Positions 1 through 64,000 of a DNA stretch of 64,000 nt are shown here, piece by piece. Position 1 is the first letter of the stretch; each line of letters opens with the position of its first letter. The DNA comes from Acetispira formosa (nom. nud.) (GTDB taxonomy: Bacteria; Desulfobacterota; Desulfarculia; Adiutricales; Adiutricaceae), in NCBI GenBank assembly GCA_023525915.1, contig CP026657.1, positions 310,001 to 374,000 on the forward strand, read 5' to 3'. A program made the translations under genes and the position numbers. A model generated the notes under the pieces. That model was not told where the DNA came from. It did no database searches and saw nothing but the letters and a program-made list of their open reading frames with translations.

Positions 1-90
1 AATCCGAAACCCGTGCCAAATTATTATACCCAAAGGCTGATCTGAAACGCCATGATTTTAAACCAGCCCGGCAGGCAGTAAGCACAAAGC

Positions 91-175
91 CAAGGGGGCG
101 CCGCTCTTAATACGATGATGGCTGCCGTAACTAACTATTCCGGGAAAAGGCCCCCAGACATGGGGGCCGGCCCCA
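91..175 (-). repeat. Family 3 intergenic repeat, copy 1
   Basis: On the minus strand this stretch carries the family core ATCATCGTATTAAGAG followed by GGGGCGCC-type sequence, and a TAACTATT-type segment next to a C-rich hairpin. Related copies lie near 9.0, 36.8, 51.3, 53.7, 55.5 and 63.4 kb. It fills the space where atpC would normally follow atpD. Confidence 0.7.
143..168 (-). terminator. Likely end of the ATP synthase transcript
   Basis: Read on the minus strand, a GGCCCCC/GGGGGCC hairpin with a six-base loop is followed by TTTT, starting about 14 bases after the atpD stop codon. It belongs to the family 3 repeat. It suggests that the transcript ends after the beta subunit. Confidence 0.55.
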
Positions 176-181
176 GCCCGG

Positions 182-1639
<1,458 letters not shown>

Positions 1640-1785
1640 TCAACCTTGATATGTCCAGTGTACGGTGAAATCCACCATATCTTACACACCAAGGGGAAAC
1701 TCTCATTTTTTATTTTTCTAAAGCGGGCATATTCCCGTCTTTTTTTCTAAAATCGCCCGATATGGCAACCCCGAAACCCAATCCG

Positions 1786-2676
1786 CTACGCGGCGGCCAG
1801 AGCCTCCGAGCCGTTGACTATATCGAGAAGTTCATTGGTAACCGAAGCCTGCCTGATCTTGTTGTAGATAAGGGTGAGGTTTTCGGTGATTTCCTTGCAG
1901 TTTTTGCTGGCGTTGTCCATGGCCTGCATCCGGGCCGCATTTTCACTGGTGGCCGATTCCAGCATGGCCTGATAAACCATAATGGTCAGGCTCCTGGGAA
2001 TGAGGCGCTCAAAAAGCGTCGTCGCGTCAGGCTCCACCAGAAAGTCATTGGCCCCGGTGAACTCAGCATCGTCAGACGCTTCCGGGATTTCATGATTTAA
2101 GGGCAGAAAAGGCACCAGTTCAGGCGTCTGGCGGGCCACACTGTGAAACCTGGTGGTCAGAAGCCAGACTTCCTTCAGGCCGCCATGCATGAAATCACCA
2201 ACCAGTTGTTCAGCAATTTCCTGAGCCAGCAAGTAGTCAAAATTGCCCATAACGCCGGTCATGGCATGGCTGACTTCCACCTTGCGGCGCTGATAATATT
2301 CCTTCAGCTTGCGGCCGACCAGAAACAGCGATACTTCATTGCCGGCCTCTCTCAAATTCATGATCTTCTTATCCAGCACATGAAAGAGATTGGTGTTGAA
2401 GCTGCCGCAAAGGCCGCGGTCAGAGGAGAAGGCCAGAATTTCAATCTTGTTGCCGGATTCTTTTTTGCCGGTGAGAAGCGGATGGTTGACCTCACCGGCC
2501 CGGCGGCCGATTTCAGCCACCAGACGGTGATGCTCCTCCGCATAGGCCCGAAAGCTTTCAGTCCGGCCCTGGGTGGCGCGGAGTTTGGCTGCCGCCACCA
2601 TATTCATGGCCTTGGTCAGCTTCTGGGTCTGCTTGACGGCCGTGATCTGGCGTTTAATATCCTTAAGCGAAGCCAT
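1786..2676 (-). CDS. atpG: F1 ATP synthase gamma subunit
   Basis: This 296-residue protein is the central rotor shaft that couples F0 rotation to catalysis in the alpha/beta hexamer. The N-terminus begins MASLKDIKRQITAVKQTQKLTKAM, shown here only as the typical gamma start (first helix of the coiled coil), and the C-terminal helix contains the conserved ARMQAMDNASKN segment. Length fits the family. It lies between atpA (119-base gap) and atpD (188-base gap); both gaps are wider than usual within an atp operon, and the atpA side includes a GTGCGTGGTCCGCAC palindrome also seen at the edge of family 3 repeats. Confidence 0.97.
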   Translation of the reverse strand: MASLKDIKRQITAVKQTQKLTKAMNMVAAAKLRATQGRTESFRAYAEEHHRLVAEIGRRAGEVNHPLLTGKKESGNKIEILAFSSDRGLCGSFNTNLFHVLDKKIMNLREAGNEVSLFLVGRKLKEYYQRRKVEVSHAMTGVMGNFDYLLAQEIAEQLVGDFMHGGLKEVWLLTTRFHSVARQTPELVPFLPLNHEIPEASDDAEFTGANDFLVEPDATTLFERLIPRSLTIMVYQAMLESATSENAARMQAMDNASKNCKEITENLTLIYNKIRQASVTNELLDIVNGSEALAAA

Positions 2677-2795
2677 AGATTATCCTTTCAAATGTGCGTG
2701 GTCCGCACTGGACAGGTCCGAGGTGACTTTTGCGACCTGCCAGGGGTTTCGGCCAGGAAGCGGCGGAAATCCCTTCAGTCCTTTGCTCCAACTGA

Positions 2796-4319
2796 CTATT
2801 CCGCGTCAGCGGGGGGAGTATAGACCGTGCTGAACTCAGTCAAGGCTTCTTTCATCTTGGTATCAAGCTCAGGAGATATATCTTTCTTGTCTTTTAACTC
2901 AGACAGGATTTCAGGATATTTTGACTCCACGAACTCAAACATCTGTTTCTCATAATCCAGAACGGCTGAAACAGGGTATTTATCGAGGAAGCCACGCGTG
3001 CCGGAATAAAGGGTCATAACCTCTTTTTCAGCCGGCATGGGCTGATACTGGGGCTGCTTCAGAAGTTCGACCATGCGTTGCCCACGATCAATCTGGGCCT
3101 TGGTGGCTTTGTCCAGGTCGGAGCCGAACTGGGCGAATGATTCCATTTCGCGGAACTGGGCCAAGTCCAGACGCAGGGTGCCGGCCACTTTTTTCATGGC
3201 CTTGGTCTGGGCCGCGCCGCCGACGCGGCTGACCGAAATACCAACGTTAATGGCCGGACGCACGCCGGAGAAGAACAGGTTCGGCTCCAGGAAGACCTGG
3301 CCGTCGGTAATGGAGATAACGTTGGTCGGAATAAAGGCCGACACGTCGCCCGCCTGGGTTTCAATGACCGGCAGGGCCGTCAGTGAACCCGCGCCCAGCT
3401 CGTCGCTGAGCTTGGCCGATCTTTCCAGAAGACGGGAGTGGTTGTAGAAAATGTCGCCGGGATAGGCTTCGCGGCCCGGAGGACGGCGGAGCAGGAGCGA
3501 CACCTGGCGATAAGCCACGGCCTGCTTGGAGAGATCATCATAAATTATGAGGGCGTGTTTGCCGCGGTCGCGATAATATTCGCCCATGGCCGTACCGGCA
3601 AAGGGGGCGATATACTGAAGAGTGGCCGGGTCGGAGGCGGCGGCGCAGACGACGATAGTGTAGTCCATGGCCCCGTGCTTCTCCAGATTGCTGACCACCT
3701 GGGCCACCGTCGATTTCTTCTGCCCGACGGCCACATAGACGCAGATGACGTCCTGGCCCTTCTGGTTGATGATGGCGTCAACGCAGATGGCGGTTTTCCC
3801 GATCTGACGGTCGCCGATGATCAGTTCGCGCTGGCCGCGGCCAACGGGAGTCATGGCGTCAATGGCCTTAATGCCGGTGTACATGGGTTCATGCACGCCC
3901 TTGCGGGCGATGATGCCGGGGGCAACCACCTCGATACGGGAAAACTCGGAGGCCTCAATGGGGCCTTTGCCGTCAATGGGCTGGCCCACGCCGTCGACCA
4001 CGCGGCCGAGAAGGGCGTCGCCGACCGGAACCTGGGCGATGCGCCCGGTGCGTTTGACGGTGTCGCCTTCCTTGATGTGTTCAACATCACCAAGAACAGC
4101 CACGCCGACGCTGTCTTCCTCAAGGTTCAGAACCATGCCCAAAATGCCATGAGGGAACTCCAGAAGTTCCATGGCCATGGCTTTTTCCACGCCGTAGACC
4201 TTGGCCACGCCGTCACCGACTGAAAGGACAGTGCCGGTTTCAGCCAGTTCAACCTGGCGTCCGTAGTCATTGATTTGCGACTTGATAATTTCGCTGATTT
4301 CATCCGCTCGTATGGCCAT
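2796..4319 (-). CDS. atpA: F1 ATP synthase alpha subunit
   Basis: This 507-residue non-catalytic nucleotide-binding subunit alternates with beta in the F1 hexamer. The P-loop reads GDRQIGKT, where most family members have GDRQTGKT, so one loop residue is changed. The downstream [10 protein letters not shown] and [19 protein letters not shown] regions are typical alpha sequence. The start at 4319 gives the usual [17 protein letters not shown]-terminus. The gene sits in the conserved delta-alpha-gamma-beta order and is certainly cytoplasmic and membrane-peripheral. Confidence 0.98.
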
Positions 4320-4436
4320 GTCGCCTCACTCTCCTTGCGCTTTGTCCGCCCGCCCGCTTCTTTCAAGAAACCAAAAGGGCCGCGCGTCTTGGTAATGTAA
4401 GGAACGGAGTTCCTGGTACTTGCTATATACTGAAAA

Positions 4437-4979
4437 TTATTGATTATCCAAAAGCTGAGCCAGCTTGTTCATCTGAGTCCGAACGCTGCCGTCAATGGTC
4501 AGGTCGCCCATCTGGGCAATCAGCCCGCCGATAATTGAGGGATCGCGGGTGACGTTCAACTCCACCTTACGCCCGGCAAAACCGCTGAGCGCCCCCTTGA
4601 TGGCTTCAATCTGGCTGTCTTCCAAGTCGGTGGCCGAAGTCAGGGTAGCCCTGATAACGCCATTGTGCTCATCCACCATTTTTTTATAAACTTCGGCTAT
4701 ATCCGGCAGATCCGGCAACCTTTCGTTATCCATCAGCAGTTTGACGAAATTGGAGGTCAGGGTATTCAGCCCCGCTTTTTCCAGAATGCCGTCCAGCATC
4801 TTCCGTCGCACCTGATGGGGAAAGAAGGGGGATAGCAAAGCCTTGGATTCCTCCCCGGCACCGCCGATGGCCTGAGACAACTGCTCCAGATCTCGACCGT
4901 AATCGGCAAACTTGCCGTCTTCCAGGCCCAGCCATAGAAGGGCCCGGGCGTAACGTTTGACTACCGTATGGTTCTTCAT
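4437..4979 (-). CDS. atpH: F1 ATP synthase delta subunit
   Basis: This 180-residue OSCP/delta-type protein is part of the peripheral stalk and links the b dimer to the top of F1. The N-terminal domain (VVKRYARALLWLG) and the C-terminal segment with DPSIIGGLIAQMGDLTIDGS are typical for the family. It lies 17 bases after atpF and 117 bases before atpA on the minus strand, in the standard gene order. Length matches the family. Confidence 0.95.
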   Translation of the reverse strand: MKNHTVVKRYARALLWLGLEDGKFADYGRDLEQLSQAIGGAGEESKALLSPFFPHQVRRKMLDGILEKAGLNTLTSNFVKLLMDNERLPDLPDIAEVYKKMVDEHNGVIRATLTSATDLEDSQIEAIKGALSGFAGRKVELNVTRDPSIIGGLIAQMGDLTIDGSVRTQMNKLAQLLDNQ

Positions 4980-4996
4980 GTTTCGTCCAGCCTTGA

Positions 4997-5569
4997 TCAG
5001 TTCATTGATTTGAGCTTCTGCACCTGCTCCATAAATTCATTGGTCAGGCGCTTCTGGTCGTCGTCATTAATATTGCTCTTTACCAGTTCATTGGCTGCCT
5101 TGGTTGAAATATTCACGATTTCCACCATCAGGGCCTGACGGGCGGCTTTCATTTCCAGATCCATGGCCGCCTGCGCCTTTTGAACTATATTTTCCGCCGC
5201 TGCCTTGGCTTCAGCGATGATGCGATCGGCTTCCTTCTGGCCCATCCGATCGTATTGGGACAGGATGGAATCTCTTTCCGAAGCAATGCCGGCAATTTCC
5301 TTCTGCATTATTTCAGTCTGTTCTTCCAGGTTGCGGGCCTGGGTTTCCAGGTATTCAAGGCTGCGGGCAATGCCTTCGCGGCGGTCACGGAAGAACTTGG
5401 CCACTGGCTTTTTCAGGAGCCAGAACAGGATGCCGAAGAAAACCGCAAAGTTCATCAGGCGATAGATAAGGTCTTTCTTCTGCGCGGCGGAATACTCACC
5501 GGCGGCCAAAGCTGTGCCGGCGACCATGACCATAGCGGCCACAGTCAGGATTACCAGAGCTTTCCTCAT
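4997..5569 (-). CDS. atpF: F0 ATP synthase b subunit with signal peptide
   Basis: This 190-residue b-type subunit forms one half of the peripheral stalk. It starts with a cleavable-looking signal sequence (MRKALVILTVAAMVMVAGTALA), then a membrane segment (near residues 36-52, NFAVFFGILFWLL), then a long charged helical coiled coil to the C-terminus. A signal peptide on b is common in Desulfobacterota and rare elsewhere. Its start overlaps the stop of the preceding b' gene by four bases, so the two are translationally coupled. The a and c subunits of F0 are not in the window, as expected where the F0 genes form a separate locus. Confidence 0.93.
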   Translation of the reverse strand: MRKALVILTVAAMVMVAGTALAAGEYSAAQKKDLIYRLMNFAVFFGILFWLLKKPVAKFFRDRREGIARSLEYLETQARNLEEQTEIMQKEIAGIASERDSILSQYDRMGQKEADRIIAEAKAAAENIVQKAQAAMDLEMKAARQALMVEIVNISTKAANELVKSNINDDDQKRLTNEFMEQVQKLKSMN

Positions 5570-5997
5570 ATCTTTCTCCCCAGTATTTTTTCAGCCATGT
5601 CACGGGCAATGGCTTCGGTTTCCCGGGCCAGGGCCTCGCGGGCGGCGGCAGTGGATTCTCTAAGGCGGTTTTTGGCTTCGCTGGTCTGACGGGCGGCCTC
5701 ATCCTGGGCTTTGGCCAGGATAGATTTTTCCTCTTCCAGGCCCTTTGAGACCAGATCATTTTTTAAATGAAGCCCCTGGCGAAGAGATTCAGCGTTGAGG
5801 CGGGCTTTTTCGCTCTCGCCGCCTTCAATTTCGGTTTTGGCCTTGGCCGCTTTATCCTTCAGCCGGTCGAACAGTTCTTTGCGTTCGGCCAGAATTTTGC
5901 GGATCGGCTTGTAGAGGAGGAAATTGAGGGCCGCCAGAAGGAGGAGGAAGTTGATAAGCTGGATGACCAGAGATGCGTCAAAACTAATGCTGACCAT
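5566..5997 (-). CDS. atpF': F0 ATP synthase b' subunit
   Basis: This 143-residue protein has one N-terminal membrane helix (LVIQLINFLLLLAALNFLLY) followed by KPIRKILAERK and a long alanine/glutamate/lysine-rich coiled coil, the normal build of a b/b' subunit. It is the first gene of the operon and overlaps atpF by four bases. Having both a plain b' and a signal-peptide b indicates a heterodimeric peripheral stalk. Which of the two is named b or b' is a convention. Confidence 0.92.
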   Translation of the reverse strand: MVSISFDASLVIQLINFLLLLAALNFLLYKPIRKILAERKELFDRLKDKAAKAKTEIEGGESEKARLNAESLRQGLHLKNDLVSKGLEEEKSILAKAQDEAARQTSEAKNRLRESTAAAREALARETEAIARDMAEKILGRKI

Positions 5998-6676
5998 TTA
6001 TGCCACCTTGGTTGAGCTGTTTACCGGGAACGGTCGCCTGTCATTAATCAATATAAAGACGTTCCGGCCCTGTATCCGCGTTTTGTTTTAAACCGATCCG
6101 GCATTGCCGTTGAACCGGTCAGGTTTATGGATCGCCCCATAATATCAAACACCGATGCAGCGATCCGCTTTTTCTGGCCTGGAAAAGCTTGAGACATAGT
6201 TATCTCCCGCATGAATAAAGAAACAGCGCCATGCGAGATATTGCATTAATAACCAAGTGATTTCCCAGCACTAGATTGGGACATTGTAGCTCGACTTACC
6301 TAAATGGTCAAGCATATAATTTTATTTTACTTATACCGGACACCAACAATTGTGTTTATACAGATTGTTTATCGAATTTGTTGAGACCCTTCCCGCGGCG
6401 GCTCTGACAGAAAAAAGTCCTTTGGATGACTTGAGTTACGGAGATTTGGCAATCTCGGAAAATGGCCGGAATTAATCTGAATTACCTTTTGACGGGCAAA
6501 ATAATTTTTTAAAAAAAAACTTGAGTGAAAAAATGAAATTAAAAATATGTCTTTCAATTCTGTCGACAATATTATTATAATGCTGAACATTATCCACGAT
6601 CACGCGTCCGCCCCTTCCGGCGCGGCCGCGACGGGCAATCCCGGCCATATCCGACTGCTGCCCTGGAACATTTATA
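5998..6676. other. Gene-free divergent spacer, atp / gpsA
   Basis: These 679 bases separate the minus-strand ATP synthase operon from plus-strand gpsA and should hold both promoters. The stretch is AT-rich, especially 6290-6590. No convincing open frame, structured RNA or repeat copy was recognised. Confidence 0.6.
6552..6581 (+). promoter_or_regulatory. Possible sigma-70 promoter of gpsA
   Basis: A perfect TATAAT lies at 6576-6581 with a weak TTTCAA about 18 bases upstream, roughly 95 bases before the gpsA start. Only the -10 box is strong. Confidence 0.35.
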
Positions 6677-7762
6677 ATGAAAGGTAATCATCAACCTATG
6701 GAGGCGCCAAAAATACCGCCCCGGGTGGCCATCGTCGGCGCAGGCTCGTGGGGCACGGCTCTGGCCGCCCACTGTGCCCGGCAGGGGTTGTCTGTAACTA
6801 TTTGGGCCCGCAAGCCCGAAGTTGCCGAGCAAATAAATAATGAACATGAAAACAGGGCCTTCCTTCCCGATCTGAAGCTGCCCGGAGCCATACATGCGGT
6901 CAGTGACCTGAAGACGGCCCTGGAGGGGCAGGCTGTGGTTCTGGTGGTGGTGCCCAGCCATGTGATGCGGGAGATGGCCGGGAAAATGGCTCCCCACCTG
7001 GTCAGCGGCGCGGCCGTAATCAGCGCCTCCAAGGGCATTGAGGATGAGACCTCAGCCAGCATGGTGCAGATTCTGGAAGATGAGCTGCCGTCCAGCCTGG
7101 GCATTTCCATCGGCGCCATTTCCGGCCCCAGCTTTGCCAGGGAAGTAGCTGAAGGTCTCCCGACCGCCGTAACCCTGGCCCTGAGGTCTCATCCTTTGGC
7201 CCAATCACTACAGGTTATGCTGTCGTCGCCGACATTCAGGATATATACCTCACCCGATCTCATAGGGGTGGAACTAGGCGGAGCGCTGAAAAACGTCTAC
7301 GCTATTGCCACCGGCATCTGCGACGGCTTCCGGCTGGGTTTCAACGCCCGCGCGGCCATGCTGACCAGGGCGCTGGGGGAAATGACCCGCATGGCTGTGG
7401 CCATGGGGGCCAACCCCATGACCCTAACCGGCCTGTCAGGCATGGGTGACCTGATTCTGACGGCCACCGGCGAACTTTCGCGAAACCGCCGGGTCGGTCT
7501 GCGCCTGGGCGGAGGCGAGAAGCTGGATGACATTCTGGCCGGAAGCAGGGAAGTGGCCGAAGGCATCCGCAACGCCCGGTCTGTCCGCAACATGGCCCTG
7601 CGGTATAATGTCGATATGCCCATGGCCCGTGAAGTCTACCGGGTATTATATGAAAACAAGGAGCCTAGACAGGGCATGGTGGACCTTCTGACCCGCAAGC
7701 TGAAAGACGAACTCGATCCGCGCTATCAGGGGCCATACGCTGTTTCAATGGATGATGAATAA
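6677..7762 (+). CDS. gpsA: Glycerol-3-phosphate dehydrogenase [NAD(P)+]
   Basis: This enzyme reduces dihydroxyacetone phosphate to sn-glycerol 3-phosphate, the backbone for phospholipids, in the cytosol. The N-terminal Rossmann loop GAGSWGTALA lies near residues 21-30. SASKGIEDET, GPSFAREV and the catalytic-lysine segment GGALKNVYAIATG follow, and GLSGMGDLILT is in the C-terminal domain. The frame is 361 codons. A second ATG at 6698 (MEAPKIPPRVAIVG) would give 354 residues, nearer the usual length; neither has a strong ribosome site, so the start is open. It stands alone, with its own spacer on both sides. Confidence 0.95.
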   Translation: MKGNHQPMEAPKIPPRVAIVGAGSWGTALAAHCARQGLSVTIWARKPEVAEQINNEHENRAFLPDLKLPGAIHAVSDLKTALEGQAVVLVVVPSHVMREMAGKMAPHLVSGAAVISASKGIEDETSASMVQILEDELPSSLGISIGAISGPSFAREVAEGLPTAVTLALRSHPLAQSLQVMLSSPTFRIYTSPDLIGVELGGALKNVYAIATGICDGFRLGFNARAAMLTRALGEMTRMAVAMGANPMTLTGLSGMGDLILTATGELSRNRRVGLRLGGGEKLDDILAGSREVAEGIRNARSVRNMALRYNVDMPMAREVYRVLYENKEPRQGMVDLLTRKLKDELDPRYQGPYAVSMDDE

Positions 7763-8015
7763 AAAAAAGCCCGGGGAAACCGCCGCCCGGACATGTGGTC
7801 CGGGCCCTGTCCGTGGTTTCGGAAAAAAAGACTGGAAAATAGTCAGGAAAAAAATTTTTCGGAAAATTGTATTCAGCCTCAAGATTATGCTTGACCAGAG
7901 ACCCAAAAATAGGCAATATAGCCTCTGCCCTAGGTAATCTGTGGACTGTGGCCTTGGGGTGGGTGAAATCCTGCCTCCAGAAAGTATATGTGTCATTATA
8001 AAGGAAGGATAGACC

Positions 8016-8288
8016 ATGACTAAAGCAGAACTTATAGCCAAGATAGCTGAGGAAACCGGCATTACCAAAAGCCAGGCCGACAAAGTGTTGACCACTCTGG
8101 TGGAAGCGGTTACCGAAGAGATCAAAACCAGCGGCAACATGACCCTGTCCGGGCTGGGCAGCTTCTCCGTTGTTCGCCGCGAGGCCCGCAAAGGCCACAA
8201 TCCCAAGACTATGGCTCCCATGGACATTCCGGCTTCCAACGCCGTCAAATTCAAAAGCGCCAAAGCTCTCAAAGACGCTGTCAACTAA
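8016..8288 (+). CDS. hup: HU-family DNA-binding protein
   Basis: This 90-residue histone-like protein binds and bends DNA as a dimer. MTKAELIAKIAEETGITKSQA is the usual first helix pair, and GLGSFSVVRREARKGHNPKT spans the beta-saddle and DNA-binding arm with the intercalating proline region. The C-terminal FKSAKALKDAVN is typical. The start has an AAGGAAGG ribosome site seven bases upstream. Whether it is HU or the related IHF cannot be settled by eye, but the arm is HU-like. Confidence 0.95.
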   Translation: MTKAELIAKIAEETGITKSQADKVLTTLVEAVTEEIKTSGNMTLSGLGSFSVVRREARKGHNPKTMAPMDIPASNAVKFKSAKALKDAVN

Positions 8289-8378
8289 ACTGTCAGTTCG
8301 GATTGACACTGTCACACACTGTTGTCGCCTGTTCGCGGCTTATTGATGTGTGCCGGTCAGCACCAGTCTTTGACTGGC

Positions 8379-8547
8379 AGCGATTCTAATTATGGCTTTT
8401 CCCTAAACTTACGGCTCGTAGCTACACAAAAAGCGTGGTTTTTGTTTCGCGAGCAACTATTTTTTCGTCAAAACCAGTCGCTGGCGCTCCGTCTCGCTAC
8501 GCTCGACCCCGCTTTATGCGGCGGTGTCGGCCATAATTAGAATTGCT
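8379..8547 (+). repeat. Family 1 structured repeat, copy 1
   Basis: The ends are inverted (AGCGATTCTAATTATGGC and GCCATAATTAGAATTGCT). Inside are a CAAAAA-GCGTGG-TTTTTG hairpin, TTTCGCGAG, and the block CAAAACCAGTCGCTGGCG followed by CTCCGTCTCG. This is one of the best-preserved copies and defines the family. Confidence 0.85.
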
Positions 8548-8566
8548 GTTTGACCGGGTCGGCTGT

Positions 8567-8594
8567 TTGACATTTCTCAAAAAAATGTTATCAT
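8567..8594 (+). promoter_or_regulatory. Likely sigma-70 promoter of rpoZ
   Basis: TTGACA at 8567-8572 and TATCAT at 8589-8594 are separated by 16 bases, about 105 bases before the rpoZ start. Confidence 0.5.
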
Positions 8595-8698
8595 AATGAT
8601 TGCGGCTTGTTTTCTGAAGCCGGTCCGGTGGTTATTCCGCCTGACGGAGGCTTTAGGAATTCAGGCCTCATTCCATTTGTTTTTGAAAGGAGCCGGAA

Positions 8699-8965
8699 AT
8701 GGCCCGCGTTACTGTTGAAGACTGCCTGACCCAGGTTGAAAATCGTTTTGTGCTGGTGCACCTGTCCGCTGAAAGGGCCCGTCAGTTGAAAAAAGGCGCC
8801 ATTCCTCTCAACGAGCGCAAAAATAAGGAAGTGGTGCTGGCTCTCAGGGAAATCGCCGGCGGTCAGATTACTCAGGATAATCTGAAAAACCATGAGCCTG
8901 TTTTTATGGAGCAGGACGAACCCATTGAGATCATCGACGACGACAACTCCCCGTCTGATGACTGA
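8699..8965 (+). CDS. rpoZ: RNA polymerase omega subunit
   Basis: This 88-residue protein supports assembly of RNA polymerase by holding the beta-prime chain. [20 protein letters not shown] is the usual N-terminus, and [15 protein letters not shown] matches the conserved [11 protein letters not shown] core. The tail is acidic. AAAGGAG lies seven bases before the ATG. A palindromic terminator follows 20 bases after the stop. Confidence 0.95.
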
Positions 8966-8984
8966 CAATGTCTGATTTCTTTAT

Positions 8985-9018
8985 AAGGCCGTAAACATAT
9001 TCATGTTTACGGCCTTTT
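8985..9018 (+). terminator. rpoZ terminator
   Basis: The stem AAGGCCGTAAACAT/ATGTTTACGGCCTT with a short loop is followed by TT, just after the rpoZ stop. Confidence 0.85.
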
Positions 9019-9120
9019 GTGCGTGGCCCGCACGGGGCTTTGTCTGGGTGGGGTTTTGCTCGTAATCGTTGGTTCTGGCGGCCATCATCGTATTCAGAGC
9101 GTTGCCCCGTGGCTATGGCG
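9018..9120 (+). repeat. Family 3 intergenic repeat, copy 2
   Basis: It contains GTGCGTGGCCCGCACGGGG, then GGCGGCCATCATCGTATT and a GAGCGTTGCCCC tail, matching the copies at 53.7 and 55.5 kb. It directly follows the rpoZ terminator and precedes mogA. Confidence 0.7.
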
Positions 9121-9178
9121 CGGGTATGCGCCGAGTGCGCTGTCGTGTCCTGGCCGTCAATCAGAAAGGATGTCTCTT

Positions 9179-9676
9179 GTGGCTATGGAGTATAAAACCG
9201 CAATAGTCATAGTCTCCACCAAGGGCGCCGCCGGCGAGAGGGAAGACCGCGTCGGACCGGCCCTGGCTGAGCGGCTGGCCGGAAGCGGCTATCAATGTTC
9301 GCCAGCCATTATAGTCACCGACAGCCGTGAGGCCGTCTCCAGCCTGCTGGTGAAGCTGATTGACCGCGAGGGCTATGATTTGGTGCTCACCAGCGGCGGA
9401 ACGGGGCTGTCACCCTCTGACGTGACCCCTGAAGCCACCCTGGATGTGGCTGAACGGGAGATACGCGGCCTGGCCGAAGCCATGAGGGCGGCCGGACGAG
9501 CCATTACACCCCATGCCGATCTTTCGCGGGCAGTGGTGGTTCAGCGGCGTCAGAGTCTGATTATCAACCTGCCGGGCTCCCCCAAGGGCGCTCTGGAAAA
9601 TCTGGAAGTGGTGCTCCCGGCCCTGAAACACGGCCTGGACAAAATCAAAGGCGATCCCTCTGATTGCGCCAGATAG
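9179..9676 (+). CDS. mogA: Molybdopterin adenylyltransferase (MogA/MoaB family)
   Basis: The family adenylylates molybdopterin before molybdate insertion, a late step of molybdenum cofactor synthesis. The core TSGGTGLSPSDVTPEAT is the MPT-binding signature, and LPGSPKGALENLEVVLPALKH is the conserved C-terminal segment. The frame is open from 9017, but that part is repeat DNA. The GTG at 9179 has AAAGGA eight bases upstream and gives 165 residues, close to the usual size; ATGs at 9170 and 9185 are alternatives. It may serve the molybdenum hydroxylase encoded at 55.6 kb. MogA and MoaB are hard to tell apart by eye. Confidence 0.9.
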   Translation: MAMEYKTAIVIVSTKGAAGEREDRVGPALAERLAGSGYQCSPAIIVTDSREAVSSLLVKLIDREGYDLVLTSGGTGLSPSDVTPEATLDVAEREIRGLAEAMRAAGRAITPHADLSRAVVVQRRQSLIINLPGSPKGALENLEVVLPALKHGLDKIKGDPSDCAR

Positions 9677-9743
9677 GGATTATGTGTTAAAATAAAAAAC
9701 CCTCTAATGGGAGAACAGCCTGATCTGAACGGGAGCTGACCTG

Positions 9744-10568
9744 ATGAAGACATTGCTGCTGCTTCTTCTAACCCTTGCCCTGATTCACCCGTCCGCACTG
9801 GCCGGGGCCAATGAGAATGTCCTCCGCATATCCGGTTCCAGCACAGTTCTGCCCATCGCCCAGAGGGCGGCTGAATATTTCATGGGGCTTCACCCCAATC
9901 TTCAGCTCTCGGTTTCAGGCACTGGAAGCGGGGAGGGAATCAAGGCCCTGGTGGAGAACGCCACCGATATCGCCACTTCATCACGAGATTTGAAACCTAA
10001 AGAAATAGAGCGCATGGAAGGGGCCGGAATTCATCTGGAACGCCATATCGTAGCCATTGACTGCGTTGTGGTGGTGGTGCACCCGGATAATCCGGTCAGT
10101 GACCTGACCCTGAAGCAGCTTAAGGGGCTGTATGACGGCCAGTTTCAAAACTGGAGCGATATCGGTGGATTTGACAAGCAAGTGGTGGCCATTAACCGCG
10201 ACGTCAGTTCCGGCACTTTTGAAACCTGGCTGGAAATGGTGCTTCAGGGCGAACGCTACCGGCGCGACGCCCAGATGCAGACTTCATCCGGCGGGGTGGC
10301 TTATGCGGTTTCAGGCAACAAGTACGCCATAGGCTATATCGGGCTGGGCTATGTTACGCCTAAAGTGAAGGTGGTGACTATAAATGGAGTCAGGCCGAGT
10401 CTGTCCACCATCCGCAATGGTCAGTATCCCCTGGCCAGAGAGCTTTATATGTTCACCCGGCCTGATGCCCCGGAAGTGGCCCTGAAATTCATTGACTTCC
10501 TGACCACGCCCGCCGGCCGCCGGCTGGTGGAAAAAGAAGGTTTTGTTTCTGTGGAGGCCACCCGATGA
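9744..10568 (+). CDS. pstS: Phosphate ABC transporter substrate-binding protein
   Basis: This 274-residue periplasmic protein captures inorganic phosphate and delivers it to PstCA. An N-terminal signal peptide (about residues 1-20, ending SALAGA) is followed by ISGSSTVLPIAQ, VSGTGSGEGIKALV and AINRDVSSGTFETW, which are the phosphate-binding loops of the family. It has GGGAG upstream of the ATG. It opens the pstSCAB-phoU operon; its stop overlaps the start of pstC (ATGA), implying translational coupling. A Pho box could not be recognised. Confidence 0.95.
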   Translation: MKTLLLLLLTLALIHPSALAGANENVLRISGSSTVLPIAQRAAEYFMGLHPNLQLSVSGTGSGEGIKALVENATDIATSSRDLKPKEIERMEGAGIHLERHIVAIDCVVVVVHPDNPVSDLTLKQLKGLYDGQFQNWSDIGGFDKQVVAINRDVSSGTFETWLEMVLQGERYRRDAQMQTSSGGVAYAVSGNKYAIGYIGLGYVTPKVKVVTINGVRPSLSTIRNGQYPLARELYMFTRPDAPEVALKFIDFLTTPAGRRLVEKEGFVSVEATR

Positions 10569-11527
10569 GCGGGCCAGCCAAGACCACTGACAATATGGAC
10601 GCCAAAGCGGAGCCGCGTCTTCTTCAGCCTCGCCTGGCGCCCAGTGAACAGAGCGCCAAATTCATCTTCATGATCTGCGCCGCCCTGGCTCTGGGCTTTA
10701 TGGCTTTGATCATGGTCTTTCTGTTCAAGGCCGGGATGGGACTTTTTCTGGCCAACTATGAAGGGCCGGGCGTCAGTCTCACCGATTTTTTCTTCAACAC
10801 GGCCTGGTATCCAACTTATGATCCCCCGGATTTTGGTATCGGCGCGCTCATTGTGGCCTCTCTGGCTGTCACGGCGCTCTCGTCAATCATTGCCGCCCCC
10901 CTGGGGCTGGGACTGGCCGTCTATCTTTCCCAAGTGGCCGGGGAGCGGGTCAGGGAAATCGTCAAACCGGCTGTGGAGCTTCTGGCCGCCATTCCTTCGG
11001 TGGTTCTGGGCTTTGTGGGCATGGTGCTGATTGCGCCGTTCATGCAGAGCGTCCTGGATGTGCCTACCGGCCTAAACCTTCTGAACGCCGGCCTCCTGTT
11101 GGCCCTCATGGCCACACCCACCGTGGCCTCAATGGGTGAAGACGCCCTCTCGGCCGTACCGAAGGAACTGCGGGACGCCTCTTACGCCCTGGGGGCCACA
11201 AGGTGGGAAACCATCTGGAAAGTGACCATGCCGGCGGCGGTCAGTGGGCTGACCACGGCCATTATTCTGGGGCTGGGCCGGGCGCTGGGGGAAACGATGG
11301 TGGTTTTGATGGTCGCGGGCGGCTCCGCCCAGATCCCCACCTCGGTATTTGACTCCATCCGCCCCCTGACCTCGACTCTGGCGGCGGAAATGGCTGAAAC
11401 GCCTATCGGCAGCCACCATTATTACGCGCTGTTCGCCATTGGGGTCATCCTCTTTCTGATGACCTTGTGCTTTAATCTCCTGGCCTTTTTTATCAGCCGC
11501 CGCTGGCGGAGCATGGGAGCTCGTTGA
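10565..11527 (+). CDS. pstC: Phosphate ABC transporter permease PstC
   Basis: This 320-residue inner-membrane permease forms the phosphate channel with PstA. About six hydrophobic segments are visible, beginning with FIFMICAALALGFMALIMVF near residue 35. The cytoplasmic coupling loop reads ELRDASYALGATRWETIWKVTMPAA (EAA-type motif) near residues 200-225, followed by GLGRALGETMVVLMVAGG. It overlaps pstS by four bases and pstA by one. Confidence 0.95.
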   Translation: MSGPAKTTDNMDAKAEPRLLQPRLAPSEQSAKFIFMICAALALGFMALIMVFLFKAGMGLFLANYEGPGVSLTDFFFNTAWYPTYDPPDFGIGALIVASLAVTALSSIIAAPLGLGLAVYLSQVAGERVREIVKPAVELLAAIPSVVLGFVGMVLIAPFMQSVLDVPTGLNLLNAGLLLALMATPTVASMGEDALSAVPKELRDASYALGATRWETIWKVTMPAAVSGLTTAIILGLGRALGETMVVLMVAGGSAQIPTSVFDSIRPLTSTLAAEMAETPIGSHHYYALFAIGVILFLMTLCFNLLAFFISRRWRSMGAR

Positions 11528-12402
11528 TGGCTCTGTTCGGATACGATTATCAGACCCGCCGCCGCCGTGAAGCGCTGGCCCTGTTTTTGATCAGGGCCTC
11601 GGCTGTGCTGGTGCTGGCTATCCTGGGCGGCATACTGGCCTTCATTTTCTACAATGGATTTTCAGCCATAACCTGGGATTTCCTCACTCAATTTCCCCGT
11701 GACGGCATGAGGGCCGGTGGGATTTTTCCGGCTCTGCTGGGTACGCTGCTTCTGGCGGTCGGCTCTCTGGTAATCGCCCTGCCGCTGGGCTTCGGGGCGG
11801 CTATTTATCTGGCTGAATACGCCCGTCCGGGGGCGCTTCTGACGGCCATTCGCCTGGGGATAAGCAATCTGGCCGGGGTACCCTCTGTTGTTTTCGGGCT
11901 CTTTGGCCTGGCCGTGTTCGTCGGTGTTCTAGGTTTCGGCCGCTCTCTGCTTTCCGGCTCCCTCACTCTGGCTCTTCTGGTGCTGCCGACAGTGATTTCG
12001 TCGGCTGAAGAATCCCTGCGCCAGACGCCGCAGTCTTTCCGGGAAGCGGCCATTGGGTTGGGCGCCAACCGCTGGCAGGCTATCAGGCAGGTGGTGCTGC
12101 CGGCCGCCCTTCCCAACATGCTCACCGGGGCCATACTGGCCCTGGGCCGGGCCGCCGGGGAAACGGCTCCGATCATGTTCACCGCGGCCGCCGCCTACAC
12201 TCTGGCTCTGCCGGATTCCGTCTTCAGCGAAGTTATGGCCCTGTCCACCCATATTTATAATATGGCCACCAGCGGCACTCACATAGAAGAAGCAAGACAC
12301 CTGCAATACGGTTCGGTTATGGTGCTGATGGCCCTGGTACTGGGCCTGTCGCTGATTGCCATTATCATCCGGGCCAGACTGAGGAGAGGCCGCCAATGGT
12401 GA
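11527..12402 (+). CDS. pstA: Phosphate ABC transporter permease PstA
   Basis: This 291-residue permease partner of PstC has about six membrane segments and an EAA-type loop, [26 protein letters not shown], near residues 175-200, then [19 protein letters not shown]. The ATG used overlaps the pstC stop as TGATG; a TTG one codon upstream is less likely. The reading frame overlaps the start of pstB by seven bases. Confidence 0.95.
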
Positions 12403-13163
12403 CAGCCACCCAAACAGCCATTTCCGCCCAGAACGTGGATTTTTACTATGGCGACTTCCAGGCCCTGAAGAATATCAGCCTGGATATGCAAGCCCGCAAA
12501 ACCACTGCTTTCATTGGGCCTTCCGGCTGCGGCAAATCGACATTTTTGAAACTGTTGAACCGGATGCAGGATATGGTACCCGGAGCCCGTCTGGCTGGGC
12601 GCATACTTTTGGACGGGACGGATATGTATGCCCCGGAGGCTGATCCGGTGGCTATCCGCCGCCGGGTGGGCATGGTTTTTCAAAAGCCCAACCCTTTTCC
12701 GAAATCCATTTATGACAATATTTGCTATGGCCCGCGCTTGATTGGCATACGCAAAGCGGCCGATCTGGATATAATAGTGGAAAAGGCCCTGAGAGCGGCC
12801 GCCCTGTGGGATGAGGTGAAGGATTCCCTGGATAAATCGGCTATGGCCCTATCCGGCGGACAGCAGCAGCGGGTTTGCATAGCCAGGGCCCTGGCTCTGG
12901 AGCCTGAAGTTATTTTGATGGACGAGCCTACCAGTGCCCTTGACCCCATTGCCACGTCCAAGGTTGAGGATTGGATACAGGAGGCGGCCGGCAACCTGAC
13001 GATTATTATGGTTACTCACAACATGCAGCAGGCGGCGCGGGTTTCAGACTTTACAGCCTTTTTTTTCCTGGGCGAACTGATTGAATACGGCCCCACCGAT
13101 GATCTGTTCACCAGCCCGCGCAAAAAACAGACTGAAAACTACATAACCGGACGTTTCGGCTAA
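12396..13163 (+). CDS. pstB: Phosphate ABC transporter ATPase PstB
   Basis: This 255-residue cytoplasmic ATPase drives phosphate import. The Walker A motif GPSGCGKST lies near residue 47, the signature [17 protein letters not shown] near residue 150, Walker [14 protein letters not shown] after that, and the switch histidine in MVTHNMQQA. The order and spacing are those of PstB. A GAGGAG site lies before the ATG within the end of pstA. Confidence 0.97.
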
Positions 13164-13198
13164 GCCGTCGACGGGAAAGGTTTTCGCAAGGAGTTATT

Positions 13199-13942
13199 AT
13201 GCCGACGGCTTATTTTGACAAGCAATTATGCCGCCTGAGGGAGTCCCTGGTGCAGATGGGCGGGGCGGTTGAAGAGATGCTGGATATGGCTCTTTCGGCT
13301 TTGTATGACCTGGATGTTGTTCTGGCGGAAAAGACCATTGAGGCAGATCGGGAGATAAATGATTTTGAGAACAAAATCAATAATAAGACCATATTGTTAA
13401 TCGCCACTAACCAACCGGTGGCCAGTGACCTGCGGTTTTTGGCCGGAGGGCTCAGAGTCGCCAATGATTTGGAAAGGATAGGCGACATATCCGCCAATCT
13501 GGCCCGACGGGCCCGAGGGCTGGCCCGTCTGGATTACAAAGCTGAGCTGCCGCCGGAGATTCCAGTCATGGCTGACAAGGTTAAGGGGATGATCAGTGGA
13601 ACTCTGGCTTCTTTTGCCAATCGCAATCTTGAAAAGGCCCAGCACATTTTGGATTGCGATAAGGAGGTTGATAAACTGAACCGCAAAGTGAGACAGGATA
13701 TTTTAGGAAAAATATCCCAGGATGGTTCATTGATTTACTGGGGCTTTGAGGTAATAAACGTGGCTGCCCACCTTGAACGCATGGGTGACCACACGACCAA
13801 CGTGGCTGAGGATGTGATCTACATATACAGCGGCCGCAACGTGCGCCATACCCATTCCATCACCCAGGCGGTGGAAGAGCCCGCCGCCGCGCAAGCTTTG
13901 GTAGACGGCAACCGCGAAGACCGAGAGGATGTTGAAGACTGA
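13199..13942 (+). CDS. phoU: Phosphate signalling regulator PhoU
   Basis: This 247-residue protein damps Pst transport and Pho signalling, probably through PstB and a sensor kinase. Two PhoU helical repeats are visible, with metal-binding-type segments ETIxxD/E (KTIEADREINDFENKIN) near residue 50 and LERMGDHTTNVAEDVIY near residue 190. The C-terminal 30 residues are a charged extension. AAGGAG precedes the ATG by seven bases. No PhoR/PhoB pair follows; the palindrome at 13953 begins 11 bases after the stop. Confidence 0.95.
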   Translation: MPTAYFDKQLCRLRESLVQMGGAVEEMLDMALSALYDLDVVLAEKTIEADREINDFENKINNKTILLIATNQPVASDLRFLAGGLRVANDLERIGDISANLARRARGLARLDYKAELPPEIPVMADKVKGMISGTLASFANRNLEKAQHILDCDKEVDKLNRKVRQDILGKISQDGSLIYWGFEVINVAAHLERMGDHTTNVAEDVIYIYSGRNVRHTHSITQAVEEPAAAQALVDGNREDREDVED

Positions 13943-13952
13943 CGTTTTTTAA

Positions 13953-14805
13953 GAGGGAGAGGAGAAGGAATGCGGCCTACGGCCGCGCGACTAAAGGACT
14001 TGGCCCGAAGGGCCAACCAAAGGGTTCCACCCTCTGGACTCCGGCTGGGGGAGGGCCCACGCGGGCCCTACCCCAGACCCCACCCGCGCCAAGGGGCAAG
14101 CCCCTTGGAACCCCAAGAAATCAGGGTCAGCTTCAACTTTCCCCTTCCCGCATCGCCGCAACTCGCTTCGCAAGCTCAGCTCAAACAAGCGGCGACGCTT
14201 CATGCCGCGTCGGCTTCTGGTGCTATAGGCAGTTTTACGTTGTGCTGTAACATTCCGCGATAGGCAGCTTCATCGGCTGGGTGATAGTTCTCGTATGTTC
14301 GGCTTAAATCAGCTTCCCCTTAAAGGCCCTTTCCAGTGCTGTTAGTCCGTCTCTCTGCCACCTATCGCTTTTCAATGAGTTGCTCATTAAAAAAAAGACG
14401 GCCAAGTCTCACCGTTACAGCGCTGGAAAAGCTAGTGGAGGGGAAATAGTAATCAGCCGAACATACGTGAAGCAGCAATCATTCAGTGACGCTGCCTATA
14501 GCAAAATGTAACAACCCAATGTGAAGCGGCTGACAGCGGTTAAAGCGGAAGCGGTATGAAGCGTCGCCGCTTGTCTGAGCTTCGTACTCGAAGCGAGTTG
14601 CGGCGATGCGGGAAAAGAAAGTTGAATCCGACCCTGACCTCTTGGGGGTCCAGGGGGCTCCGCCCCCCTGGCGCGGGTGGGGTCTGGGGTAGGGCCCGCG
14701 TGGGCCCTCCCCCAGCCGGAGTCCAGAGGGTGGAACCCTTTGGTTGGCCCTTCGGGCCAAGTCCTTTAATCACGCGGCCCTCCGGGCCGCACTTCCATAT
14801 CCCTC
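13953..14805. repeat. 853-bp imperfect palindrome between convergent genes
   Basis: Two related units of about 430 bases face each other, with the exact centre at the AATGAGTTGCTCATT palindrome (14374-14388). The outer 240 bases of each arm are nearly identical; the inner parts are looser. Each arm holds a row of small hairpins: GCGGCC/GGCCGC, TTGGCCC/GGGCCAA, GGGCCC/GGGCCC, CCAAGGGG/CCCCTTGG, and CGCCGC/GCGGCG around a TTGTCTGAGCT-type loop. Several hairpins differ between the arms with pairing preserved. No open frame in it looks coding. Confidence 0.85.
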
Positions 14806-14824
14806 TTTCAAGCGAAAGCCCTAT

Positions 14825-15466
14825 TCAAGCCACCAGTTTGCGGCCGAGTTCGAAGGCTTTGTTCAGGTCTTCAGGGAAAACTTCTTTATGACGCTTGTCT
14901 TTAGCCTCAACATCCCACATATCCATCTCATATCTGGAATAATCCTTCACCTGCTTAGTATCGGTGCAAAGGAAAACCTCACAGGGGGCAAACAGCATTT
15001 CCATGTATTTTTTGGCCGCCTCCACTATCGCCGTCTTGCCGTAAGCCGCCATGTCCTCTTCCTTTACATTCATCGTGTAAATAAGGGCCGTGGCTTTCTT
15101 GCGCGGAGATAACGGCGGCTTTTTAAGAGTGTAGAGGAAATACTGAAACCAAAGCCTCTCCAGGAAAGCCCGCATAAGAGCAGTCTCCGTCCCAAAATAG
15201 AAGGGAGTACCCAAAACCAAAACGTCCGCCTCGTGGGCCAGCTCCAGTACGCCACGAAGATCATCCTTTAAAATACAGCGGCCGTATGACTTTCCTTGAG
15301 GATCCTTACAATGAAAACAACTGATACAACCAGAAAATTGATGGTCGCGAAGGTGCACCAACTCAACCTCAGAGCCGCCAGTAGCCGCCCCCTCGGCCAC
15401 TTTTTCCAGCAATTGCGCCGTGTTCATCGATCGGCGCGGACTGCCGTTAACAACTAAAACTTTCAT
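14825..15466 (-). CDS. NAD(P)H-dependent FMN reductase-like flavoprotein
   Basis: This 213-residue flavodoxin-fold protein starts MKVLVVNGSPRRSMNTAQLL, the FMN-phosphate binding loop. CISCFHCK near residue 50 resembles the cysteine motif of iron-sulfur flavoproteins and related reductases, and VLVLGTPFYFGTETALMRAFLERL near residue 85 is the second flavin loop. A redox role is therefore likely, but the substrate is unknown. GGGGAGG precedes the ATG. It is convergent with phoU across the palindrome and divergent from ilvD. The cysteine spacing alone does not prove an iron-sulfur cluster. Confidence 0.8.
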   Translation of the reverse strand: MKVLVVNGSPRRSMNTAQLLEKVAEGAATGGSEVELVHLRDHQFSGCISCFHCKDPQGKSYGRCILKDDLRGVLELAHEADVLVLGTPFYFGTETALMRAFLERLWFQYFLYTLKKPPLSPRKKATALIYTMNVKEEDMAAYGKTAIVEAAKKYMEMLFAPCEVFLCTDTKQVKDYSRYEMDMWDVEAKDKRHKEVFPEDLNKAFELGRKLVA

Positions 15467-15765
15467 AAAGACCTCCCCGTAGAAGTTAAGAAAACCATGT
15501 CAGAAAACCTGTCACATTATATGACAGGCGGTCATTCATGTAAAGAATGAAAGCAGAAAAACAACGTGGAACAAAGTCAGGTGGGCGGAAAGTCTGGGCG
15601 GTAACCTGAAAATAACTTAGCAGACCTATGAAAACAGGTGGCCAGGCGGCACTTATAGGTGCTGGACAGTGTTAGTTGCTTTTGGTTATAATAATGAATT
15701 AGCGTCATAAAGATCTATCAGACAGATAAAGTAGATGTTCAATGAGTTTTAGGAAAGGTTCAGAT

Positions 15766-17424
15766 ATGAGAAGCGAGAAGATGACCAAAGGACCGGCCCG
15801 TGCCCCTCACCGGGGGTTGCTGAAGGCCCTGGGACTGACCGACAGTGAAATGAAACGCCCTCTGATCGGAGTGGCCAGCGCCTGGAATGAGATAATTCCC
15901 GGCCATATGCATCTGGATAAAGTGGCTGAAGCGGCCTGCGCGGGTGTGCGCATGGCCGGGGGCGTGCCCATTCGTTTCGGGGCCATTGGCGTCTGCGACG
16001 GTTTGGCTATGAATCATGAAGGCATGAAATATTCTTTGATGAGCCGGGAAATTATCGCCGACTCCCTGGAAATAATGGCCACTGCCCATCCCTTCGACGG
16101 TCTGATTCTCATCCCCAACTGCGATAAAGTCACCCCCGGTATGCTGATGGGCGCACTCAGGCTCAATATACCGGCCATAGTGGTCTCCGGCGGCCCCATG
16201 CTGCCCGGCCGCCATAAAGGCAAAGCCACCGACCTCATCTCAATATTTGAAGGCGTGGGCGCACATGCGGCTGGTAAAATCACTGAGGAAGAGCTGGAAA
16301 ACCTGGCCGCCCATTCCTGCCCCGGCCCCGGCTCCTGCGCCGGCATGTTCACAGCCAACAGCATGAACTGCCTGTCTGAGGCCCTGGGGCTGGCCCTGCC
16401 CGGCAACGGCACTATCCCGGCCGTCTCCGCCGACCGCCTCCGTTTGGCCAAAATGAGCGGCGAAGCAGTGATGAATCTGGTGGAAAAAGACATCAAGCCG
16501 CGTGATCTGGCCACCGCTTCCGCTTTCCAGAACGCTTTGGCCGTGGACATGGCCCTGGGCTGTTCAACCAACACCACCCTGCACGTGCCAGCTCTGGCCC
16601 ATGAGGCCGGCGTCGCTTTTGAATTGAGCTCCATCAACGATATCAGCCGCAAAGTGCCTCACCTGGTCAGCCTGTCCCCCGGCGGCGCTCACCACCTGGT
16701 GGAACTGAACGAGGTGGGGGGAGTCATGGCCGTGATGAAGGAACTGGCCAGAGCCTCCCTTCTGGACACCCTGGTCATGACCGCCACCGGCAAAACTTTG
16801 GGTGAAATCCTGAAAACCGCGCCGGACGCCGACGGCCAGGTGCTGCGGGAAGTAGCTATGCCCTATCATAAGGAGGGCGGCCTGGCTGTGCTCTATGGTG
16901 ATCTGGCCCCGGAGGGCTCAGTGGTCAAGCAGTCGGCCGTGGCCGACACCATGATGACCCACACCGGCCCGGCCCGCGTCTTCAACAGCGAAGAGGAGGC
17001 CACCGAGGCCATCATGGCCCGCCAGATCAAGCCAGGTGACGTGGTGGTGGTTCGCTATGAAGGCCCCAAGGGCGGCCCCGGCATGCGTGAAATGCTGACT
17101 CCCACTTCGGCCATTATGGGCCTGGGTCTGGGCGGGGAGGTGGCTATGGTCACTGACGGCCGTTTTTCCGGCGGCTCCAGAGGCGCGGTTATCGGCCACG
17201 TTTCACCGGAAGCGGCCGATGGCGGCCCCATTGCCCTGGTGGCGGACGGCGACATAATCGAAATCGATATCCCGAAACGAACCCTGAATTTGAAGGTCGA
17301 ACCAGCGGAGTTGGAAAAAAGGCGGGCCGCGCTGGCCCCGTTTGAGCCCAAGATCAAGCACGGCTATGCGGCCCGTTATGCCCGCGCCGTTTCTTCCGGT
17401 GCCAGGGGAGCCATAATGGAATAA
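15766..17424 (+). CDS. ilvD: Dihydroxy-acid dehydratase
   Basis: IlvD dehydrates 2,3-dihydroxy acids to 2-oxo acids, the third step of valine, isoleucine and leucine synthesis. The ATG at 15766 has AGGAAAGG seven bases upstream and gives 552 residues; an in-frame ATG at 15742 lacks a site. Cysteines for the iron-sulfur cluster lie in GVCDG (near 77), PNCDK (near 118) and [16 protein letters not shown] (near 190), the IlvD/Edd signature. The C-terminal signature [19 protein letters not shown] is present. It is not linked to ilvBCN or leu genes here. Confidence 0.96.
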
Positions 17425-17439
17425 GGGCCGGACGATTCT

Positions 17440-17680
17440 AAAATTTTGATAACTATTCAGCCCATTTTAAAATGAAAAATGCAACATAATAAAATCAGCT
17501 ACTTACCTATTCCTGCCCCGCCCGCGCGAAGAATTTTTTCGTGCGCGCTAGGCGGAGGCCTTTCAGATCTAGGGAATAGACTTTCAGGTCATCCCCTTGA
17601 TCTGAAAGGCCGTGGGCGACGCATGGCGGAAAAAGTCTGAGCACCCGCCACCTACCGGCTGAATAGTTACAAATTTTGTC
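17440..17680. repeat. Palindromic element with nested hairpins
   Basis: The inverted ends both contain TAACTATTCAGCC next to AAAATTT. Inside are GGCCTTTCAGATC/GATCTGAAAGGCC arms and a CGCGCGAA/TTCGTGCGCG hairpin. No second copy was seen in the window. Confidence 0.7.
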
Positions 17681-17732
17681 TTCTGAACTTTCAGCCCGTA
17701 AGTCGGGCTAAAAGTTTGATATTTGCCCGACG

Positions 17733-17785
17733 AATGGCTGTATCAAAACCAGTCGCTGGCGCTCCGTCTCACCCTATTAGACCCT
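17733..17785 (+). repeat. Family 1 repeat, core fragment
   Basis: Only the conserved block ATCAAAACCAGTCGCTGGCG followed by CTCCGTCTCAC is present, without the terminal inverted repeats, just upstream of radC. Confidence 0.65.
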
Positions 17786-17805
17786 TGCGACAAGGATGAT
17801 ATATT

Positions 17806-18699
17806 GTGAAAACACAAAAAGACCCGAGGGAAGGGCATCGTAAACGGCTCCGACAGAAATACATCGACCACGGAATCAGCAAACTGACCGATGCGGAGAT
17901 TCTGGAACTTTTGCTGACCTTTGGCACTCCGAGGTCGGACTGCAAACTCACCGCCAGGGCCATGCTGGACAAATTCGGTACCCTGCGAGATGTTTTTGAG
18001 GCGGACCCAAAACTTCTGGCTGAAGTCGACGGCGCGGGGCCGAATAACATTCTGGCCGTGAAAATCATCAATGACATCGCCGGGGTGTTCCTGGAGCGGC
18101 GGCTACTGGAAAGACAATTCCTGTTCGGCTCGGAGCAGATTATGTCTTATCTGCGGCAGTCAATGGAAAATCTGCCCAAGGAAGTATTCAAGGTTATTTT
18201 TCTGGATAACAGCAATGTCGTCATCAGCGTGGATGAACTGAGCGAAGGCACAATCACCGGCGCCTACGTCCACACTCGCACCTTTCTGGAAAAATCCGTC
18301 AAATACAACAGCACCTATATGGTGATGGTCCACAACCATCCCAGCGGCAAGGTCGAGCCTTCGTTGGATGATCAAAGTCTGACCAGAAAACTGGTGCATG
18401 TGGCTTACATGTCGGAAATGCTGGTGCTGGATCACCTGATTATCGGCAAGGGTGGAGAATATTTCAGCTTCCGGGATAAGGGCCTTATCAGCCTGTATGA
18501 AGGGGAGGTCAGGGAGACATACAAATCACCGCCTCTGGCCACCGGCGGCCTCCTGCATGAATCCTTTCCGCTGACTTACACCAAGGTCAAGCTGAAAAGC
18601 AGAAAAACGCGCAAGACCCCGCCGGCCACCAAGGCCGATCTGGAAAGGGAAGGGCGGATGGTGCATGAACCGCAGGCTGTATCGGAAGATAAGGATTGA
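17806..18699 (+). CDS. radC: RadC/YeeS-type JAMM-domain protein
   Basis: This 297-residue protein has an N-terminal helix-hairpin-helix region (HGISKLTDAEILELLLTFG, then EVDGAGPNNILAVK) and a C-terminal JAMM/MPN metal domain with the full motif HNHPSGKVEPSLDD near residue 180. It was named for a DNA-repair link that was later withdrawn, so the molecular function is uncertain; a metal-dependent hydrolase fold is clear. About 60 residues after the domain are basic and unusual (KLKSRKTRKTPPATK). A hairpin terminator follows. Confidence 0.92.
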   Translation: MKTQKDPREGHRKRLRQKYIDHGISKLTDAEILELLLTFGTPRSDCKLTARAMLDKFGTLRDVFEADPKLLAEVDGAGPNNILAVKIINDIAGVFLERRLLERQFLFGSEQIMSYLRQSMENLPKEVFKVIFLDNSNVVISVDELSEGTITGAYVHTRTFLEKSVKYNSTYMVMVHNHPSGKVEPSLDDQSLTRKLVHVAYMSEMLVLDHLIIGKGGEYFSFRDKGLISLYEGEVRETYKSPPLATGGLLHESFPLTYTKVKLKSRKTRKTPPATKADLEREGRMVHEPQAVSEDKD

Positions 18700-18742
18700 C
18701 TCTCCGCCGGAATTCATTTTATATGAACACAAGGAATATGAA

Positions 18743-18783
18743 CGGCCGCGCCCCTCAACTTCAGGGTGCGGCCGGTTTTTTTA
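18743..18783 (+). terminator. radC terminator
   Basis: The stem CGGCCGCGCCCCT/AGGGTGCGGCCG, with one mismatch, is followed by GTTTTTTT. It also abuts the end of scpA from the other strand. Confidence 0.8.
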
Positions 18784-18787
18784 GGCC

Positions 18788-19573
18788 TCAATAATCAAGC
18801 TGGTCGAGATCACCGATGTCAGCATCGGGGTTGGCCAGAAAAATATTCATCTCACAGGATTTGGCCACGTTCTGATAAAGCCTTAAAAAACCGGTGCGGG
18901 CCAGTTCCAGGACAGCCAGAAAACTCAGCACCAACTCGCCCTGGCTACGGTCAGAGCCGCATATTTCCTCAAATGTCCCACTCTTGCGATCTTTCAGGAA
19001 CTGACGGATCTCCCCGATTCGCTCTCCGATGGTTTTAGTTTCAACCACGAATTTCAGGGTTCTCGTCTCCGGCTTTTTTTCGGCCAGACGCCGGAAAGCA
19101 TCCACCAAGTCAAAAAGGGTCGCGTCAGCCAGCCCTTCACCGGTATCGTTAAATTCCTCATCATCCAGCAGGTTTCCGCCGCGCACAAAGACATCGCTGT
19201 TCAGAAGCTGGCGGCTGCGGAGGGCCTCGGCCGCATCCTTGAAATCTTTGACTCCGCCGCGACGCATGTGTTCAAGCAGGGGATCGATGATTGAAGCCTT
19301 GATCTCATCGGTGGGATCTATGTCGTCGTCTTCATCTTTTTCATGAGGCAGCAAGAGGCGCGACTTGATCTGGGTGAGGGTAGCGGCCATGACCAGAAAG
19401 TCGGCCGCCACTTCCACATTCATTGATTCCATCAGGTCCAGATAGGCCAGATATTGGGCGGTAATCAGCGCCACCGGGATGTCATCCAGATCGACTTCAT
19501 TTTTCTTGATCAGATGCAAGAGGAGGTCAAGCGGCCCCTCATAAATCTGAAGTTTTACCAAAAGATCGCTCAT
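18788..19573 (-). CDS. scpA: Segregation and condensation protein A
   Basis: This 261-residue kleisin joins SMC and ScpB in the bacterial condensin that organises and separates chromosomes. The N-terminus LLVKLQIYEGPLDLLLHLIKK is the family signature, followed by the helix SMNVEVAADFLVMAATLTQIKSRLLLP (residues near 55-80) and a C-terminal winged-helix region. scpB normally follows but is not present; a terminator and radC are there instead. It starts three bases after the M50 protease gene, so the two form an operon. Confidence 0.95.
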   Translation of the reverse strand: MSDLLVKLQIYEGPLDLLLHLIKKNEVDLDDIPVALITAQYLAYLDLMESMNVEVAADFLVMAATLTQIKSRLLLPHEKDEDDDIDPTDEIKASIIDPLLEHMRRGGVKDFKDAAEALRSRQLLNSDVFVRGGNLLDDEEFNDTGEGLADATLFDLVDAFRRLAEKKPETRTLKFVVETKTIGERIGEIRQFLKDRKSGTFEEICGSDRSQGELVLSFLAVLELARTGFLRLYQNVAKSCEMNIFLANPDADIGDLDQLDY

Positions 19574-19576
19574 CGG

Positions 19577-20200
19577 TCAGCTCAACAGGCTGAAAACAGT
19601 CCAGACCATGGGCCGGATCAGGGAAGGCAGGACCCCGGTCAGGACCAGCGCCACAAAAACGATTGTAAAAACCATCTGGTTTTTGTAAGCGAAATGCACC
19701 CATTTAAAAGGTAGGAAATAGGACAGGACTTTAAATCCATCCAAAGGAGGCACCGGCAGAAGGTTGAATATCCCCAGCGAAACATTAACCAGAATTGCCA
19801 GATGAAAAATGTATTCAGCTTCCATGCCCACACCGGGGATGTAGCTAAAAATGTTCAGCAGGTAAAAAACCTTCAAGGCAATGGACATAAGCCCGGCCAG
19901 GATAAAGTTTGAAACCGGCCCGGCCAAGGCCACCAGGGTTATGTCGCGGACTGGATTCTTAAAATTCCGGGGGTCGAAGGGCACCGGTTTGGCCCAGCCG
20001 ATCATTTTGGAGAGAAAGAGCATCAGGGTGCCGATGGGATCAAGGTGGGCCAAAGGATTGAGAGTCAGCCGTCCTTCGTTTTTAGCGGTGTTGTCGCCCA
20101 GGCGGTAGGCGGCCAGGGCATGGGCATATTCGTGCACTGTCAGAGCCAGCAGCACGGGGATGATCATCAAAAAAATACCGCGTATGTCAAAATCAAACAT
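19577..20200 (-). CDS. Site-2-protease-family (M50) membrane metalloprotease
   Basis: This 207-residue membrane protein has the zinc motif HEYAH at residues 23-27 in the first membrane helix, and the second motif NLLPVPPLDG near residue 150, both typical of short M50B proteases. About five hydrophobic segments are visible. The frame is open further upstream, but the ATG at 20200 has GGGTGA before it and gives the usual N-terminus. The substrate is unknown. It lies directly before scpA, an arrangement common in many bacteria. Confidence 0.9.
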   Translation of the reverse strand: MFDFDIRGIFLMIIPVLLALTVHEYAHALAAYRLGDNTAKNEGRLTLNPLAHLDPIGTLMLFLSKMIGWAKPVPFDPRNFKNPVRDITLVALAGPVSNFILAGLMSIALKVFYLLNIFSYIPGVGMEAEYIFHLAILVNVSLGIFNLLPVPPLDGFKVLSYFLPFKWVHFAYKNQMVFTIVFVALVLTGVLPSLIRPMVWTVFSLLS

Positions 20201-20378
20201 TTTTTCACCCGAAAACAGATTTGGGAAAGCCGCAGCGCTCCATTGGGAATTACTTATTTTGGCACAGTCGCCACCATCTGGCAACCATTAAAGAAGTGTG
20301 TGTCCAACTTCATATGAATTTAATAATAAGTTCAGGGTGAGCTCAAATCAAGATTTTCATAAAAACAAATAATAATGG

Positions 20379-20407
20379 TTGACTTATTTACTATTTTAAG
20401 CTATTAA
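20379..20407 (+). promoter_or_regulatory. Likely sigma-70 promoter of the DUF488 gene
   Basis: TTGACT at 20379-20384 and TATTAA at 20402-20407 are 17 bases apart, 20 bases before the start codon, within a very AT-rich spacer. Confidence 0.55.
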
Positions 20408-20427
20408 TATATTTAGAGTGAGGTAAA

Positions 20428-20790
20428 ATGGTTAAATTTAATATCTCAATTAAGAGGGTTTATGACGAATGGCAGCAAAACGAAGGTTTTAGGGTGCTGG
20501 TTGACCGTTTGTGGCCACGTGGGCTGAGCAGGGAAAAAGCCGGCCTGGATCTGTGGGCTAAAGAAATTGCTCCCTCCGATGAGCTACGCAAGTGGTTCAA
20601 CCATGAGGTCGGCAAATGGGCTGATTTCAGGAACAAGTATATTAAGGAACTCAATGGGAGTCCTGAAGTCGTGCAAAATTTTCTCAAGGATATTCATGGG
20701 AAAAAGCAAATAGTCTTTCTTTTTGGCGCCAAGGATAAAGAGCACAATCAGGCCTTGGTGCTCAAAGAGTATATCGACAGTCTTGTATAA
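20428..20790 (+). CDS. DUF488 family protein (YeaO-like)
   Basis: This 120-residue protein matches the DUF488 family: KRVYDEWQQNEGFRVLVDRLWPRG near the N-terminus, LDLWAKEIAPSDELRKWF in the middle and IVFLFGAKDKEHNQALVLKEYI at the end. The family is widespread and its function is not known. It is complete, has its own probable promoter, and is convergent with the aldolase gene across a shared terminator. Base composition is more AT-rich than that of its neighbours. Confidence 0.9.
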   Translation: MVKFNISIKRVYDEWQQNEGFRVLVDRLWPRGLSREKAGLDLWAKEIAPSDELRKWFNHEVGKWADFRNKYIKELNGSPEVVQNFLKDIHGKKQIVFLFGAKDKEHNQALVLKEYIDSLV

Positions 20791-20907
20791 TTATATTTCA
20801 CCTATAATCAGCTTTTTAAATTGAAATTTAGTTCTTATGCATTATATTATGTTAATGATATGGATTACGAAGAAATCACTTTGTAAATAATCATAAATAT
20901 AAATCCG

Positions 20908-20957
20908 AAAGCCGTCGGGCCCGGTGTAAATACATACACCGGGCCCGACGGCTTTTT
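20908..20957. terminator. Bidirectional terminator between DUF488 gene and aldolase
   Basis: A perfect 21-bp stem (AAAGCCGTCGGGCCCGGTGT and its complement) with a six-base loop is flanked by A-run and T-run, so it can serve both convergent genes. Confidence 0.9.
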
Positions 20958-20976
20958 GCATAGGAAGTTTGGCTAA

Positions 20977-22026
20977 TCAGGCGATAGTTACCTTCTTGTC
21001 AAGATATACGTCCTGAACACTATTAATTAGAGCCGCCCCTTCCTTCAGGGGGCGCTGAAAAGCCTTTCGACCCATTATCAACCCCATGCCGCCAGCGCGT
21101 TTATTGATGACTGCCGTTCTGACAGCTTCGGCCATGTCGGCCTGTCCTTGAGAAGCCCCGCCGGAATTTATCAGTCCGGCCCGCCCGGCATAACAATTAA
21201 GCACCTGATAACGAGTAAGGTCTATGGGATGGTCAGTGGTGAGCTGCTCATAGACCAGGGGAGAGGTTTTGCCAAAATTCAGGGCCGTATAGCCGCCGTT
21301 ATTTTCGGCCATTTTTTGCTTAATGATATCAGCCTGAATGGTCACGCCCAGATGGTTGGCCTGGCCGGTCAGGTCGGCGGACAGATGGAAATCTTTTTCC
21401 TTGGTTTTGAACGCGGAATTGCGCAGATAACACCAGAGTATGGTCGCCATACCCAGTTCATGGGCTCGCTCGAAAGCCTGCGCCACTTCCTGGATTTGGC
21501 GGGTTGATTCATCGCTGCCGAAATAAATAGTAGCCCCCACCGCCACAGCCCCCATATTCCAGGCCTGCTCAACCGAGGCGAACATTATTTGATCGGCCTT
21601 GTTGGGATAGGTGAGCAGTTCGTTGTGATTGAGCTTCAAAATGAAGGGAATCCGGTGGGCGTATTTGCGGGCGACCATGCCCAGCACTCCCAGGGTGCTG
21701 GCTACGCCGCTGCATCCGGCTTCGAGGGCCAGCTCAACAATATTGGCCGGATCGAAGTAAATAGGATTGGGCGCGAAGGAAGCGGCGGCCGAGTGCTCAA
21801 CGCCCTGGTCGACAGGCAGAATTGAGAGATAGCCGGTATTGGCCAGGCGTCCATGAGAGAAGAGGTTTTGCAAAGAACGCAAAACAGGAATAGGGCGGTC
21901 GGACGCTTCCCAAACGCGGCTGACATAATCAGGACCCGGAAGGCAGAGAGCCTCGGCGCTGATAGCTTGACACTTGTGCTCGAGCAGGTATTGAGCCTGC
22001 TCACCGAGATATTTTTCGACAGTCAT
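20977..22026 (-). CDS. fbaB: Fructose-bisphosphate aldolase class I (FbaB/DhnA type)
   Basis: The enzyme splits or forms fructose 1,6-bisphosphate using a lysine Schiff base, in glycolysis or gluconeogenesis. The 349-residue length, [19 protein letters not shown] near residue 60, [15 protein letters not shown] near 130 and [22 protein letters not shown] near 285 match the archaeal-type class I family. The ATG at 22026 has GGAGGTG before it; the frame is open further upstream without a ribosome site. The gene is monocistronic, with a strong terminator. Confidence 0.93.
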
Positions 22027-22394
22027 CCTGAACACCTCCAATTTTAAAATTGATATGGCACCTGCATATCTGTGTTCTTGTGCTTGATAGAGCTTACAGT
22101 AGTTTTGAAAAAAACACAATCAGCTCCGGCCCGAAAGGGCGACGGGGAAAAGCGGGGAAACATTTTTAAATGAATCCAAGTTTACATAATATTACTTATC
22201 GGTCAATTTTATATGGGGACTGTAAATCATGATTATTCATATTATGATTAAAATCAACGATATATTTATAATCTTTAATGTAAATAATTATAAAATCAAG
22301 ATGTCGCCGCAATACCAGGATTCGTGGATTTGTCTTTGCTTTTTCCCTATGTTACACTTGAGCGTATTTTTACGACTCTATGGAGAATTTATCA

Positions 22395-23075
22395 ATGCCG
22401 AACAATCAGATCGGAGTTCTTTTTGATCATGCCCGTTCCAGCCGTATCGGCTTACCCGAAGCGGTCTTTTGCCAGGGTAAACATGCCTCAGTTCTGGAAA
22501 AACTTCTAAGACAGTTTAACTCCAGCCAGGAACACCCGGTCCTGTTTACCCGCTTAGAGCCTGAAATATTTGAAAAAATGCCTGATGATGTACAAAGTGG
22601 CGTAGATTTCCACCCTGTTTCACGCACGGCTTTCGGTTTAAAAATGTCTATGCGGCCTGGAGCAAAAGTAGCCATTATTTCAGCAGGTTCAGCGGATGCC
22701 TTTGTAACCTGGGAAGCCGCCCGGACTCTTGAATATATGGGGATTGAACACACCGTTTATGAAGACAGCGGCGTGGCCGGTCTGTGGCGCTTGGCCAGCC
22801 GTATTGAGGAAGTGAATGCTCATCAGGTGGTGATAGTGGTGGCGGGTCTGGACGCGGCCTTGGCCTCGGTTCTGGGCGGGTTGACGCCAAAGCCGATTTT
22901 TGCGGTTCCCACCTCAGTGGGCTACGGTCAGGCCATGAGCGGAGCAACTGCCATGAACAGCATGCTGGTAAGCTGTGCGCCTGGGATTGGCGTCTTTAAT
23001 ATTGATAACGGGTACGGCGCGGCCTGTGCGGCGGCCAGGGTGGTCAATCTCTTGAACGGATATTCCCGTGGATGA
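22395..23075 (+). CDS. larB: LarB-like nickel-pincer cofactor synthase
   Basis: LarB carboxylates and hydrolyses nicotinic acid adenine dinucleotide in the first step of the nickel-pincer nucleotide cofactor of lactate racemase and relatives. The 226-residue protein has the AIR-carboxylase-like C-terminal domain: AIISAGSADAFVTWEAARTLE, VVAGLDAALASVLGGL, VPTSVGYGQAMSGATAMNSML, SCAPGIGVFNIDNGYGA. The cysteine in SCAPG is the likely catalytic one. The ATG at 22395 has GGAG nine bases upstream; another ATG lies at 22380. larC, larE and larA are not adjacent. Confidence 0.88.
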   Translation: MPNNQIGVLFDHARSSRIGLPEAVFCQGKHASVLEKLLRQFNSSQEHPVLFTRLEPEIFEKMPDDVQSGVDFHPVSRTAFGLKMSMRPGAKVAIISAGSADAFVTWEAARTLEYMGIEHTVYEDSGVAGLWRLASRIEEVNAHQVVIVVAGLDAALASVLGGLTPKPIFAVPTSVGYGQAMSGATAMNSMLVSCAPGIGVFNIDNGYGAACAAARVVNLLNGYSRG

Positions 23076-23181
23076 CAGATAAAAAGTTTTCCCCGCCTTG
23101 GTGGGGAAAAGAGATGGCCCTTTTTCATCCTGGCTGAATATGGAGGGAGCCAGGATGAAAAGTCCCATCTTCAGAATTTTC

Positions 23182-23781
23182 TTAATTATGGCTCTTTTTA
23201 TAGGCCAGCACAAAAATCTCCAGGCTGCCGCTTCGTGTCGCCTTGGGTTTGATTCGTATTATTTTATCGAAATGAGAAGCCAGACCGCGAATAAAGTCGT
23301 CACCTTCCTGGCTTTGAAAAATTTTGAATAAAAAATGCCCGCCAACTTTCAGAAGCGACTGAGCCCAATCCCAGGCCATTTGACACAGTTCCAGACTGCG
23401 AGCCTGATCGACCTCTCGCCTTCCCATTGTTTTCGGGGCCATATCAGATAGAACCAGGTCAAATGGGGCCAAGTCCGTCACCAAGGCCTTGTCCGCGTCC
23501 AATAAATCCGCTTCCAGAATCGTCACCTGGGGAGGAAAGGTCGCCGGCACCGGGGTGATATCTATCCCGACCACCCTACCCTTCAAACCGACCTTGCCGG
23601 CTGCATAAAGACTCCAGCTTCCGGGAGCACAACCAAGGTCGAGGACTTGCTGGCCGGGCTTTAAGAGTTTATGTTTCTGATCAACCTCTTCCAGCTTATA
23701 GACGGAACGGGCGGGAAAGCCTTCTTTCCTGGCCTTCTGGCTGTAATGATCGTCAATTCTTTTCCTGTCTTTTATTGCCAT
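23182..23781 (-). CDS. rlmE: 23S rRNA 2'-O-methyltransferase
   Basis: RlmE (FtsJ/RrmJ) methylates the ribose of a uridine in the A loop of 23S rRNA, using S-adenosylmethionine. The 199-residue protein shows VLDLGCAPGSWSLYA (cofactor loop near residue 45), LVLSDMAPKTMGRREVDQ (catalytic aspartate region) and GGHFLFKIFQSQEGDDF (catalytic lysine region). It starts ten bases after the fluoride-channel gene and is probably cotranscribed with it. Confidence 0.95.
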   Translation of the reverse strand: MAIKDRKRIDDHYSQKARKEGFPARSVYKLEEVDQKHKLLKPGQQVLDLGCAPGSWSLYAAGKVGLKGRVVGIDITPVPATFPPQVTILEADLLDADKALVTDLAPFDLVLSDMAPKTMGRREVDQARSLELCQMAWDWAQSLLKVGGHFLFKIFQSQEGDDFIRGLASHFDKIIRIKPKATRSGSLEIFVLAYKKSHN

Positions 23782-23791
23782 AAACCTTGCT

Positions 23792-24184
23792 TTACTTAAA
23801 TAGATATCCGCCGATCAAGAGGCCCGCGCCCGTCAGCAATAAAGAGCCGACAAGATTGGCCGCAATGGTTATTAATCCCGCCTCGATACAGCCTCTCTCT
23901 ATCAACTGAACGACTTCCGATGAAAAAGTGGAAAAAGTGGTCAAGCCACCTAAAATTCCGGTAACACAAAACAGACGCACTTCCGGCGGCAAAGCCAGCC
24001 GGTGGCTGAAAAAAGCCAGGGCCAGCCCGATAATAAAAGCGCCGGAGAGATTGGCGATCAAGGTGCCGATTTGAACAGAAGGCCAGTTGGAGTTAAATTT
24101 CAGGCTCAAAAACCAGCGAAGCGCTGCCCCGGTTCCTCCTCCCAAGAAAACGGCCAGAAGCTGAGTGGGAATTTTATTGTCCAT
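23792..24184 (-). CDS. crcB: Fluoride ion channel
   Basis: CrcB (FluC) is a small dual-topology membrane channel that exports fluoride. The 130-residue protein has four hydrophobic helices, GGGTGAALRWFLS near the N-terminus, LIANLSGAFIIGLALA in helix 2, and the diagnostic GGLTTFSTFSSE near residue 75. No fluoride riboswitch was recognised in the 5' region, which is crowded with long hairpins. It precedes rlmE by ten bases. Confidence 0.94.
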   Translation of the reverse strand: MDNKIPTQLLAVFLGGGTGAALRWFLSLKFNSNWPSVQIGTLIANLSGAFIIGLALAFFSHRLALPPEVRLFCVTGILGGLTTFSTFSSEVVQLIERGCIEAGLITIAANLVGSLLLTGAGLLIGGYLFK

Positions 24185-24328
24185 CAGCGTTTCCCCATAT
24201 CTCCTATTTTATATGTTTATAACACATGCTCCGGTAACAGGCAATGGTCATAAGTGAAGTAAAAGGTTGCTAATCAAGGTGACCTGATAATGTCAGGTTC
24301 TGAAATTTGTGGGAAAGCGCTATAACCG

Positions 24329-24415
24329 CCGGGGGCCGGGGATTGTTTTTGTCCCGGCTCCGTTCCGGGGGTCTTTAGTCACGGAGCCGGGACAAAAACA
24401 ATCCCCGGCCCCCGG
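24329..24415 (+). repeat. Family 2 long hairpin, copy 1
   Basis: Perfect 35-bp arms (24329-24363 and 24381-24415, ending ...GTCCCGGCTCCGT) enclose the loop TCCGGGGGTCTTTAGTC. The loop is the constant part of the family. Confidence 0.9.
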
Positions 24416-24501
24416 CTCCCACTCTGCTATGCACACTTTCCAACTCCTGCTCCCACAGGGGCTGTTCACACTTTTCAGCCCTGGGGAAAGACGATCAAGT
24501 A

Positions 24502-24586
24502 GCCGCCGGGAGAAATGTTTTTGCCCGGCTCCGGTGACTAAAGACCCCCGGAACCGGAGCCGGGCAAAAACATTTCTCCCGGCGGC
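24502..24586 (-). repeat. Family 2 long hairpin, copy 2
   Basis: Perfect 33-bp arms (24502-24534 and 24554-24586) enclose the loop TTCCGGGGGTCTTTAGTCA when read on the minus strand. The orientation is opposite to copy 1, and the arms contain AAATG/CATTT where copy 1 has ATTG/CAAT. Confidence 0.9.
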
Positions 24587-24689
24587 GGTCATTCGCTGCA
24601 GCGTAACTTTATTATGACGGTTTAGGTTATTTAATAATATTGCCATGATAATACAAAGAACAAAGGAAACGCTGGTTACGCAAATGAAA

Positions 24690-24723
24690 AAGCCCGCTTC
24701 TGTTGGGGAAGCGGGCTTTTTCA
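24690..24723. terminator. Bidirectional terminator
   Basis: The stem AAAAAGCCCGCTTC/GAAGCGGGCTTTTT lies beyond the end of fhs and probably insulates it from the crcB side. Confidence 0.8.
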
Positions 24724-24735
24724 TGAGACAATTCG

Positions 24736-24763
24736 ACCTCACCCGGAAGGGTGAGGTCGAAGG
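24736..24763 (-). terminator. fhs proximal hairpin
   Basis: The stem CGACCTCACCC/GGGTGAGGTCG with a four-base loop lies immediately after the fhs stop. It has no T-run of its own and acts with the following terminator. Confidence 0.6.
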
Positions 24764-24768
24764 GTTGA

Positions 24769-26547
24769 TTAGAACAGGCCTTTGACCTTGCCGGTTTCGG
24801 TATCGACGTCAACGCGGCGATAAGCCGGGTCGGAGGCGGTGCCGGGCATAAGGGTGATAGCGCCAGCCACGGGAACCACAAAGCCGGCGCCGGCATAAAC
24901 CAGGCAATCGCGGACAAAGAGTTTCCAGTTTTTGGGCACGCCCTTGAGGGTCGGGTTGTCGGACAGTGACAGGTGGGTTTTCACCATGCAGAGGCCCAGT
25001 TTGCCGATCTCGGGGTCTTTTTCAAAGCCTTCCAGCTTTTTGGTGGCTTCCGGGGAATACTCAACGCCGTCGGCGCCGTAGACTTCGCGGGCGATGATGT
25101 CAATGCGCTCACGGAGGGGCTGATTGAGATCATACAGGAACTTGAATTCCGGTTTTTCTTCGCAGGCGTCCTTAACGGCTTCGGCCAGTTCGATAGCGCC
25201 TTCGCCGCCCTTGAGCCAGTGATCAGAAACGGCCACACGGGCACCGGCGGCTTCGCAGATGCGGCGGACGGCTTCAATTTCAGCCTTGGTGTCGGTAACA
25301 AAGGAGTTGATGCAGACAACGGGGCTGATACCGGCTTTCTTGACGGTTTCAACATGGTGCAAGAGGTTGGCGCAGCCCTGTTCCACCTGGCCGACGTTCT
25401 CGACCTTGTATTCTTCGGGCAGGGGCTTGCCGGGCACCGGGATGGGCGCGCCGCCATGGCACTTCAGGGCGCGGATGGTGGCCACGACCACGGCCGCGTT
25501 GGGGGTGAGGCCGGAGAAACGGCACTTAAGGTTCCAGAACTTTTCAAAGCCGATGTCGGCCGCGAAACCGGACTCGGTGACATGATAGTCACACAGCTTG
25601 AGGGCCAGACGGTCGGAGATGATGGAGCTCTGGCCGATGGCGATATTGGCGAAGGGACCGGCGTGGACGAAGCAGGGCTGTCCTTCCAGGGTCTGCATCA
25701 GGTTGGGATTGAGGGCGTCGACCATCCAGGCGGTCATGGCGCCGGCCACGTCGAGGTCGCTGGTGGTGACGGGGTTGCCCTTTTTGTCATAGGCGACGAT
25801 CATCTTGCCGATGCGTTCGCGCATATCCTTCAGGTCTTTGGCCACGGCCAGGATGGCCATGATTTCGGAACTGACCGCGATGCCGAAGCGGGACTGCATC
25901 ATATAGCCGTCCTGCTTGCCGCCGATGCCGATGATGATGTTGCGCAGGCACTGGGCGGCGAAGTCAATGATCCAGCCGTATTCAACGCGGGTGGGATCGA
26001 TATCAAGACGCTTCAGGCCGCGTTTGGCCAAGGTGGCGTCGTCATAGTTACGTTCATGCTGCATACGGGAGTTCAAGGCCACCATACCCAGGTTGTGGGA
26101 GTTCATGATGGCGTTGATGTCGCCGGTCAGGCCCAGGGAGAAGGGGGTCAGGGGCACGCACTGGCTCATGCCGCCGCCGGCCGCCGAACCTTTGATGTTC
26201 ATGGTGGGGCCGCCGGAAGGCTGACGAATGGCCGCGCTGACGTTCAGGCCGAGTTTGCCCATGCCCTGAACCAGGCCCATGGTAGTGGTGGATTTGCCTT
26301 CGCCTAAGGGGGTGGGGGTGATGGCGGTGACGTCAATATATTTGCCGTCGGGTTTGTCTTTCAAACGATTGAGGGCCTTGGCATAATCGATTTTGGCCAC
26401 ATAGTGACCGTAAGGCAGGATTTCTTCGTCCAACAGACCAATGCCTTCAGCCAGCGTCTTGATCTTAATCAGATGCTTTTCCGCGGCTTCCGCGATTTCA
26501 TAGTCTTTGGCGCCTTTTTTAGTGAAATCTTCCCAATTCAAACCCAT
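24769..26547 (-). CDS. fhs: Formate-tetrahydrofolate ligase
   Basis: The enzyme makes 10-formyltetrahydrofolate from formate, ATP and tetrahydrofolate, the entry to the methyl branch of the Wood-Ljungdahl pathway and to one-carbon metabolism. The 592-residue protein has the nucleotide loop [16 protein letters not shown] near residue 75, [19 protein letters not shown] near 107, and [16 protein letters not shown] near 305. The ATG at 26547 has GGAGG eight bases upstream; the frame is open further but without a site. It is monocistronic. Its presence alone does not prove acetogenesis, as no other pathway gene is nearby. Confidence 0.97.
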
Positions 26548-27123
26548 AATGGTGCCTCCGTATGCACTTAAACACAAGCCTTTGCCTGTGGTGATGTTGC
26601 GGACTTGACCTGAATTTTCCGTACAGGTATCCACAATTATTGACGCTTCCTATCAAGCCATCAATCAGCGTGACTAAATCTTACTTTGTTGAGCATTTTT
26701 AGTATATATCATACACGCCTGACAAAGTCAAGTAATTAATGACTAGAAGGTGTTTCATATGTTATGGTTTTTTTGCGACATCCCAGCACAATTCGCGTAT
26801 TATATATGAAACTTTTCAATTGTGCAACTTATGGTAATGGTTAATTATTTTATTTCTTATTTTAAAAAGGAGGCCCTCACGGACATTAGTTTTTAAAACA
26901 ATCCCGTCTCATTATTTTGCAATAACAAAAAAACGGTAAAATTTTAGCTGGATTTTCAGCCCAGGCTCCGGCCATACGAAGGCGCTCTGCAATAAAGCTA
27001 GACGGACATTGTACTTAATCAGACAATGTGTTAATATTTTTAATTACACTTCGCAGGAAATTAAAAGTCTTGTTTTGTGTGACAACACTGTCAATCGCGG
27101 TATGGATTTGAAGAGAGTGAAGT
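26548..27123. other. Gene-free divergent spacer, fhs / tsaE
   Basis: These 576 bases are AT-rich and should hold the promoters of both genes. No repeat copy, structured RNA or small gene was recognised. Confidence 0.6.
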
Positions 27124-27609
27124 ATGTGCATATCATCTGAAATATATCTGCCGAGCCCGGAAGAAACCAGGCAGGTCGGCGGCCGCCTGGGCAAGCAGCT
27201 GGCTGAGTCTCTGGTAAAAGGAGCCCTCACCCTGCCCTTTCTCATCACCCTCACCGGCGACCTGGGCGCCGGGAAAACCAGCCTGTGTCAGGGCATATGT
27301 GAAGCCCTGGGGGTGGACCCTCTGGAAGTGGTCAGCCCCACTTTCACCCTGGCCAATGAATACCGGGGCCTGATTGAGATATATCATCTGGATATTTACC
27401 GCCTCACCCCCGATCAATTTTACGACGCGGGCCTGGGCGAGTACCTCAGCCGACCCGGCCTGAGCCTGGTGGAGTGGCCGGAAAAAATGCCCGAAGACTT
27501 CTGGCCGGACAAGCGGCTTGATCTGGTTCTGACTTTTCAGGAAGAGGGGCGGCTCTTGACGGCCATGAATAAGCCGGGGTCATCTGTTATTAATGATATG
27601 CCCTGCTGA
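27124..27609 (+). CDS. tsaE: tRNA t6A modification ATPase TsaE
   Basis: TsaE is the ATPase of the complex that places threonylcarbamoyl on A37 of ANN-decoding tRNAs. The 161-residue protein has the P-loop GDLGAGKTSLCQG near residue 47, SPTFTLANEY near 75, and the family segment IYHLDIYRLTPDQFYDAGLGEYLSR, followed by VEWPEKMPE. The partners tsaB and tsaD are not nearby. Its stop codon (27607-27609) directly abuts the stop of the convergent ubiB gene with no base between them. Confidence 0.94.
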   Translation: MCISSEIYLPSPEETRQVGGRLGKQLAESLVKGALTLPFLITLTGDLGAGKTSLCQGICEALGVDPLEVVSPTFTLANEYRGLIEIYHLDIYRLTPDQFYDAGLGEYLSRPGLSLVEWPEKMPEDFWPDKRLDLVLTFQEEGRLLTAMNKPGSSVINDMPC

Positions 27610-29325
27610 TCAGAATCTTCGATTTTTCAGCAAATCATAAAGAAGCCAAAAGCCGACTATGGCCGCCCCCAGAAAGCCGATCAAGCCCAGAACCGGCAGC
27701 CCGTTCCATTTGGGCGGTATGTTGGCGTGAATCACCACTGATGAACCGATAACCAGGGAGGCCAGCACCACGGCAAAAGCCAGGCGGTGACTGGCCCGAT
27801 CCACGGTCTGCCGGAATTCATCGAGCCCGTCGAGATGGAATTCGCTTTTAAAACGGCCGCTGCGCAGCATATTATACAAGGGCTTCATGTCGTTCGGCAG
27901 CATTTCCAGGAAATTTTTAAAATCCATCAAACGCTCACCGAACCGTCCGGCCAGATAACGCGGGTCAAAGCGGTGGTGATATTGTTCCGTAATAAATGGT
28001 TTGGCCACAGCCACCAGATCAAAATCTGGATCGAGCCGGTAGCCCAGCCCCTCCACCTGGGTCAAGGCCTTGACCAGAAGCACCAAATCCGAAGGAAACG
28101 ACAATTGATACTGGGCGGCAATGTTCAATACGTCATTGAGCATCCGGCCTAAATTCATCTCTTTCAGCGGCCGGCCCAGATTGGCGTCCAGAAAAAGCTC
28201 CACTTCCACTTCCAGCCGCTCCCGATCCGGGGGCGGCTCATCATGGTCAAGATGCACCAGTTTCAACAGGGCCGCCGTCACCGCTCGCGGGCGGCGGCGC
28301 ACGGCCCCCAGGGTCAGATCCAGTAAAATGTCCCTGGTGGAAGCGTTTAGCCGCCCCACCAGACCGAAATCCAATAAAGCCACTTTGGGGCCGGGCTGCA
28401 CCAGAAGGTTACCGGGGTGAGGGTCACCGTGGAAGTAGCCAAAGGTCATAATCTGTTCGAAGACGACATTGGCCCCGAAACGGGCCAGTTCCTTCAGGTC
28501 ATAGCCGGCCGCCTCTAACGCTTCAGTATCATTGAATTTGAGCCCCTCCACCCTCTCCATGACCAGAACGCTTTCACTGCACAGTGAACGGTAGATGCGC
28601 GGAACCTTCACTTTGGGGTTTTTGGCGTAAAAACGGCCGAAGCGTTCCAGGTTGAGGGCCTCCAGGGTAAAATCCAACTCGGCCAGAAGCCCCCGGCTGA
28701 ACTCTTCAACCATAGCCCTGGGCCGGGCCGAGGCCAGGGCCGGCAGGTGTTTTTCCACCAGTTCGGCCAGCTCCATCAATATTTCCAGGTCAGTGGTCAC
28801 CTGCTTCTGAAGGCCCGGACGCCGCACCTTGACCACCACCTCCTGCCCGCTGCACAGCCTGGCCACATGGACCTGCCCGATGGAGGCGGCCGCCAGGGGC
28901 GTCGGGTCCAGCTCCGTCAGGTCGCCGGAGGCGATTATGCCGGACAAAATGCGGTCAATCTCCTCCGGGGCCACGGCTTGAACCGAGTTCTGAAGTTTGG
29001 CGAACTCCTTCAAGTAAGCTTCCGGGACCAGGTCGTCACGGGTGGAAAGATACTGGCCCCACTTGATGAAAACCACGCCCAGCTCTTCCATGGCCAGCCG
29101 CACCCTTTGGGGCCGGTCCAGAGTTTTTTCGTGATATTCCAGCCCCACCAGCCCACGGACATGATCTAGAAGATCAGTGAGCCCCAGGCGTATCAGGAGG
29201 TCATCAAAGCCGAATTTCACAAAAACCGCCCCCACCTCCGTCACCCGCCCCATATGACGATAGAGCCGCCCTATGCGGGTCAGTCCGGCGATGGGGCCTT
29301 TGCCTTGCGGGTCGACAAGATTCAT
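27610..29325 (-). CDS. ubiB: UbiB/AarF/ABC1 family protein kinase-like ATPase
   Basis: This 571-residue membrane-associated atypical kinase has the family alanine-rich loop PTPLAAASIGQVHVARL, lysine in VVVKVRRPG, FHGDPHPGNLLV (catalytic-loop HGDxHxxN) and ALLDFGLVGRL. Two C-terminal hydrophobic segments (near residues 510-560) would anchor it in the membrane. The family supports isoprenoid-quinone synthesis or lipid handling; in an organism that uses menaquinone the exact role is unclear. AAGGAT precedes the ATG. Confidence 0.92.
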   Translation of the reverse strand: MNLVDPQGKGPIAGLTRIGRLYRHMGRVTEVGAVFVKFGFDDLLIRLGLTDLLDHVRGLVGLEYHEKTLDRPQRVRLAMEELGVVFIKWGQYLSTRDDLVPEAYLKEFAKLQNSVQAVAPEEIDRILSGIIASGDLTELDPTPLAAASIGQVHVARLCSGQEVVVKVRRPGLQKQVTTDLEILMELAELVEKHLPALASARPRAMVEEFSRGLLAELDFTLEALNLERFGRFYAKNPKVKVPRIYRSLCSESVLVMERVEGLKFNDTEALEAAGYDLKELARFGANVVFEQIMTFGYFHGDPHPGNLLVQPGPKVALLDFGLVGRLNASTRDILLDLTLGAVRRRPRAVTAALLKLVHLDHDEPPPDRERLEVEVELFLDANLGRPLKEMNLGRMLNDVLNIAAQYQLSFPSDLVLLVKALTQVEGLGYRLDPDFDLVAVAKPFITEQYHHRFDPRYLAGRFGERLMDFKNFLEMLPNDMKPLYNMLRSGRFKSEFHLDGLDEFRQTVDRASHRLAFAVVLASLVIGSSVVIHANIPPKWNGLPVLGLIGFLGAAIVGFWLLYDLLKNRRF

Positions 29326-29503
29326 TGGTCTATCCTTGTAAGCTTGTGGTATTTTGACGCTAATGATTTGAATAAAGGGGGTTATTGCGGCTCACGGTTA
29401 AAAACCCCAACCATAAACAGTTGAAGCAAATGCCAGCTTATGGTAGCATAGTTCGATACTTGTTTGCTACTGCTTAATTTCCCCACCCATGGAGATGAAA
29501 ATT

Positions 29504-31015
29504 ATGGATGAGAAAAAACTCACCTCTTCCGACCAGGAAAAATCAAAGAGCGATTTTAAAGAAAAATCAGCTGAATGGGCCTCCGGTGAAAAAAGCGAAG
29601 CGCCTGTGGACGTGACCGCGGCTGAGGCCCCTTCTCTGGTGGAAACGCCGCCCGACCGCCGGATGGACGACGATGATACTCCTAAATCGCAAGCCGTCCT
29701 GGATATTAAAGAAGCCGGCCTGACCCCGGAAGAAGCCAGCAAAGCCTCTGTGGCCATCGCGGTGGAAACAGAGAATAAAAAGAACATCCGGGTGGAGCCG
29801 GAATCCAAGACGGCCACCCAGAATCTGGCCACTGTGGCCCGCTTCCGCTGGATTCTGCTTTTCATTCTCTCCCTGGCCTCCGTCATCACCTGGGCGATTG
29901 AAGCCCAGATATCCGACCGGCCCTTCAACCTCATTGCCTGGGGCTATCTGGCCGTCACCCTGATTCTGACCATCCCCACCATGAAGTTCCTGCGTATCCC
30001 GACCCGCAGTGGTCTGGCCGCGCTCTTATGGTCAGGCACTTATGTGATTTCCGCCCTCTACGGCCCGGCGGAAAGCCTTTTCAACGGCAAGGTTCCGGCC
30101 GCCCTTCCCTGGGCCGGCCTTTTGACCCTGGTGATGCTGTGGATGGCGGTGGCCATTTGGAGAAAGGTCGGGCGCTACAAAGTCGTCGACATCGTTTTAG
30201 GCGTCATTCTGGTTTATGCGGCTCTGAGCCCGTTGCTGTCCCTGGTGGATAATATTTCGACCGGCAATGCCCTCTTCCTCAAATTCCATACCTTAAACGC
30301 CAGCCCGGCTTTCATAACCAACAGCCTCCCCTGGGTTCTGTGGCCCATGACTGTGGTGCTGGCCGTGATTCTGCCGCTCTGCGCCCTCTTCTCTTTCTGG
30401 GATCAGGGTTCGGTCCTGAAAAGACGCGGCGCGCGCCACGGCGGCGATTTCTTCCTGGCCCTGGCCTTTCTTCTGCTGATTCCTTACGGGTTCCTGTCTT
30501 ATGACAAGGCCGTCTCTGAAATGCCTGAAGCGGCCCAGTCCATTCGTTCGCTCCACCCCGCGGCTTCATCAGAGGTTGAAATCGTTCCCGCTCCGGCCGT
30601 GGAACCTCCGGTTCCTGTGGAAGTGGCCGACCCTCTGGCTGAAGCGCCGATAACGGCTCCGGCTCCTCTTATGGAGGAAGAACCTCCGGCCGTTGTCCAA
30701 GAGGAGCCGGCGCCTTTGATGGAAGAGCCTCCGGCTGAAGAAGCGGCCTCTCCGGCGGAGGAAGCTCCGGTCCAGGCCCCGGTTGAGACTGCCCCTGCCG
30801 TTGATGTACCGGCTACTGCTGACCAGAAAATAACGGAGCTGGAAAGCGCCCTGAAAGCGGCTGAAACTAAAATAGAGTCGCTGGAAAACCAGATCGGGCA
30901 GTTGACCGATGACGTGGAAAAACTGAAAAGAGGCATTACGCCCATTCCCGCCCCGCCGGAGACTCCGGCTGGAATGATTGAGGAAAACGGCGGCGATCTT
31001 TCTTCCAACACCTGA
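29504..31015 (+). CDS. Unrecognised polytopic membrane protein with C-terminal coiled coil
   Basis: No family was recognised. The 503-residue protein (ATG at 29504 with GGAG nine bases upstream; another at 29489) has a hydrophilic acidic N-terminus of about 110 residues, then about seven hydrophobic segments between residues 115 and 335 (for example WILLFILSLASVITWAI and FFLALAFLLLIPYGFLSY). A region of about 90 residues rich in Pro, Ala, Glu and Val follows (near 350-440), and then a short heptad-like coiled coil, KITELESALKAAETKIESLE. It is divergent from ubiB and convergent with the Sel1 gene. Confidence 0.8.
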   Translation: MDEKKLTSSDQEKSKSDFKEKSAEWASGEKSEAPVDVTAAEAPSLVETPPDRRMDDDDTPKSQAVLDIKEAGLTPEEASKASVAIAVETENKKNIRVEPESKTATQNLATVARFRWILLFILSLASVITWAIEAQISDRPFNLIAWGYLAVTLILTIPTMKFLRIPTRSGLAALLWSGTYVISALYGPAESLFNGKVPAALPWAGLLTLVMLWMAVAIWRKVGRYKVVDIVLGVILVYAALSPLLSLVDNISTGNALFLKFHTLNASPAFITNSLPWVLWPMTVVLAVILPLCALFSFWDQGSVLKRRGARHGGDFFLALAFLLLIPYGFLSYDKAVSEMPEAAQSIRSLHPAASSEVEIVPAPAVEPPVPVEVADPLAEAPITAPAPLMEEEPPAVVQEEPAPLMEEPPAEEAASPAEEAPVQAPVETAPAVDVPATADQKITELESALKAAETKIESLENQIGQLTDDVEKLKRGITPIPAPPETPAGMIEENGGDLSSNT

Positions 31016-31081
31016 AAAATGTAAGTCGAGTGCTGGGCTGTGCGGAGCAGCCCCGTGCCGCGACTACTTGTTCACCGGCAT

Positions 31082-31124
31082 ATAAAAAGAGTGGATTCCC
31101 AAATCGGGAATCCACTCTTTTTAT
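31082..31124. terminator. Bidirectional terminator
   Basis: The stem ATAAAAAGAGTGGATTCCC and its exact complement enclose a five-base loop, between the convergent membrane-protein and Sel1 genes. Confidence 0.9.
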
Positions 31125-31152
31125 ATGATGAGATATAATCGCGGCTGGCCGT

Positions 31153-31800
31153 CTATTTGGCCAGGGGATGGAGTGATTCCTCATGGTCGTAATACTGCCC
31201 CATCAAGGAGGTCAGTTCGGCCAAAGCCTCTTCCTTGGAAATGGAGCCGACGTTCAGCCCCAGCCAGACGCTGAACTCATCTTTTTCCAGTTGCTGACGT
31301 CCGGGGGTGCTCCATGGCTGAATGAACCTGTTGCGGTGGCTGTCATAGCCGTTGCGCCTGGATTTTTCCAATTCAGCCAACTGCTCGCGGATATCCGGGA
31401 AATTGCGCATCAGTTCGTCTTTGAGCTGTTCCTTTAACTGGCGGGCGTCGGCCAGATGGCGGGTGCTTTCCATATCCAGAAGCTGAAAAGCCACATCCCA
31501 GTCTTTGGCCACCCCCTGCCCGCGCACATACATCAGGGCCAGATTGTAAGCGGCCTGGGCATCCTTGTGCCGGGCCGCTTCGGTCAGCCATTGCCGGGCC
31601 TTTTCAAAATCCGGAGCAATCAGACGACCTTCCAGATAGCAGGTGCCCAGAACCCGCTGGGCCGGGACGTAACCGGCCTCGGCTGACTTGTTGAAATAAA
31701 ACAGAGCCAGCAAGGGATCGGCCACCCCGGAACTTGGCAGGTAGAAACGCTTGCCCATTTCAAACAGCATTTCCGGGGTTTCATTGGTAATTTCAGGCAT
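31153..31800 (-). CDS. Sel1-repeat protein
   Basis: This 215-residue protein contains about three Sel1/TPR-like helical repeats (ALFYFNKSAEAGYVPAQRVL, then ARQWLTEAARHKDAQAAYNL and the partial AFQLLDMES), with a charged C-terminal region. Such proteins are scaffolds for protein contacts. No signal peptide or membrane segment is visible, so it is probably cytoplasmic. The role is unknown. It ends against the shared terminator. Confidence 0.8.
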   Translation of the reverse strand: MPEITNETPEMLFEMGKRFYLPSSGVADPLLALFYFNKSAEAGYVPAQRVLGTCYLEGRLIAPDFEKARQWLTEAARHKDAQAAYNLALMYVRGQGVAKDWDVAFQLLDMESTRHLADARQLKEQLKDELMRNFPDIREQLAELEKSRRNGYDSHRNRFIQPWSTPGRQQLEKDEFSVWLGLNVGSISKEEALAELTSLMGQYYDHEESLHPLAK

Positions 31801-32057
31801 TGAGAAAACCTCTAAAGCCAGTACGGCGATTCTTAATTTTTGCCTATAAATGCACGGCTATGAGCCGCACAAAATGAGCGATAAATTGCCGCCCCCATTA
31901 TGACGGGGAGGCTTAGAATTGCCGGCCGGTGCTCCTCTTTCAGTATTTCCCTATATACTATGGGAATAAATTGATTAACGTTTTGTTAACATATCAGATA
32001 GAAGTTTTCGAGATTTAGAAAAAACTGGAGAGACTGTGGCCTTTCCAGCCATATTTA

Positions 32058-32765
32058 TCATACTAAATAAGAATCGAGCACCCTGACAATCGCCGCCGCA
32101 TTTTTCAGGCACTGTTCAACAATCATTTCATCGGTCAGTCTGGGTCTGCCTAGCCCGTTGGCGTAATTATCCACCGAGCAGATGGCCCCGTATTCAATTT
32201 CCATTTCCTGGGCCAGAGTCGCTTCCGAAACCATGGCCATACCCACCAGATCAGCAAAACTGCTCATCAGCTTTATTTCCGCTTTCGTCTCCAGCCGTGG
32301 CCCTTCAGTCTGCCAATAAGTTCCGCCGTTTTCAAAATGAACCTGAACCTTCCAGGCGGCTGAAGCCAGATTCTGCCGAACCCTGTTGGAAAAACCGGGG
32401 GTGAGATGTTTCCGTCGCCCCCTGATGGTCGTCACCTGAGGCTCGAAACAGATCCAATCATCAGGAATCATCAACATGCCCGGAGCCAGCGACGGCCGGA
32501 GGCTGCCGCTGGAATGAACGCCCACCACCTCACTGACGCCCAAAGTCTGCAAGGCCTTGAGGTTGGCCAGAGTATTGTACTCGTGGGGCATGAGGTAGAC
32601 ATTTTCATCAAAACCGCTGCGGCAGACGGCCGCCCATTTATCATCGGTCTTGAGAGTAACGGCCCCGTATTTCGTTTCCACCGTTTCAGTCCGGCCATTT
32701 TTTAAAGAATCGCTCAACTGGCAGGTATCACGAACAATCAGCCCCAGTTTCGGGTGCTCCGGCAT
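32058..32765 (-). CDS. MTAP/PNP-family nucleoside phosphorylase
   Basis: The family cleaves purine nucleosides or 5'-methylthioadenosine with phosphate. The 235-residue protein shows VVGVHSSGSLRPSLAPGMLMIPDDWI (phosphate/substrate region), GTYWQTEGPRLETKAEIKLM and GMAMVSEATLAQEMEIEYGAICSVDNYANG, the trimeric MTAP/PNP pattern. It is shorter at the N-terminus than typical members (near 260-290), where the first phosphate-binding loop would lie, so substrate and activity are uncertain. It starts 29 bases after map and is probably cotranscribed with it. Confidence 0.85.
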   Translation of the reverse strand: MPEHPKLGLIVRDTCQLSDSLKNGRTETVETKYGAVTLKTDDKWAAVCRSGFDENVYLMPHEYNTLANLKALQTLGVSEVVGVHSSGSLRPSLAPGMLMIPDDWICFEPQVTTIRGRRKHLTPGFSNRVRQNLASAAWKVQVHFENGGTYWQTEGPRLETKAEIKLMSSFADLVGMAMVSEATLAQEMEIEYGAICSVDNYANGLGRPRLTDEMIVEQCLKNAAAIVRVLDSYLV

Positions 32766-32794
32766 CAGGTCATCTCCTACAATAGAAACCCGCC

Positions 32795-33544
32795 CTAATT
32801 GGATAGGGTCAGGATATCATAACCGTCCGGCGTCACGGCCACGGTATGCTCGAACTGGGACGACAGTTTGCCGTCTGTGGTCACCGCCGTCCAGCCGTCC
32901 TTCAGAACCTTGATGTTATAGACGCCTTGGTTGATCATTGGTTCCACAGTGATAACCATGCCTGTTTTCAGGCGCAGACCGGAACCGCGCCGCCCGAAGT
33001 GGGCCACGCTGGGCTCTTCATGGAACTCCCGCCCCACACCGTGGCCCACGAAATCGCGGACAATGGAAAAACCCTGCGGTTCGATGAATTCCTGAATGGC
33101 CGCCCCAATATCGCCCAGCCGGGCCCCGCTTTTGATTTCGCCTATGCCCAGATACATGGACTTTTCAGTGGCTTCGGCCAGCTTTCTGGCTTCAGGGGAA
33201 ACATTGCCCACGCAATAGGTGCGGGCCGTGTCGCCATAAAAGCCGTCCAGGATGGTGGTGACGTCTATTTTGACCAGATCGCCGTCATTAATGACTCTTG
33301 GGCCAGGTATGCCGTGAACCACCACTTCATTAATGGATATGCAGGAACTGGCCGGATAGCCTTTATAGCCCAAGGTAGCCGGTATGGCCCCGTGATCCAT
33401 TATAAAATCATGAATCAGCTTGTCCATCTGGCCGGTAGTGAGGCCCGGCTTCAGATGCTCGGCCGCCAGATCGAGAGCGCGGGCGGCCAGGCGTCCGCTC
33501 TCCCGAATTTTCTCAATTTCTTCCCTGCTCTTTAAAATAATCAT
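32795..33544 (-). CDS. map: Methionine aminopeptidase type I
   Basis: Map removes the initiator methionine from nascent proteins. The 249-residue enzyme shows all five metal ligands in order: two aspartates in KIDVTTILDGFYGDTARTY, histidine in GHGVGREFHEEP, and glutamates in ITVEPM and SQFEHTVAV. CISINEVVVHGIP is the usual substrate-pocket segment. It lacks an N-terminal zinc extension, as in type Ia. It heads a two-gene unit with the nucleoside phosphorylase. Confidence 0.97.
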   Translation of the reverse strand: MIILKSREEIEKIRESGRLAARALDLAAEHLKPGLTTGQMDKLIHDFIMDHGAIPATLGYKGYPASSCISINEVVVHGIPGPRVINDGDLVKIDVTTILDGFYGDTARTYCVGNVSPEARKLAEATEKSMYLGIGEIKSGARLGDIGAAIQEFIEPQGFSIVRDFVGHGVGREFHEEPSVAHFGRRGSGLRLKTGMVITVEPMINQGVYNIKVLKDGWTAVTTDGKLSSQFEHTVAVTPDGYDILTLSN

Positions 33545-33956
33545 ATCCGGCCGCTCCCGAAATGTTGAAAAACTGAAAAAAATATCTTACCTCTGAACCT
33601 TGTTTGAAACAGTCAGAGCCATAAAGACCATTTTCTATAATAACGGATTTGATCCCTAAACACAACTTTTGCGAATAGCCCCAGCAATTTGAAAAGTAAA
33701 CTTTTTCCCCCGAACTTGTGGCGTGCAGCTAAGCAAAAAGCGTGGTTTTTGCTTCGCGAGTTGCTGTTTTGCCGTCAAAACCAGTCGCTGACGCTCCGTC
33801 TCCCTTACAGGTCGACCTGCTATTTAAAAAACTGCCATCTACATTGAGGACTGCTGAATAGCCTCACAAGTAACAAATTCTTTGAACGCCGCTTCCCGGC
33901 CGTTACTCTACATTCAGACGGGCCGCCGCCTCGGCGTTGGCGGCGGGCCCTGCCCG
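33545..33956. other. Gene-free spacer, recJ / map
   Basis: These 412 bases contain a family 1 repeat (33682-33856) and a GC-rich hairpin (GGGCCGCCGCC/GGCGGCGGGCCC, near 33920-33950) close to the recJ stop that may end its transcript. Confidence 0.6.
33682..33856 (+). repeat. Family 1 structured repeat, subtype b
   Basis: The ends start CAGCAATTTG and finish GGACTGCTG. It holds GCAAAAA-GCGTGG-TTTTTGC, TTCGCGAG and CAAAACCAGTCGCTGACG. The hairpin stem is GC closed where copy 1 has another pair. It is closest to the copy at 46.6 kb. Confidence 0.8.
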
Positions 33957-35660
33957 CTATTCGGGATTTCTGAAGTCAACAAGCCTCCAATTGGCCGACA
34001 TCTGACCCCGGTATTCCGATAGATCCAGAGTCAAGGCCACGTCCATTTCCCGGCAAACCTCGCACAAACGGGGGGCCAGATTGAAACCCACCACCTGCTG
34101 GCGGGTCAAACCGTCACTCAGGACCATTTTCAGGTGGAGCTCCCCCCCGCTGTCAGTGGGGCGGGCGTCCAGTACGTTGACCCGCCGCACCATCACCACC
34201 GGGGCGGGATTGCCCTGGCCGAAGGGCTCCAGCGCCGAGAGCGGACGGGCCAGGAGGCTGAGCTCGTTCAGCGGAGCCTCCATATCGACCCACAGGTCCG
34301 GCTCGGCCTGAAAACCATCGACCTGAAGGGCCTCATTTTCAAAGGCGGCTTTAAAATCATCCAGTTTCTCCCGCTCCAGGGACAGACCGGCGGCCTGGGA
34401 GTGTCCGCCAAAAGTCAGAAACAGGTGGCGGAGGCTGTTGAGCGCGTTATAAAGGTTGAAATTGCCGGCCGAACGGCCGCTGCCGACCGCGATTCCGTCT
34501 TCAATGCTCAAAAGAACGGTGGGCTTGCGGGTATTTTCCGCCACCCTGGAGGCCGCCAGCCCCAAAAGGCCTCTGGGCCAGTTTTCACCGGCCATAACCA
34601 CAGTGCGGCTGTCCGGCGATATTTCAGACTCCAGACGGTCAAGAGCCTCATTACATAGACGGGACTGGCCGTGATGACGCTCCTGATTCAGTTTTTCCAA
34701 CTGGGCGGCCAGATGGTTGGCCGGGGCTTCAGCCTCGGCCAAGAGCAGCTCCAGAGCCGGCTCGGCGCTGCCCAGCCGGCCGGCCGCATTCAGACGCGGA
34801 GCCAGACGGAAACCCACATCACGCGGACTGACCTTGCTGCCGCTGACCCTGGATATTTTTTTAAGGGCGGTGAGGCCGGGATTTCTGGAACTGGCCAGAA
34901 AGTTGAGGCCGTGGCGCACCATGATGCGATTGGGACCAATAAGAGGCACCAGGTCGGCAATGGTGCCTATGGCCACCAGGGAAAGATAATCCATCAGGGC
35001 CGGGCCGTCATTGGGTCCCAGGATTCCGGCTTCCTGATAATGGCGCTTGACCCCGGCCAGAAGCATAAAGGCCACCCCGACTCCGGCCGGCGGCGATTCC
35101 CGCCAGACCGGATCCCGATGCGGGTTGACGATAGCCAGAGCTTTAGGGGGTGACGGCGGCAGGTGATGGTGATCGGTAATGATGACGTCCAGCCCGGCCC
35201 CGGCGGCGGCCTCAACCGCCTCGTAGTCCGAAACGCCGTTGTCCACCGTTACAATGAGGCGGACACCCTCTTCCGCCAGAGCCAAAGCCGCCTCCGGCTT
35301 CAGTCCGTAACCGTCGGTCAGGCGGTTTGGCACCCTGGTAACCACCTGATGCCCCAGTTCCCTGAGGCCGCGCGTCAGAAGAGCGGAGGCGGTGAGGCCG
35401 TCCGCGTCGTAATCGCCGCAAACGGCCACTTTCTCATCACGGCGGCGGGCTTCCAGAAGCCTGGCCGCAGCCTTATCCATGTCGCTCAAGGTCATTGGCG
35501 CGGGCAGGCCCTTCATTTCGGCCTTAATGAATGTGCGGACCTCATCAGCTTCCTTGAACGCGCGCGCGGCCAGAAACTCGCCCAGTTTAAGGGGCTGTCC
35601 CAACTCCCCGGCCAGCGTTTCCGCCCGGCCGCGATTTATTTCGCGAAAGCGCCAGATCAT
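33957..35660 (-). CDS. recJ: Single-stranded-DNA exonuclease RecJ
   Basis: RecJ degrades single-stranded DNA 5' to 3' in recombination and repair. The 567-residue protein has the DHH-family motifs AVCGDYDADGLTASALL near residue 83, VTVDNGVSD, ITDHHHLPP and NPHRDP, then the DHHA1 motif GGHSQAAGLSLE near residue 430 and a C-terminal OB-fold region. Length fits the RecJ family. Its start overlaps the hisC stop by four bases, so it is translated with hisC. Confidence 0.95.
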   Translation of the reverse strand: MIWRFREINRGRAETLAGELGQPLKLGEFLAARAFKEADEVRTFIKAEMKGLPAPMTLSDMDKAAARLLEARRRDEKVAVCGDYDADGLTASALLTRGLRELGHQVVTRVPNRLTDGYGLKPEAALALAEEGVRLIVTVDNGVSDYEAVEAAAGAGLDVIITDHHHLPPSPPKALAIVNPHRDPVWRESPPAGVGVAFMLLAGVKRHYQEAGILGPNDGPALMDYLSLVAIGTIADLVPLIGPNRIMVRHGLNFLASSRNPGLTALKKISRVSGSKVSPRDVGFRLAPRLNAAGRLGSAEPALELLLAEAEAPANHLAAQLEKLNQERHHGQSRLCNEALDRLESEISPDSRTVVMAGENWPRGLLGLAASRVAENTRKPTVLLSIEDGIAVGSGRSAGNFNLYNALNSLRHLFLTFGGHSQAAGLSLEREKLDDFKAAFENEALQVDGFQAEPDLWVDMEAPLNELSLLARPLSALEPFGQGNPAPVVMVRRVNVLDARPTDSGGELHLKMVLSDGLTRQQVVGFNLAPRLCEVCREMDVALTLDLSEYRGQMSANWRLVDFRNPE

Positions 35661-36742
35661 AGAACAGCTTTTACCGCCCGCACCAGGGCTTCACTTTCAT
35701 TAGGCTGACCGGCATTGACCCGAAGATGTTTGCTCAGGCCGAAGGAGGTCAGTGAACGCGTTATGACCCCTTTATGCAGGACCGCCTGAAAAACATCATC
35801 CGCCGAACGCCCGTCCAGGCCGACCATCATGAAATTGGCCTCCGTCGGATACGGGTTCAGCCCCAGGGCTTTAAACTCGGCGGTCAGATAATCAAGGCTC
35901 TCCCAGGTCATTTTCAGGGTTCGCTCAATGAAATCGTCATCAGTGAGAGCGGCGGCGGCTCCCACCTGAGCCAGGGTATTCATATTAAATGGCTGGCGGA
36001 CCTTGTTAATCGCCGCAGCCAGTCCAGGGTCCATCAGGGCATAGGCCACCCGTAGGCCGGCCAGTCCGAAAACTTTGGAGAAAGTGCGCATAACCACTAC
36101 CCGCTCCGGCGATTTCAAGGCCGGCCAGTCAACTTTGGGTTTGCGGGCAAACTCGATATAAGCCTCATCCACTACCAAAAGAGCGGTTTCCGGCAGTTTC
36201 TCATAAAAGCTCAAAAGAGCCTCCGGTTCCAGATACGCCCCGGTCGGGTTGAGGGGATTGTCCAGAAAAACCAGCCGGGTGCTGTCGTCCACCAGCTTCA
36301 GGAGGGCCTCCAGGTCATGGCCATAATCGGCTGTCAATGGAGCTTCCCGCACCAGGCCGCCGGCGGCCTGAACGTTCTTTGAATACAAGGTAAAACTCGG
36401 TTTGGACATGACCGCTGAAAGACCCGGCCCGGTCAGGGCGTGAGCCAGCACCAGAATAAATTCGGAGGAGCCGTTGCCGGTGACTATCGAAGCCGGGTCG
36501 TAACCGTATTTTTCCGACAGGGCTTTTTTCAATGCCCGCGCGTCAGCGTCGCCATAGCGATGGATATTTTTCAGAGCATCGGCCATAGCCTCAAGTGCCC
36601 TTGGGGACGCACCCAGGCTGTTCTCATTGGAGGCCAGCTTGATTATGTCCGGTAAACCCAATTCGGCCTGGACATCTTCCAGGAGGCGGCCGGGCACATA
36701 AGGGGAGAGATTTTCAATAGCCTCAGGGATAATCTTGGACAT
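35657..36742 (-). CDS. hisC: Histidinol-phosphate aminotransferase
   Basis: HisC converts imidazole-acetol phosphate to histidinol phosphate with PLP. The 361-residue class I/II aminotransferase has KLASNENSLGASP near the N-terminus, LDNPLNPTGAYL, VVDEAYIEF and the PLP-lysine segment MRTFSKVFGLAGLRVAYA near residue 220. It is away from other his genes and coupled to recJ by a four-base overlap. Related PLP enzymes for aromatic amino acids cannot be fully excluded. Confidence 0.93.
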   Translation of the reverse strand: MSKIIPEAIENLSPYVPGRLLEDVQAELGLPDIIKLASNENSLGASPRALEAMADALKNIHRYGDADARALKKALSEKYGYDPASIVTGNGSSEFILVLAHALTGPGLSAVMSKPSFTLYSKNVQAAGGLVREAPLTADYGHDLEALLKLVDDSTRLVFLDNPLNPTGAYLEPEALLSFYEKLPETALLVVDEAYIEFARKPKVDWPALKSPERVVVMRTFSKVFGLAGLRVAYALMDPGLAAAINKVRQPFNMNTLAQVGAAAALTDDDFIERTLKMTWESLDYLTAEFKALGLNPYPTEANFMMVGLDGRSADDVFQAVLHKGVITRSLTSFGLSKHLRVNAGQPNESEALVRAVKAVL

Positions 36743-36749
36743 GCTTTTT

Positions 36750-36850
36750 CACCGGACAAGGCCCGGTACCTATATTAAAGTGCCGGTTTCCCATAATAGT
36801 TAATTATGCGGCGATCATGGTATGAATAGCCGCGCCCTCACCGATGGAGT
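36750..36850 (+). repeat. Family 3 intergenic repeat, divergent copy
   Basis: CCCATAATAGTTAATTATG followed by CGGCGATCATGGTATGAATAG corresponds to the family core, with several changes, directly upstream of hisC. Confidence 0.55.
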
Positions 36851-36988
36851 GCGTGGTCCACACAGAACCGGTCCGCTGTGATGTTTCAACACATTCTGGT
36901 AACTGCCAGAGCGAGAATAAGTCCGCGCTTCCATTAAAATTTTAATTTAACAAAAAAGCAGGAAAAAAGAAAGAAAAAGCGGGGGACC

Positions 36989-37071
36989 GCCGCCGGGAGA
37001 AATGTTTTTGCCCGGCGAGGTTCCGGGGGTCTTTAGTCACCTCGCCGGGCAAAAACATTTTGCCCGGCGGC
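36989..37071 (+). repeat. Family 2 long hairpin, copy 3
   Basis: Nearly perfect arms of about 32 bp enclose the loop TTCCGGGGGTCTTTAGTCA. The stem top is GGCGAGG/CCTCGCC where copy 2 has GGCTCCGG/CCGGAGCC, so both strands of the stem changed together. Confidence 0.88.
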
Positions 37072-37203
37072 TGCCTGATCGGCCTTTTTGAGAGCTGGAA
37101 AGTGTGCCAGCGAATGGGCGCCGGAAGTTTTGACACATCTGCGGGTCTAAGACTTCCCGAAATGAGGTTGTTATGGGAAAGCAATAATGCCGGATTGCCG
37201 CTC

Positions 37204-38664
37204 TTATTTATCAGTAAAGAGCCGCTGGCTGAAAAATTCGACTGTGCCCTGAAGTTTCGGGTCTTTTTTTAATTGCTGTTCCAGCTTGTTGATGGCATAA
37301 AGGGCGCTGGAATGGGTGCGTCCGAATACTTTGCCTATCTCGTCGAGAGTCCGGCCGGTCAGCTGGCGCGAAAGATACATGCCCAGAGACCGGGCCTGAT
37401 TGACCTTGCTGGAACGGTCCTTGGAAGTTATTTCCCCCACTTCCAGGTGATAGTGGCGGCAGACCATGGAGCGGACCGTCAGTGGGGTCAGTCCCTCCCC
37501 TTCCCCGTCGTCAAAAATGTAGGCCAGGGCTTCGCGGGCCATATCCATATCCACCTGACGGCCCAGAAGCTGACTCTTGGCTTTAAGGCTGACCAGGCAG
37601 CTTTCCAGCTGCCGCACGTCGCTGGTCACCCGCTCGGCCACAAATTCCAGAATGCCGCGCGACACCTTCAAATCCAGGGTTTTAGCCTTTTTAAGAAGAA
37701 TGTTCAAGCGGGTGTCATATTCCGGCGGACCTATGGGCGAGACCAGGGCGGTCGAGAGGCGCGACCTGAGCGAACGGCCCAGGCGGGGAATGTTTCTGGG
37801 CTCCTGCGGGGAAGTAAAGACGACTTTTTTCCCGCGCTCCATAAGGCAATCGAGGGTAAAACACAGTTCCGACTGAATTTTTTCCTTCCCGCCCAGGAAT
37901 TGGATTTCTTCCAGCACCAGAACATCGCAAAGCTGGCGGTATTTGGCCTTAAAATCTTCCATAGAGCTGTGGCGGATGGCGTGGGTCATCTCATTGGTGA
38001 AATCTTCAGCCGTTAGATAATAGACATTGTTGCGGGGTTTGTTCTGTAAAAAAGCCTGCCCAAGAGCCATTGAGAGGTGGCTTTTCCCCAAACCGTGATC
38101 GGAAGTGATGAAGAGAGAATCCGCGCCCAGAGCCGCCCCGGCGGCCAGAGCTTTGGCCGCTGAAAAGGCGTATAAGTTGGAATCGCCGACCACGAAATTT
38201 TCAAAGGTGAAACGGCCGTTGTTCCGCAAAGGCTGGGCCGAGCGCAGATGCCCCAGCGTGGACAATGATTCGGAAACCCGTCTGGACGGTTCAGGGGATG
38301 AAGGAGCCTTTTCAAAACAGAGGCCGTCATCAACGGAAGACCTGGAAGAATCAGACAGCTCATGATCGGCGGCAAAGGCCAGACGTGATTCAGCCTGGAA
38401 GCCGGTAGAGGCCAAAGCTGTGGATATTTCAGCGCAAAAATGACTTTTAACCCAATTCACAAAAAAATTGTTGGGACCGGCCAATACGAGCCGCCCGTCT
38501 TCGTCGCCGCGGGCTTTCAGTGGCTCTATCCAGGTTTTGAAATTGCCTGGTGAAAGCCTGTTGGCCAGGGACTGGCGGGCCGTAGCCCAGACGTTTTCCA
38601 GCTCTCCCGCGCCGACAGAGGTTTCAGTTGTGGTCAGTTCATTCTGCATAAATTCATTTTCCAT
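37204..38664 (-). CDS. dnaA: Divergent DnaA replication initiator
   Basis: The 486-residue protein has the four DnaA regions: domain I (NVWATARQSLANRLSPGNFKTWIEPL), a Ser/Pro-rich linker near 110-150, AAA+ domain III starting FTFENFVVGDSNLYAFSAAKAL, and domain IV with the helix-turn-helix RTHSSALYAINKLEQQL. The ATPase motifs are unusual: Walker A is SDHGLGKSH rather than GGVGLGKTH, and Walker B is VLVLEEIQFL rather than LLLIDDIQFL. The arginine-finger segment LRSRLS remains. dnaN does not follow. It may be a second DnaA. The start is uncertain; an ATG five codons further in is possible. Confidence 0.88.
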   Translation of the reverse strand: MENEFMQNELTTTETSVGAGELENVWATARQSLANRLSPGNFKTWIEPLKARGDEDGRLVLAGPNNFFVNWVKSHFCAEISTALASTGFQAESRLAFAADHELSDSSRSSVDDGLCFEKAPSSPEPSRRVSESLSTLGHLRSAQPLRNNGRFTFENFVVGDSNLYAFSAAKALAAGAALGADSLFITSDHGLGKSHLSMALGQAFLQNKPRNNVYYLTAEDFTNEMTHAIRHSSMEDFKAKYRQLCDVLVLEEIQFLGGKEKIQSELCFTLDCLMERGKKVVFTSPQEPRNIPRLGRSLRSRLSTALVSPIGPPEYDTRLNILLKKAKTLDLKVSRGILEFVAERVTSDVRQLESCLVSLKAKSQLLGRQVDMDMAREALAYIFDDGEGEGLTPLTVRSMVCRHYHLEVGEITSKDRSSKVNQARSLGMYLSRQLTGRTLDEIGKVFGRTHSSALYAINKLEQQLKKDPKLQGTVEFFSQRLFTDK

Positions 38665-39719
38665 AATTTTGGCACAAAATTAGCCAGGACTCTTGGTAGA
38701 GCCTGAAAATATACCCTTCATTTAAGTAAGAAAAAGAATCCTTCGGATCACCCTTCCGGGGGCAGAGCACAAGGGCTTCAAAAGGGCCGCGCTCCAGAAG
38801 CGGTGATTCTAACTTTTTCCATAACCTGGGGGCGCAAAGCCAGACAAAAAATACTCTTTTTGCCCGGCGGGCAACCCGTTCAGCTTCAAGATCAGTCGCT
38901 GGCGTTCTGTCTGGCCGGCCGCTTGGCCAGCTGCTCCAATAACGCTATCAGCTAAAATTACCGCTCCAGACGTATCCGTAAAAATACCGAATCTGGAAAT
39001 CCTTCATCGGCTGGAATTAATAGCATTAATATACGGAGGCGTGAATTAGGAATACGCGATGTCCGGGTAGTTGTGACTTTATCGAATCAGCCTTCAAAGG
39101 TCAACGATCAATTTTTCCAAAGCTGAAGAAAGTGAATCTCCGCAAACTTCACAAAAAGCTCATCTTTTGCTAATAGGCTTATTTTATTTACTATTTTCAT
39201 TGAAAGAGACCCTTAATTATTGTTTCTTTAAGCCCTGTGAGGTTATGCGGAAGCTTGCTGAAACGGCCTGATTTTCAAAATTATAAACAATTGTGATTTT
39301 TATATCCAACAATTATACTATCCTTAATACTCCTGTATTCTCTGAAAAGCTCTTATTTTCATAAAAATCGGCCGCTTTATGCATAATTAAATTAAACAAA
39401 ATATAAGATTTAAGAAAAACCGGCAGTTAGGCGTCTCCCCATCTGGGCATTTTTCTCCGGTCTCGATAAAAAGCACGGACATATTAAAGTGTTATAGCTA
39501 TAAATGTATTGCCGTTGCTTACTTTGAACCACGAACGTTCCGAACACATTTAGCTTGTACAAAATCAGCCTGCCATAAAGGGATTGAGACGGTTCAGGTA
39601 TGATTTGAGGAGTTTTTAAAAATTAAGATAAAAATACCATATGCTAACTAATTATAACCAAGTTAACATTGCCTAAATTTTAGTCAAATTTTTAGACTTA
39701 GATTTAAATCAGAATAATA
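38665..39719. other. 1.05-kb gene-free stretch upstream of dnaA
   Basis: The part next to dnaA contains a family 1 repeat copy. From about 39030 to the ABC-F gene the DNA is strongly AT-rich. No coding frame was seen. No clear cluster of TTATCCACA boxes was found, so an origin is possible but not supported. Confidence 0.6.
38799..38965 (+). repeat. Family 1 structured repeat, divergent copy
   Basis: The ends are AGCGGTGATTCTAAC and TAAAATTACCGCT (inverted), with AAGATCAGTCGCTGGCG inside. The central hairpin has been replaced by other sequence. Confidence 0.65.
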
Positions 39720-41189
39720 TCAAAGTTTAATCATAAATTCCTTTGCGGCGATATTTTTCAAAAATTCCTGATCATGCTCAACAATCAGCATAGTTGGCTT
39801 GTAATCAAGAATAAGTTTTTCAATCTGCATTCGGGAAATTACGTCTATGAAATTTAGAGGTTCATCCCATATGTAGAGATGAGCCGGAGTGCACAGGCTG
39901 GCGGCTATAAGCACTTTTTTCTTCTCTCCTCCGCTGAAGGTGCTCAAATCACCTTCAAACTGCCGTTTTTCGAACCCCAGCTTATGTAAAACCGCCTTAA
40001 AGAGGCTCTCATCAAGGTTGGCTGACCTGATAAAAGCCCTCAAGCCGCCGCTGAGAAATGAGGTATCCTGGGGCACATAAGATACGGTCAAGTTGGAGGC
40101 CAACTGGAATAAGCCGCCGCAGGCAATGGCCTCACCGGCGGCCAGCTTTAAAAGGCTGGATTTGCCGCAGCCGTTGGGGCCGGTTATAGCCAGCCTTTCA
40201 CCCTGCTCAATAGTCAGATCGACATTTTTGACGACCACCCTTTCGCCATATCTGACCGACAGCTCTTTCATATTGACCAGAAGTTTCGTATGGTGCCGCA
40301 ACTGGGGAATAGCCAGGGGATCGTTTGTCTCCAGGCTTCTCAGGAGCTGTTTTTTTTCTTCAACAGCCGCTTCCCGCCGCCGCTCCACGGCCTTGGATCT
40401 TTTCATCATCTTGGCCGCCTTGTGGCCGATAAACCCTCGGTCACACGGGCCTGAGCCGAATTTGCCCTTTTCAGCCCGTTCAGACCAGCCCGCCGCCCGG
40501 CGGGCTGATTCGCCCAGCATTTTGATGTCTTTTATCAATTTATCGCTTTGGGCTTGCTCAAAATTCTCACGATAATCCCGATTGAGCTGCCAGGTGCTGA
40601 AGTTGCCTTTTTGAACTTCCAGCCCATCACGGTTTATGGATAAAACGTGATCAATGCATTGATCCAGAAAGGCCCTATCATGGGATATCAGTATAAAACC
40701 TTTCTTTTTCCGCAAATATTGCCCGACAATCATCCGACCCTCAAGATCAAGGTGATTGGTGGGCTCATCAATGAGGAGGAAATTATTGTCCTTCAGGAAC
40801 AGAGCGGCCAGAAGAACTTTGGTCTTTTCCCCGCCGCTGAGCGTCTGGAAAGGACGCTCCAGTACATCCTCCGCTACGGCCAGAAGGGAAAGCTCCCGGC
40901 CCAACCGCCAGTCTTCATAATCGACTATTTTCCGCAAAACTTCAGCAGTGATTCCGTCTGGATGGTGGGCGGCGGAGGGGAAATAGTCAAAATCCACCGG
41001 AGTGGAAATGGTTCCGCTGTATTCAAAATCGTTCATTAAAAGGCGCAGGAAAGTGGTTTTGCCGCGGCCGTTGCGGCCGATAAAGCCCAGCTTCCAGTCT
41101 GTATCCAGCGAAAGGCTGACCTTGTCGAAAAGGTTTTCAGCCGCGCCATAGTGGGCAAAAGTGAGGTTGGATATATTGATTTGAGCCAT
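39720..41189 (-). CDS. Lsa-like ABC-F ribosomal protection protein
   Basis: This 489-residue protein has two ABC ATPase domains and no membrane segments. Domain 1: GFIGRNGRGKTTFLRLL, LSGGEKTKVLLA, LLIDEPTNHLDLEG. Domain 2: ITGPNGCGKSSLLKL, FSGGEKKKVLIAA, YIWDEPLNFIDVIS. The linker (residues near 215-285) contains AGWSERAEKGK and GFIGHKAAKMMKRSKAVE, which is typical of the Lsa/VgaA-type group that protects ribosomes from lincosamides, streptogramin A and pleuromutilins, mostly known from Firmicutes. Actual resistance is not shown here. Flanking DNA is AT-rich. A terminator hairpin lies 20 bases upstream of the ATG. Confidence 0.9.
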   Translation of the reverse strand: MAQINISNLTFAHYGAAENLFDKVSLSLDTDWKLGFIGRNGRGKTTFLRLLMNDFEYSGTISTPVDFDYFPSAAHHPDGITAEVLRKIVDYEDWRLGRELSLLAVAEDVLERPFQTLSGGEKTKVLLAALFLKDNNFLLIDEPTNHLDLEGRMIVGQYLRKKKGFILISHDRAFLDQCIDHVLSINRDGLEVQKGNFSTWQLNRDYRENFEQAQSDKLIKDIKMLGESARRAAGWSERAEKGKFGSGPCDRGFIGHKAAKMMKRSKAVERRREAAVEEKKQLLRSLETNDPLAIPQLRHHTKLLVNMKELSVRYGERVVVKNVDLTIEQGERLAITGPNGCGKSSLLKLAAGEAIACGGLFQLASNLTVSYVPQDTSFLSGGLRAFIRSANLDESLFKAVLHKLGFEKRQFEGDLSTFSGGEKKKVLIAASLCTPAHLYIWDEPLNFIDVISRMQIEKLILDYKPTMLIVEHDQEFLKNIAAKEFMIKL

Positions 41190-41199
41190 AAAACCCCCG

Positions 41200-41237
41200 G
41201 AAAAGCAAAAAAGCTGTTGGAATATTCCAACAGCTTT
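41200..41237 (-). terminator. Attenuator terminator in the ABC-F leader
   Basis: On the minus strand, a perfect 12-bp stem AAAGCTGTTGGA/TCCAACAGCTTT with a four-base loop is followed by TTTGCTTTT. It lies between the promoter and the ABC-F start codon, so it would end transcription early unless opened. Confidence 0.8.
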
Positions 41238-41238
41238 G

Positions 41239-41301
41239 TCAATTTATGACATACAGACACTTTAGAATTTTCCACAAATACGAAATGCACAGCCGTGGCA
41301 T
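41239..41301 (-). CDS. Possible leader peptide of the ABC-F gene
   Basis: A 20-codon frame starting MPRLCISYLWKI has a weak AGGG site, and its stop lies one base before the attenuator stem. A stalled ribosome at its end would cover the stem. A second frame (41262-41327, 21 codons, starting MEHHGLGRL) overlaps it, and a start-stop ATGTAA lies further upstream. Which of them is translated cannot be decided. Confidence 0.45.
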   Translation of the reverse strand: MPRLCISYLWKILKCLYVIN

Positions 41302-41386
41302 AACCGCCCTAAGCCATGGTGTTCCATAATATTTGGGAAAATAAATTACATGCCTGTACCTTCTCCAGTTTGTCAAATTCTTAAAT

Positions 41387-41415
41387 ATTATAATAACAAT
41401 CCAGGCCGCCGTCAA
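41387..41415 (-). promoter_or_regulatory. Promoter of the ABC-F leader transcript
   Basis: TTGACG (41415-41410) and TATAAT (41392-41387) on the minus strand are separated by exactly 17 bases. Transcription would start near 41380, about 190 bases before the ABC-F ATG. Confidence 0.75.
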
Positions 41416-41433
41416 GTCTGCCGGCAGGGCAGC

Positions 41434-41604
41434 AGCGATTCTAATTATGGCATTTTCCCTTGATCTGGCAGCTCGTAGCTACACAAAAAGCGTGGTTTTT
41501 GTTTCGCGAGCGGCTATTTTACCGTCAAAACCAGTCGCTGACGCTCCGTCTCGAAGACTCGACAGTCGTTATCGGCGGCGGCGAAAGCCATAATTAGAAT
41601 CGCC
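41434..41604 (+). repeat. Family 1 structured repeat, copy 2
   Basis: AGCGATTCTAATTATGGC and GCCATAATTAGAATCGCC form inverted ends; CAAAAA-GCGTGG-TTTTTG and CAAAACCAGTCGCTGACG lie inside. It starts only 19 bases upstream of the ABC-F -35 box. Confidence 0.85.
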
Positions 41605-41646
41605 GGCAGGGCAGACGCTTGGAGACGGCAAAGATTAAATCCGCCG

Positions 41647-41737
41647 GAATCCGGGGATTGATTTTTGTCCCGGCCCTGTTCCAAGGGTCTTAGTCACGGA
41701 ACCGGGCGAAATATTTCTCCCGGCGGTCGCCCGCTAT
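41647..41737 (+). repeat. Family 2 hairpin, degraded copy
   Basis: The loop region CCAAGGGTCTTAGTCACGG is recognisable, but the left arm resembles copy 1 (GGGGATTGATTTTTGTCCC) and the right arm resembles copy 2 (AAATATTTCTCCCGG), so pairing is partly lost. Confidence 0.7.
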
Positions 41738-41797
41738 TGCAAAACTTTTTCAGCAGTTTCTTGAGGTGTGTCAGTCCCGTCTCTCACTTATCGCTAC

Positions 41798-41826
41798 TTG
41801 ACATGAACAGGCTTCACTTGTTACAT
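41798..41826 (+). promoter_or_regulatory. Likely promoter of the kamA-like gene
   Basis: TTGACA at 41798-41803 and TTACAT at 41821-41826 are 17 bases apart. The transcribed leader contains AACAAGTGAA at 41861-41870, the exact complement of TTCACTTGTT at 41813-41822, which overlaps the -10 region. Confidence 0.6.
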
Positions 41827-41884
41827 TAGTTATAGATAAGAATAGTGATGTATGAGTTAAAACAAGTGAAATGAAGGAGGAAAC

Positions 41885-43213
41885 ATGGCTTCTCCGCAAT
41901 ACAGGGCTTACACTGCCCGCAACTTTCGAGAAATCCCCCAACTGGCCGACTGGCCCGAATCCGCCCTCAAGGAAATCGAAACCGTCAGCCGGGTTCTGCC
42001 CTTCAAAACCAACAATTACGTTATCGATGAACTCATTGACTGGAACGACGTCCCGGTCGATCCCATGTACACTCTCAACTTTCCCCGTCATGAGCTTCTC
42101 AAGGCCCCCCATTACCGGAAGATGGCCAAGGCGGTGGAAAACGGCTCTCCCGAGCATCACCTCAAAGCGGTGGCCCGCTCCATTCAGCTGGAACTGAATC
42201 CAGACGCCTCCGGCCAGAGCGCCAATGTGCCGCTCTTAAACGGCCACCGGGTCAGCGGGGCCCAGCACAAGTATCGTGAGACGGTGCTGTTTTTTCCCCA
42301 GGCCGGGCAGACCTGCCACGCTTACTGCACCTTCTGCTTCCGCTGGCCGCAGTTCAGCGGCCTCTCCCATTCGCGCTTCAGCGGCCGGGAGAGCGGCGCC
42401 CTGGCTGAATACCTGAAACTTCACCCAAAAGTCACCGACCTTCTCATCACCGGCGGCGATCCGATGATTATGAAAGCCCGGACCCTGGCCGAATATCTGG
42501 AGCCATTTCTGACTGACGAGCTGCCCCACCTCAAAACCATACGCATTGGAACCAAGACCCTGGCCTACTGGCCCTACCGCTACCTGACCGACAGCGACTC
42601 GGACGATATTCTGCGTCTTTTTGAAAAAGTTGCGGCCAGCGGACGCACTCTGGCCATTATGGCCCATTTCAACCACCCGGTGGAACTGTCAACCGAAGCG
42701 GTGCGAAAGGCCATTGCCCGGATTCAGGCCACCGGAGCGCAGATACGCACCCAGTCGCCTCTTTTACGGCACATCAATGACAAGCCGGAATTGTGGTCCC
42801 GAATGTGGCGCAAACAGGTCGATTTTAACTGTATACCATATTATATGTTTGTGGAGCGCGACACCGGGGCCAAGCACTTTTTCGCCGTGCCGCTGGAGCG
42901 CTGCTGGCAGATTTTCCGCCACGCCTATCAGAAAGTCAGCGGCATCTGCCGCACCGTGCGCGGCCCGGTCATGAGCGCGACTCCGGGCAAAGTGCAGATT
43001 CTGGGCGTGACGGAAGTGGCGGACGAAAAGGTCTTCGCCCTGCAATTCATCCAGGGCCGCAACGCCGACTGGGTGGGGCGTCCCTTCTTTGCCCGGTATG
43101 ATAAAAACGCCACCTGGCTCAACGGGCTCAGGCCGGCTTTTGGTGAACACAGGTTCTTCTTTGAAAATGAGTTGAAAGGGCTGCTTCTGGCCAAGATGCA
43201 GCCGATGGGATAA
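41885..43213 (+). CDS. KamA-like radical SAM protein (lysine 2,3-aminomutase family)
   Basis: This 442-residue protein has the radical SAM cluster motif CHAYCTFC near residue 148 and LLITGGDPMIMK near residue 190, as in lysine and glutamate 2,3-aminomutases. However, the PLP-lysine segment of true LAM (PGGGGK) is not visible; SATPGKVQILGV near residue 360 sits where it would be expected. The substrate is therefore open: it may act on an amino acid or something else. AAGGAGG precedes the ATG. sfsA follows after two bases, so they share a transcript. Confidence 0.82.
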   Translation: MASPQYRAYTARNFREIPQLADWPESALKEIETVSRVLPFKTNNYVIDELIDWNDVPVDPMYTLNFPRHELLKAPHYRKMAKAVENGSPEHHLKAVARSIQLELNPDASGQSANVPLLNGHRVSGAQHKYRETVLFFPQAGQTCHAYCTFCFRWPQFSGLSHSRFSGRESGALAEYLKLHPKVTDLLITGGDPMIMKARTLAEYLEPFLTDELPHLKTIRIGTKTLAYWPYRYLTDSDSDDILRLFEKVAASGRTLAIMAHFNHPVELSTEAVRKAIARIQATGAQIRTQSPLLRHINDKPELWSRMWRKQVDFNCIPYYMFVERDTGAKHFFAVPLERCWQIFRHAYQKVSGICRTVRGPVMSATPGKVQILGVTEVADEKVFALQFIQGRNADWVGRPFFARYDKNATWLNGLRPAFGEHRFFFENELKGLLLAKMQPMG

Positions 43214-43215
43214 TT

Positions 43216-43953
43216 ATGGATCATTCGTCTTACCTGGCCCCGGCGCCGGACGGGGGCCTGTGGTGGGGTCCGCTCACCGAAGGCCGCCTCTTGCGGCGCT
43301 ATAAACGTTTCCTGGCTGACGTGGAATTGGCCACTGGAGAGATCATAACCGCCCACACGGCCAATACCGGCCGCATGACCGGCTGTTCGGAGCCAGGCCG
43401 CCGGGTGTGGCTCTCACCCCATGAGGGGGCCGGACGCAAATATCCCTATACGCTGGAAATGATCGAAATGCCGACCTCAATGGTAGGCGTGAACACTATG
43501 GTGCCCAATCGGCTGGTGGCCGCCGCCGCCCAGGCCGGGGTCATTACCGACCTTGACGCTCCGCTTACCAAAGTGGAGCGTGAGGTTAAAACAGGCCAAA
43601 GCCGCCTTGACCTCAGATTGACGGATAAAAACGGGCAGGTCATCATGGTGGAAATCAAAAACTGCACCCTGGCCGAAGACAACATCGCCTTTTTCCCGGA
43701 CGCGGTCACGGCCAGGGGTTCCAAACATCTCGACGAACTGGCCGAGTTGGCTGGTGAAGGGCGGCGGGCCGTGGTCTTTATTCTGGTGCAGCGGACGGAC
43801 GCGGCCTGCTTCAGTCCGGCCGACCACATCGACCCGGAATGGGGGCGGCGGCTGAGGGCGGCCAAGGCCAGAGGTGTGGAAATTTGGGCCTGGCAGGCCG
43901 ACTTGCGGCTTGACGGCATATCTCTGGCCAGAAAACTGCCGGTAGTCTTTTAA
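43216..43953 (+). CDS. sfsA: SfsA family DNA-binding/nuclease-like protein
   Basis: The 245-residue protein shows the family pattern: LLRRYKRFLADVELATGEIITAHTANTGRM near the N-terminus, YPYTLEMIEM and GVNTMVPNRLV, and VMVEIKNCTLAED in the nuclease-like C-terminal domain, with FPDAVTARGSKHLDELAEL after it. SfsA was named for maltose regulation in E. coli; the biochemical role is not settled. It follows the KamA-like gene by two bases. Length is close to the usual 235. Confidence 0.94.
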   Translation: MDHSSYLAPAPDGGLWWGPLTEGRLLRRYKRFLADVELATGEIITAHTANTGRMTGCSEPGRRVWLSPHEGAGRKYPYTLEMIEMPTSMVGVNTMVPNRLVAAAAQAGVITDLDAPLTKVEREVKTGQSRLDLRLTDKNGQVIMVEIKNCTLAEDNIAFFPDAVTARGSKHLDELAELAGEGRRAVVFILVQRTDAACFSPADHIDPEWGRRLRAAKARGVEIWAWQADLRLDGISLARKLPVVF

Positions 43954-44068
43954 ACTCCATAACAGCATTATTGAAGCGAGCAAAATCATGAATACATTCA
44001 CAATATTTACTGGTTAAAAATATGGTGTATCCGTTTTTGCCGCCGACGTTTAGATTTTGTCAACGTAA

Positions 44069-44284
44069 AATTATGAGCGATTCAAATCTCTGGAAATTGA
44101 TGATGAGGTTATCCCAATTTTCACTGACGCAACTAAAGGGTCGCCTTTCACCAATGGCTGTTTTGATCTGCTGTTTACTGTGGATGCCTATCAAATGATG
44201 TCTGATGATTGCAAAAATAATCTGAGTTTGTATGAAAACCGGATGACCTTCAGGCTGGTCATAAAGGTGAAAAAAGATGAATAA
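44069..44284 (+). pseudogene. Open frame without a start, possible gene remnant
   Basis: A 71-codon open stretch begins after a TAA at 44066 and reads IDDEVIPIFTDATKGSPFTN, then FDLLFTVDAYQMM and ends RLVIKVKKDE. It contains no early ATG/GTG/TTG, so it may be the end of a damaged gene, or a short protein from the internal ATG pair. Its stop overlaps the start of the next gene. No family was recognised. Confidence 0.35.
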
Positions 44285-44873
44285 GACTGAGGTTACGACA
44301 CTGGCAATTCTGATGGTTTTTTATTCATCTTTCTTTATCAAGATAATTTTATTGAAGCGGCGGGGAATAGACAGCAATCTGTTGGGCAAAGGTGAAAAAA
44401 CCGCCCAAGCCATGTGCGTTGAACGGATTCTGAAATTCGTCACTTATACCGGGGCAGCCATACAGTTTGTCAGTGCCCTTCTGCCGGGGAAAATCTGGGG
44501 GCTTCCGACATCCGGGCCGTTACAGTGGCTGGGCCTGTTTCTGGCGGCGGCTGGAACCGCCTTTTTTATCGCGGCCATGACCGCCATGAAAACCAATTGG
44601 CGCTCCGGCTACGATCTGCATCAGAAGACCAGCCTGGTGGCCAGCGGTCCCTATAAAATAAGCCGCAATCCGGCCTTTGTCGGCTTCAATTTATTATATA
44701 TCGGCTGCTCGCTGGTTTATCCAAATATTATCAACCTGTTGGCCACAATTTTTGCTATTTCGGCCTTTCATAGGCAGATTTTGGAAGAGGAGCTATTCCT
44801 GGAAAGCGCTTTTGGAGAACAATACCAGCAATACAGGGCTCATGTTAATCGCTATCTCGGTAAAACAAGATAG
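44277..44873 (+). CDS. Isoprenylcysteine-methyltransferase-like membrane protein
   Basis: This 198-residue membrane protein has about five hydrophobic segments. The C-terminal part LVASGPYKISRNPAFVGFNLLYIG followed by EEELFLESAFGEQYQQYRAHVNRYL is the cofactor-binding signature of the ICMT/PEMT-like methyltransferase superfamily. Bacterial members methylate lipids or small molecules; the substrate is unknown. Its start overlaps the preceding open frame by eight bases. Confidence 0.85.
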   Translation: MNKTEVTTLAILMVFYSSFFIKIILLKRRGIDSNLLGKGEKTAQAMCVERILKFVTYTGAAIQFVSALLPGKIWGLPTSGPLQWLGLFLAAAGTAFFIAAMTAMKTNWRSGYDLHQKTSLVASGPYKISRNPAFVGFNLLYIGCSLVYPNIINLLATIFAISAFHRQILEEELFLESAFGEQYQQYRAHVNRYLGKTR

Positions 44874-44905
44874 TAATATTTTAGAAGCCGTTCCTGGCGG
44901 ATGTT

Positions 44906-46084
44906 TCAGGCTGCCCTGACCGAGGCGACGGCCATGGCGGCCAGGCCTTCGCCAGTTCCAGTGAAGCCAAGGCCCTCTGTGGTGGTGGCCTTTATATTGA
45001 TTGCGGCCGGGGGGACATTCAAGGCGGCGGCTACAGCCGCTTTCATCTTATCCCTGAAAGGCCCGATTTTAGGCCGCTCGCCAATTAACGTGACATCCGC
45101 GTTGACCAGCTCGAACCCGGCCGAACGGACTTTCGCCATAGCCCCGGCCAGCAGGGAAGCCCCGGAAGCCCCTGACCACTGAGGGTCTTCAGGAAAATGA
45201 AAGCCGATGTCGCCCAGAGCGGCGGCCCCCAAAAGGGCGTCCACCAGCGCGTGGGCCATGACATCGGCGTCGGAGTGGCCCAAGAGGCCCTTATCATGGG
45301 GGATTTCCACACAGCCAAGGAAAAGAGGCCGTCCCTCAACCAGCCGGTGAACATCATAGCCCTGCCCCATACGTATCATCGCCTGGGCTTCATCAGCGCC
45401 CTGAATTTCGTCCGCCGACAGAATCGCTTCAGCCATGGCCAGATCCTCCGGGGTGGTTATCTTGAGGTTGCGGTGTGTGGAGGCGACCAGAGCTATAGGC
45501 AGCCCTAAACTCTCGGCCAGCCCCACGTCATCAGTGGCTTCGGCTCCCTCATCGGCCAGGGCGGCGGCCAGCACTTCACGTCGGAACCCCTGCGGGGTCT
45601 GGGCCTGCCACATGTTTTGCCTGTCCACCGTGCGGCAGACCAAACCGTTTGAGGCCAGTTTCAATGTATCACGCACTTCGGCCGCCGCCAGGGCGGCTCC
45701 GGTGGCAATGGCCGCTTCAGCCACCCGCCTGACCACTTCCGGGTCAACCAGAGGGCGGACGCCATCATGAATCAGAACGACATCCCCGGCGGACGCGGTG
45801 AAACCACGCCGCGTCGATTCCGTGCGGCTGGCCCCCCCGGCGGTACACCGCACCTTGGTGAAGCCGAAAGGAAGCACAGCTTCAGCGACAATAACGTCCA
45901 TCCAGTCCGTCGGCAGAACCAGAATGATCTCATCCACAATTTCAAGATTTTCAAATACCGCGATAGTGCGGCTGAGAATCGGGCGGCCTTTGAGAATGGC
46001 CAACTGCTTCGGTTTTTCAGACCCGAAGCGGGTTCCGCTGCCGCCGGCCACGACAATAGCCGATATTGAAGAGGATTGAAGCAT
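44906..46084 (-). CDS. ispDF: Bifunctional IspD-IspF isoprenoid enzyme
   Basis: This 392-residue fusion performs two steps of the MEP pathway: CDP-methylerythritol synthesis (IspD, residues about 1-225) and cyclisation to MEcPP (IspF, about 235-392). IspD motifs are VVAGGSGTRFGSEKPKQLA near the start and VLIHDGVRPLV near residue 105. IspF motifs are GQGYDVHRL (metal Asp and His) and LLGHSDADVMAHALVDALLGA, with ATTTEGLGFTGTGEG at the end. Such fusions occur in several proteobacterial groups. It lies downstream of the RNase P RNA gene. Confidence 0.96.
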   Translation of the reverse strand: MLQSSSISAIVVAGGSGTRFGSEKPKQLAILKGRPILSRTIAVFENLEIVDEIILVLPTDWMDVIVAEAVLPFGFTKVRCTAGGASRTESTRRGFTASAGDVVLIHDGVRPLVDPEVVRRVAEAAIATGAALAAAEVRDTLKLASNGLVCRTVDRQNMWQAQTPQGFRREVLAAALADEGAEATDDVGLAESLGLPIALVASTHRNLKITTPEDLAMAEAILSADEIQGADEAQAMIRMGQGYDVHRLVEGRPLFLGCVEIPHDKGLLGHSDADVMAHALVDALLGAAALGDIGFHFPEDPQWSGASGASLLAGAMAKVRSAGFELVNADVTLIGERPKIGPFRDKMKAAVAAALNVPPAAINIKATTTEGLGFTGTGEGLAAMAVASVRAA

Positions 46085-46235
46085 ACGCTAACCGGTTTCA
46101 GTAAAAAATGGAGGGTGTTAAAAGAATGCCAGCGCCGTATCCAAGGCTTTCGTTTGCACGCGAAATAAGCTACTTAAGACTTTGCCTTACGCATGGGTCA
46201 TTCGAAGGTTTAAGACCCTGAAAAAATGCTTTAAA

Positions 46236-46609
46236 CAGCTATAGGCGGCGGGCCTGTAAGCCGGGTTCTGTTCCCCTGGCGGGGCGATGACCATTCATCT
46301 AGGCTGTGAATTACTCCACAGCTCAAGCAACCTACCCGGCGGCAAGACGGGCCGTCTTATCGCCGCCCTATTTGGTTTTGCTCCTGGCGGGGCTTGCCTG
46401 GCCCGGACGGTCACCCGTCCGGCCGGTGAGCTCTTACCTCACCCTTTCACCCTTACCACCCGCATCAGGCCGGTGGCGGTCTTCTCTCTGTTGCGCTTGC
46501 CCGGAGTTACCTCCGCTGGGCGTTACCCAGCGCCATGCCCTATGGAGCCCGGACTTTCCTCCCGGCGTCGTAAACGCCCGGCGGTCATCCGGCCTGCCGC
46601 CTATAGCTG
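46236..46609 (-). ncRNA. rnpB: RNase P RNA
   Basis: This is the catalytic RNA that matures tRNA 5' ends, bacterial type A. On the minus strand it begins CAGCTATAGGCGGCAGGCC and contains the hallmark GAGGAAAGTCCGGGCTCC near its 5' end. It ends near ACAGAACCCGGCTTACAGGC and GCCGCCTATAGCTG, the last pairing exactly with the 5' end as a long P1 helix. The exact termini were set by this P1 pairing; the true ends could differ by a few bases. Confidence 0.95.
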
Positions 46610-46630
46610 TTTAAATCAGTCGTATTTTTT

Positions 46631-46803
46631 CAGCAATTCTCAAAGTAAACTTTTTCCCTTGAACCAGGGCTCAGCAACTACGCAAAAAACGTGGTTTTTG
46701 CTTCGCGAGAGACTATTTTACCGTCAAAACCAGTCGCTGACGCTCCATCTCCCTTACTGGTCGACCTGCTATTTTAAAATCGCCATCTACTTTGAGGATT
46801 ACT
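46631..46803 (+). repeat. Family 1 structured repeat, subtype b
   Basis: It starts CAGCAATTCTCAAAG and ends near TTGAGGATTACTGG, with CAAAAAACGTGGTTTTTG, TTCGCGAG and CAAAACCAGTCGCTGACG inside. Its right end overlaps the last codons and stop of rnhA. Confidence 0.8.
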
Positions 46804-47230
46804 GGTATTTTTTGTTCAGATTGGCATGTTTGGCCGCTCTGGAGGCCAGGGCGTCCGCCTCGCTGTTGAACTCCCGACGCACATGGGCGATGTCATACTC
46901 GCTGAATTTGGCCAGAAGATCTTTGGCCTCCTGAAACAATACGGCCAGCCGGGCATTCTTGACCTTGTAAATACCCAAAATCTGCCGCACAATCAGCTCG
47001 GAATCCATCCTGATGCGCAATTTCTCCGCACCCAGCTCCAGGGCTTTCTTCAACCCCTCCAGAAGGCCCTGATATTCGGCCTCATTATTGGTGACCCGGT
47101 CCCCCAGGTAAAGAGAAACCTCAGCCTGAACATCGCCGGAGGGATCATAAATAATCGCCCCCGCACCGCCGTGGCCGGGATTGCCCAGAGAAGCGCCGTC
47201 GGCGTGGAGCAACCAGAAATCGTCGTTCAT
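46799..47230 (-). CDS. rnhA: RNase HI family protein
   Basis: The enzyme cuts the RNA strand of RNA:DNA hybrids. The 143-residue protein shows the acidic catalytic residues in HADGASLGNPG (Asp), TNNEAEYQGLLEGLKKA (Glu) and LRIRMDSELIVRQI (Asp), and HVRREFNSEADALASRAAK near the end. It resembles the short RnhA/YpdQ-like branch. The ATG at 47230 has AAGGAC before it; the longer upstream frame crosses repeat DNA. The stop codon lies within a family 1 repeat. Confidence 0.92.
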   Translation of the reverse strand: MNDDFWLLHADGASLGNPGHGGAGAIIYDPSGDVQAEVSLYLGDRVTNNEAEYQGLLEGLKKALELGAEKLRIRMDSELIVRQILGIYKVKNARLAVLFQEAKDLLAKFSEYDIAHVRREFNSEADALASRAAKHANLNKKYQ

Positions 47231-47300
47231 TGTAAGTCCTTTGGTATGTGGGGTGATGAGGCCAAATAACATTTGGGGCACAAGACCCATATAACATTGA

Positions 47301-47528
47301 AACGCGCCCGTAATGAGGCGCGTCAGTTTGATGACAAAATCATTCCGTCGTGGCATTCGATGGTGCAGCATCGTGAAAAGCGTGGTTTTCACGATGCGAG
47401 TAGCGGCTAACCTCTTAAAATCAGTCGCTGTCACTCCGTCGCCTACGGCGACCATTTCAAACCTCAGCGTTTGTTTTTCCCAGCCAAGGATTTGTCAGCA
47501 ATCTGACGCGCTTGTAAGCGGGCGCGTT
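47301..47528 (+). repeat. Family 1 structured repeat, subtype c
   Basis: Outer inverted ends (AACGCGCCCG...GCGCGTCAG and CTGACGCGC...GGGCGCGTT) enclose GCATCGTGAAAA-GCGTGG-TTTTCACGATGC, GAGTAGCGG and AATCAGTCGCTGTCACTCCG, then GTCGCCTACGGCGAC. It pairs with the copy at 60.9 kb. Confidence 0.8.
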
Positions 47529-47623
47529 CCAGCATTCAATTTTTCAGTCCGGCTTTAACAATCTTCGCAAATAACAGCCCACAGGCCGATTGGGGTATGC
47601 AAAGTTCAGCCCTCTGTAAAAGC

Positions 47624-48538
47624 TCAACCCGTGCGGCGGCGCGGTTTTTTAGTGCCGCTGATCGGCCCCATCATCTGAAGCCAGGTCGGGGCCATTAAGG
47701 GCAGGGTTATCTTGATTTTTTCCAGGATTTTTTCCTTGTCGTCCTTATTCATCTTCGGCATGATATCCAGATAAGTGGGAGAATCGGCCGGCTGGGTTTC
47801 ATGTTCCAGACCGAAATCAGTCATGGAAACGAGCTGTATAGCCAGATTGACGACTTCCACGGTGGATTTGCTGCCGGTGGCAATATCAGGGCGATGATGA
47901 TAAAGAATAACATCCTGAAGATATTTGGGCATGCCCCAGTTTTTGGCCAGGAGATAGCCAATGGCCTCATGCCAGAGGCCCAGATCGGCTTCCGCCTCCA
48001 GAAAACTGCGTTTTTCATTAACATAATTCATCAGCCGCTGAAGCTGAACGGTGAAGTGGGTCACCAGCATGATCTGGCCGAGATTGTGCAAAAGACCCGC
48101 CAGCATGGCTTCGCCCGGATCGACCAGACGGGTGGCCGCGGCCACTTCACGCGCCGTCCAGGAAACGGAAAGGCTGTGCAGCCACAATCCTTCGCCGTCA
48201 AAGCCGTGGGGCACCTTGCGGAGATCGAAGGTGTCGGCCAGGCCCAGACCAAGAGCCAGAAACTCCAGCTCCTTGAAGCCGATAATGACGATAGCTCTGG
48301 AAATAGTGGTGGCCGGAGTGCGGAGGCCGTAGTAGGCCGAGTTGCCAAGACTGATGACCTTGGCGGAAAGAGCAGGATCCTGCTCCACCACTTTCTGCAG
48401 ATCATCGGGAGTGGTGTTCTCATCGCCCAGAAGACGCATGAGTTCCCAGGTCACCTGCGGCAGAGTGGACAGCCGCCCGATCTCCTTGATGCGGGAGGAG
48501 ACTTGCGGGTCTATTATCGATTCGATATTAGCTGTCAT
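47624..48538 (-). CDS. HDOD-domain signalling protein
   Basis: This 304-residue protein is mainly an HDOD domain (residues about 20-220) with LSTLPQVTWELMRLLGD, VEQDPALSAKVISLGNSAYYG and AIVIIGFKELEFLALGLGL. A cryptic HD-like region includes LLHNLGQIMLVTHF. HDOD proteins relay signals in chemotaxis, motility and stress control without a known enzymatic activity. No receiver or GGDEF domain is attached. The gene is monocistronic. Confidence 0.92.
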   Translation of the reverse strand: MTANIESIIDPQVSSRIKEIGRLSTLPQVTWELMRLLGDENTTPDDLQKVVEQDPALSAKVISLGNSAYYGLRTPATTISRAIVIIGFKELEFLALGLGLADTFDLRKVPHGFDGEGLWLHSLSVSWTAREVAAATRLVDPGEAMLAGLLHNLGQIMLVTHFTVQLQRLMNYVNEKRSFLEAEADLGLWHEAIGYLLAKNWGMPKYLQDVILYHHRPDIATGSKSTVEVVNLAIQLVSMTDFGLEHETQPADSPTYLDIMPKMNKDDKEKILEKIKITLPLMAPTWLQMMGPISGTKKPRRRTG

Positions 48539-48765
48539 ACTGAATTCAACCTCATGCTGAAACTAAAGCAGTGTCCGCCAGGACAATGCACCGCCGTGGC
48601 CGCATATAGAAAGCGCGGCCGGGAACCTTCCCTATGCCGCCGGACTCCCGCAATTGAGTCAGATCAAACCATTGTATAATTTGCGGCTGAAACTCCCCGT
48701 GGAATATACTTTCATAAATATATCATAAAATGCGGCTGATTACAAAGAATTTGGGACAAAAACAC

Positions 48766-49278
48766 TCACTCTGACAACCCGGTTTTGTCCCTATTTTTAG
48801 CGGCTTTTACTTTTTCTCTTTTTTCTTTGAAAAATGAGCTAATTAGCCGGGCACATTCTTCAGCCAGCAAACCGCCTGTTACTATAATATTGTGATTGAG
48901 GCCCGAAACAGAGGGCAGATCCATCAGCGATCCGGCCGCCCCCCACTTCGGTTCAGCCGCCCCGAAGACCACCCGGGCCACTCTGGCGTGTATAGCCGCC
49001 ATCAGACACATGGGGCATGGCTCCAGGGTGCTGTAGAGCACTGAACCGGTGAGGCGGTAGTTGCCCGCCGCTTCGGCGGCGGCCCTAAGGGCCGACATTT
49101 CCGCATGGGCCGTCGGGTCATTGAAAGTTATGACCCGGTTATGCCCCCGGCCGATAATCCGGCCGTCCTTTGCCGCCAGTACGGCCCCGGCCGGAACTTC
49201 TTCTATATCGCGGGCGGCTTCCGCCTCAGCCAGGGCCTCTCGCATGAAAGCCTCATCTTGTGCGGTAAAAAGAGTCAC
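48766..49278 (-). CDS. tadA: tRNA-specific adenosine deaminase
   Basis: TadA deaminates the wobble adenosine of tRNA-Arg(ACG) to inosine. The 170-residue protein has the zinc/catalytic motifs NDPTAHAEMSALRAA near residue 57 and STLEPCPMCLMAAIHARVARVVFGA near 85. A lysine-rich tail of about 20 residues is extra. It overlaps holA by four bases and ends the three-gene unit. Confidence 0.95.
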   Translation of the reverse strand: MTLFTAQDEAFMREALAEAEAARDIEEVPAGAVLAAKDGRIIGRGHNRVITFNDPTAHAEMSALRAAAEAAGNYRLTGSVLYSTLEPCPMCLMAAIHARVARVVFGAAEPKWGAAGSLMDLPSVSGLNHNIIVTGGLLAEECARLISSFFKEKREKVKAAKNRDKTGLSE

Positions 49279-50285
49279 CGGCGTTTCACCGACAGCAGGG
49301 TGCCCAGCTTCAAGGCCAGATTCTCCATTAAAAACTGGGGCGGCGTGGCGCTGGTGACCAAAGTGCGATGAGCTTCTTCCACTGCTTCCAGGGCTTCAGC
49401 CACAGCTTTCCACGGCCACCTTTCCGCCTGCCCCTGAGTTTTTTCCAGCACAAAGGGATGAAGCCCCAGCCCTTGGGCCTGATCGGCCGACAGGCGGCTG
49501 GTCCCGTGGAGCGTCTGAAGAGTCTTGACCTGAAGAATCAGCCTGAAATGCCGCACCATCATGGCCAGCACCGGCAAATGATGCTCAGTGGCCAGAAGCT
49601 CCAGCAAGGTGGCCAGGCCGCTTTTCAGATCCTGCCGCCCCAGGGCCTCCCCCAATTCAAAAACATTGGCGTTGGGTGACAGACTCACCATCTCCTTGAC
49701 CAGATCGGGGGTCAGGCGGCCGCCCTCCCCCAGATACAGACTGAGCTTTTCGGCCTCACCCAGGAGGGTGGGCAGATCATTGCCCGCCCGTTCAATAATC
49801 ATGCTCGCGGCCAGGCCGCTGACAGTAACACCCCGCCGGGAAAACTCGGTGGTCAGCCATTTTACCAAAGCCGCGCCCTTGGGCGGGCGGCAGTCGACCT
49901 CGGCCCCGCCGGCTTTGATTTTCTTGAAAAACTTCAACCGGCTGTCCGGTTTGTCTACTATCAGAACAATGGTTGATTCGTTATTTGGATTATCCAGATA
50001 ATCCAGCAAAGCGTTCCAGTCATCCGCGGAAAAAGGCGGATTCTTCAGAACCAGCATTCTGGGTGAGACGAAAAAGGGCATAGTGGAAGCTTCGCCAACC
50101 AACCGGGAAGCCTGGCCGCTATCCAAATCAAGCACCTGATAGTTAAAATCGCGGAAACCCGGATCAACCGCCGCTTCAGCGGCCGCCAGACAGCGGCTTT
50201 GAGCCGAAGGCTCGCCGCCGCTGATCAGATAAAACGGACGCCGGGACGCTCCCGCGATTTCGCTGATGAAGTCCTCCGGCGTCAT
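49275..50285 (-). CDS. holA: DNA polymerase III delta subunit
   Basis: HolA is the clamp-loader subunit that opens the beta ring. The 336-residue protein fits the family in length, with FYLISGGEPSAQSRCLAAAE at the N-terminus, AKLIVLKNPPF-like sequence (RMLVLKNPPFSADDWNALLDYL) near residue 80, and the helical C-terminal collar domain. It overlaps both the upstream kinase gene and the downstream tadA gene by four bases each. Confidence 0.92.
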   Translation of the reverse strand: MTPEDFISEIAGASRRPFYLISGGEPSAQSRCLAAAEAAVDPGFRDFNYQVLDLDSGQASRLVGEASTMPFFVSPRMLVLKNPPFSADDWNALLDYLDNPNNESTIVLIVDKPDSRLKFFKKIKAGGAEVDCRPPKGAALVKWLTTEFSRRGVTVSGLAASMIIERAGNDLPTLLGEAEKLSLYLGEGGRLTPDLVKEMVSLSPNANVFELGEALGRQDLKSGLATLLELLATEHHLPVLAMMVRHFRLILQVKTLQTLHGTSRLSADQAQGLGLHPFVLEKTQGQAERWPWKAVAEALEAVEEAHRTLVTSATPPQFLMENLALKLGTLLSVKRR

Positions 50286-51244
50286 TTAATGAGATTAACC
50301 TGCTCATTGAACGCTGAAGCGTGACGGCCCATAACTTCCATCAAGGTAAAGGTATGGCTTTGGGTGCTTTCACCCTCGACCCGGAAAGCGGCCACCGTGG
50401 CCCCCAGGCGGCAGGCCGTTATCAGGTGTTCGCCCATAGCCAGACCCTTCAGCAGACCGGCCCGGAAAGCGTCACCGGCCCCGGTCGGATCACTGCCGAG
50501 CACGCGGACGGGCACGGCCATGATGTGCTGTGAGCCGCGCCCGTGAACCAGCAGGTCACTGCCGGCCGCACCCTTGGTCATAACTATGACTTCAGTGCGG
50601 CTGAATATTTCATCCAGCGACAACTCGGTGGATTGTTGGAACATGTTCAGTTCATATTCATTGCAGATAAGCATGTGAGCTTCTTCCAGGGCCTCCAGAA
50701 GCCCCTCTTTCCCCAGGGCGGGAATCTGCTGGCCTGGATCAAAAATGAATTTCAGGCCGAGACGGCGGCAATCGGCGGCCAGGCTCCGCATTTCATCGGC
50801 CCCGGCGGGCGAGATAATGACCAGATGATCTTGACCGGGGGCCAGGGTCCCCAGATCGAAACCGCTGGGGAGGTTCATAGCTCCGGGGTGAAAAAAGGTG
50901 AACTGGCTGTTGTTCTCATCAGAGGCGATGACGCAGCCGGCGGTCATCTGACCTGAATGCAGCTTAACTCCATCCAGCGGCAAGCCCCAGCCCTTGATGC
51001 GGTCGGCATAGTCCTGACCATCTGGATCATCGCCGAGACTGCCGATAATATAGGGTTTTTCGCCAAGAAGCTGGAGGTTATAACCGATATTTCCGGCTGT
51101 GCCGCCATAGACGCGCTTAACCTTATCCACCAGAAGCGACAGGCTGACTTGATCGAGTTTATCAGCGATGAGGTGGTCAGAGAAACGGCCGGGATAGGAC
51201 ATCAGGCGGTCAAAAGCCAGTGAACCGAAGCATGCTATGCTCAT
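50282..51244 (-). CDS. PfkB-family carbohydrate/nucleoside kinase
   Basis: This 320-residue ribokinase-fold enzyme has GGTAGNIGYNLQLLGEKPYIIGSLGDD near residue 50 (PfkB signature 1) and LGSDPTGAGDAFRAGLLKGLAMG near residue 250 (signature 2, with the catalytic aspartate in GAGD). Adenosine-kinase-like and ribokinase-like members are possible; the substrate cannot be read from sequence. The ATG at 51244 has AAGGAT eight bases upstream; the longer frame enters repeat DNA. It heads the unit with holA and tadA. Confidence 0.9.
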   Translation of the reverse strand: MSIACFGSLAFDRLMSYPGRFSDHLIADKLDQVSLSLLVDKVKRVYGGTAGNIGYNLQLLGEKPYIIGSLGDDPDGQDYADRIKGWGLPLDGVKLHSGQMTAGCVIASDENNSQFTFFHPGAMNLPSGFDLGTLAPGQDHLVIISPAGADEMRSLAADCRRLGLKFIFDPGQQIPALGKEGLLEALEEAHMLICNEYELNMFQQSTELSLDEIFSRTEVIVMTKGAAGSDLLVHGRGSQHIMAVPVRVLGSDPTGAGDAFRAGLLKGLAMGEHLITACRLGATVAAFRVEGESTQSHTFTLMEVMGRHASAFNEQVNLIK

Positions 51245-51290
51245 TGTATATATCCTTATAGAGTTTGATGACCGATGACTATACACCGGT

Positions 51291-51385
51291 GCCGGGCAGG
51301 GCCCGGACCCCATGTCTGGGAATCCCTTTCCCGTAATAGTTAATAATGGCGGCTATCATCGTATTAAGAGTGTGGCCCCCATGGT
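51291..51385 (+). repeat. Family 3 intergenic repeat, copy 4
   Basis: It contains CCCCATGTCTGGG, CCCGTAATAGTTAATAATGG and CTATCATCGTATTAAGAG followed by TGTGGCCCCC, the fullest form of the family. Confidence 0.75.
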
Positions 51386-51469
51386 TATTGCGTTGCACCG
51401 GGCAGTAAAGTCAGTTGCTTTTTAATGCCCGGTTCTGAAGCGGCGGCGGTTCACCTCTGAACTGACGAC

Positions 51470-53464
51470 TCAAATGTCTATGCGGCTCTTCTTTTCGTCG
51501 GGGCGGTGGCGCTTTTTGGCTACCAGGGCCGCACGAATGTTCGTTATGGATTTGTGCATCAGAGGGGTATCCGGACACTGGAAAACCAGGTTTTCCGGCC
51601 GTGCGTTGCCCTCCCGTAAGAGTGACTGGGCAATTTTCAGATACTGGTCGGCACTGGAAGGCAAGCCGGTTACGTCCACATAAAAGTGGCGCATTTCGCC
51701 CCAGCCGGTCCTCAGAATATAGTCGGCGGAAAGGAGCTTTGCTTCTTCATGGGGGGCCTCAAAGTTCAGCACCACCAGCACCTTGCTTTGGCCGCCCGCC
51801 GACCATAGATCATTTGTGTCTTCATGGACGAGCTCCAGGGGCGGAAAGTCGCGCTTGAAGCAATCCATAATTTTTAGGAAATGCTCATCAGTCAGCCCGT
51901 CCGGGGCGTTGGAGAGGCCTACGGTCACGATCGTTTCCGGCCGGAGCACCTGGTTGTGCACCAGCCAGGCCCCCAGCCTGATAGCCCGCCCGGCGGCATA
52001 GACCAGATTGTCGTCACTGGGGGTCATGGCTGAATCATCAAGGGCGTGGAGGTTCCAGAGAGCGCTGTCGGGATCATATATAATGACCAGCCGGGAGGCA
52101 ATGCTCAGGCGGTGCATCTGCGAAGGGAGGGTCTCAATAGTGGAATCAAGGCCGCCGCGCCGGGCCAGGAGCCGGGCGGCCAGGGGGGCCAGTTCCTCGT
52201 CCTGGGGGTTGACCTGCCCTGGGTAATTGCTGATGAGATAGTGGGAAATGCGCACATAGACGCTGGAAAGCATATTCAACAGCTCACCGCCAAGATAGAG
52301 GCGTTCTCTTTCCGGCCAGCGGCTGTAATTGGTCAATCTCATGATGCGGTCTTCGTCCCAGCCCCAGCGCGTGGCCCGTTCTTCCAGGATCAGCCTTTTG
52401 GGGGAATTCTTGGGAATGACGAAAACCTGGCCGCTGCCGGTGCTGCCCAGAACCTTCAGGGCCGCCGCTGTTCGCAAAAGATCAAGCTGCTCCGGGGTCA
52501 GGCTCCTGGCCCCGTATTCTGTGATTCTATCAATGGCCAGCACATAGGGATCGACCGGCAGCTCGGCCGGGATAGCCTTTAATATGGCGGACTTGATGTC
52601 ATTACAGAGCAGCGGCATCTGAAAATCTGATTCCACATATTCCAGAATGGAAATAATTTTCATAATGCCTTTGAAAGGGTCGGCCTCGGATTTTCTGGCC
52701 AGCCAGAGGGCGGCGGCCAGGAATTCCTGCGGCGCGGGCAGGGCCGGAAAGCCCAGATCAACGAACTGGGCCGACTCGCCGGAGGTCAGAAGATCGCTCA
52801 GGGCCTGATATTTCTCCCGGCTTATGCCGGTAGGCAGGAGCTGCCATACGGCCGGACGCCCGGCCACATGGAGAATGGTGCGATAGAGCTCTTCCAGCAA
52901 CAGAAGCGGGGCCACTTCGCCTTCAGTTTCCGCCTCATCAAGCCGGGTTATTCGTCCCGCGGCCAGTTCCTTTAGGTTAATAATGTAGAAGTTGGCTTCC
53001 GTGCCGTGCTCACGCCTGGCCCAATCGGATATTGCGGCCAGCTTTTGCTGGAACAATTCCAGGGGGCGTCCGTTAAGGCGCTCAGGTTCATAGCAGACCC
53101 AGTAATCAAGGTCAGATGAAGCTGTATGCCCCACCGAGCCGGAGGAGCCAATCAGCAGAAGGCTTTCCACAGCCGGGTTATCCACCGGCCGGGTTAGGGG
53201 GCTGTCGTGCCGGTGCTCCTCTGAAAGCCACGACTGGCGTTCGATGAACCGCACCCCGTAGGGGGTGGCCGGATCATTAATATAGCCGGGCTGCTCCGGG
53301 CTGTTGACGTTCAGAAGGAGGGGGGCCTGGTCAAAGACAAAAGCAAAGCCCTCCATGGCGTAGCGTCTGAGCTCACGGATTCTGGCTTCATTGTTGGCCT
53401 CTTGCGCCACAAGGTTTGTATGTATGGCGTCGAGCGACACATCATCTGGTAATTTATCTTTCAT
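51470..53464 (-). CDS. cyaA: Class I adenylate cyclase
   Basis: The enzyme makes cyclic AMP. The 664-residue protein matches the enterobacterial-type class I catalytic domain: LLLIGSSGSVGHTASSDLDYWVCYE near residue 105 (nucleotidyltransferase GS...DLD motif), FYIINLKELAAG, LLLLEELYRTILHVAGRPAVW near 190, and FPALPAPQEFLAAALWLARKSEADPFKGIMKI. It is about 180 residues shorter than E. coli CyaA, mainly in the C-terminal regulatory part. No Crp or PTS gene lies nearby. Confidence 0.92.
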   Translation of the reverse strand: MKDKLPDDVSLDAIHTNLVAQEANNEARIRELRRYAMEGFAFVFDQAPLLLNVNSPEQPGYINDPATPYGVRFIERQSWLSEEHRHDSPLTRPVDNPAVESLLLIGSSGSVGHTASSDLDYWVCYEPERLNGRPLELFQQKLAAISDWARREHGTEANFYIINLKELAAGRITRLDEAETEGEVAPLLLLEELYRTILHVAGRPAVWQLLPTGISREKYQALSDLLTSGESAQFVDLGFPALPAPQEFLAAALWLARKSEADPFKGIMKIISILEYVESDFQMPLLCNDIKSAILKAIPAELPVDPYVLAIDRITEYGARSLTPEQLDLLRTAAALKVLGSTGSGQVFVIPKNSPKRLILEERATRWGWDEDRIMRLTNYSRWPERERLYLGGELLNMLSSVYVRISHYLISNYPGQVNPQDEELAPLAARLLARRGGLDSTIETLPSQMHRLSIASRLVIIYDPDSALWNLHALDDSAMTPSDDNLVYAAGRAIRLGAWLVHNQVLRPETIVTVGLSNAPDGLTDEHFLKIMDCFKRDFPPLELVHEDTNDLWSAGGQSKVLVVLNFEAPHEEAKLLSADYILRTGWGEMRHFYVDVTGLPSSADQYLKIAQSLLREGNARPENLVFQCPDTPLMHKSITNIRAALVAKKRHRPDEKKSRIDI

Positions 53465-53520
53465 ACAGTCGATATGCTACGCAAAAAAAAACTTTAAGTC
53501 AAGTGCGTGGCCCGCACGGC

Positions 53521-53692
53521 AGCAATTCTAATTATGACCCATGCCGCCTCACAATAGCTGGTGTCGAGTCTTCGAGACGGAGCGCCAGCGACTGGTTTTG
53601 ACGGCAAAATAGCAACTCGCGAAACAAAAACCACGCTTTTTGTGTAGCTACGAGCCGCGAGCTTAAGGGAAAAAGCCATAATTAGAATCGCT
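53521..53692 (-). repeat. Family 1 structured repeat, copy 3
   Basis: A well-preserved copy in reverse orientation, with ends AGCGATTCTAATTATGGC and ATAATTAGAATTGCT when read on the minus strand, and CAAAAA-GCGTGG-TTTTTG plus CAAAACCAGTCGCTGGCG inside. It directly abuts a family 3 copy. Confidence 0.85.
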
Positions 53693-53775
53693 GCCCGCAC
53701 GGGGCTATGTCTGGGGGGGGCCCCGGGCGAAGGGTTCGGCGGCTGTCATCGTATTAAGAGTGTGGCCCCCTTGGC
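53693..53775 (+). repeat. Family 3 intergenic repeat, copy 5
   Basis: GCCCGCACGGGGCTATGTCTGG leads into GGCGGCTGTCATCGTATT, AAGAGTGTGGCCCCC. It is contiguous with the family 1 copy before it. Confidence 0.7.
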
Positions 53776-54040
53776 TGGGTTCGTTGCGTTTTTCGCGATT
53801 TCGACCCCTTTTTTATCTCAAAATGATAGGTTTATCATTTCAAGATATTTTTTGAAGCGCCACCGGGGGGCTTTAGGGGAGTAACTTATTGAAAAGACAA
53901 CAAATAAAAAAATAAAGCAAACTGGCGGATTTAGCCCAGGACTTGCTATAAAGAGAAACAGGATTTTGAAACAGCCGTCTGAAATATAATATACAAGGCG
54001 GTTTACAAAAAACGGCGTTGCCGAAATAAGGAGCCAGACC

Positions 54041-55261
54041 ATGAGCGATTTTCAGTATTACATCAATCCCGCCCCCAAAGTTCCCGGTGAGGGTGCGGAT
54101 GTTTCCGTCCTCAATAATGAAGTGGCCAAAAAAGTCGGCGATTTTCACCGGAGTTTCAAAGAATACAGTGTAACCCCGCTGACGGAACTGAAAGCTCTGG
54201 CCGCCGATTTCGGCCTGGGCCGCGTTTGGGTGAAGGATGAATCTTATCGTTTCGGCCTCAATGCTTTCAAGGTGCTGGGCGGGGCTTACGCCATTGGACA
54301 GTATCTGGCCCAGAAGCTGGGCTGCGACATCAGCGAATTAAGCCGCGAAAAACTGGCCTCCCCTGAGATCAAAGCCAAAATCGGCCAGATAACCTTCGCC
54401 TCCACCACCGACGGCAATCACGGCCGCGGCGTGGCCTGGACCGCCCAGCAGTTGGGCCAGAAGGCTGTCATCTATATGCCCAAGGGCTCGGCCCAGATCA
54501 GGGTGGACAACATCCTGGCCACCGGCGCGGAATGCTATGTCACCGACATGAACTATGACGACACCGTGCGCATGACCGACATGAAAGCCAAGGAAAACGG
54601 CTGGGTCATAGTTCAGGATACGGCCTGGGAAGGTTATACGGAAATCCCCACCTGGATTATGCAGGGCTACATGACCCTGGCCGTGGAAGCCCTGGAGCAG
54701 ATCAAGGCTTTGGGTGAGAACCGCCCCACCCACCTGTTCCTTCAGGCCGGGGTCGGCTCTTTCGCCGGTGCGGCCCTGGGTTTCATGGCCGCCGCCCTGG
54801 GTAAAGACATGCCGATAACCACCATCGTCGAGCCGGACAAGGCGGCCTGCATCTATAAATCCGCCACGGCCAAAGACGGCAAAGCCCATCCGGTGACCGG
54901 CGATATGGACACCATCATGGCCGGCCTGGCCTGCGGCGAGCCCAGCATCATCAGTTGGGGCATGCTGCGGGACTATGCGGCGGCCTATATTTCCATGTCT
55001 GATTTCTACGCGGCCAACGGCATGCGCGTTCTGGCCGCCCCTCTCAAGGGCGACGCGCCCATCGTCTCGGGTGAATCGGGCGCGGCCACCATGGGCGCCC
55101 TCCAGCACATCATGCGGAACCCCAATGCCGATGAGCTGAAAAAGGCCCTGAAGCTGGACGCCAATTCCAAGGTTCTCATCATCAGCACCGAAGGCGACAC
55201 CGCCCCTGAAATTTACCGCGACATCGTCTGGTTCGGTAAATACGCTGACGGCTGCAAATAA
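54041..55261 (+). CDS. dpaL: Diaminopropionate ammonia-lyase
   Basis: DpaL (YgeX) converts 2,3-diaminopropionate to pyruvate and two ammonia, using PLP. The 406-residue protein shows the PLP-lysine segment SYRFGLNAFKVLGGAYAI near residue 75, TDGNHGRGVAWTAQQLGQKAVIYMP near 125, and FLQAGVGSFAGAALGF near 235 for phosphate binding. GGAG precedes the ATG. It is followed by a xanthine-dehydrogenase-type gene, similar to the E. coli purine-linked ygeX region, so it may act in nitrogen-compound catabolism. Confidence 0.95.
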   Translation: MSDFQYYINPAPKVPGEGADVSVLNNEVAKKVGDFHRSFKEYSVTPLTELKALAADFGLGRVWVKDESYRFGLNAFKVLGGAYAIGQYLAQKLGCDISELSREKLASPEIKAKIGQITFASTTDGNHGRGVAWTAQQLGQKAVIYMPKGSAQIRVDNILATGAECYVTDMNYDDTVRMTDMKAKENGWVIVQDTAWEGYTEIPTWIMQGYMTLAVEALEQIKALGENRPTHLFLQAGVGSFAGAALGFMAAALGKDMPITTIVEPDKAACIYKSATAKDGKAHPVTGDMDTIMAGLACGEPSIISWGMLRDYAAAYISMSDFYAANGMRVLAAPLKGDAPIVSGESGAATMGALQHIMRNPNADELKKALKLDANSKVLIISTEGDTAPEIYRDIVWFGKYADGCK

Positions 55262-55280
55262 TCCGCCGTCACCTGCCCGG

Positions 55281-55446
55281 ACGATTATAATTATGGCTTT
55301 TTCCCAAACTTGCGGCTGGCAGCTGCACAAAAAGCGTGGTTTTTGTTTCGCGAGCGGCTATTTTACCGTCAAAACCAGTCGCTGGCGCTCCGTCTCACTG
55401 CGCTCGACCCCGGTTAATGTGGGGCATCGGCCATAATTAGAATTTC
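55281..55446 (+). repeat. Family 1 structured repeat, copy 4
   Basis: Ends ACGATTATAATTATGGC and GCCATAATTAGAATT; GCAGCTGC replaces the GTAGCTAC of copy 1 ahead of CAAAAA-GCGTGG-TTTTTG, and CAAAACCAGTCGCTGGCG follows. Confidence 0.85.
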
Positions 55447-55507
55447 AAGCCCGAAAAGTCCGGGCAGGCTTTATGCATAAATGAGGTGTATAATTCCCAT
55501 ATAGGCC

Positions 55508-55609
55508 AGGGGGCAACGCTCTTAATACGATGACAGCCGCCCAAACCCGCCCCCAGGGAAAAAGCCACCCAGACATAGTCCCGTGCGGACCACGCACACG
55601 CACACGCGC
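55508..55609 (-). repeat. Family 3 intergenic repeat, reversed copy
   Basis: On the minus strand it reads GTGCGTGGTCCGCACGGG, CTATGTCTGGGTGG, then GGCTGTCATCGTATTAAGAG and CGTTGCCCCC, matching the 9.0 and 53.7 kb copies. Confidence 0.7.
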
Positions 55610-55621
55610 AAGGAGGCTTGC

Positions 55622-58201
55622 ATGCCGGTTTTTACTCTTAACGGACAAGAGGTCGTCACGCCCGGCGGTCTGAATTTACTGGAATACCTGCGGGAGGAAG
55701 CTCGCCTGACCTCAGTTAAAAACGGCTGTGCCGAAGGGGCCTGCGGAGCCTGTATGGTGGTGGTGGACGGCAAGGCCACCCGGGCCTGCCTCCTGAAAAC
55801 GGACAAGCTTGAGGGCAAAAACGTCATTACCGTTGAGGGCCTGCCGGAACGAGAAAAGAAAATTTTCGCCCATGCCTTTGGGTCCGTCGGGGCCGTTCAG
55901 TGCGGGTTCTGCATTCCCGGCATGGTTATGAGCGCCAAGGCCCTGTTGGATAAAAATTCCAGCCCCAGCGCGGCTGAAATTAAGGACGCCCTGAAATTCA
56001 ACATCTGCCGCTGCACCGGCTATGTCAAAATAGAAAAGGCCATTGCCCTGGCCGCCGAGTTCTGGCGCGAACCGGAGAAGGAACTGCCGGACGACCACCA
56101 TCTGGCCGGAGTTCTGGGCGATCCCATTCACCGGGTCGACGCCGCCGCCAAGACTCTGGGGCTGGGCCTGTATACCGACGATCTGAAGCCGGAAGGGCTT
56201 CTTTACGGACGGGCGCTGCGCCCGGCGGCGGCCAGGATACTGGTCAAATCCATTGACGTCAGTGAAGCCCTGAAGGTGCCGGGAGTTATGACCATCATGC
56301 TGGCGGAGGATATTCCCGGCTCACGCTTTTTGGGGCATTTGCCTCACACCCATGACTGGCCGGCCCTGATAGCCGCTGGTGAGGAGACCCGCTATATCGG
56401 CGACGCCCTGGCCCTGGTGGCCGCCGTCAGTTGGGAGGCGGTCGACGAAGCGCTGAAGAAAATAGTGGTCGATTATGATGAACTGCCGCCCATGACTTCC
56501 CCGGAAATGGCCATGGCCGAAGGTGCGCCCAAAATTCACCCCAAAGGCAACATACTTCAGGTGGAAAAGCTGTATCGCGGCACACCTGAAGAGTCTATTG
56601 CCAAATCCAAATATGTGGTCACCAACACTTATGACCTGCCCTTCACCGAACACGCCTTTCTGGAGCCGGAATGCGCAATAGGCATGCCCGACGGCGACGG
56701 GGTGATGCTCTTTACCGGCGGCCAGAGCATTTATGACGAACAGAGGGAATGCGCGCTGGTTCTGGGCCTCCCCCCGGAGAAGGTGCGGGTCCGCAGTATG
56801 CTGGTGGGCGGCGGCTTCGGCGGCAAAGAGGATATGAGCGTTCAGCACCACGCCGCCCTGCTGGCCTGGAAAACCCAGGCCCCGGTGAAGGTGCGCCTCA
56901 GCCGCCAGGAGAGCATTAACGTCCACCCCAAGCGCCATGCCATGAAGGTGGAAATGACCACGGCCTGTGATGAGAACGGTCTGCTGACAGCTATGCGCTG
57001 CCGTATACTTTCCGATACCGGGGCCTATGCTTCCTTGGGCGGCCCGGTTCTTCAAAGGGCCTGCACCCACGCGGCCGGTCCTTATAATTACCAAAATGTC
57101 GACATCATCGGCACGGCCGTCTATACCAACAATCCCCCGGCCGGAGCTTTCAGGGGTTTTGGCGTCACCCAGACCGTGCACGCCACGGAATGCAATCTCA
57201 ATCAACTGGCCAAAATGGCGGGCATATCCGATTGGGAGATCCGCTTCCGCAACGCCCTCAAACCGGGCGACGTCATGCCCAACGGCCAGATTGCCGATGA
57301 AAGCACCGCGCTGCTCGAAACTTTAATGTCGGTCAAGGAAGAATACGAAAAAGCACCGCTGGCCGGTATCGGCTGCGCCCTGAAAAATTCCGGCGTCGGT
57401 GTGGGCCTCCCGGATACGGGGCGCTGCCGTCTGGTGGTTTCCGGCGGCAAGGTGCATATCTACACCAGCGCGGCCTGCATCGGGCAGGGCATGGCCACGG
57501 TCAACACCCAGATGGTGGCCACTTTCGCCGGCATTGATCACGGTTTCATTGTGGCCGAGCCCCCGGATACGGCCAACAGCCCGGATTCCGGCACCACCAC
57601 GGCTTCCCGGCAGACGGTCTTCACTGGCGAAGCGACCAGGAGAGCGGCGCTCAAGCTGAAAGAGGCCATGAAAAACAAGAGCCTTACCGAACTTGACGGT
57701 CATCAGTTCAATGCCGAATATCTGGGGGAAACCGATCCCATGGGTTCACCCAAGGCCAATCCGGTCAGTCATGTGGCCTATGGCTACGCCACCCATCTGG
57801 TGCTGATGGACCCGGACAGCGGATTAATTGAAAAAATCATCGCCGTTCACGATGTCGGCCGGGTGGTCAATCCCCAGGCCCTGGAGGGTCAGATTGAAGG
57901 CGGTGTGGTGACCAGTCTGGGTTATGGCCTGACGGAAGACTTCCCTTTGAAGGACGGCATACCCCAGGCCCGGTTTGGTACCCTGGGACTGTTCAAGGCC
58001 GCCGCCGTCCCGCCTATTGAACCGCGGTACCTGGGCCGGGAGGCCTGTGATTTGGCTGGCGGAGCCAAGGGCGTGGGCGAAATTGCGGCCATTCCCACCT
58101 CACCGGCCATTCAGGGAGCCTATTATAAAAGAGACGGCATATTCAGGACGAAACTGCCAATGGAAGACACGCCCTACAGCCGCAGGAAGAAAACCTCCTG
58201 A
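55622..58201 (+). CDS. Xanthine-dehydrogenase-type molybdenum hydroxylase (2Fe-2S plus Mo domains)
   Basis: This 859-residue single-chain enzyme hydroxylates a purine or aldehyde. Residues about 1-75 are a plant-type ferredoxin domain (NGCAEGACGACMVVVDG), about 80-150 the second cluster domain (VQCGFCIPGM, NICRCTGYVKI), then the molybdenum domain with VGGGFGGKEDMSVQHHAALLAW, GAFRGFGVTQ and a C-terminal GGAKGVGEIAAIPTSPAI. No FAD domain is present. The architecture and the dpaL neighbour fit a selenium-dependent xanthine dehydrogenase type, but the subtype is an inference. AGGAGG lies seven bases before the ATG. Confidence 0.9.
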   Translation: MPVFTLNGQEVVTPGGLNLLEYLREEARLTSVKNGCAEGACGACMVVVDGKATRACLLKTDKLEGKNVITVEGLPEREKKIFAHAFGSVGAVQCGFCIPGMVMSAKALLDKNSSPSAAEIKDALKFNICRCTGYVKIEKAIALAAEFWREPEKELPDDHHLAGVLGDPIHRVDAAAKTLGLGLYTDDLKPEGLLYGRALRPAAARILVKSIDVSEALKVPGVMTIMLAEDIPGSRFLGHLPHTHDWPALIAAGEETRYIGDALALVAAVSWEAVDEALKKIVVDYDELPPMTSPEMAMAEGAPKIHPKGNILQVEKLYRGTPEESIAKSKYVVTNTYDLPFTEHAFLEPECAIGMPDGDGVMLFTGGQSIYDEQRECALVLGLPPEKVRVRSMLVGGGFGGKEDMSVQHHAALLAWKTQAPVKVRLSRQESINVHPKRHAMKVEMTTACDENGLLTAMRCRILSDTGAYASLGGPVLQRACTHAAGPYNYQNVDIIGTAVYTNNPPAGAFRGFGVTQTVHATECNLNQLAKMAGISDWEIRFRNALKPGDVMPNGQIADESTALLETLMSVKEEYEKAPLAGIGCALKNSGVGVGLPDTGRCRLVVSGGKVHIYTSAACIGQGMATVNTQMVATFAGIDHGFIVAEPPDTANSPDSGTTTASRQTVFTGEATRRAALKLKEAMKNKSLTELDGHQFNAEYLGETDPMGSPKANPVSHVAYGYATHLVLMDPDSGLIEKIIAVHDVGRVVNPQALEGQIEGGVVTSLGYGLTEDFPLKDGIPQARFGTLGLFKAAAVPPIEPRYLGREACDLAGGAKGVGEIAAIPTSPAIQGAYYKRDGIFRTKLPMEDTPYSRRKKTS

Positions 58202-58204
58202 CAA

Positions 58205-58241
58205 TTCAAAAGGCCCCGGCAATATGCCGGGGCCTTTTGAA
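58205..58241. terminator. Bidirectional terminator
   Basis: The stem TTCAAAAGGCCCCGGC and its complement enclose a five-base loop between the convergent hydroxylase and EutH-like genes. Confidence 0.9.
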
Positions 58242-58266
58242 TTTGAACGAAAAAATCAGCCGACGA

Positions 58267-59472
58267 TCAATTCTCGCCAGCGGTTTCCCTTTCCAACTGC
58301 TGGGCTTTGGGGACTGACAGCCACATAGCGAACATGAAGCCAAAGGCGCAGCCGACCATTTTGCCGCACAGGATGGTCGGAATCATGGATGGCTGGAAAT
58401 TGGCGATAAAAGCCAGATGGTCGCCGAACATGAAAGCTCCGCACACGGCAAAGGAGATACACAGAACCTTGTCTTTGGCCGGCATGTCGCCAATCAGGCG
58501 ATACATGGCCAGAATATTGGCCGCCCCGGCCAGAAGACCGGCCGCCCCGGTGGAATCCATGCCAAAAATCTGGCCGAACTTTTCCATGGGTTTGGCCAGA
58601 TACTTTTTGATCAGATAAACCATCGGGAAAGCCCCGGCCAGCATGATTCCGATGTAACCGGCAACTTCAAGGGCCCGGAACTGATCCTCTTCATCGGCGA
58701 TGATCGGATCAAAGCCCCAGGAACCGAACAGCGTTGAAAACCAGCCGGTGAAATACTCGACGATTGAAAAGGCCAGAACCAGAACGATACAGATATGCAT
58801 CAGCCTGGCCAGAAGCAGAAAGCCTTTAATCATAAAGTCCGGCACCATTTTCAAGCCCACCACCAGAGCCAGGCAGAAGACCGTCAGCGGAGCCAGGTTG
58901 ATTAAGATCATGCCCAGGTTAAGGTTCAGGTGCAGAGTCGGATCGCCGGCGGCGGCGATAACGTCCCGTACGGCCGGGTCGGTCAGCATCAGGAAGACAG
59001 AACCGGCCAGAACACCGAGAGGAATGCTCAGGAGGCCGGACATGACCCCAAGGGCCATATATTTATGGTCTTTTTTGGCCAGCATAGAGAGGCCCACCGG
59101 AATTGAAAAAACAATCGTCGGGCCGGCCATGGAGCCGACCACCAGAGCCATCAGCCAGCCCTCTCTGCTTTGCGAAAGGGCTTCGGCTAACTGATAACCG
59201 CCCATATCCATGGCGATGATCGTTGTTCCGGCAATGGCCGGGTCCGCGCCGATTGAGGCGAAAAGCGGCCCCACCACAGCGGTTATGGCCTTGGAAAGAT
59301 AGGGCACCGAAGCCATTATGCCGGCAACGGGCACAAAAATAGGGCCGATGCTGTGGAGGCCCTCCATGAATTCTTTGCCAATTCCATCCTGATCATTCCT
59401 TAACGCGGCGAACGCCCCAATAATCAGACAGGCCATAATCAAATAAACGACATAAGTTCCTACAGCGGCCAT
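58267..59472 (-). CDS. eutH: EutH-like ethanolamine/amine permease
   Basis: This 401-residue membrane protein has about 10-11 hydrophobic segments and the EutH pattern: DMGGYQLAEALS near residue 92, GSMAGPTIVFSIPVGLSML near 115, MALGVMSGLLSIPLGVLAGS, and FAVCGAFMFGDHLAFIANF near 350. EutH imports ethanolamine, but no other eut gene is present, so the substrate here is open and may relate to the dpaL/hydroxylase island across the terminator. The start is ATG at 59472, with AGGAGAGA upstream. Confidence 0.9.
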   Translation of the reverse strand: MAAVGTYVVYLIMACLIIGAFAALRNDQDGIGKEFMEGLHSIGPIFVPVAGIMASVPYLSKAITAVVGPLFASIGADPAIAGTTIIAMDMGGYQLAEALSQSREGWLMALVVGSMAGPTIVFSIPVGLSMLAKKDHKYMALGVMSGLLSIPLGVLAGSVFLMLTDPAVRDVIAAAGDPTLHLNLNLGMILINLAPLTVFCLALVVGLKMVPDFMIKGFLLLARLMHICIVLVLAFSIVEYFTGWFSTLFGSWGFDPIIADEEDQFRALEVAGYIGIMLAGAFPMVYLIKKYLAKPMEKFGQIFGMDSTGAAGLLAGAANILAMYRLIGDMPAKDKVLCISFAVCGAFMFGDHLAFIANFQPSMIPTILCGKMVGCAFGFMFAMWLSVPKAQQLERETAGEN

Positions 59473-60005
59473 AACCTTTTCTCTCCTTCAATTATGTAAA
59501 ACAGTATAACAACACCACCTCTCATGGCTGAGAGGGTGGCCCCAGTGAAACGCGCCATATAATCAGGTTTGACCGGCCGGATCCATATCTTTAAGGATAC
59601 GCCAAAGCCGTCAACGCCGGAGACGCTGTAATGTTAAATGTTGTTCAAATTGCCAGGATTATTAATCAGTTTGGCGGCATGTTTCGCAATGGTCTTGCCA
59701 AACTTCAGACTAATTATTTTATTATACATTTATTTAACAAATTATAATATCAATTTTTTGTATTAGCCCGCCGATGGTTCTCATTTCCACTTTTCACCCC
59801 CAAAACAGCCATACTCAATATGCCGTAATTCAAGCTGCGCTTGACAATTGGCCTATTCCCATTATAGACTATTATGAAAGGTCCGCATCAATCCCCGTTC
59901 CCACCGCGTTCTTAAATCCCAGCACCAGTGAACAATTGAAATATCCAGGTAAAATATCGGGTTTGCGGACAAGTCAAAGAAGCAGTATACAAGCTGGAGA
60001 CGAAA
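59473..60005. other. Gene-free divergent spacer, eutH / phosphatase-like
   Basis: These 533 bases are AT-rich (especially 59690-59760). A promoter-like pair lies at 59841-59868. The longest open frame here (from 59774) overlaps the next gene and looks non-coding. Confidence 0.55.
59841..59868 (+). promoter_or_regulatory. Possible promoter of the phosphatase-like gene
   Basis: TTGACA at 59841-59846 and TATAGA at 59863-59868 are separated by 16 bases, about 140 bases before the start codon. Confidence 0.45.
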
Positions 60006-60809
60006 ATGAGATATTTTATTTGGGCCGTCATGGCCCTAATGATGACCTGTTTCTCCGCCGCGGGCACAACTGGCTGGGCGCAAGAAGCCGCGGGCACAGC
60101 GGTTCAGGCTCCGGGTGACGGCCAGGTACTTATTTATTTCGTGCGCAGCGGACGGACTTTTTTCCAGGTCCACGGACGGGTGCAGGGCGTTTCCAATTCC
60201 CCTCTGACTGAAGAGGCGGTCACCCAGGCTAAAACGCTTGGCAAGGGCATGAAAGATATTGCCTTTACCACAGCTTTTTCCAGCGACCTCGGCCGTCACC
60301 GCCGAACGGCCAGATACATCCTGGCTGAAAACGCCAACCCAAAGCCGGAACTGGTGGAATTTCGCGGCCTGCGTGATTGGAATTACGGAGGATTTGAGGG
60401 CTCGCTCTTAATCCAGATGCTGACGCCTATCTATAAAAAGCATAATCTCGAATACGACAGTACCCGCACGACCTATGACAAACTAATCGGCGCCATAGGC
60501 TATAAAGGCATAGCCGACGCCATAGCCGCCGCCGATCCCCTGGGGGTGGCTGAAAACTATGACCGCATCATCGCCAGAAGCAAAGAAGCCATGGACAAAG
60601 TTATAGTCGACACCCTGGCCAAGGGCGGCGGAAACACTCTGGTGGTCTCATCCGGCAATGAGCTGCCCACAATTCTGACCATGCTGGCCCCTGATCAGTT
60701 TCATGGCGAAAACATCAGTGATGGCTCCGTATCCATTGTCAAATACAAGAACGGCAAATACCGGCTGGAAATAGTCGGGGATGAAAGTTATCTGAATAAA
60801 GGCAAATGA
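60006..60809 (+). CDS. Exported histidine-phosphatase-fold protein lacking both catalytic histidines
   Basis: The 267-residue protein begins with a signal peptide (about residues 1-25, ending TTGWAQ), so it is periplasmic or exported. The rest follows the histidine phosphatase (PGAM-like) fold: FVRSGRTFFQVHGRVQGVSNSPLTEEA, TAFSSDLGRHRRTARYIL, LRDWNYGGFEG, and TLVVSSGNELPTIL near the end. The RHG catalytic motif is RSG (codons CGC AGC GGA) and the second SHG motif is SSG (TCA TCC GGC: V-S-S-G), so both catalytic histidines are serine. It is probably a pseudoenzyme with a binding role. It is followed by paired terminators and an autotransporter. Confidence 0.85.
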   Translation: MRYFIWAVMALMMTCFSAAGTTGWAQEAAGTAVQAPGDGQVLIYFVRSGRTFFQVHGRVQGVSNSPLTEEAVTQAKTLGKGMKDIAFTTAFSSDLGRHRRTARYILAENANPKPELVEFRGLRDWNYGGFEGSLLIQMLTPIYKKHNLEYDSTRTTYDKLIGAIGYKGIADAIAAADPLGVAENYDRIIARSKEAMDKVIVDTLAKGGGNTLVVSSGNELPTILTMLAPDQFHGENISDGSVSIVKYKNGKYRLEIVGDESYLNKGK

Positions 60810-60839
60810 ACTGACGGCCGGCCTCCCGGCCGTCAGTTC
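60808..60839 (+). terminator. Terminator of the phosphatase-like gene
   Basis: The stem GAACTGACGGCCGG/CCGGCCGTCAGTTC overlaps the stop codon region. A nearly identical hairpin is repeated at 61017. Confidence 0.8.
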
Positions 60840-60861
60840 ATTTGCTGCCCCAGCCAAGTGA

Positions 60862-61012
60862 AATCATTTGATCTGGCGGGGAAAGGTCGTCGTAGGCGAC
60901 GGAGCGGCAGCGACTGATATTAATGGTTTAACCGCTACTCGCAACGTGAAAACCACGATTTTCACGTTGCTGAATCATTAAATGGCTATGACGGAATGAC
61001 TTTGTCATTAAA
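60862..61012 (-). repeat. Family 1 structured repeat, subtype c
   Basis: Read on the minus strand it contains AATGACAAAGTCATTCCGTC, GCAACGTGAAAA-TCGTGG-TTTTCACGTTGC, GAGTAGCGG and ATCAGTCGCTGCCGCTCCG, then GTCGCCTACGACGAC. It is the partner of the copy at 47.3 kb and sits between two copies of the same terminator. Confidence 0.8.
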
Positions 61013-61016
61013 TCTG

Positions 61017-61049
61017 ACTGACGGCCGGCCTCCCGGCCGTCAGTTTTTT
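61017..61049 (+). terminator. Second copy of the same terminator
   Basis: ACTGACGGCCGG/CCGGCCGTCAGT is followed by TTTTTTC. It has the same core as the hairpin at 60808, here with a full T-run. Confidence 0.85.
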
Positions 61050-61138
61050 CAGGCCCAATCATAGCCGCAGTTTCCTGTGTGCCGCTAACACGGTTGACAG
61101 TCCTCTCGCCATAATTTAAAATCAGCTAAACATTCCCC

Positions 61139-61167
61139 TTGACAATGCCGATACATAATTGTGGAAT
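61139..61167 (+). promoter_or_regulatory. Possible promoter of the autotransporter gene
   Basis: TTGACA at 61139-61144 and TGGAAT at 61162-61167 are 17 bases apart. The start of transcription would fall just before the AAAGGAG ribosome site. Confidence 0.45.
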
Positions 61168-61191
61168 ATTGTCGCCAAAGGAGTTTCCGCT

Positions 61192-63375
61192 ATGCGCCGT
61201 TCTCACTCTTTTCGTCTTCTGTGTCTGGGTCTGGTGTCAACCGCCGCGTTTTTGGCCGGTTCATCATCCGCTATGGCCGATAATGTCACTAAGCCGTTTC
61301 CCGATACTACGGTCGGCGGCGATAAAGATACGGTAATTGAGGGAGACGAAATTATCTATACCACAACCATGAGCGACGCTAGTGGCGGTAATTTAACGCT
61401 CAGCAGCGTCAAACGCCTTGTTTTCAACACCGCCAACGGCGTCACTTTCCAAGATGGCGTGGATGTCACCGGCGGCACCGGGCTGATAGAATTCGACGGG
61501 CCGGTAACCTTTGAACTGGGCGGCGCCGGCGGCACGCCAAGCACCAACAATAATCTTAATGTCGAACAGCTCTTCCTTGTCGGATCGGACGATGCCGCCT
61601 CACCTGATGCGTTCACCATTAATAACGGGACATTAACTCTCGGCGGCAGTACCATTGTCAATATTGATAAAAACATCAAAATAGCCTATGGGGGCACAGA
61701 CGGCGGCCTGAGCGCCATATCAGACCTGCGTCTCGGTGAAAATTACGCCACCCGGCTTTCCTTTGGCGACAATACCGTGGTTGATGCCGCAAGTCTTTAT
61801 GCCGGCCCGCACGGGACAACGATTACAGGCTCCGTCCAGATTGGCGGCGCCAATCCCTCCGGCGTGGTTGCCGCCGCTTCGGCCACTTCCGGCCTCAACC
61901 TAGCAGGAACCATCACGGTTGACGGCAATCTCACTATTGACGGCAAACTCACCGGCGGAGGCTCGACCGCTTTTGAATTCGACCGAGCCGCCACTGTTTT
62001 CCTGACCAATAACGCGGCCTTGAGTAAGCTTGACGCTGACACGCAATTTAAATTATCAGACCAGTTGCTGCAAAGTGAAACTTCCGTCACTGCTTTCAAA
62101 CCATTTGATACGGTGGATGGTGCTTCATCTGAACTTCTGCGGACCATTCGGGAAATGGCCGAGACCCTGTCTCTTGATCAGTCCAATATCAGCGAGCTGG
62201 GCGGCGGGGAGATGAATTACGATCCCAACACTGGCTATGTGGTCATCGCCAATTACGGCGGCCAGGACGCCATGAGCGGAGTTCCCGGCTTTGGCGTGCC
62301 TTATGTTCAGGCCCTGAACGAAACCCACCCGACCCTGGCCATAGCCATCAAGGGCGTGGCCAAAAGCGCCGACGTCAGTAAAGACCTGAGCAGCATGATG
62401 GGCAACGTCCAGAACGCGGCCATTTCGGCGGCCATATCCGGCAACCTTGATCAGGTCATGAATCATCTGAATTCCAATCTCTCAACGACCATGCCCGGCT
62501 TTGCCGGCCCCTCCGGGCAGCTCAACGGCGTTTGGGTCACCCCCGGCTACACTATGACCAAGATCACCGGTGATTCCAAAAAGGGCTACAGTGATGTGGA
62601 CGTCAAATCCCCCAACGTAACCGTTGGTTATGACCGCTGGGTTAACGACCGCATTCGCGCCGGTGTTTTCGCGGCTTTCAGCCGCCCGGAGACCGAAGGT
62701 GATCACGAAAAAATCGAAACCGACAACCTCCAGGCCGGTATTTACGGTCAGGCCATGCTCAATTACGGCATCAATGTGAATGTTGGCCTGGGTTACAGCC
62801 GGCAAAGCCACGAGGCGACCCGCAACGTCCACACCACCATTCTGGACGGCTACAACCAGGCCATCAAGGCCTCCTTTGACAGCAGCACCATCAGTGCGGC
62901 CGTGGAAGTTTCCCGTCTGTATCCGATTGATCAGAACACTTTCATCCGGCCGGCCGTCGGCTACAGCTACGTTTCCACCAGTATGGACGGCTACACGGAA
63001 AAATCCAATGTGGCCATCAAGAGCAATGATCTCTCCCAAGAGGTTGAAGATACCGATTTCACTCTGCACCTGGTTCGTCTGGGTGCGGAAGGCGGCTGGA
63101 GCGACAATCTGACCACGGTCACCGGCCGGCTCTTCTACGTGGCTAATCTGGGCGACACCCGACCCAAGACCAGGGCCTCAATGGTCACTGACAGTTCCAT
63201 GCCCTTCTCCGTCACGGGTGCGGAATATGACAAAAACATGTTCAACATTGGTTTGGGCGTAAAATATGTACCGCCGCAGATGAGAGGCATGACCCTGGGC
63301 CTGAATTACGATGCCCTACTAGGTTCCAACTCCAAAAACCACAACATAAACCTAATGATGCGCTACGAATTCTAG
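61192..63375 (+). CDS. Autotransporter (type Va secreted protein)
   Basis: The 727-residue protein has a signal peptide (MRRSHSFRLLCLGLVSTAAF onward, cut after about residue 30), a passenger of about 420 residues rich in Gly, Thr, Asn and Asp with short beta-helix-like strands (TITVDGNLTIDGKLTGGG), and a C-terminal beta-barrel of about 270 residues starting near GVWVTPGYTMTKITGD. It ends in NLMMRYEF, the aromatic end expected for outer-membrane insertion. AAAGGAG lies eight bases before the ATG. Passenger function is unknown; no protease triad was recognised. Confidence 0.9.
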   Translation: MRRSHSFRLLCLGLVSTAAFLAGSSSAMADNVTKPFPDTTVGGDKDTVIEGDEIIYTTTMSDASGGNLTLSSVKRLVFNTANGVTFQDGVDVTGGTGLIEFDGPVTFELGGAGGTPSTNNNLNVEQLFLVGSDDAASPDAFTINNGTLTLGGSTIVNIDKNIKIAYGGTDGGLSAISDLRLGENYATRLSFGDNTVVDAASLYAGPHGTTITGSVQIGGANPSGVVAAASATSGLNLAGTITVDGNLTIDGKLTGGGSTAFEFDRAATVFLTNNAALSKLDADTQFKLSDQLLQSETSVTAFKPFDTVDGASSELLRTIREMAETLSLDQSNISELGGGEMNYDPNTGYVVIANYGGQDAMSGVPGFGVPYVQALNETHPTLAIAIKGVAKSADVSKDLSSMMGNVQNAAISAAISGNLDQVMNHLNSNLSTTMPGFAGPSGQLNGVWVTPGYTMTKITGDSKKGYSDVDVKSPNVTVGYDRWVNDRIRAGVFAAFSRPETEGDHEKIETDNLQAGIYGQAMLNYGINVNVGLGYSRQSHEATRNVHTTILDGYNQAIKASFDSSTISAAVEVSRLYPIDQNTFIRPAVGYSYVSTSMDGYTEKSNVAIKSNDLSQEVEDTDFTLHLVRLGAEGGWSDNLTTVTGRLFYVANLGDTRPKTRASMVTDSSMPFSVTGAEYDKNMFNIGLGVKYVPPQMRGMTLGLNYDALLGSNSKNHNINLMMRYEF

Positions 63376-63376
63376 C

Positions 63377-63487
63377 CAGGGCGGAGCCCTGGACCCACGG
63401 ATGCTTGCGCATCCTTCGTCTAGGTGACTCCTTCCCGTAATAGTTAATTACGGCGGCCATCATCGTATTAAGAGCGGTGCCCCCTCA
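63377..63487 (+). repeat. Family 3 intergenic repeat, copy 7
   Basis: CCCGTAATAGTTAATTACGG is followed by GGCCATCATCGTATTAAGAG and CGGTGCCCCC; a GGATGCTTGCGCATCC hairpin precedes it. Confidence 0.75.
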
Positions 63488-63561
63488 ACTCTGGCCTCTG
63501 TATTATCGCTTGAGGCGATTTCTATTCCTTGAATAATTCCTTTTATTTCAATGTTTTCGCG

Positions 63562-63593
63562 CGGTTGCCCCGACTACGTAGTCGGGGCAACCG
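63562..63593 (+). terminator. 32-bp perfect palindrome, possible terminator
   Basis: CGGTTGCCCCGACTAC is followed immediately by its exact complement and then TATTTT. It could end the autotransporter transcript. Confidence 0.55.
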
Positions 63594-63630
63594 TATTTTG
63601 AATTCTTCGAAACGCCCAGCCAACAAAGTA

Positions 63631-63760
63631 GGAGCCGGGGGCTGAAAAATTTCTGTAGAGAACCATTGTTTCTGCGCCACTTGTCTGAGCTGAGTCTTCG
63701 AAGCGAGTTGTGGCGCAGAAACAATGGTGAACGAAAGAAAATTTTCAGCCCCCCGGCTCC
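63631..63760. repeat. Family 4 nested long hairpin
   Basis: Outer arms GGAGCCGGGGGCTGAAAA and their near-complement, and inner arms ACCATTGTTTCTGCGCCAC/GTGGCGCAGAAACAATGGT, enclose a TTGTCTGAGCTGAGT...TTCGAAGCGAGTTG loop. The same loop occurs in the 853-bp palindrome near 14570-14605. Confidence 0.85.
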
Positions 63761-63860
63761 GGCCCACCGCTAAATCCTGCTCATACAAATTCCGATCAGT
63801 TGTCAATATGATGCTGATTATGCTATAAAGAACCTTTGTCAACTTTTGAGGGATAAAAAT

Positions 63861-64000
63861 ATGTTTGGATTATTTAAAGCCGCGCTTGGATTCCTCAGCA
63901 TTATTCCAACCGGCCGGAAAACTATGCTGGAACCGGAGGAATTCGGGCGCTTTCCCGCCTTTTATCCGGCTGTCGGGCTGGTTTTCGGACTTCTTTTATA
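63861..64000 (+). CDS. cobS: Adenosylcobinamide-GDP ribazoletransferase, N-terminal fragment
   Basis: The gene runs off the window after 46 codons. The visible part, MFGLFKAALGFLSIIPTGRK then EEFGRFPAFYPAVGLVFGLLL, matches the N-terminus of the membrane enzyme CobS, which joins adenosylcobinamide-GDP with alpha-ribazole in the last steps of cobalamin assembly. GAGGG lies eight bases before the ATG. With so little sequence the call rests on the FL..IP and FPxxG pattern. Confidence 0.65.
   Translation, partial: MFGLFKAALGFLSIIPTGRKTMLEPEEFGRFPAFYPAVGLVFGLLL

Follow-up and report, generated by a model that had tools for sequence, protein, structure and literature searches.

Compensatory change in a hairpin of MITE-like elements from Acetispira formosa, and matching terminator-like hairpins on both sides of one type of element

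REP elements are repeated hairpins that are moved by RAYT proteins. The repeats analyzed here are likewise repeated hairpins in a genome with Y1 transposase genes; however, they possess inverted ends and target duplications and show no linkage to RAYT-like genes. Bacterial MITEs such as ERIC, RUP, BOX, QMITE and Chunjie (PMC10969869) are short and non-coding, carry inverted ends and target duplications, and occur in hundreds of intergenic copies for which folded transcripts have been proposed. Our elements share these features and fit the MITE definition given in that review. In contrast to those MITEs, one core is common to two end types, covariation was tested and found, and Rfam has no match. 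The pneumococcal SPRITE, BOX and RUP (PMC3049150) are also structured interspersed repeats, and SPRITE resembles a terminator, whereas here the terminator-like hairpin is the insertion site of one element type (type c) and not the element. Finally, the insertion of IS1272, a member of the IS1182 family, is directed by a stem-loop and replaces it, and the authors' model permits duplication as well (PMC5678879). As with IS1272, stem-loops of unrelated sequence are the target of type c. However, the stem-loop is replaced without duplication by IS1272, whereas the hairpin is kept twice in type c.

We analyzed 64 kb of the A. formosa genome (hereafter, the window; G000:C1:310001-374000), and the coordinates below are those of the window unless another locus is named. 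The core CAGTCGCTGNCGCTCCGTC matches the window ten times, against an expectation of 0.02. In the whole genome, 386 matches with at most two mismatches were found, and the reversed pattern gave none. Systematic sampling of about 1.7 Mb yielded 158 core copies; the base-by-base reading covered about a third of the genome, and the copies are mutually related. The exact core pattern was not found in 97 relatives. When covariance model R1 was used instead of the exact pattern, the full element was detected at least 57 and at least 60 times in two species of the same genus (G003 and G004, respectively) and once in G006, and no element was found in three other genomes searched. In G003 and G004, the anatomy of the element is the same and the letters of the stem are different. 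The Rfam search matched no family to the element. Ten scattered single matches of the exact core in genome records of other organisms were at chance level and were discarded. With hundreds of copies in one genome and relatives in sister species, the family offers an unusually large natural sample for asking whether it is as folded molecules that mobile intergenic repeats are maintained.

The anatomy of the copies shows that the repeats are non-autonomous mobile elements of the MITE-like kind: they are about 167-185 nt long, are present in many copies without a transposase gene, and have terminal inverted repeats in all three types (a, b and c). Most type-a and type-b elements measure 167-180 nt. 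They end in the terminal inverted repeats CAGCRATTCTAATTATGGC and CAGCAATTCTCAAAGTA, and target duplications of 9 bp were detected at 35 distinct a/b sites. In the window, type-a elements lie at 8378..8548 (+; 9-bp target duplication with one mismatch), 41433..41605 (+; 9-bp duplication GCAGGGCAG), 53520..53693 (-; 9-bp duplication CCGTGCGGG) and 55279..55448 (+; worn ends, target duplication not found). Type-b elements lie at 33682..33856 (+; an 8-bp near-match at the two flanks) and 46631..46804 (+; 9-bp duplication GTATTTTTT). Diverged core copies are present at 17683..17795 (+) and, near dnaA, at 38821..38940 (+). The possibility that types a and b target hairpins was considered and rejected: the reconstructed sites fold better than shuffles, but their folding does not exceed that of random stretches of the genome (p 0.22). 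At four other loci of this genome (L101, L108, L124 and L109), the core forms head-to-tail arrays with periods near 132, 133, 114 and 58 nt, respectively; the element therefore expands in tandem too. A composite tandem was observed at L008 (positions 1817 and 2134), where the right half of the element is repeated behind copies of another sequence.

Type c is rarer than a and b. It has the core in common with them and different ends (CAGTTTGATGACAAAGTC), and it measures 182-183 nt in those copies that have two clear ends (12 copies examined). In nine of the 12 copies, the same hairpin abuts both ends (alignment scores 12-31; best random scores 9-12), and all 12 have at least one abutting hairpin. 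The sequence of the flanking hairpin is peculiar to each site, and T runs follow several of them, as with intrinsic terminators. At L070, the two flanking hairpins differ by two compensated adjacent pairs and one loop base. The window contains two type-c copies. Copy 1 (182 nt; 47324..47505, +; ends CAGTTTGATGAC..GTCAGCAATCTG) is abutted on the left by the hairpin ACGCGCCCGTAATGAGGCGCGT (47302..47323, +) and on the right by a diverged second copy of it, ACGCGCTTGTAAGCGGGCGCGT (47506..47527, +), whose score of 12 against a null maximum of 11 is the weakest of the nine. Copy 2 (about 179 nt; 60838..61016, -) has the terminator-like hairpin ACTGACGGCCGGGAGGCCGGCCGTCAGT at one end (61017..61044, -), followed by a T run on the + strand, and an identical hairpin at the other end (60810..60837, -), directly behind the stop of a phosphatase-like ORF (60006-60809). 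Type c presents a probable target duplication as large as a whole terminator-like hairpin, which the published model allowed and IS1272 itself did not show.

The preliminary description of the window had taken a paired change between the two type-c repeats, at 47.3 and 60.9 kb, as direct evidence that base pairing is conserved. The stem of hairpin 1 reads GCATCGTGAAAA-GCGTGG-TTTTCACGATGC in copy 1 (47368..47397, +) and GCAACGTGAAAA-TCGTGG-TTTTCACGTTGC in copy 2 (60970-60941, -). The swap from T-A to A-T is real: the pair T47371-A47394 corresponds to A60967-T60944. In alignment A1, it occupies columns 26/50, where type c has T-A, the 60.9 kb copy has A-T, and A-T or G-C is found elsewhere. However, it is a single event in one of the 12 type-c copies. 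Within this set, two stem changes are compensated (L050 and L057) and three are uncompensated (two in L057 and one in L053). Because of this ratio, the comparison of the two type-c repeats alone is weak evidence and is not decisive; it does not directly show that selection maintains their pairing.

Two further examples in that description did not hold up. The next hairpin, said to keep its pairing (AATGAC/GTCATT versus GATGA/TCATT), instead carries two separate one-sided changes. This small hairpin near the left end reads GATGACAAAGTCATT in most type-c copies; in the 47.3 kb copy, G became A in the right arm (C.A, with the loss of one pair), and in the 60.9 kb copy, the left arm carries A in place of G, which turns G.T into A-T. 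As for the copies at 8.4 and 55.3 kb, the change from GTAGCTAC to GCAGCTGC had been read as compensatory, but the two positions are not fold partners, as a hairpin of these halves would have no loop. The partner of the A in the covarying fold is a T further downstream, and A to G is thus a one-sided change from A-T to G.T. The two letters do correlate over the copies (complementary in 58 of 114, where 42 were expected, with the C/A combination in 26 copies), and shared ancestry can explain this correlation.

The larger alignment, in contrast to the two type-c repeats, bears out conserved pairing for hairpin 1 across the family. Among 64 distinct copies, changes on both sides were observed in eight of the 13 pairs and in 72 cells, against 19.1 in shuffles. 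Cells were paired in 86.9%, against 43-48% when the stem was slid. The top covariation scores in the element include hairpin-1 pairs, one pair of the third hairpin and one pair inside the loop. The last is a closing pair, C-G or T-A in GCGTGG/GTGTGA/ATGTGA, which leaves a three-base loop with a bulge. Parsimony on a tree built from non-stem columns assigned the both-side changes to numerous branches, with a maximum of 15 for a single pair; this tree is rough, and copies may have undergone gene conversion. For the second hairpin (AGCGGCT/AGTCGCT), covariation stayed within the range of shuffles, and the general claim of conserved pairing does not extend to it. Together with the different stem letters in G003 and G004, these results show that hairpin 1 keeps its pairing through compensatory changes, both inside one species and from one species to another.

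Covariation by itself does not identify the folded molecule as RNA. The mismatches that remain in hairpin 1 bear on the question of which strand folds. Read on the strand of the preliminary description, distinct hairpins contain 22 A.C and 10 G.T mismatches (p about 0.05), and the same count on the tree gave 26 and 12 (p about 0.03). A folded strand tolerates G.T and not A.C, and the A.C excess therefore points to folding of the complement. Furthermore, where a copy lies between two ORFs of the same direction, the sense strand is the complement in 43 cases and the other strand in 21 (p 0.008, with crude ORF calls). The two signals are small and independent, the copies are related, and the p values are uncorrected for multiple looks. 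GC skew was weak in the comparison of orientation with the replication strand. Thus, the folded strand is probably the complement of the one first described.

Overall, we favor, with somewhat better than even confidence, an explanation in which MITE-like elements are moved in trans, type c at terminator hairpins, and hairpin 1 is kept as a folded transcript. The transposases would be encoded elsewhere. Type c would enter at the foot of a terminator hairpin, and the whole hairpin would therefore be duplicated. The complement strand might be transcribed in read-through mRNA and fold hairpin 1, whose A/T-rich stem and CAC-type loop might form a recognition or processing site; this would allow copies to be retained in intergenic transcripts. 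Points against this explanation include the two conserved pyrimidine mismatches in the stem of most a/b copies and the absence of a matching Rfam family. A function of the hairpin at the RNA level is our leading reading of the sequences. It is unproven, because folded single-stranded DNA would give the same mismatch asymmetry.

The main competing explanation is that the hairpin is kept as DNA, namely as a cruciform or a folded single strand recognized by a transposase or a host protein during movement or replication. HUH transposases read hairpins, and the bulged small loop of hairpin 1 resembles these hairpins; in addition, the elements move, hairpins at the target clearly interact with type c, and the genome holds IS200-like and two RAYT-like Y1 transposase genes. 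However, both RAYT-like genes are free of copies for about 6 kb around, the inverted ends and target duplications indicate DDE transposases rather than HUH enzymes, and a strand-neutral cruciform predicts no excess of A.C over G.T. We consider maintenance as DNA unlikely, while leaving it a sizable chance.

Two other explanations invoke no selection on the fold. Template switching could copy one arm of a quasi-palindrome onto the other, so that both sides change at once. The flanking hairpins at L070, which differ at two adjacent pairs that are all compensated, would fit such a mutational process, as would the type-c swap, which affects both arms of a near-perfect palindrome. Nevertheless, most a/b copies retain two conserved pyrimidine mismatches in the hairpin-1 stem, which correction should have removed; the second hairpin is without covariation; and the A.C and G.T intermediates are unequal in number. 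This process is improbable as the source of the pattern. Alternatively, the covariation might reflect a few founder variants that were much copied, without constraint. The copies are indeed related, and some of the changes (pairs 24-41 and 25-40) fall on single large clades. Since the tree built without the stem has 8 to 15 branches with both-side changes for each of the pairs 21-44, 23-42, 31-35 and 93-103, and further variants occur in two other species, we regard a founder effect as very improbable.

For the movement in trans that we prefer, a source of transposase was searched for. Neither the sampled third of the genome nor the surroundings of the Y1 and DDE_Tnp_1 genes revealed an autonomous element with such ends, and none of the DDE_Tnp_1 genes bears the ends of the element. 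The IS1182-type Pfam models PF05598 and PF13751 (DUF772 and DDE_Tnp_1_6) had no match in the genome. Membership of the IS1182 family is not claimed, because no IS1182-type transposase was found; a stem-loop target is seen for type c only. The search with the type-c end returned short copies and one solo end only; by eye, no partner end or transposase was recognized in the sequence near this solo end (578.9 kb, L086). An origin from a RAYT/REP system was rejected, as the neighborhood (about 6 kb) of the two RAYT-like genes (L074 and L075) contained no core copies.

A related loop was detected in more distant genomes. The pattern AAAA-YCACRC-TTTT is complementary to the hairpin core. It was counted 289 times in the A. 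formosa genome, 39 times in G044, 14 times in G045 and 45 times in G196, and the reversed pattern gave zero. In those copies of G044, G045 and G196 that were read, the loop was found in multi-hairpin repeats of unrelated sequence. Those of G044 (L236-L242) and G196 (L228-L235) are bounded by their own inverted ends. That one loop recurs in repeats otherwise unrelated to each other suggests a shared binding partner. The AAAA-YCACRC-TTTT hairpin, with any compensated stem, could be a transferable module, acquired by unrelated mobile repeats of the phylum because a host RNA- or DNA-binding protein recognizes it, an idea that we put forward as a long shot. Against Rfam, the G044 repeats gave only weak RsmW-like matches below the Rfam threshold. 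The G044 repeats also bear hairpins of the sequences GCGCGTAAGCGC and GCCATGGATGGC, and GCCATGGATGGC resembles CsrA-type loops. Single copies of AAAAYCACRCTTTT elsewhere were dismissed as relatives; several are Walker A coding sequence and so reflect chance.

Other repeats were observed in the window and at L107. A second hairpin repeat, of the GCCCGGCTCCGGTGACTAAAGACCCCCGGAACCGGAGCCGGGC type, is located at 24347-24586, 37005-37055 and 41663-41713, and at L107:2200-2620, where it occupies the expected place of the element's hairpin 1. A dispersed repeat, GGCGGCCATCATCGTATTAAGAGCG, is found at 93-146, 9071-9113, 51348-51384, 53738-53774, 55503-55558 and 63452-63488, and some of its copies directly adjoin type-a elements. 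Finally, 13981-14779 forms a large inverted repeat with 116-nt arms that are 97% complementary and 567 nt apart, with a second pair, of 198 nt, inside.
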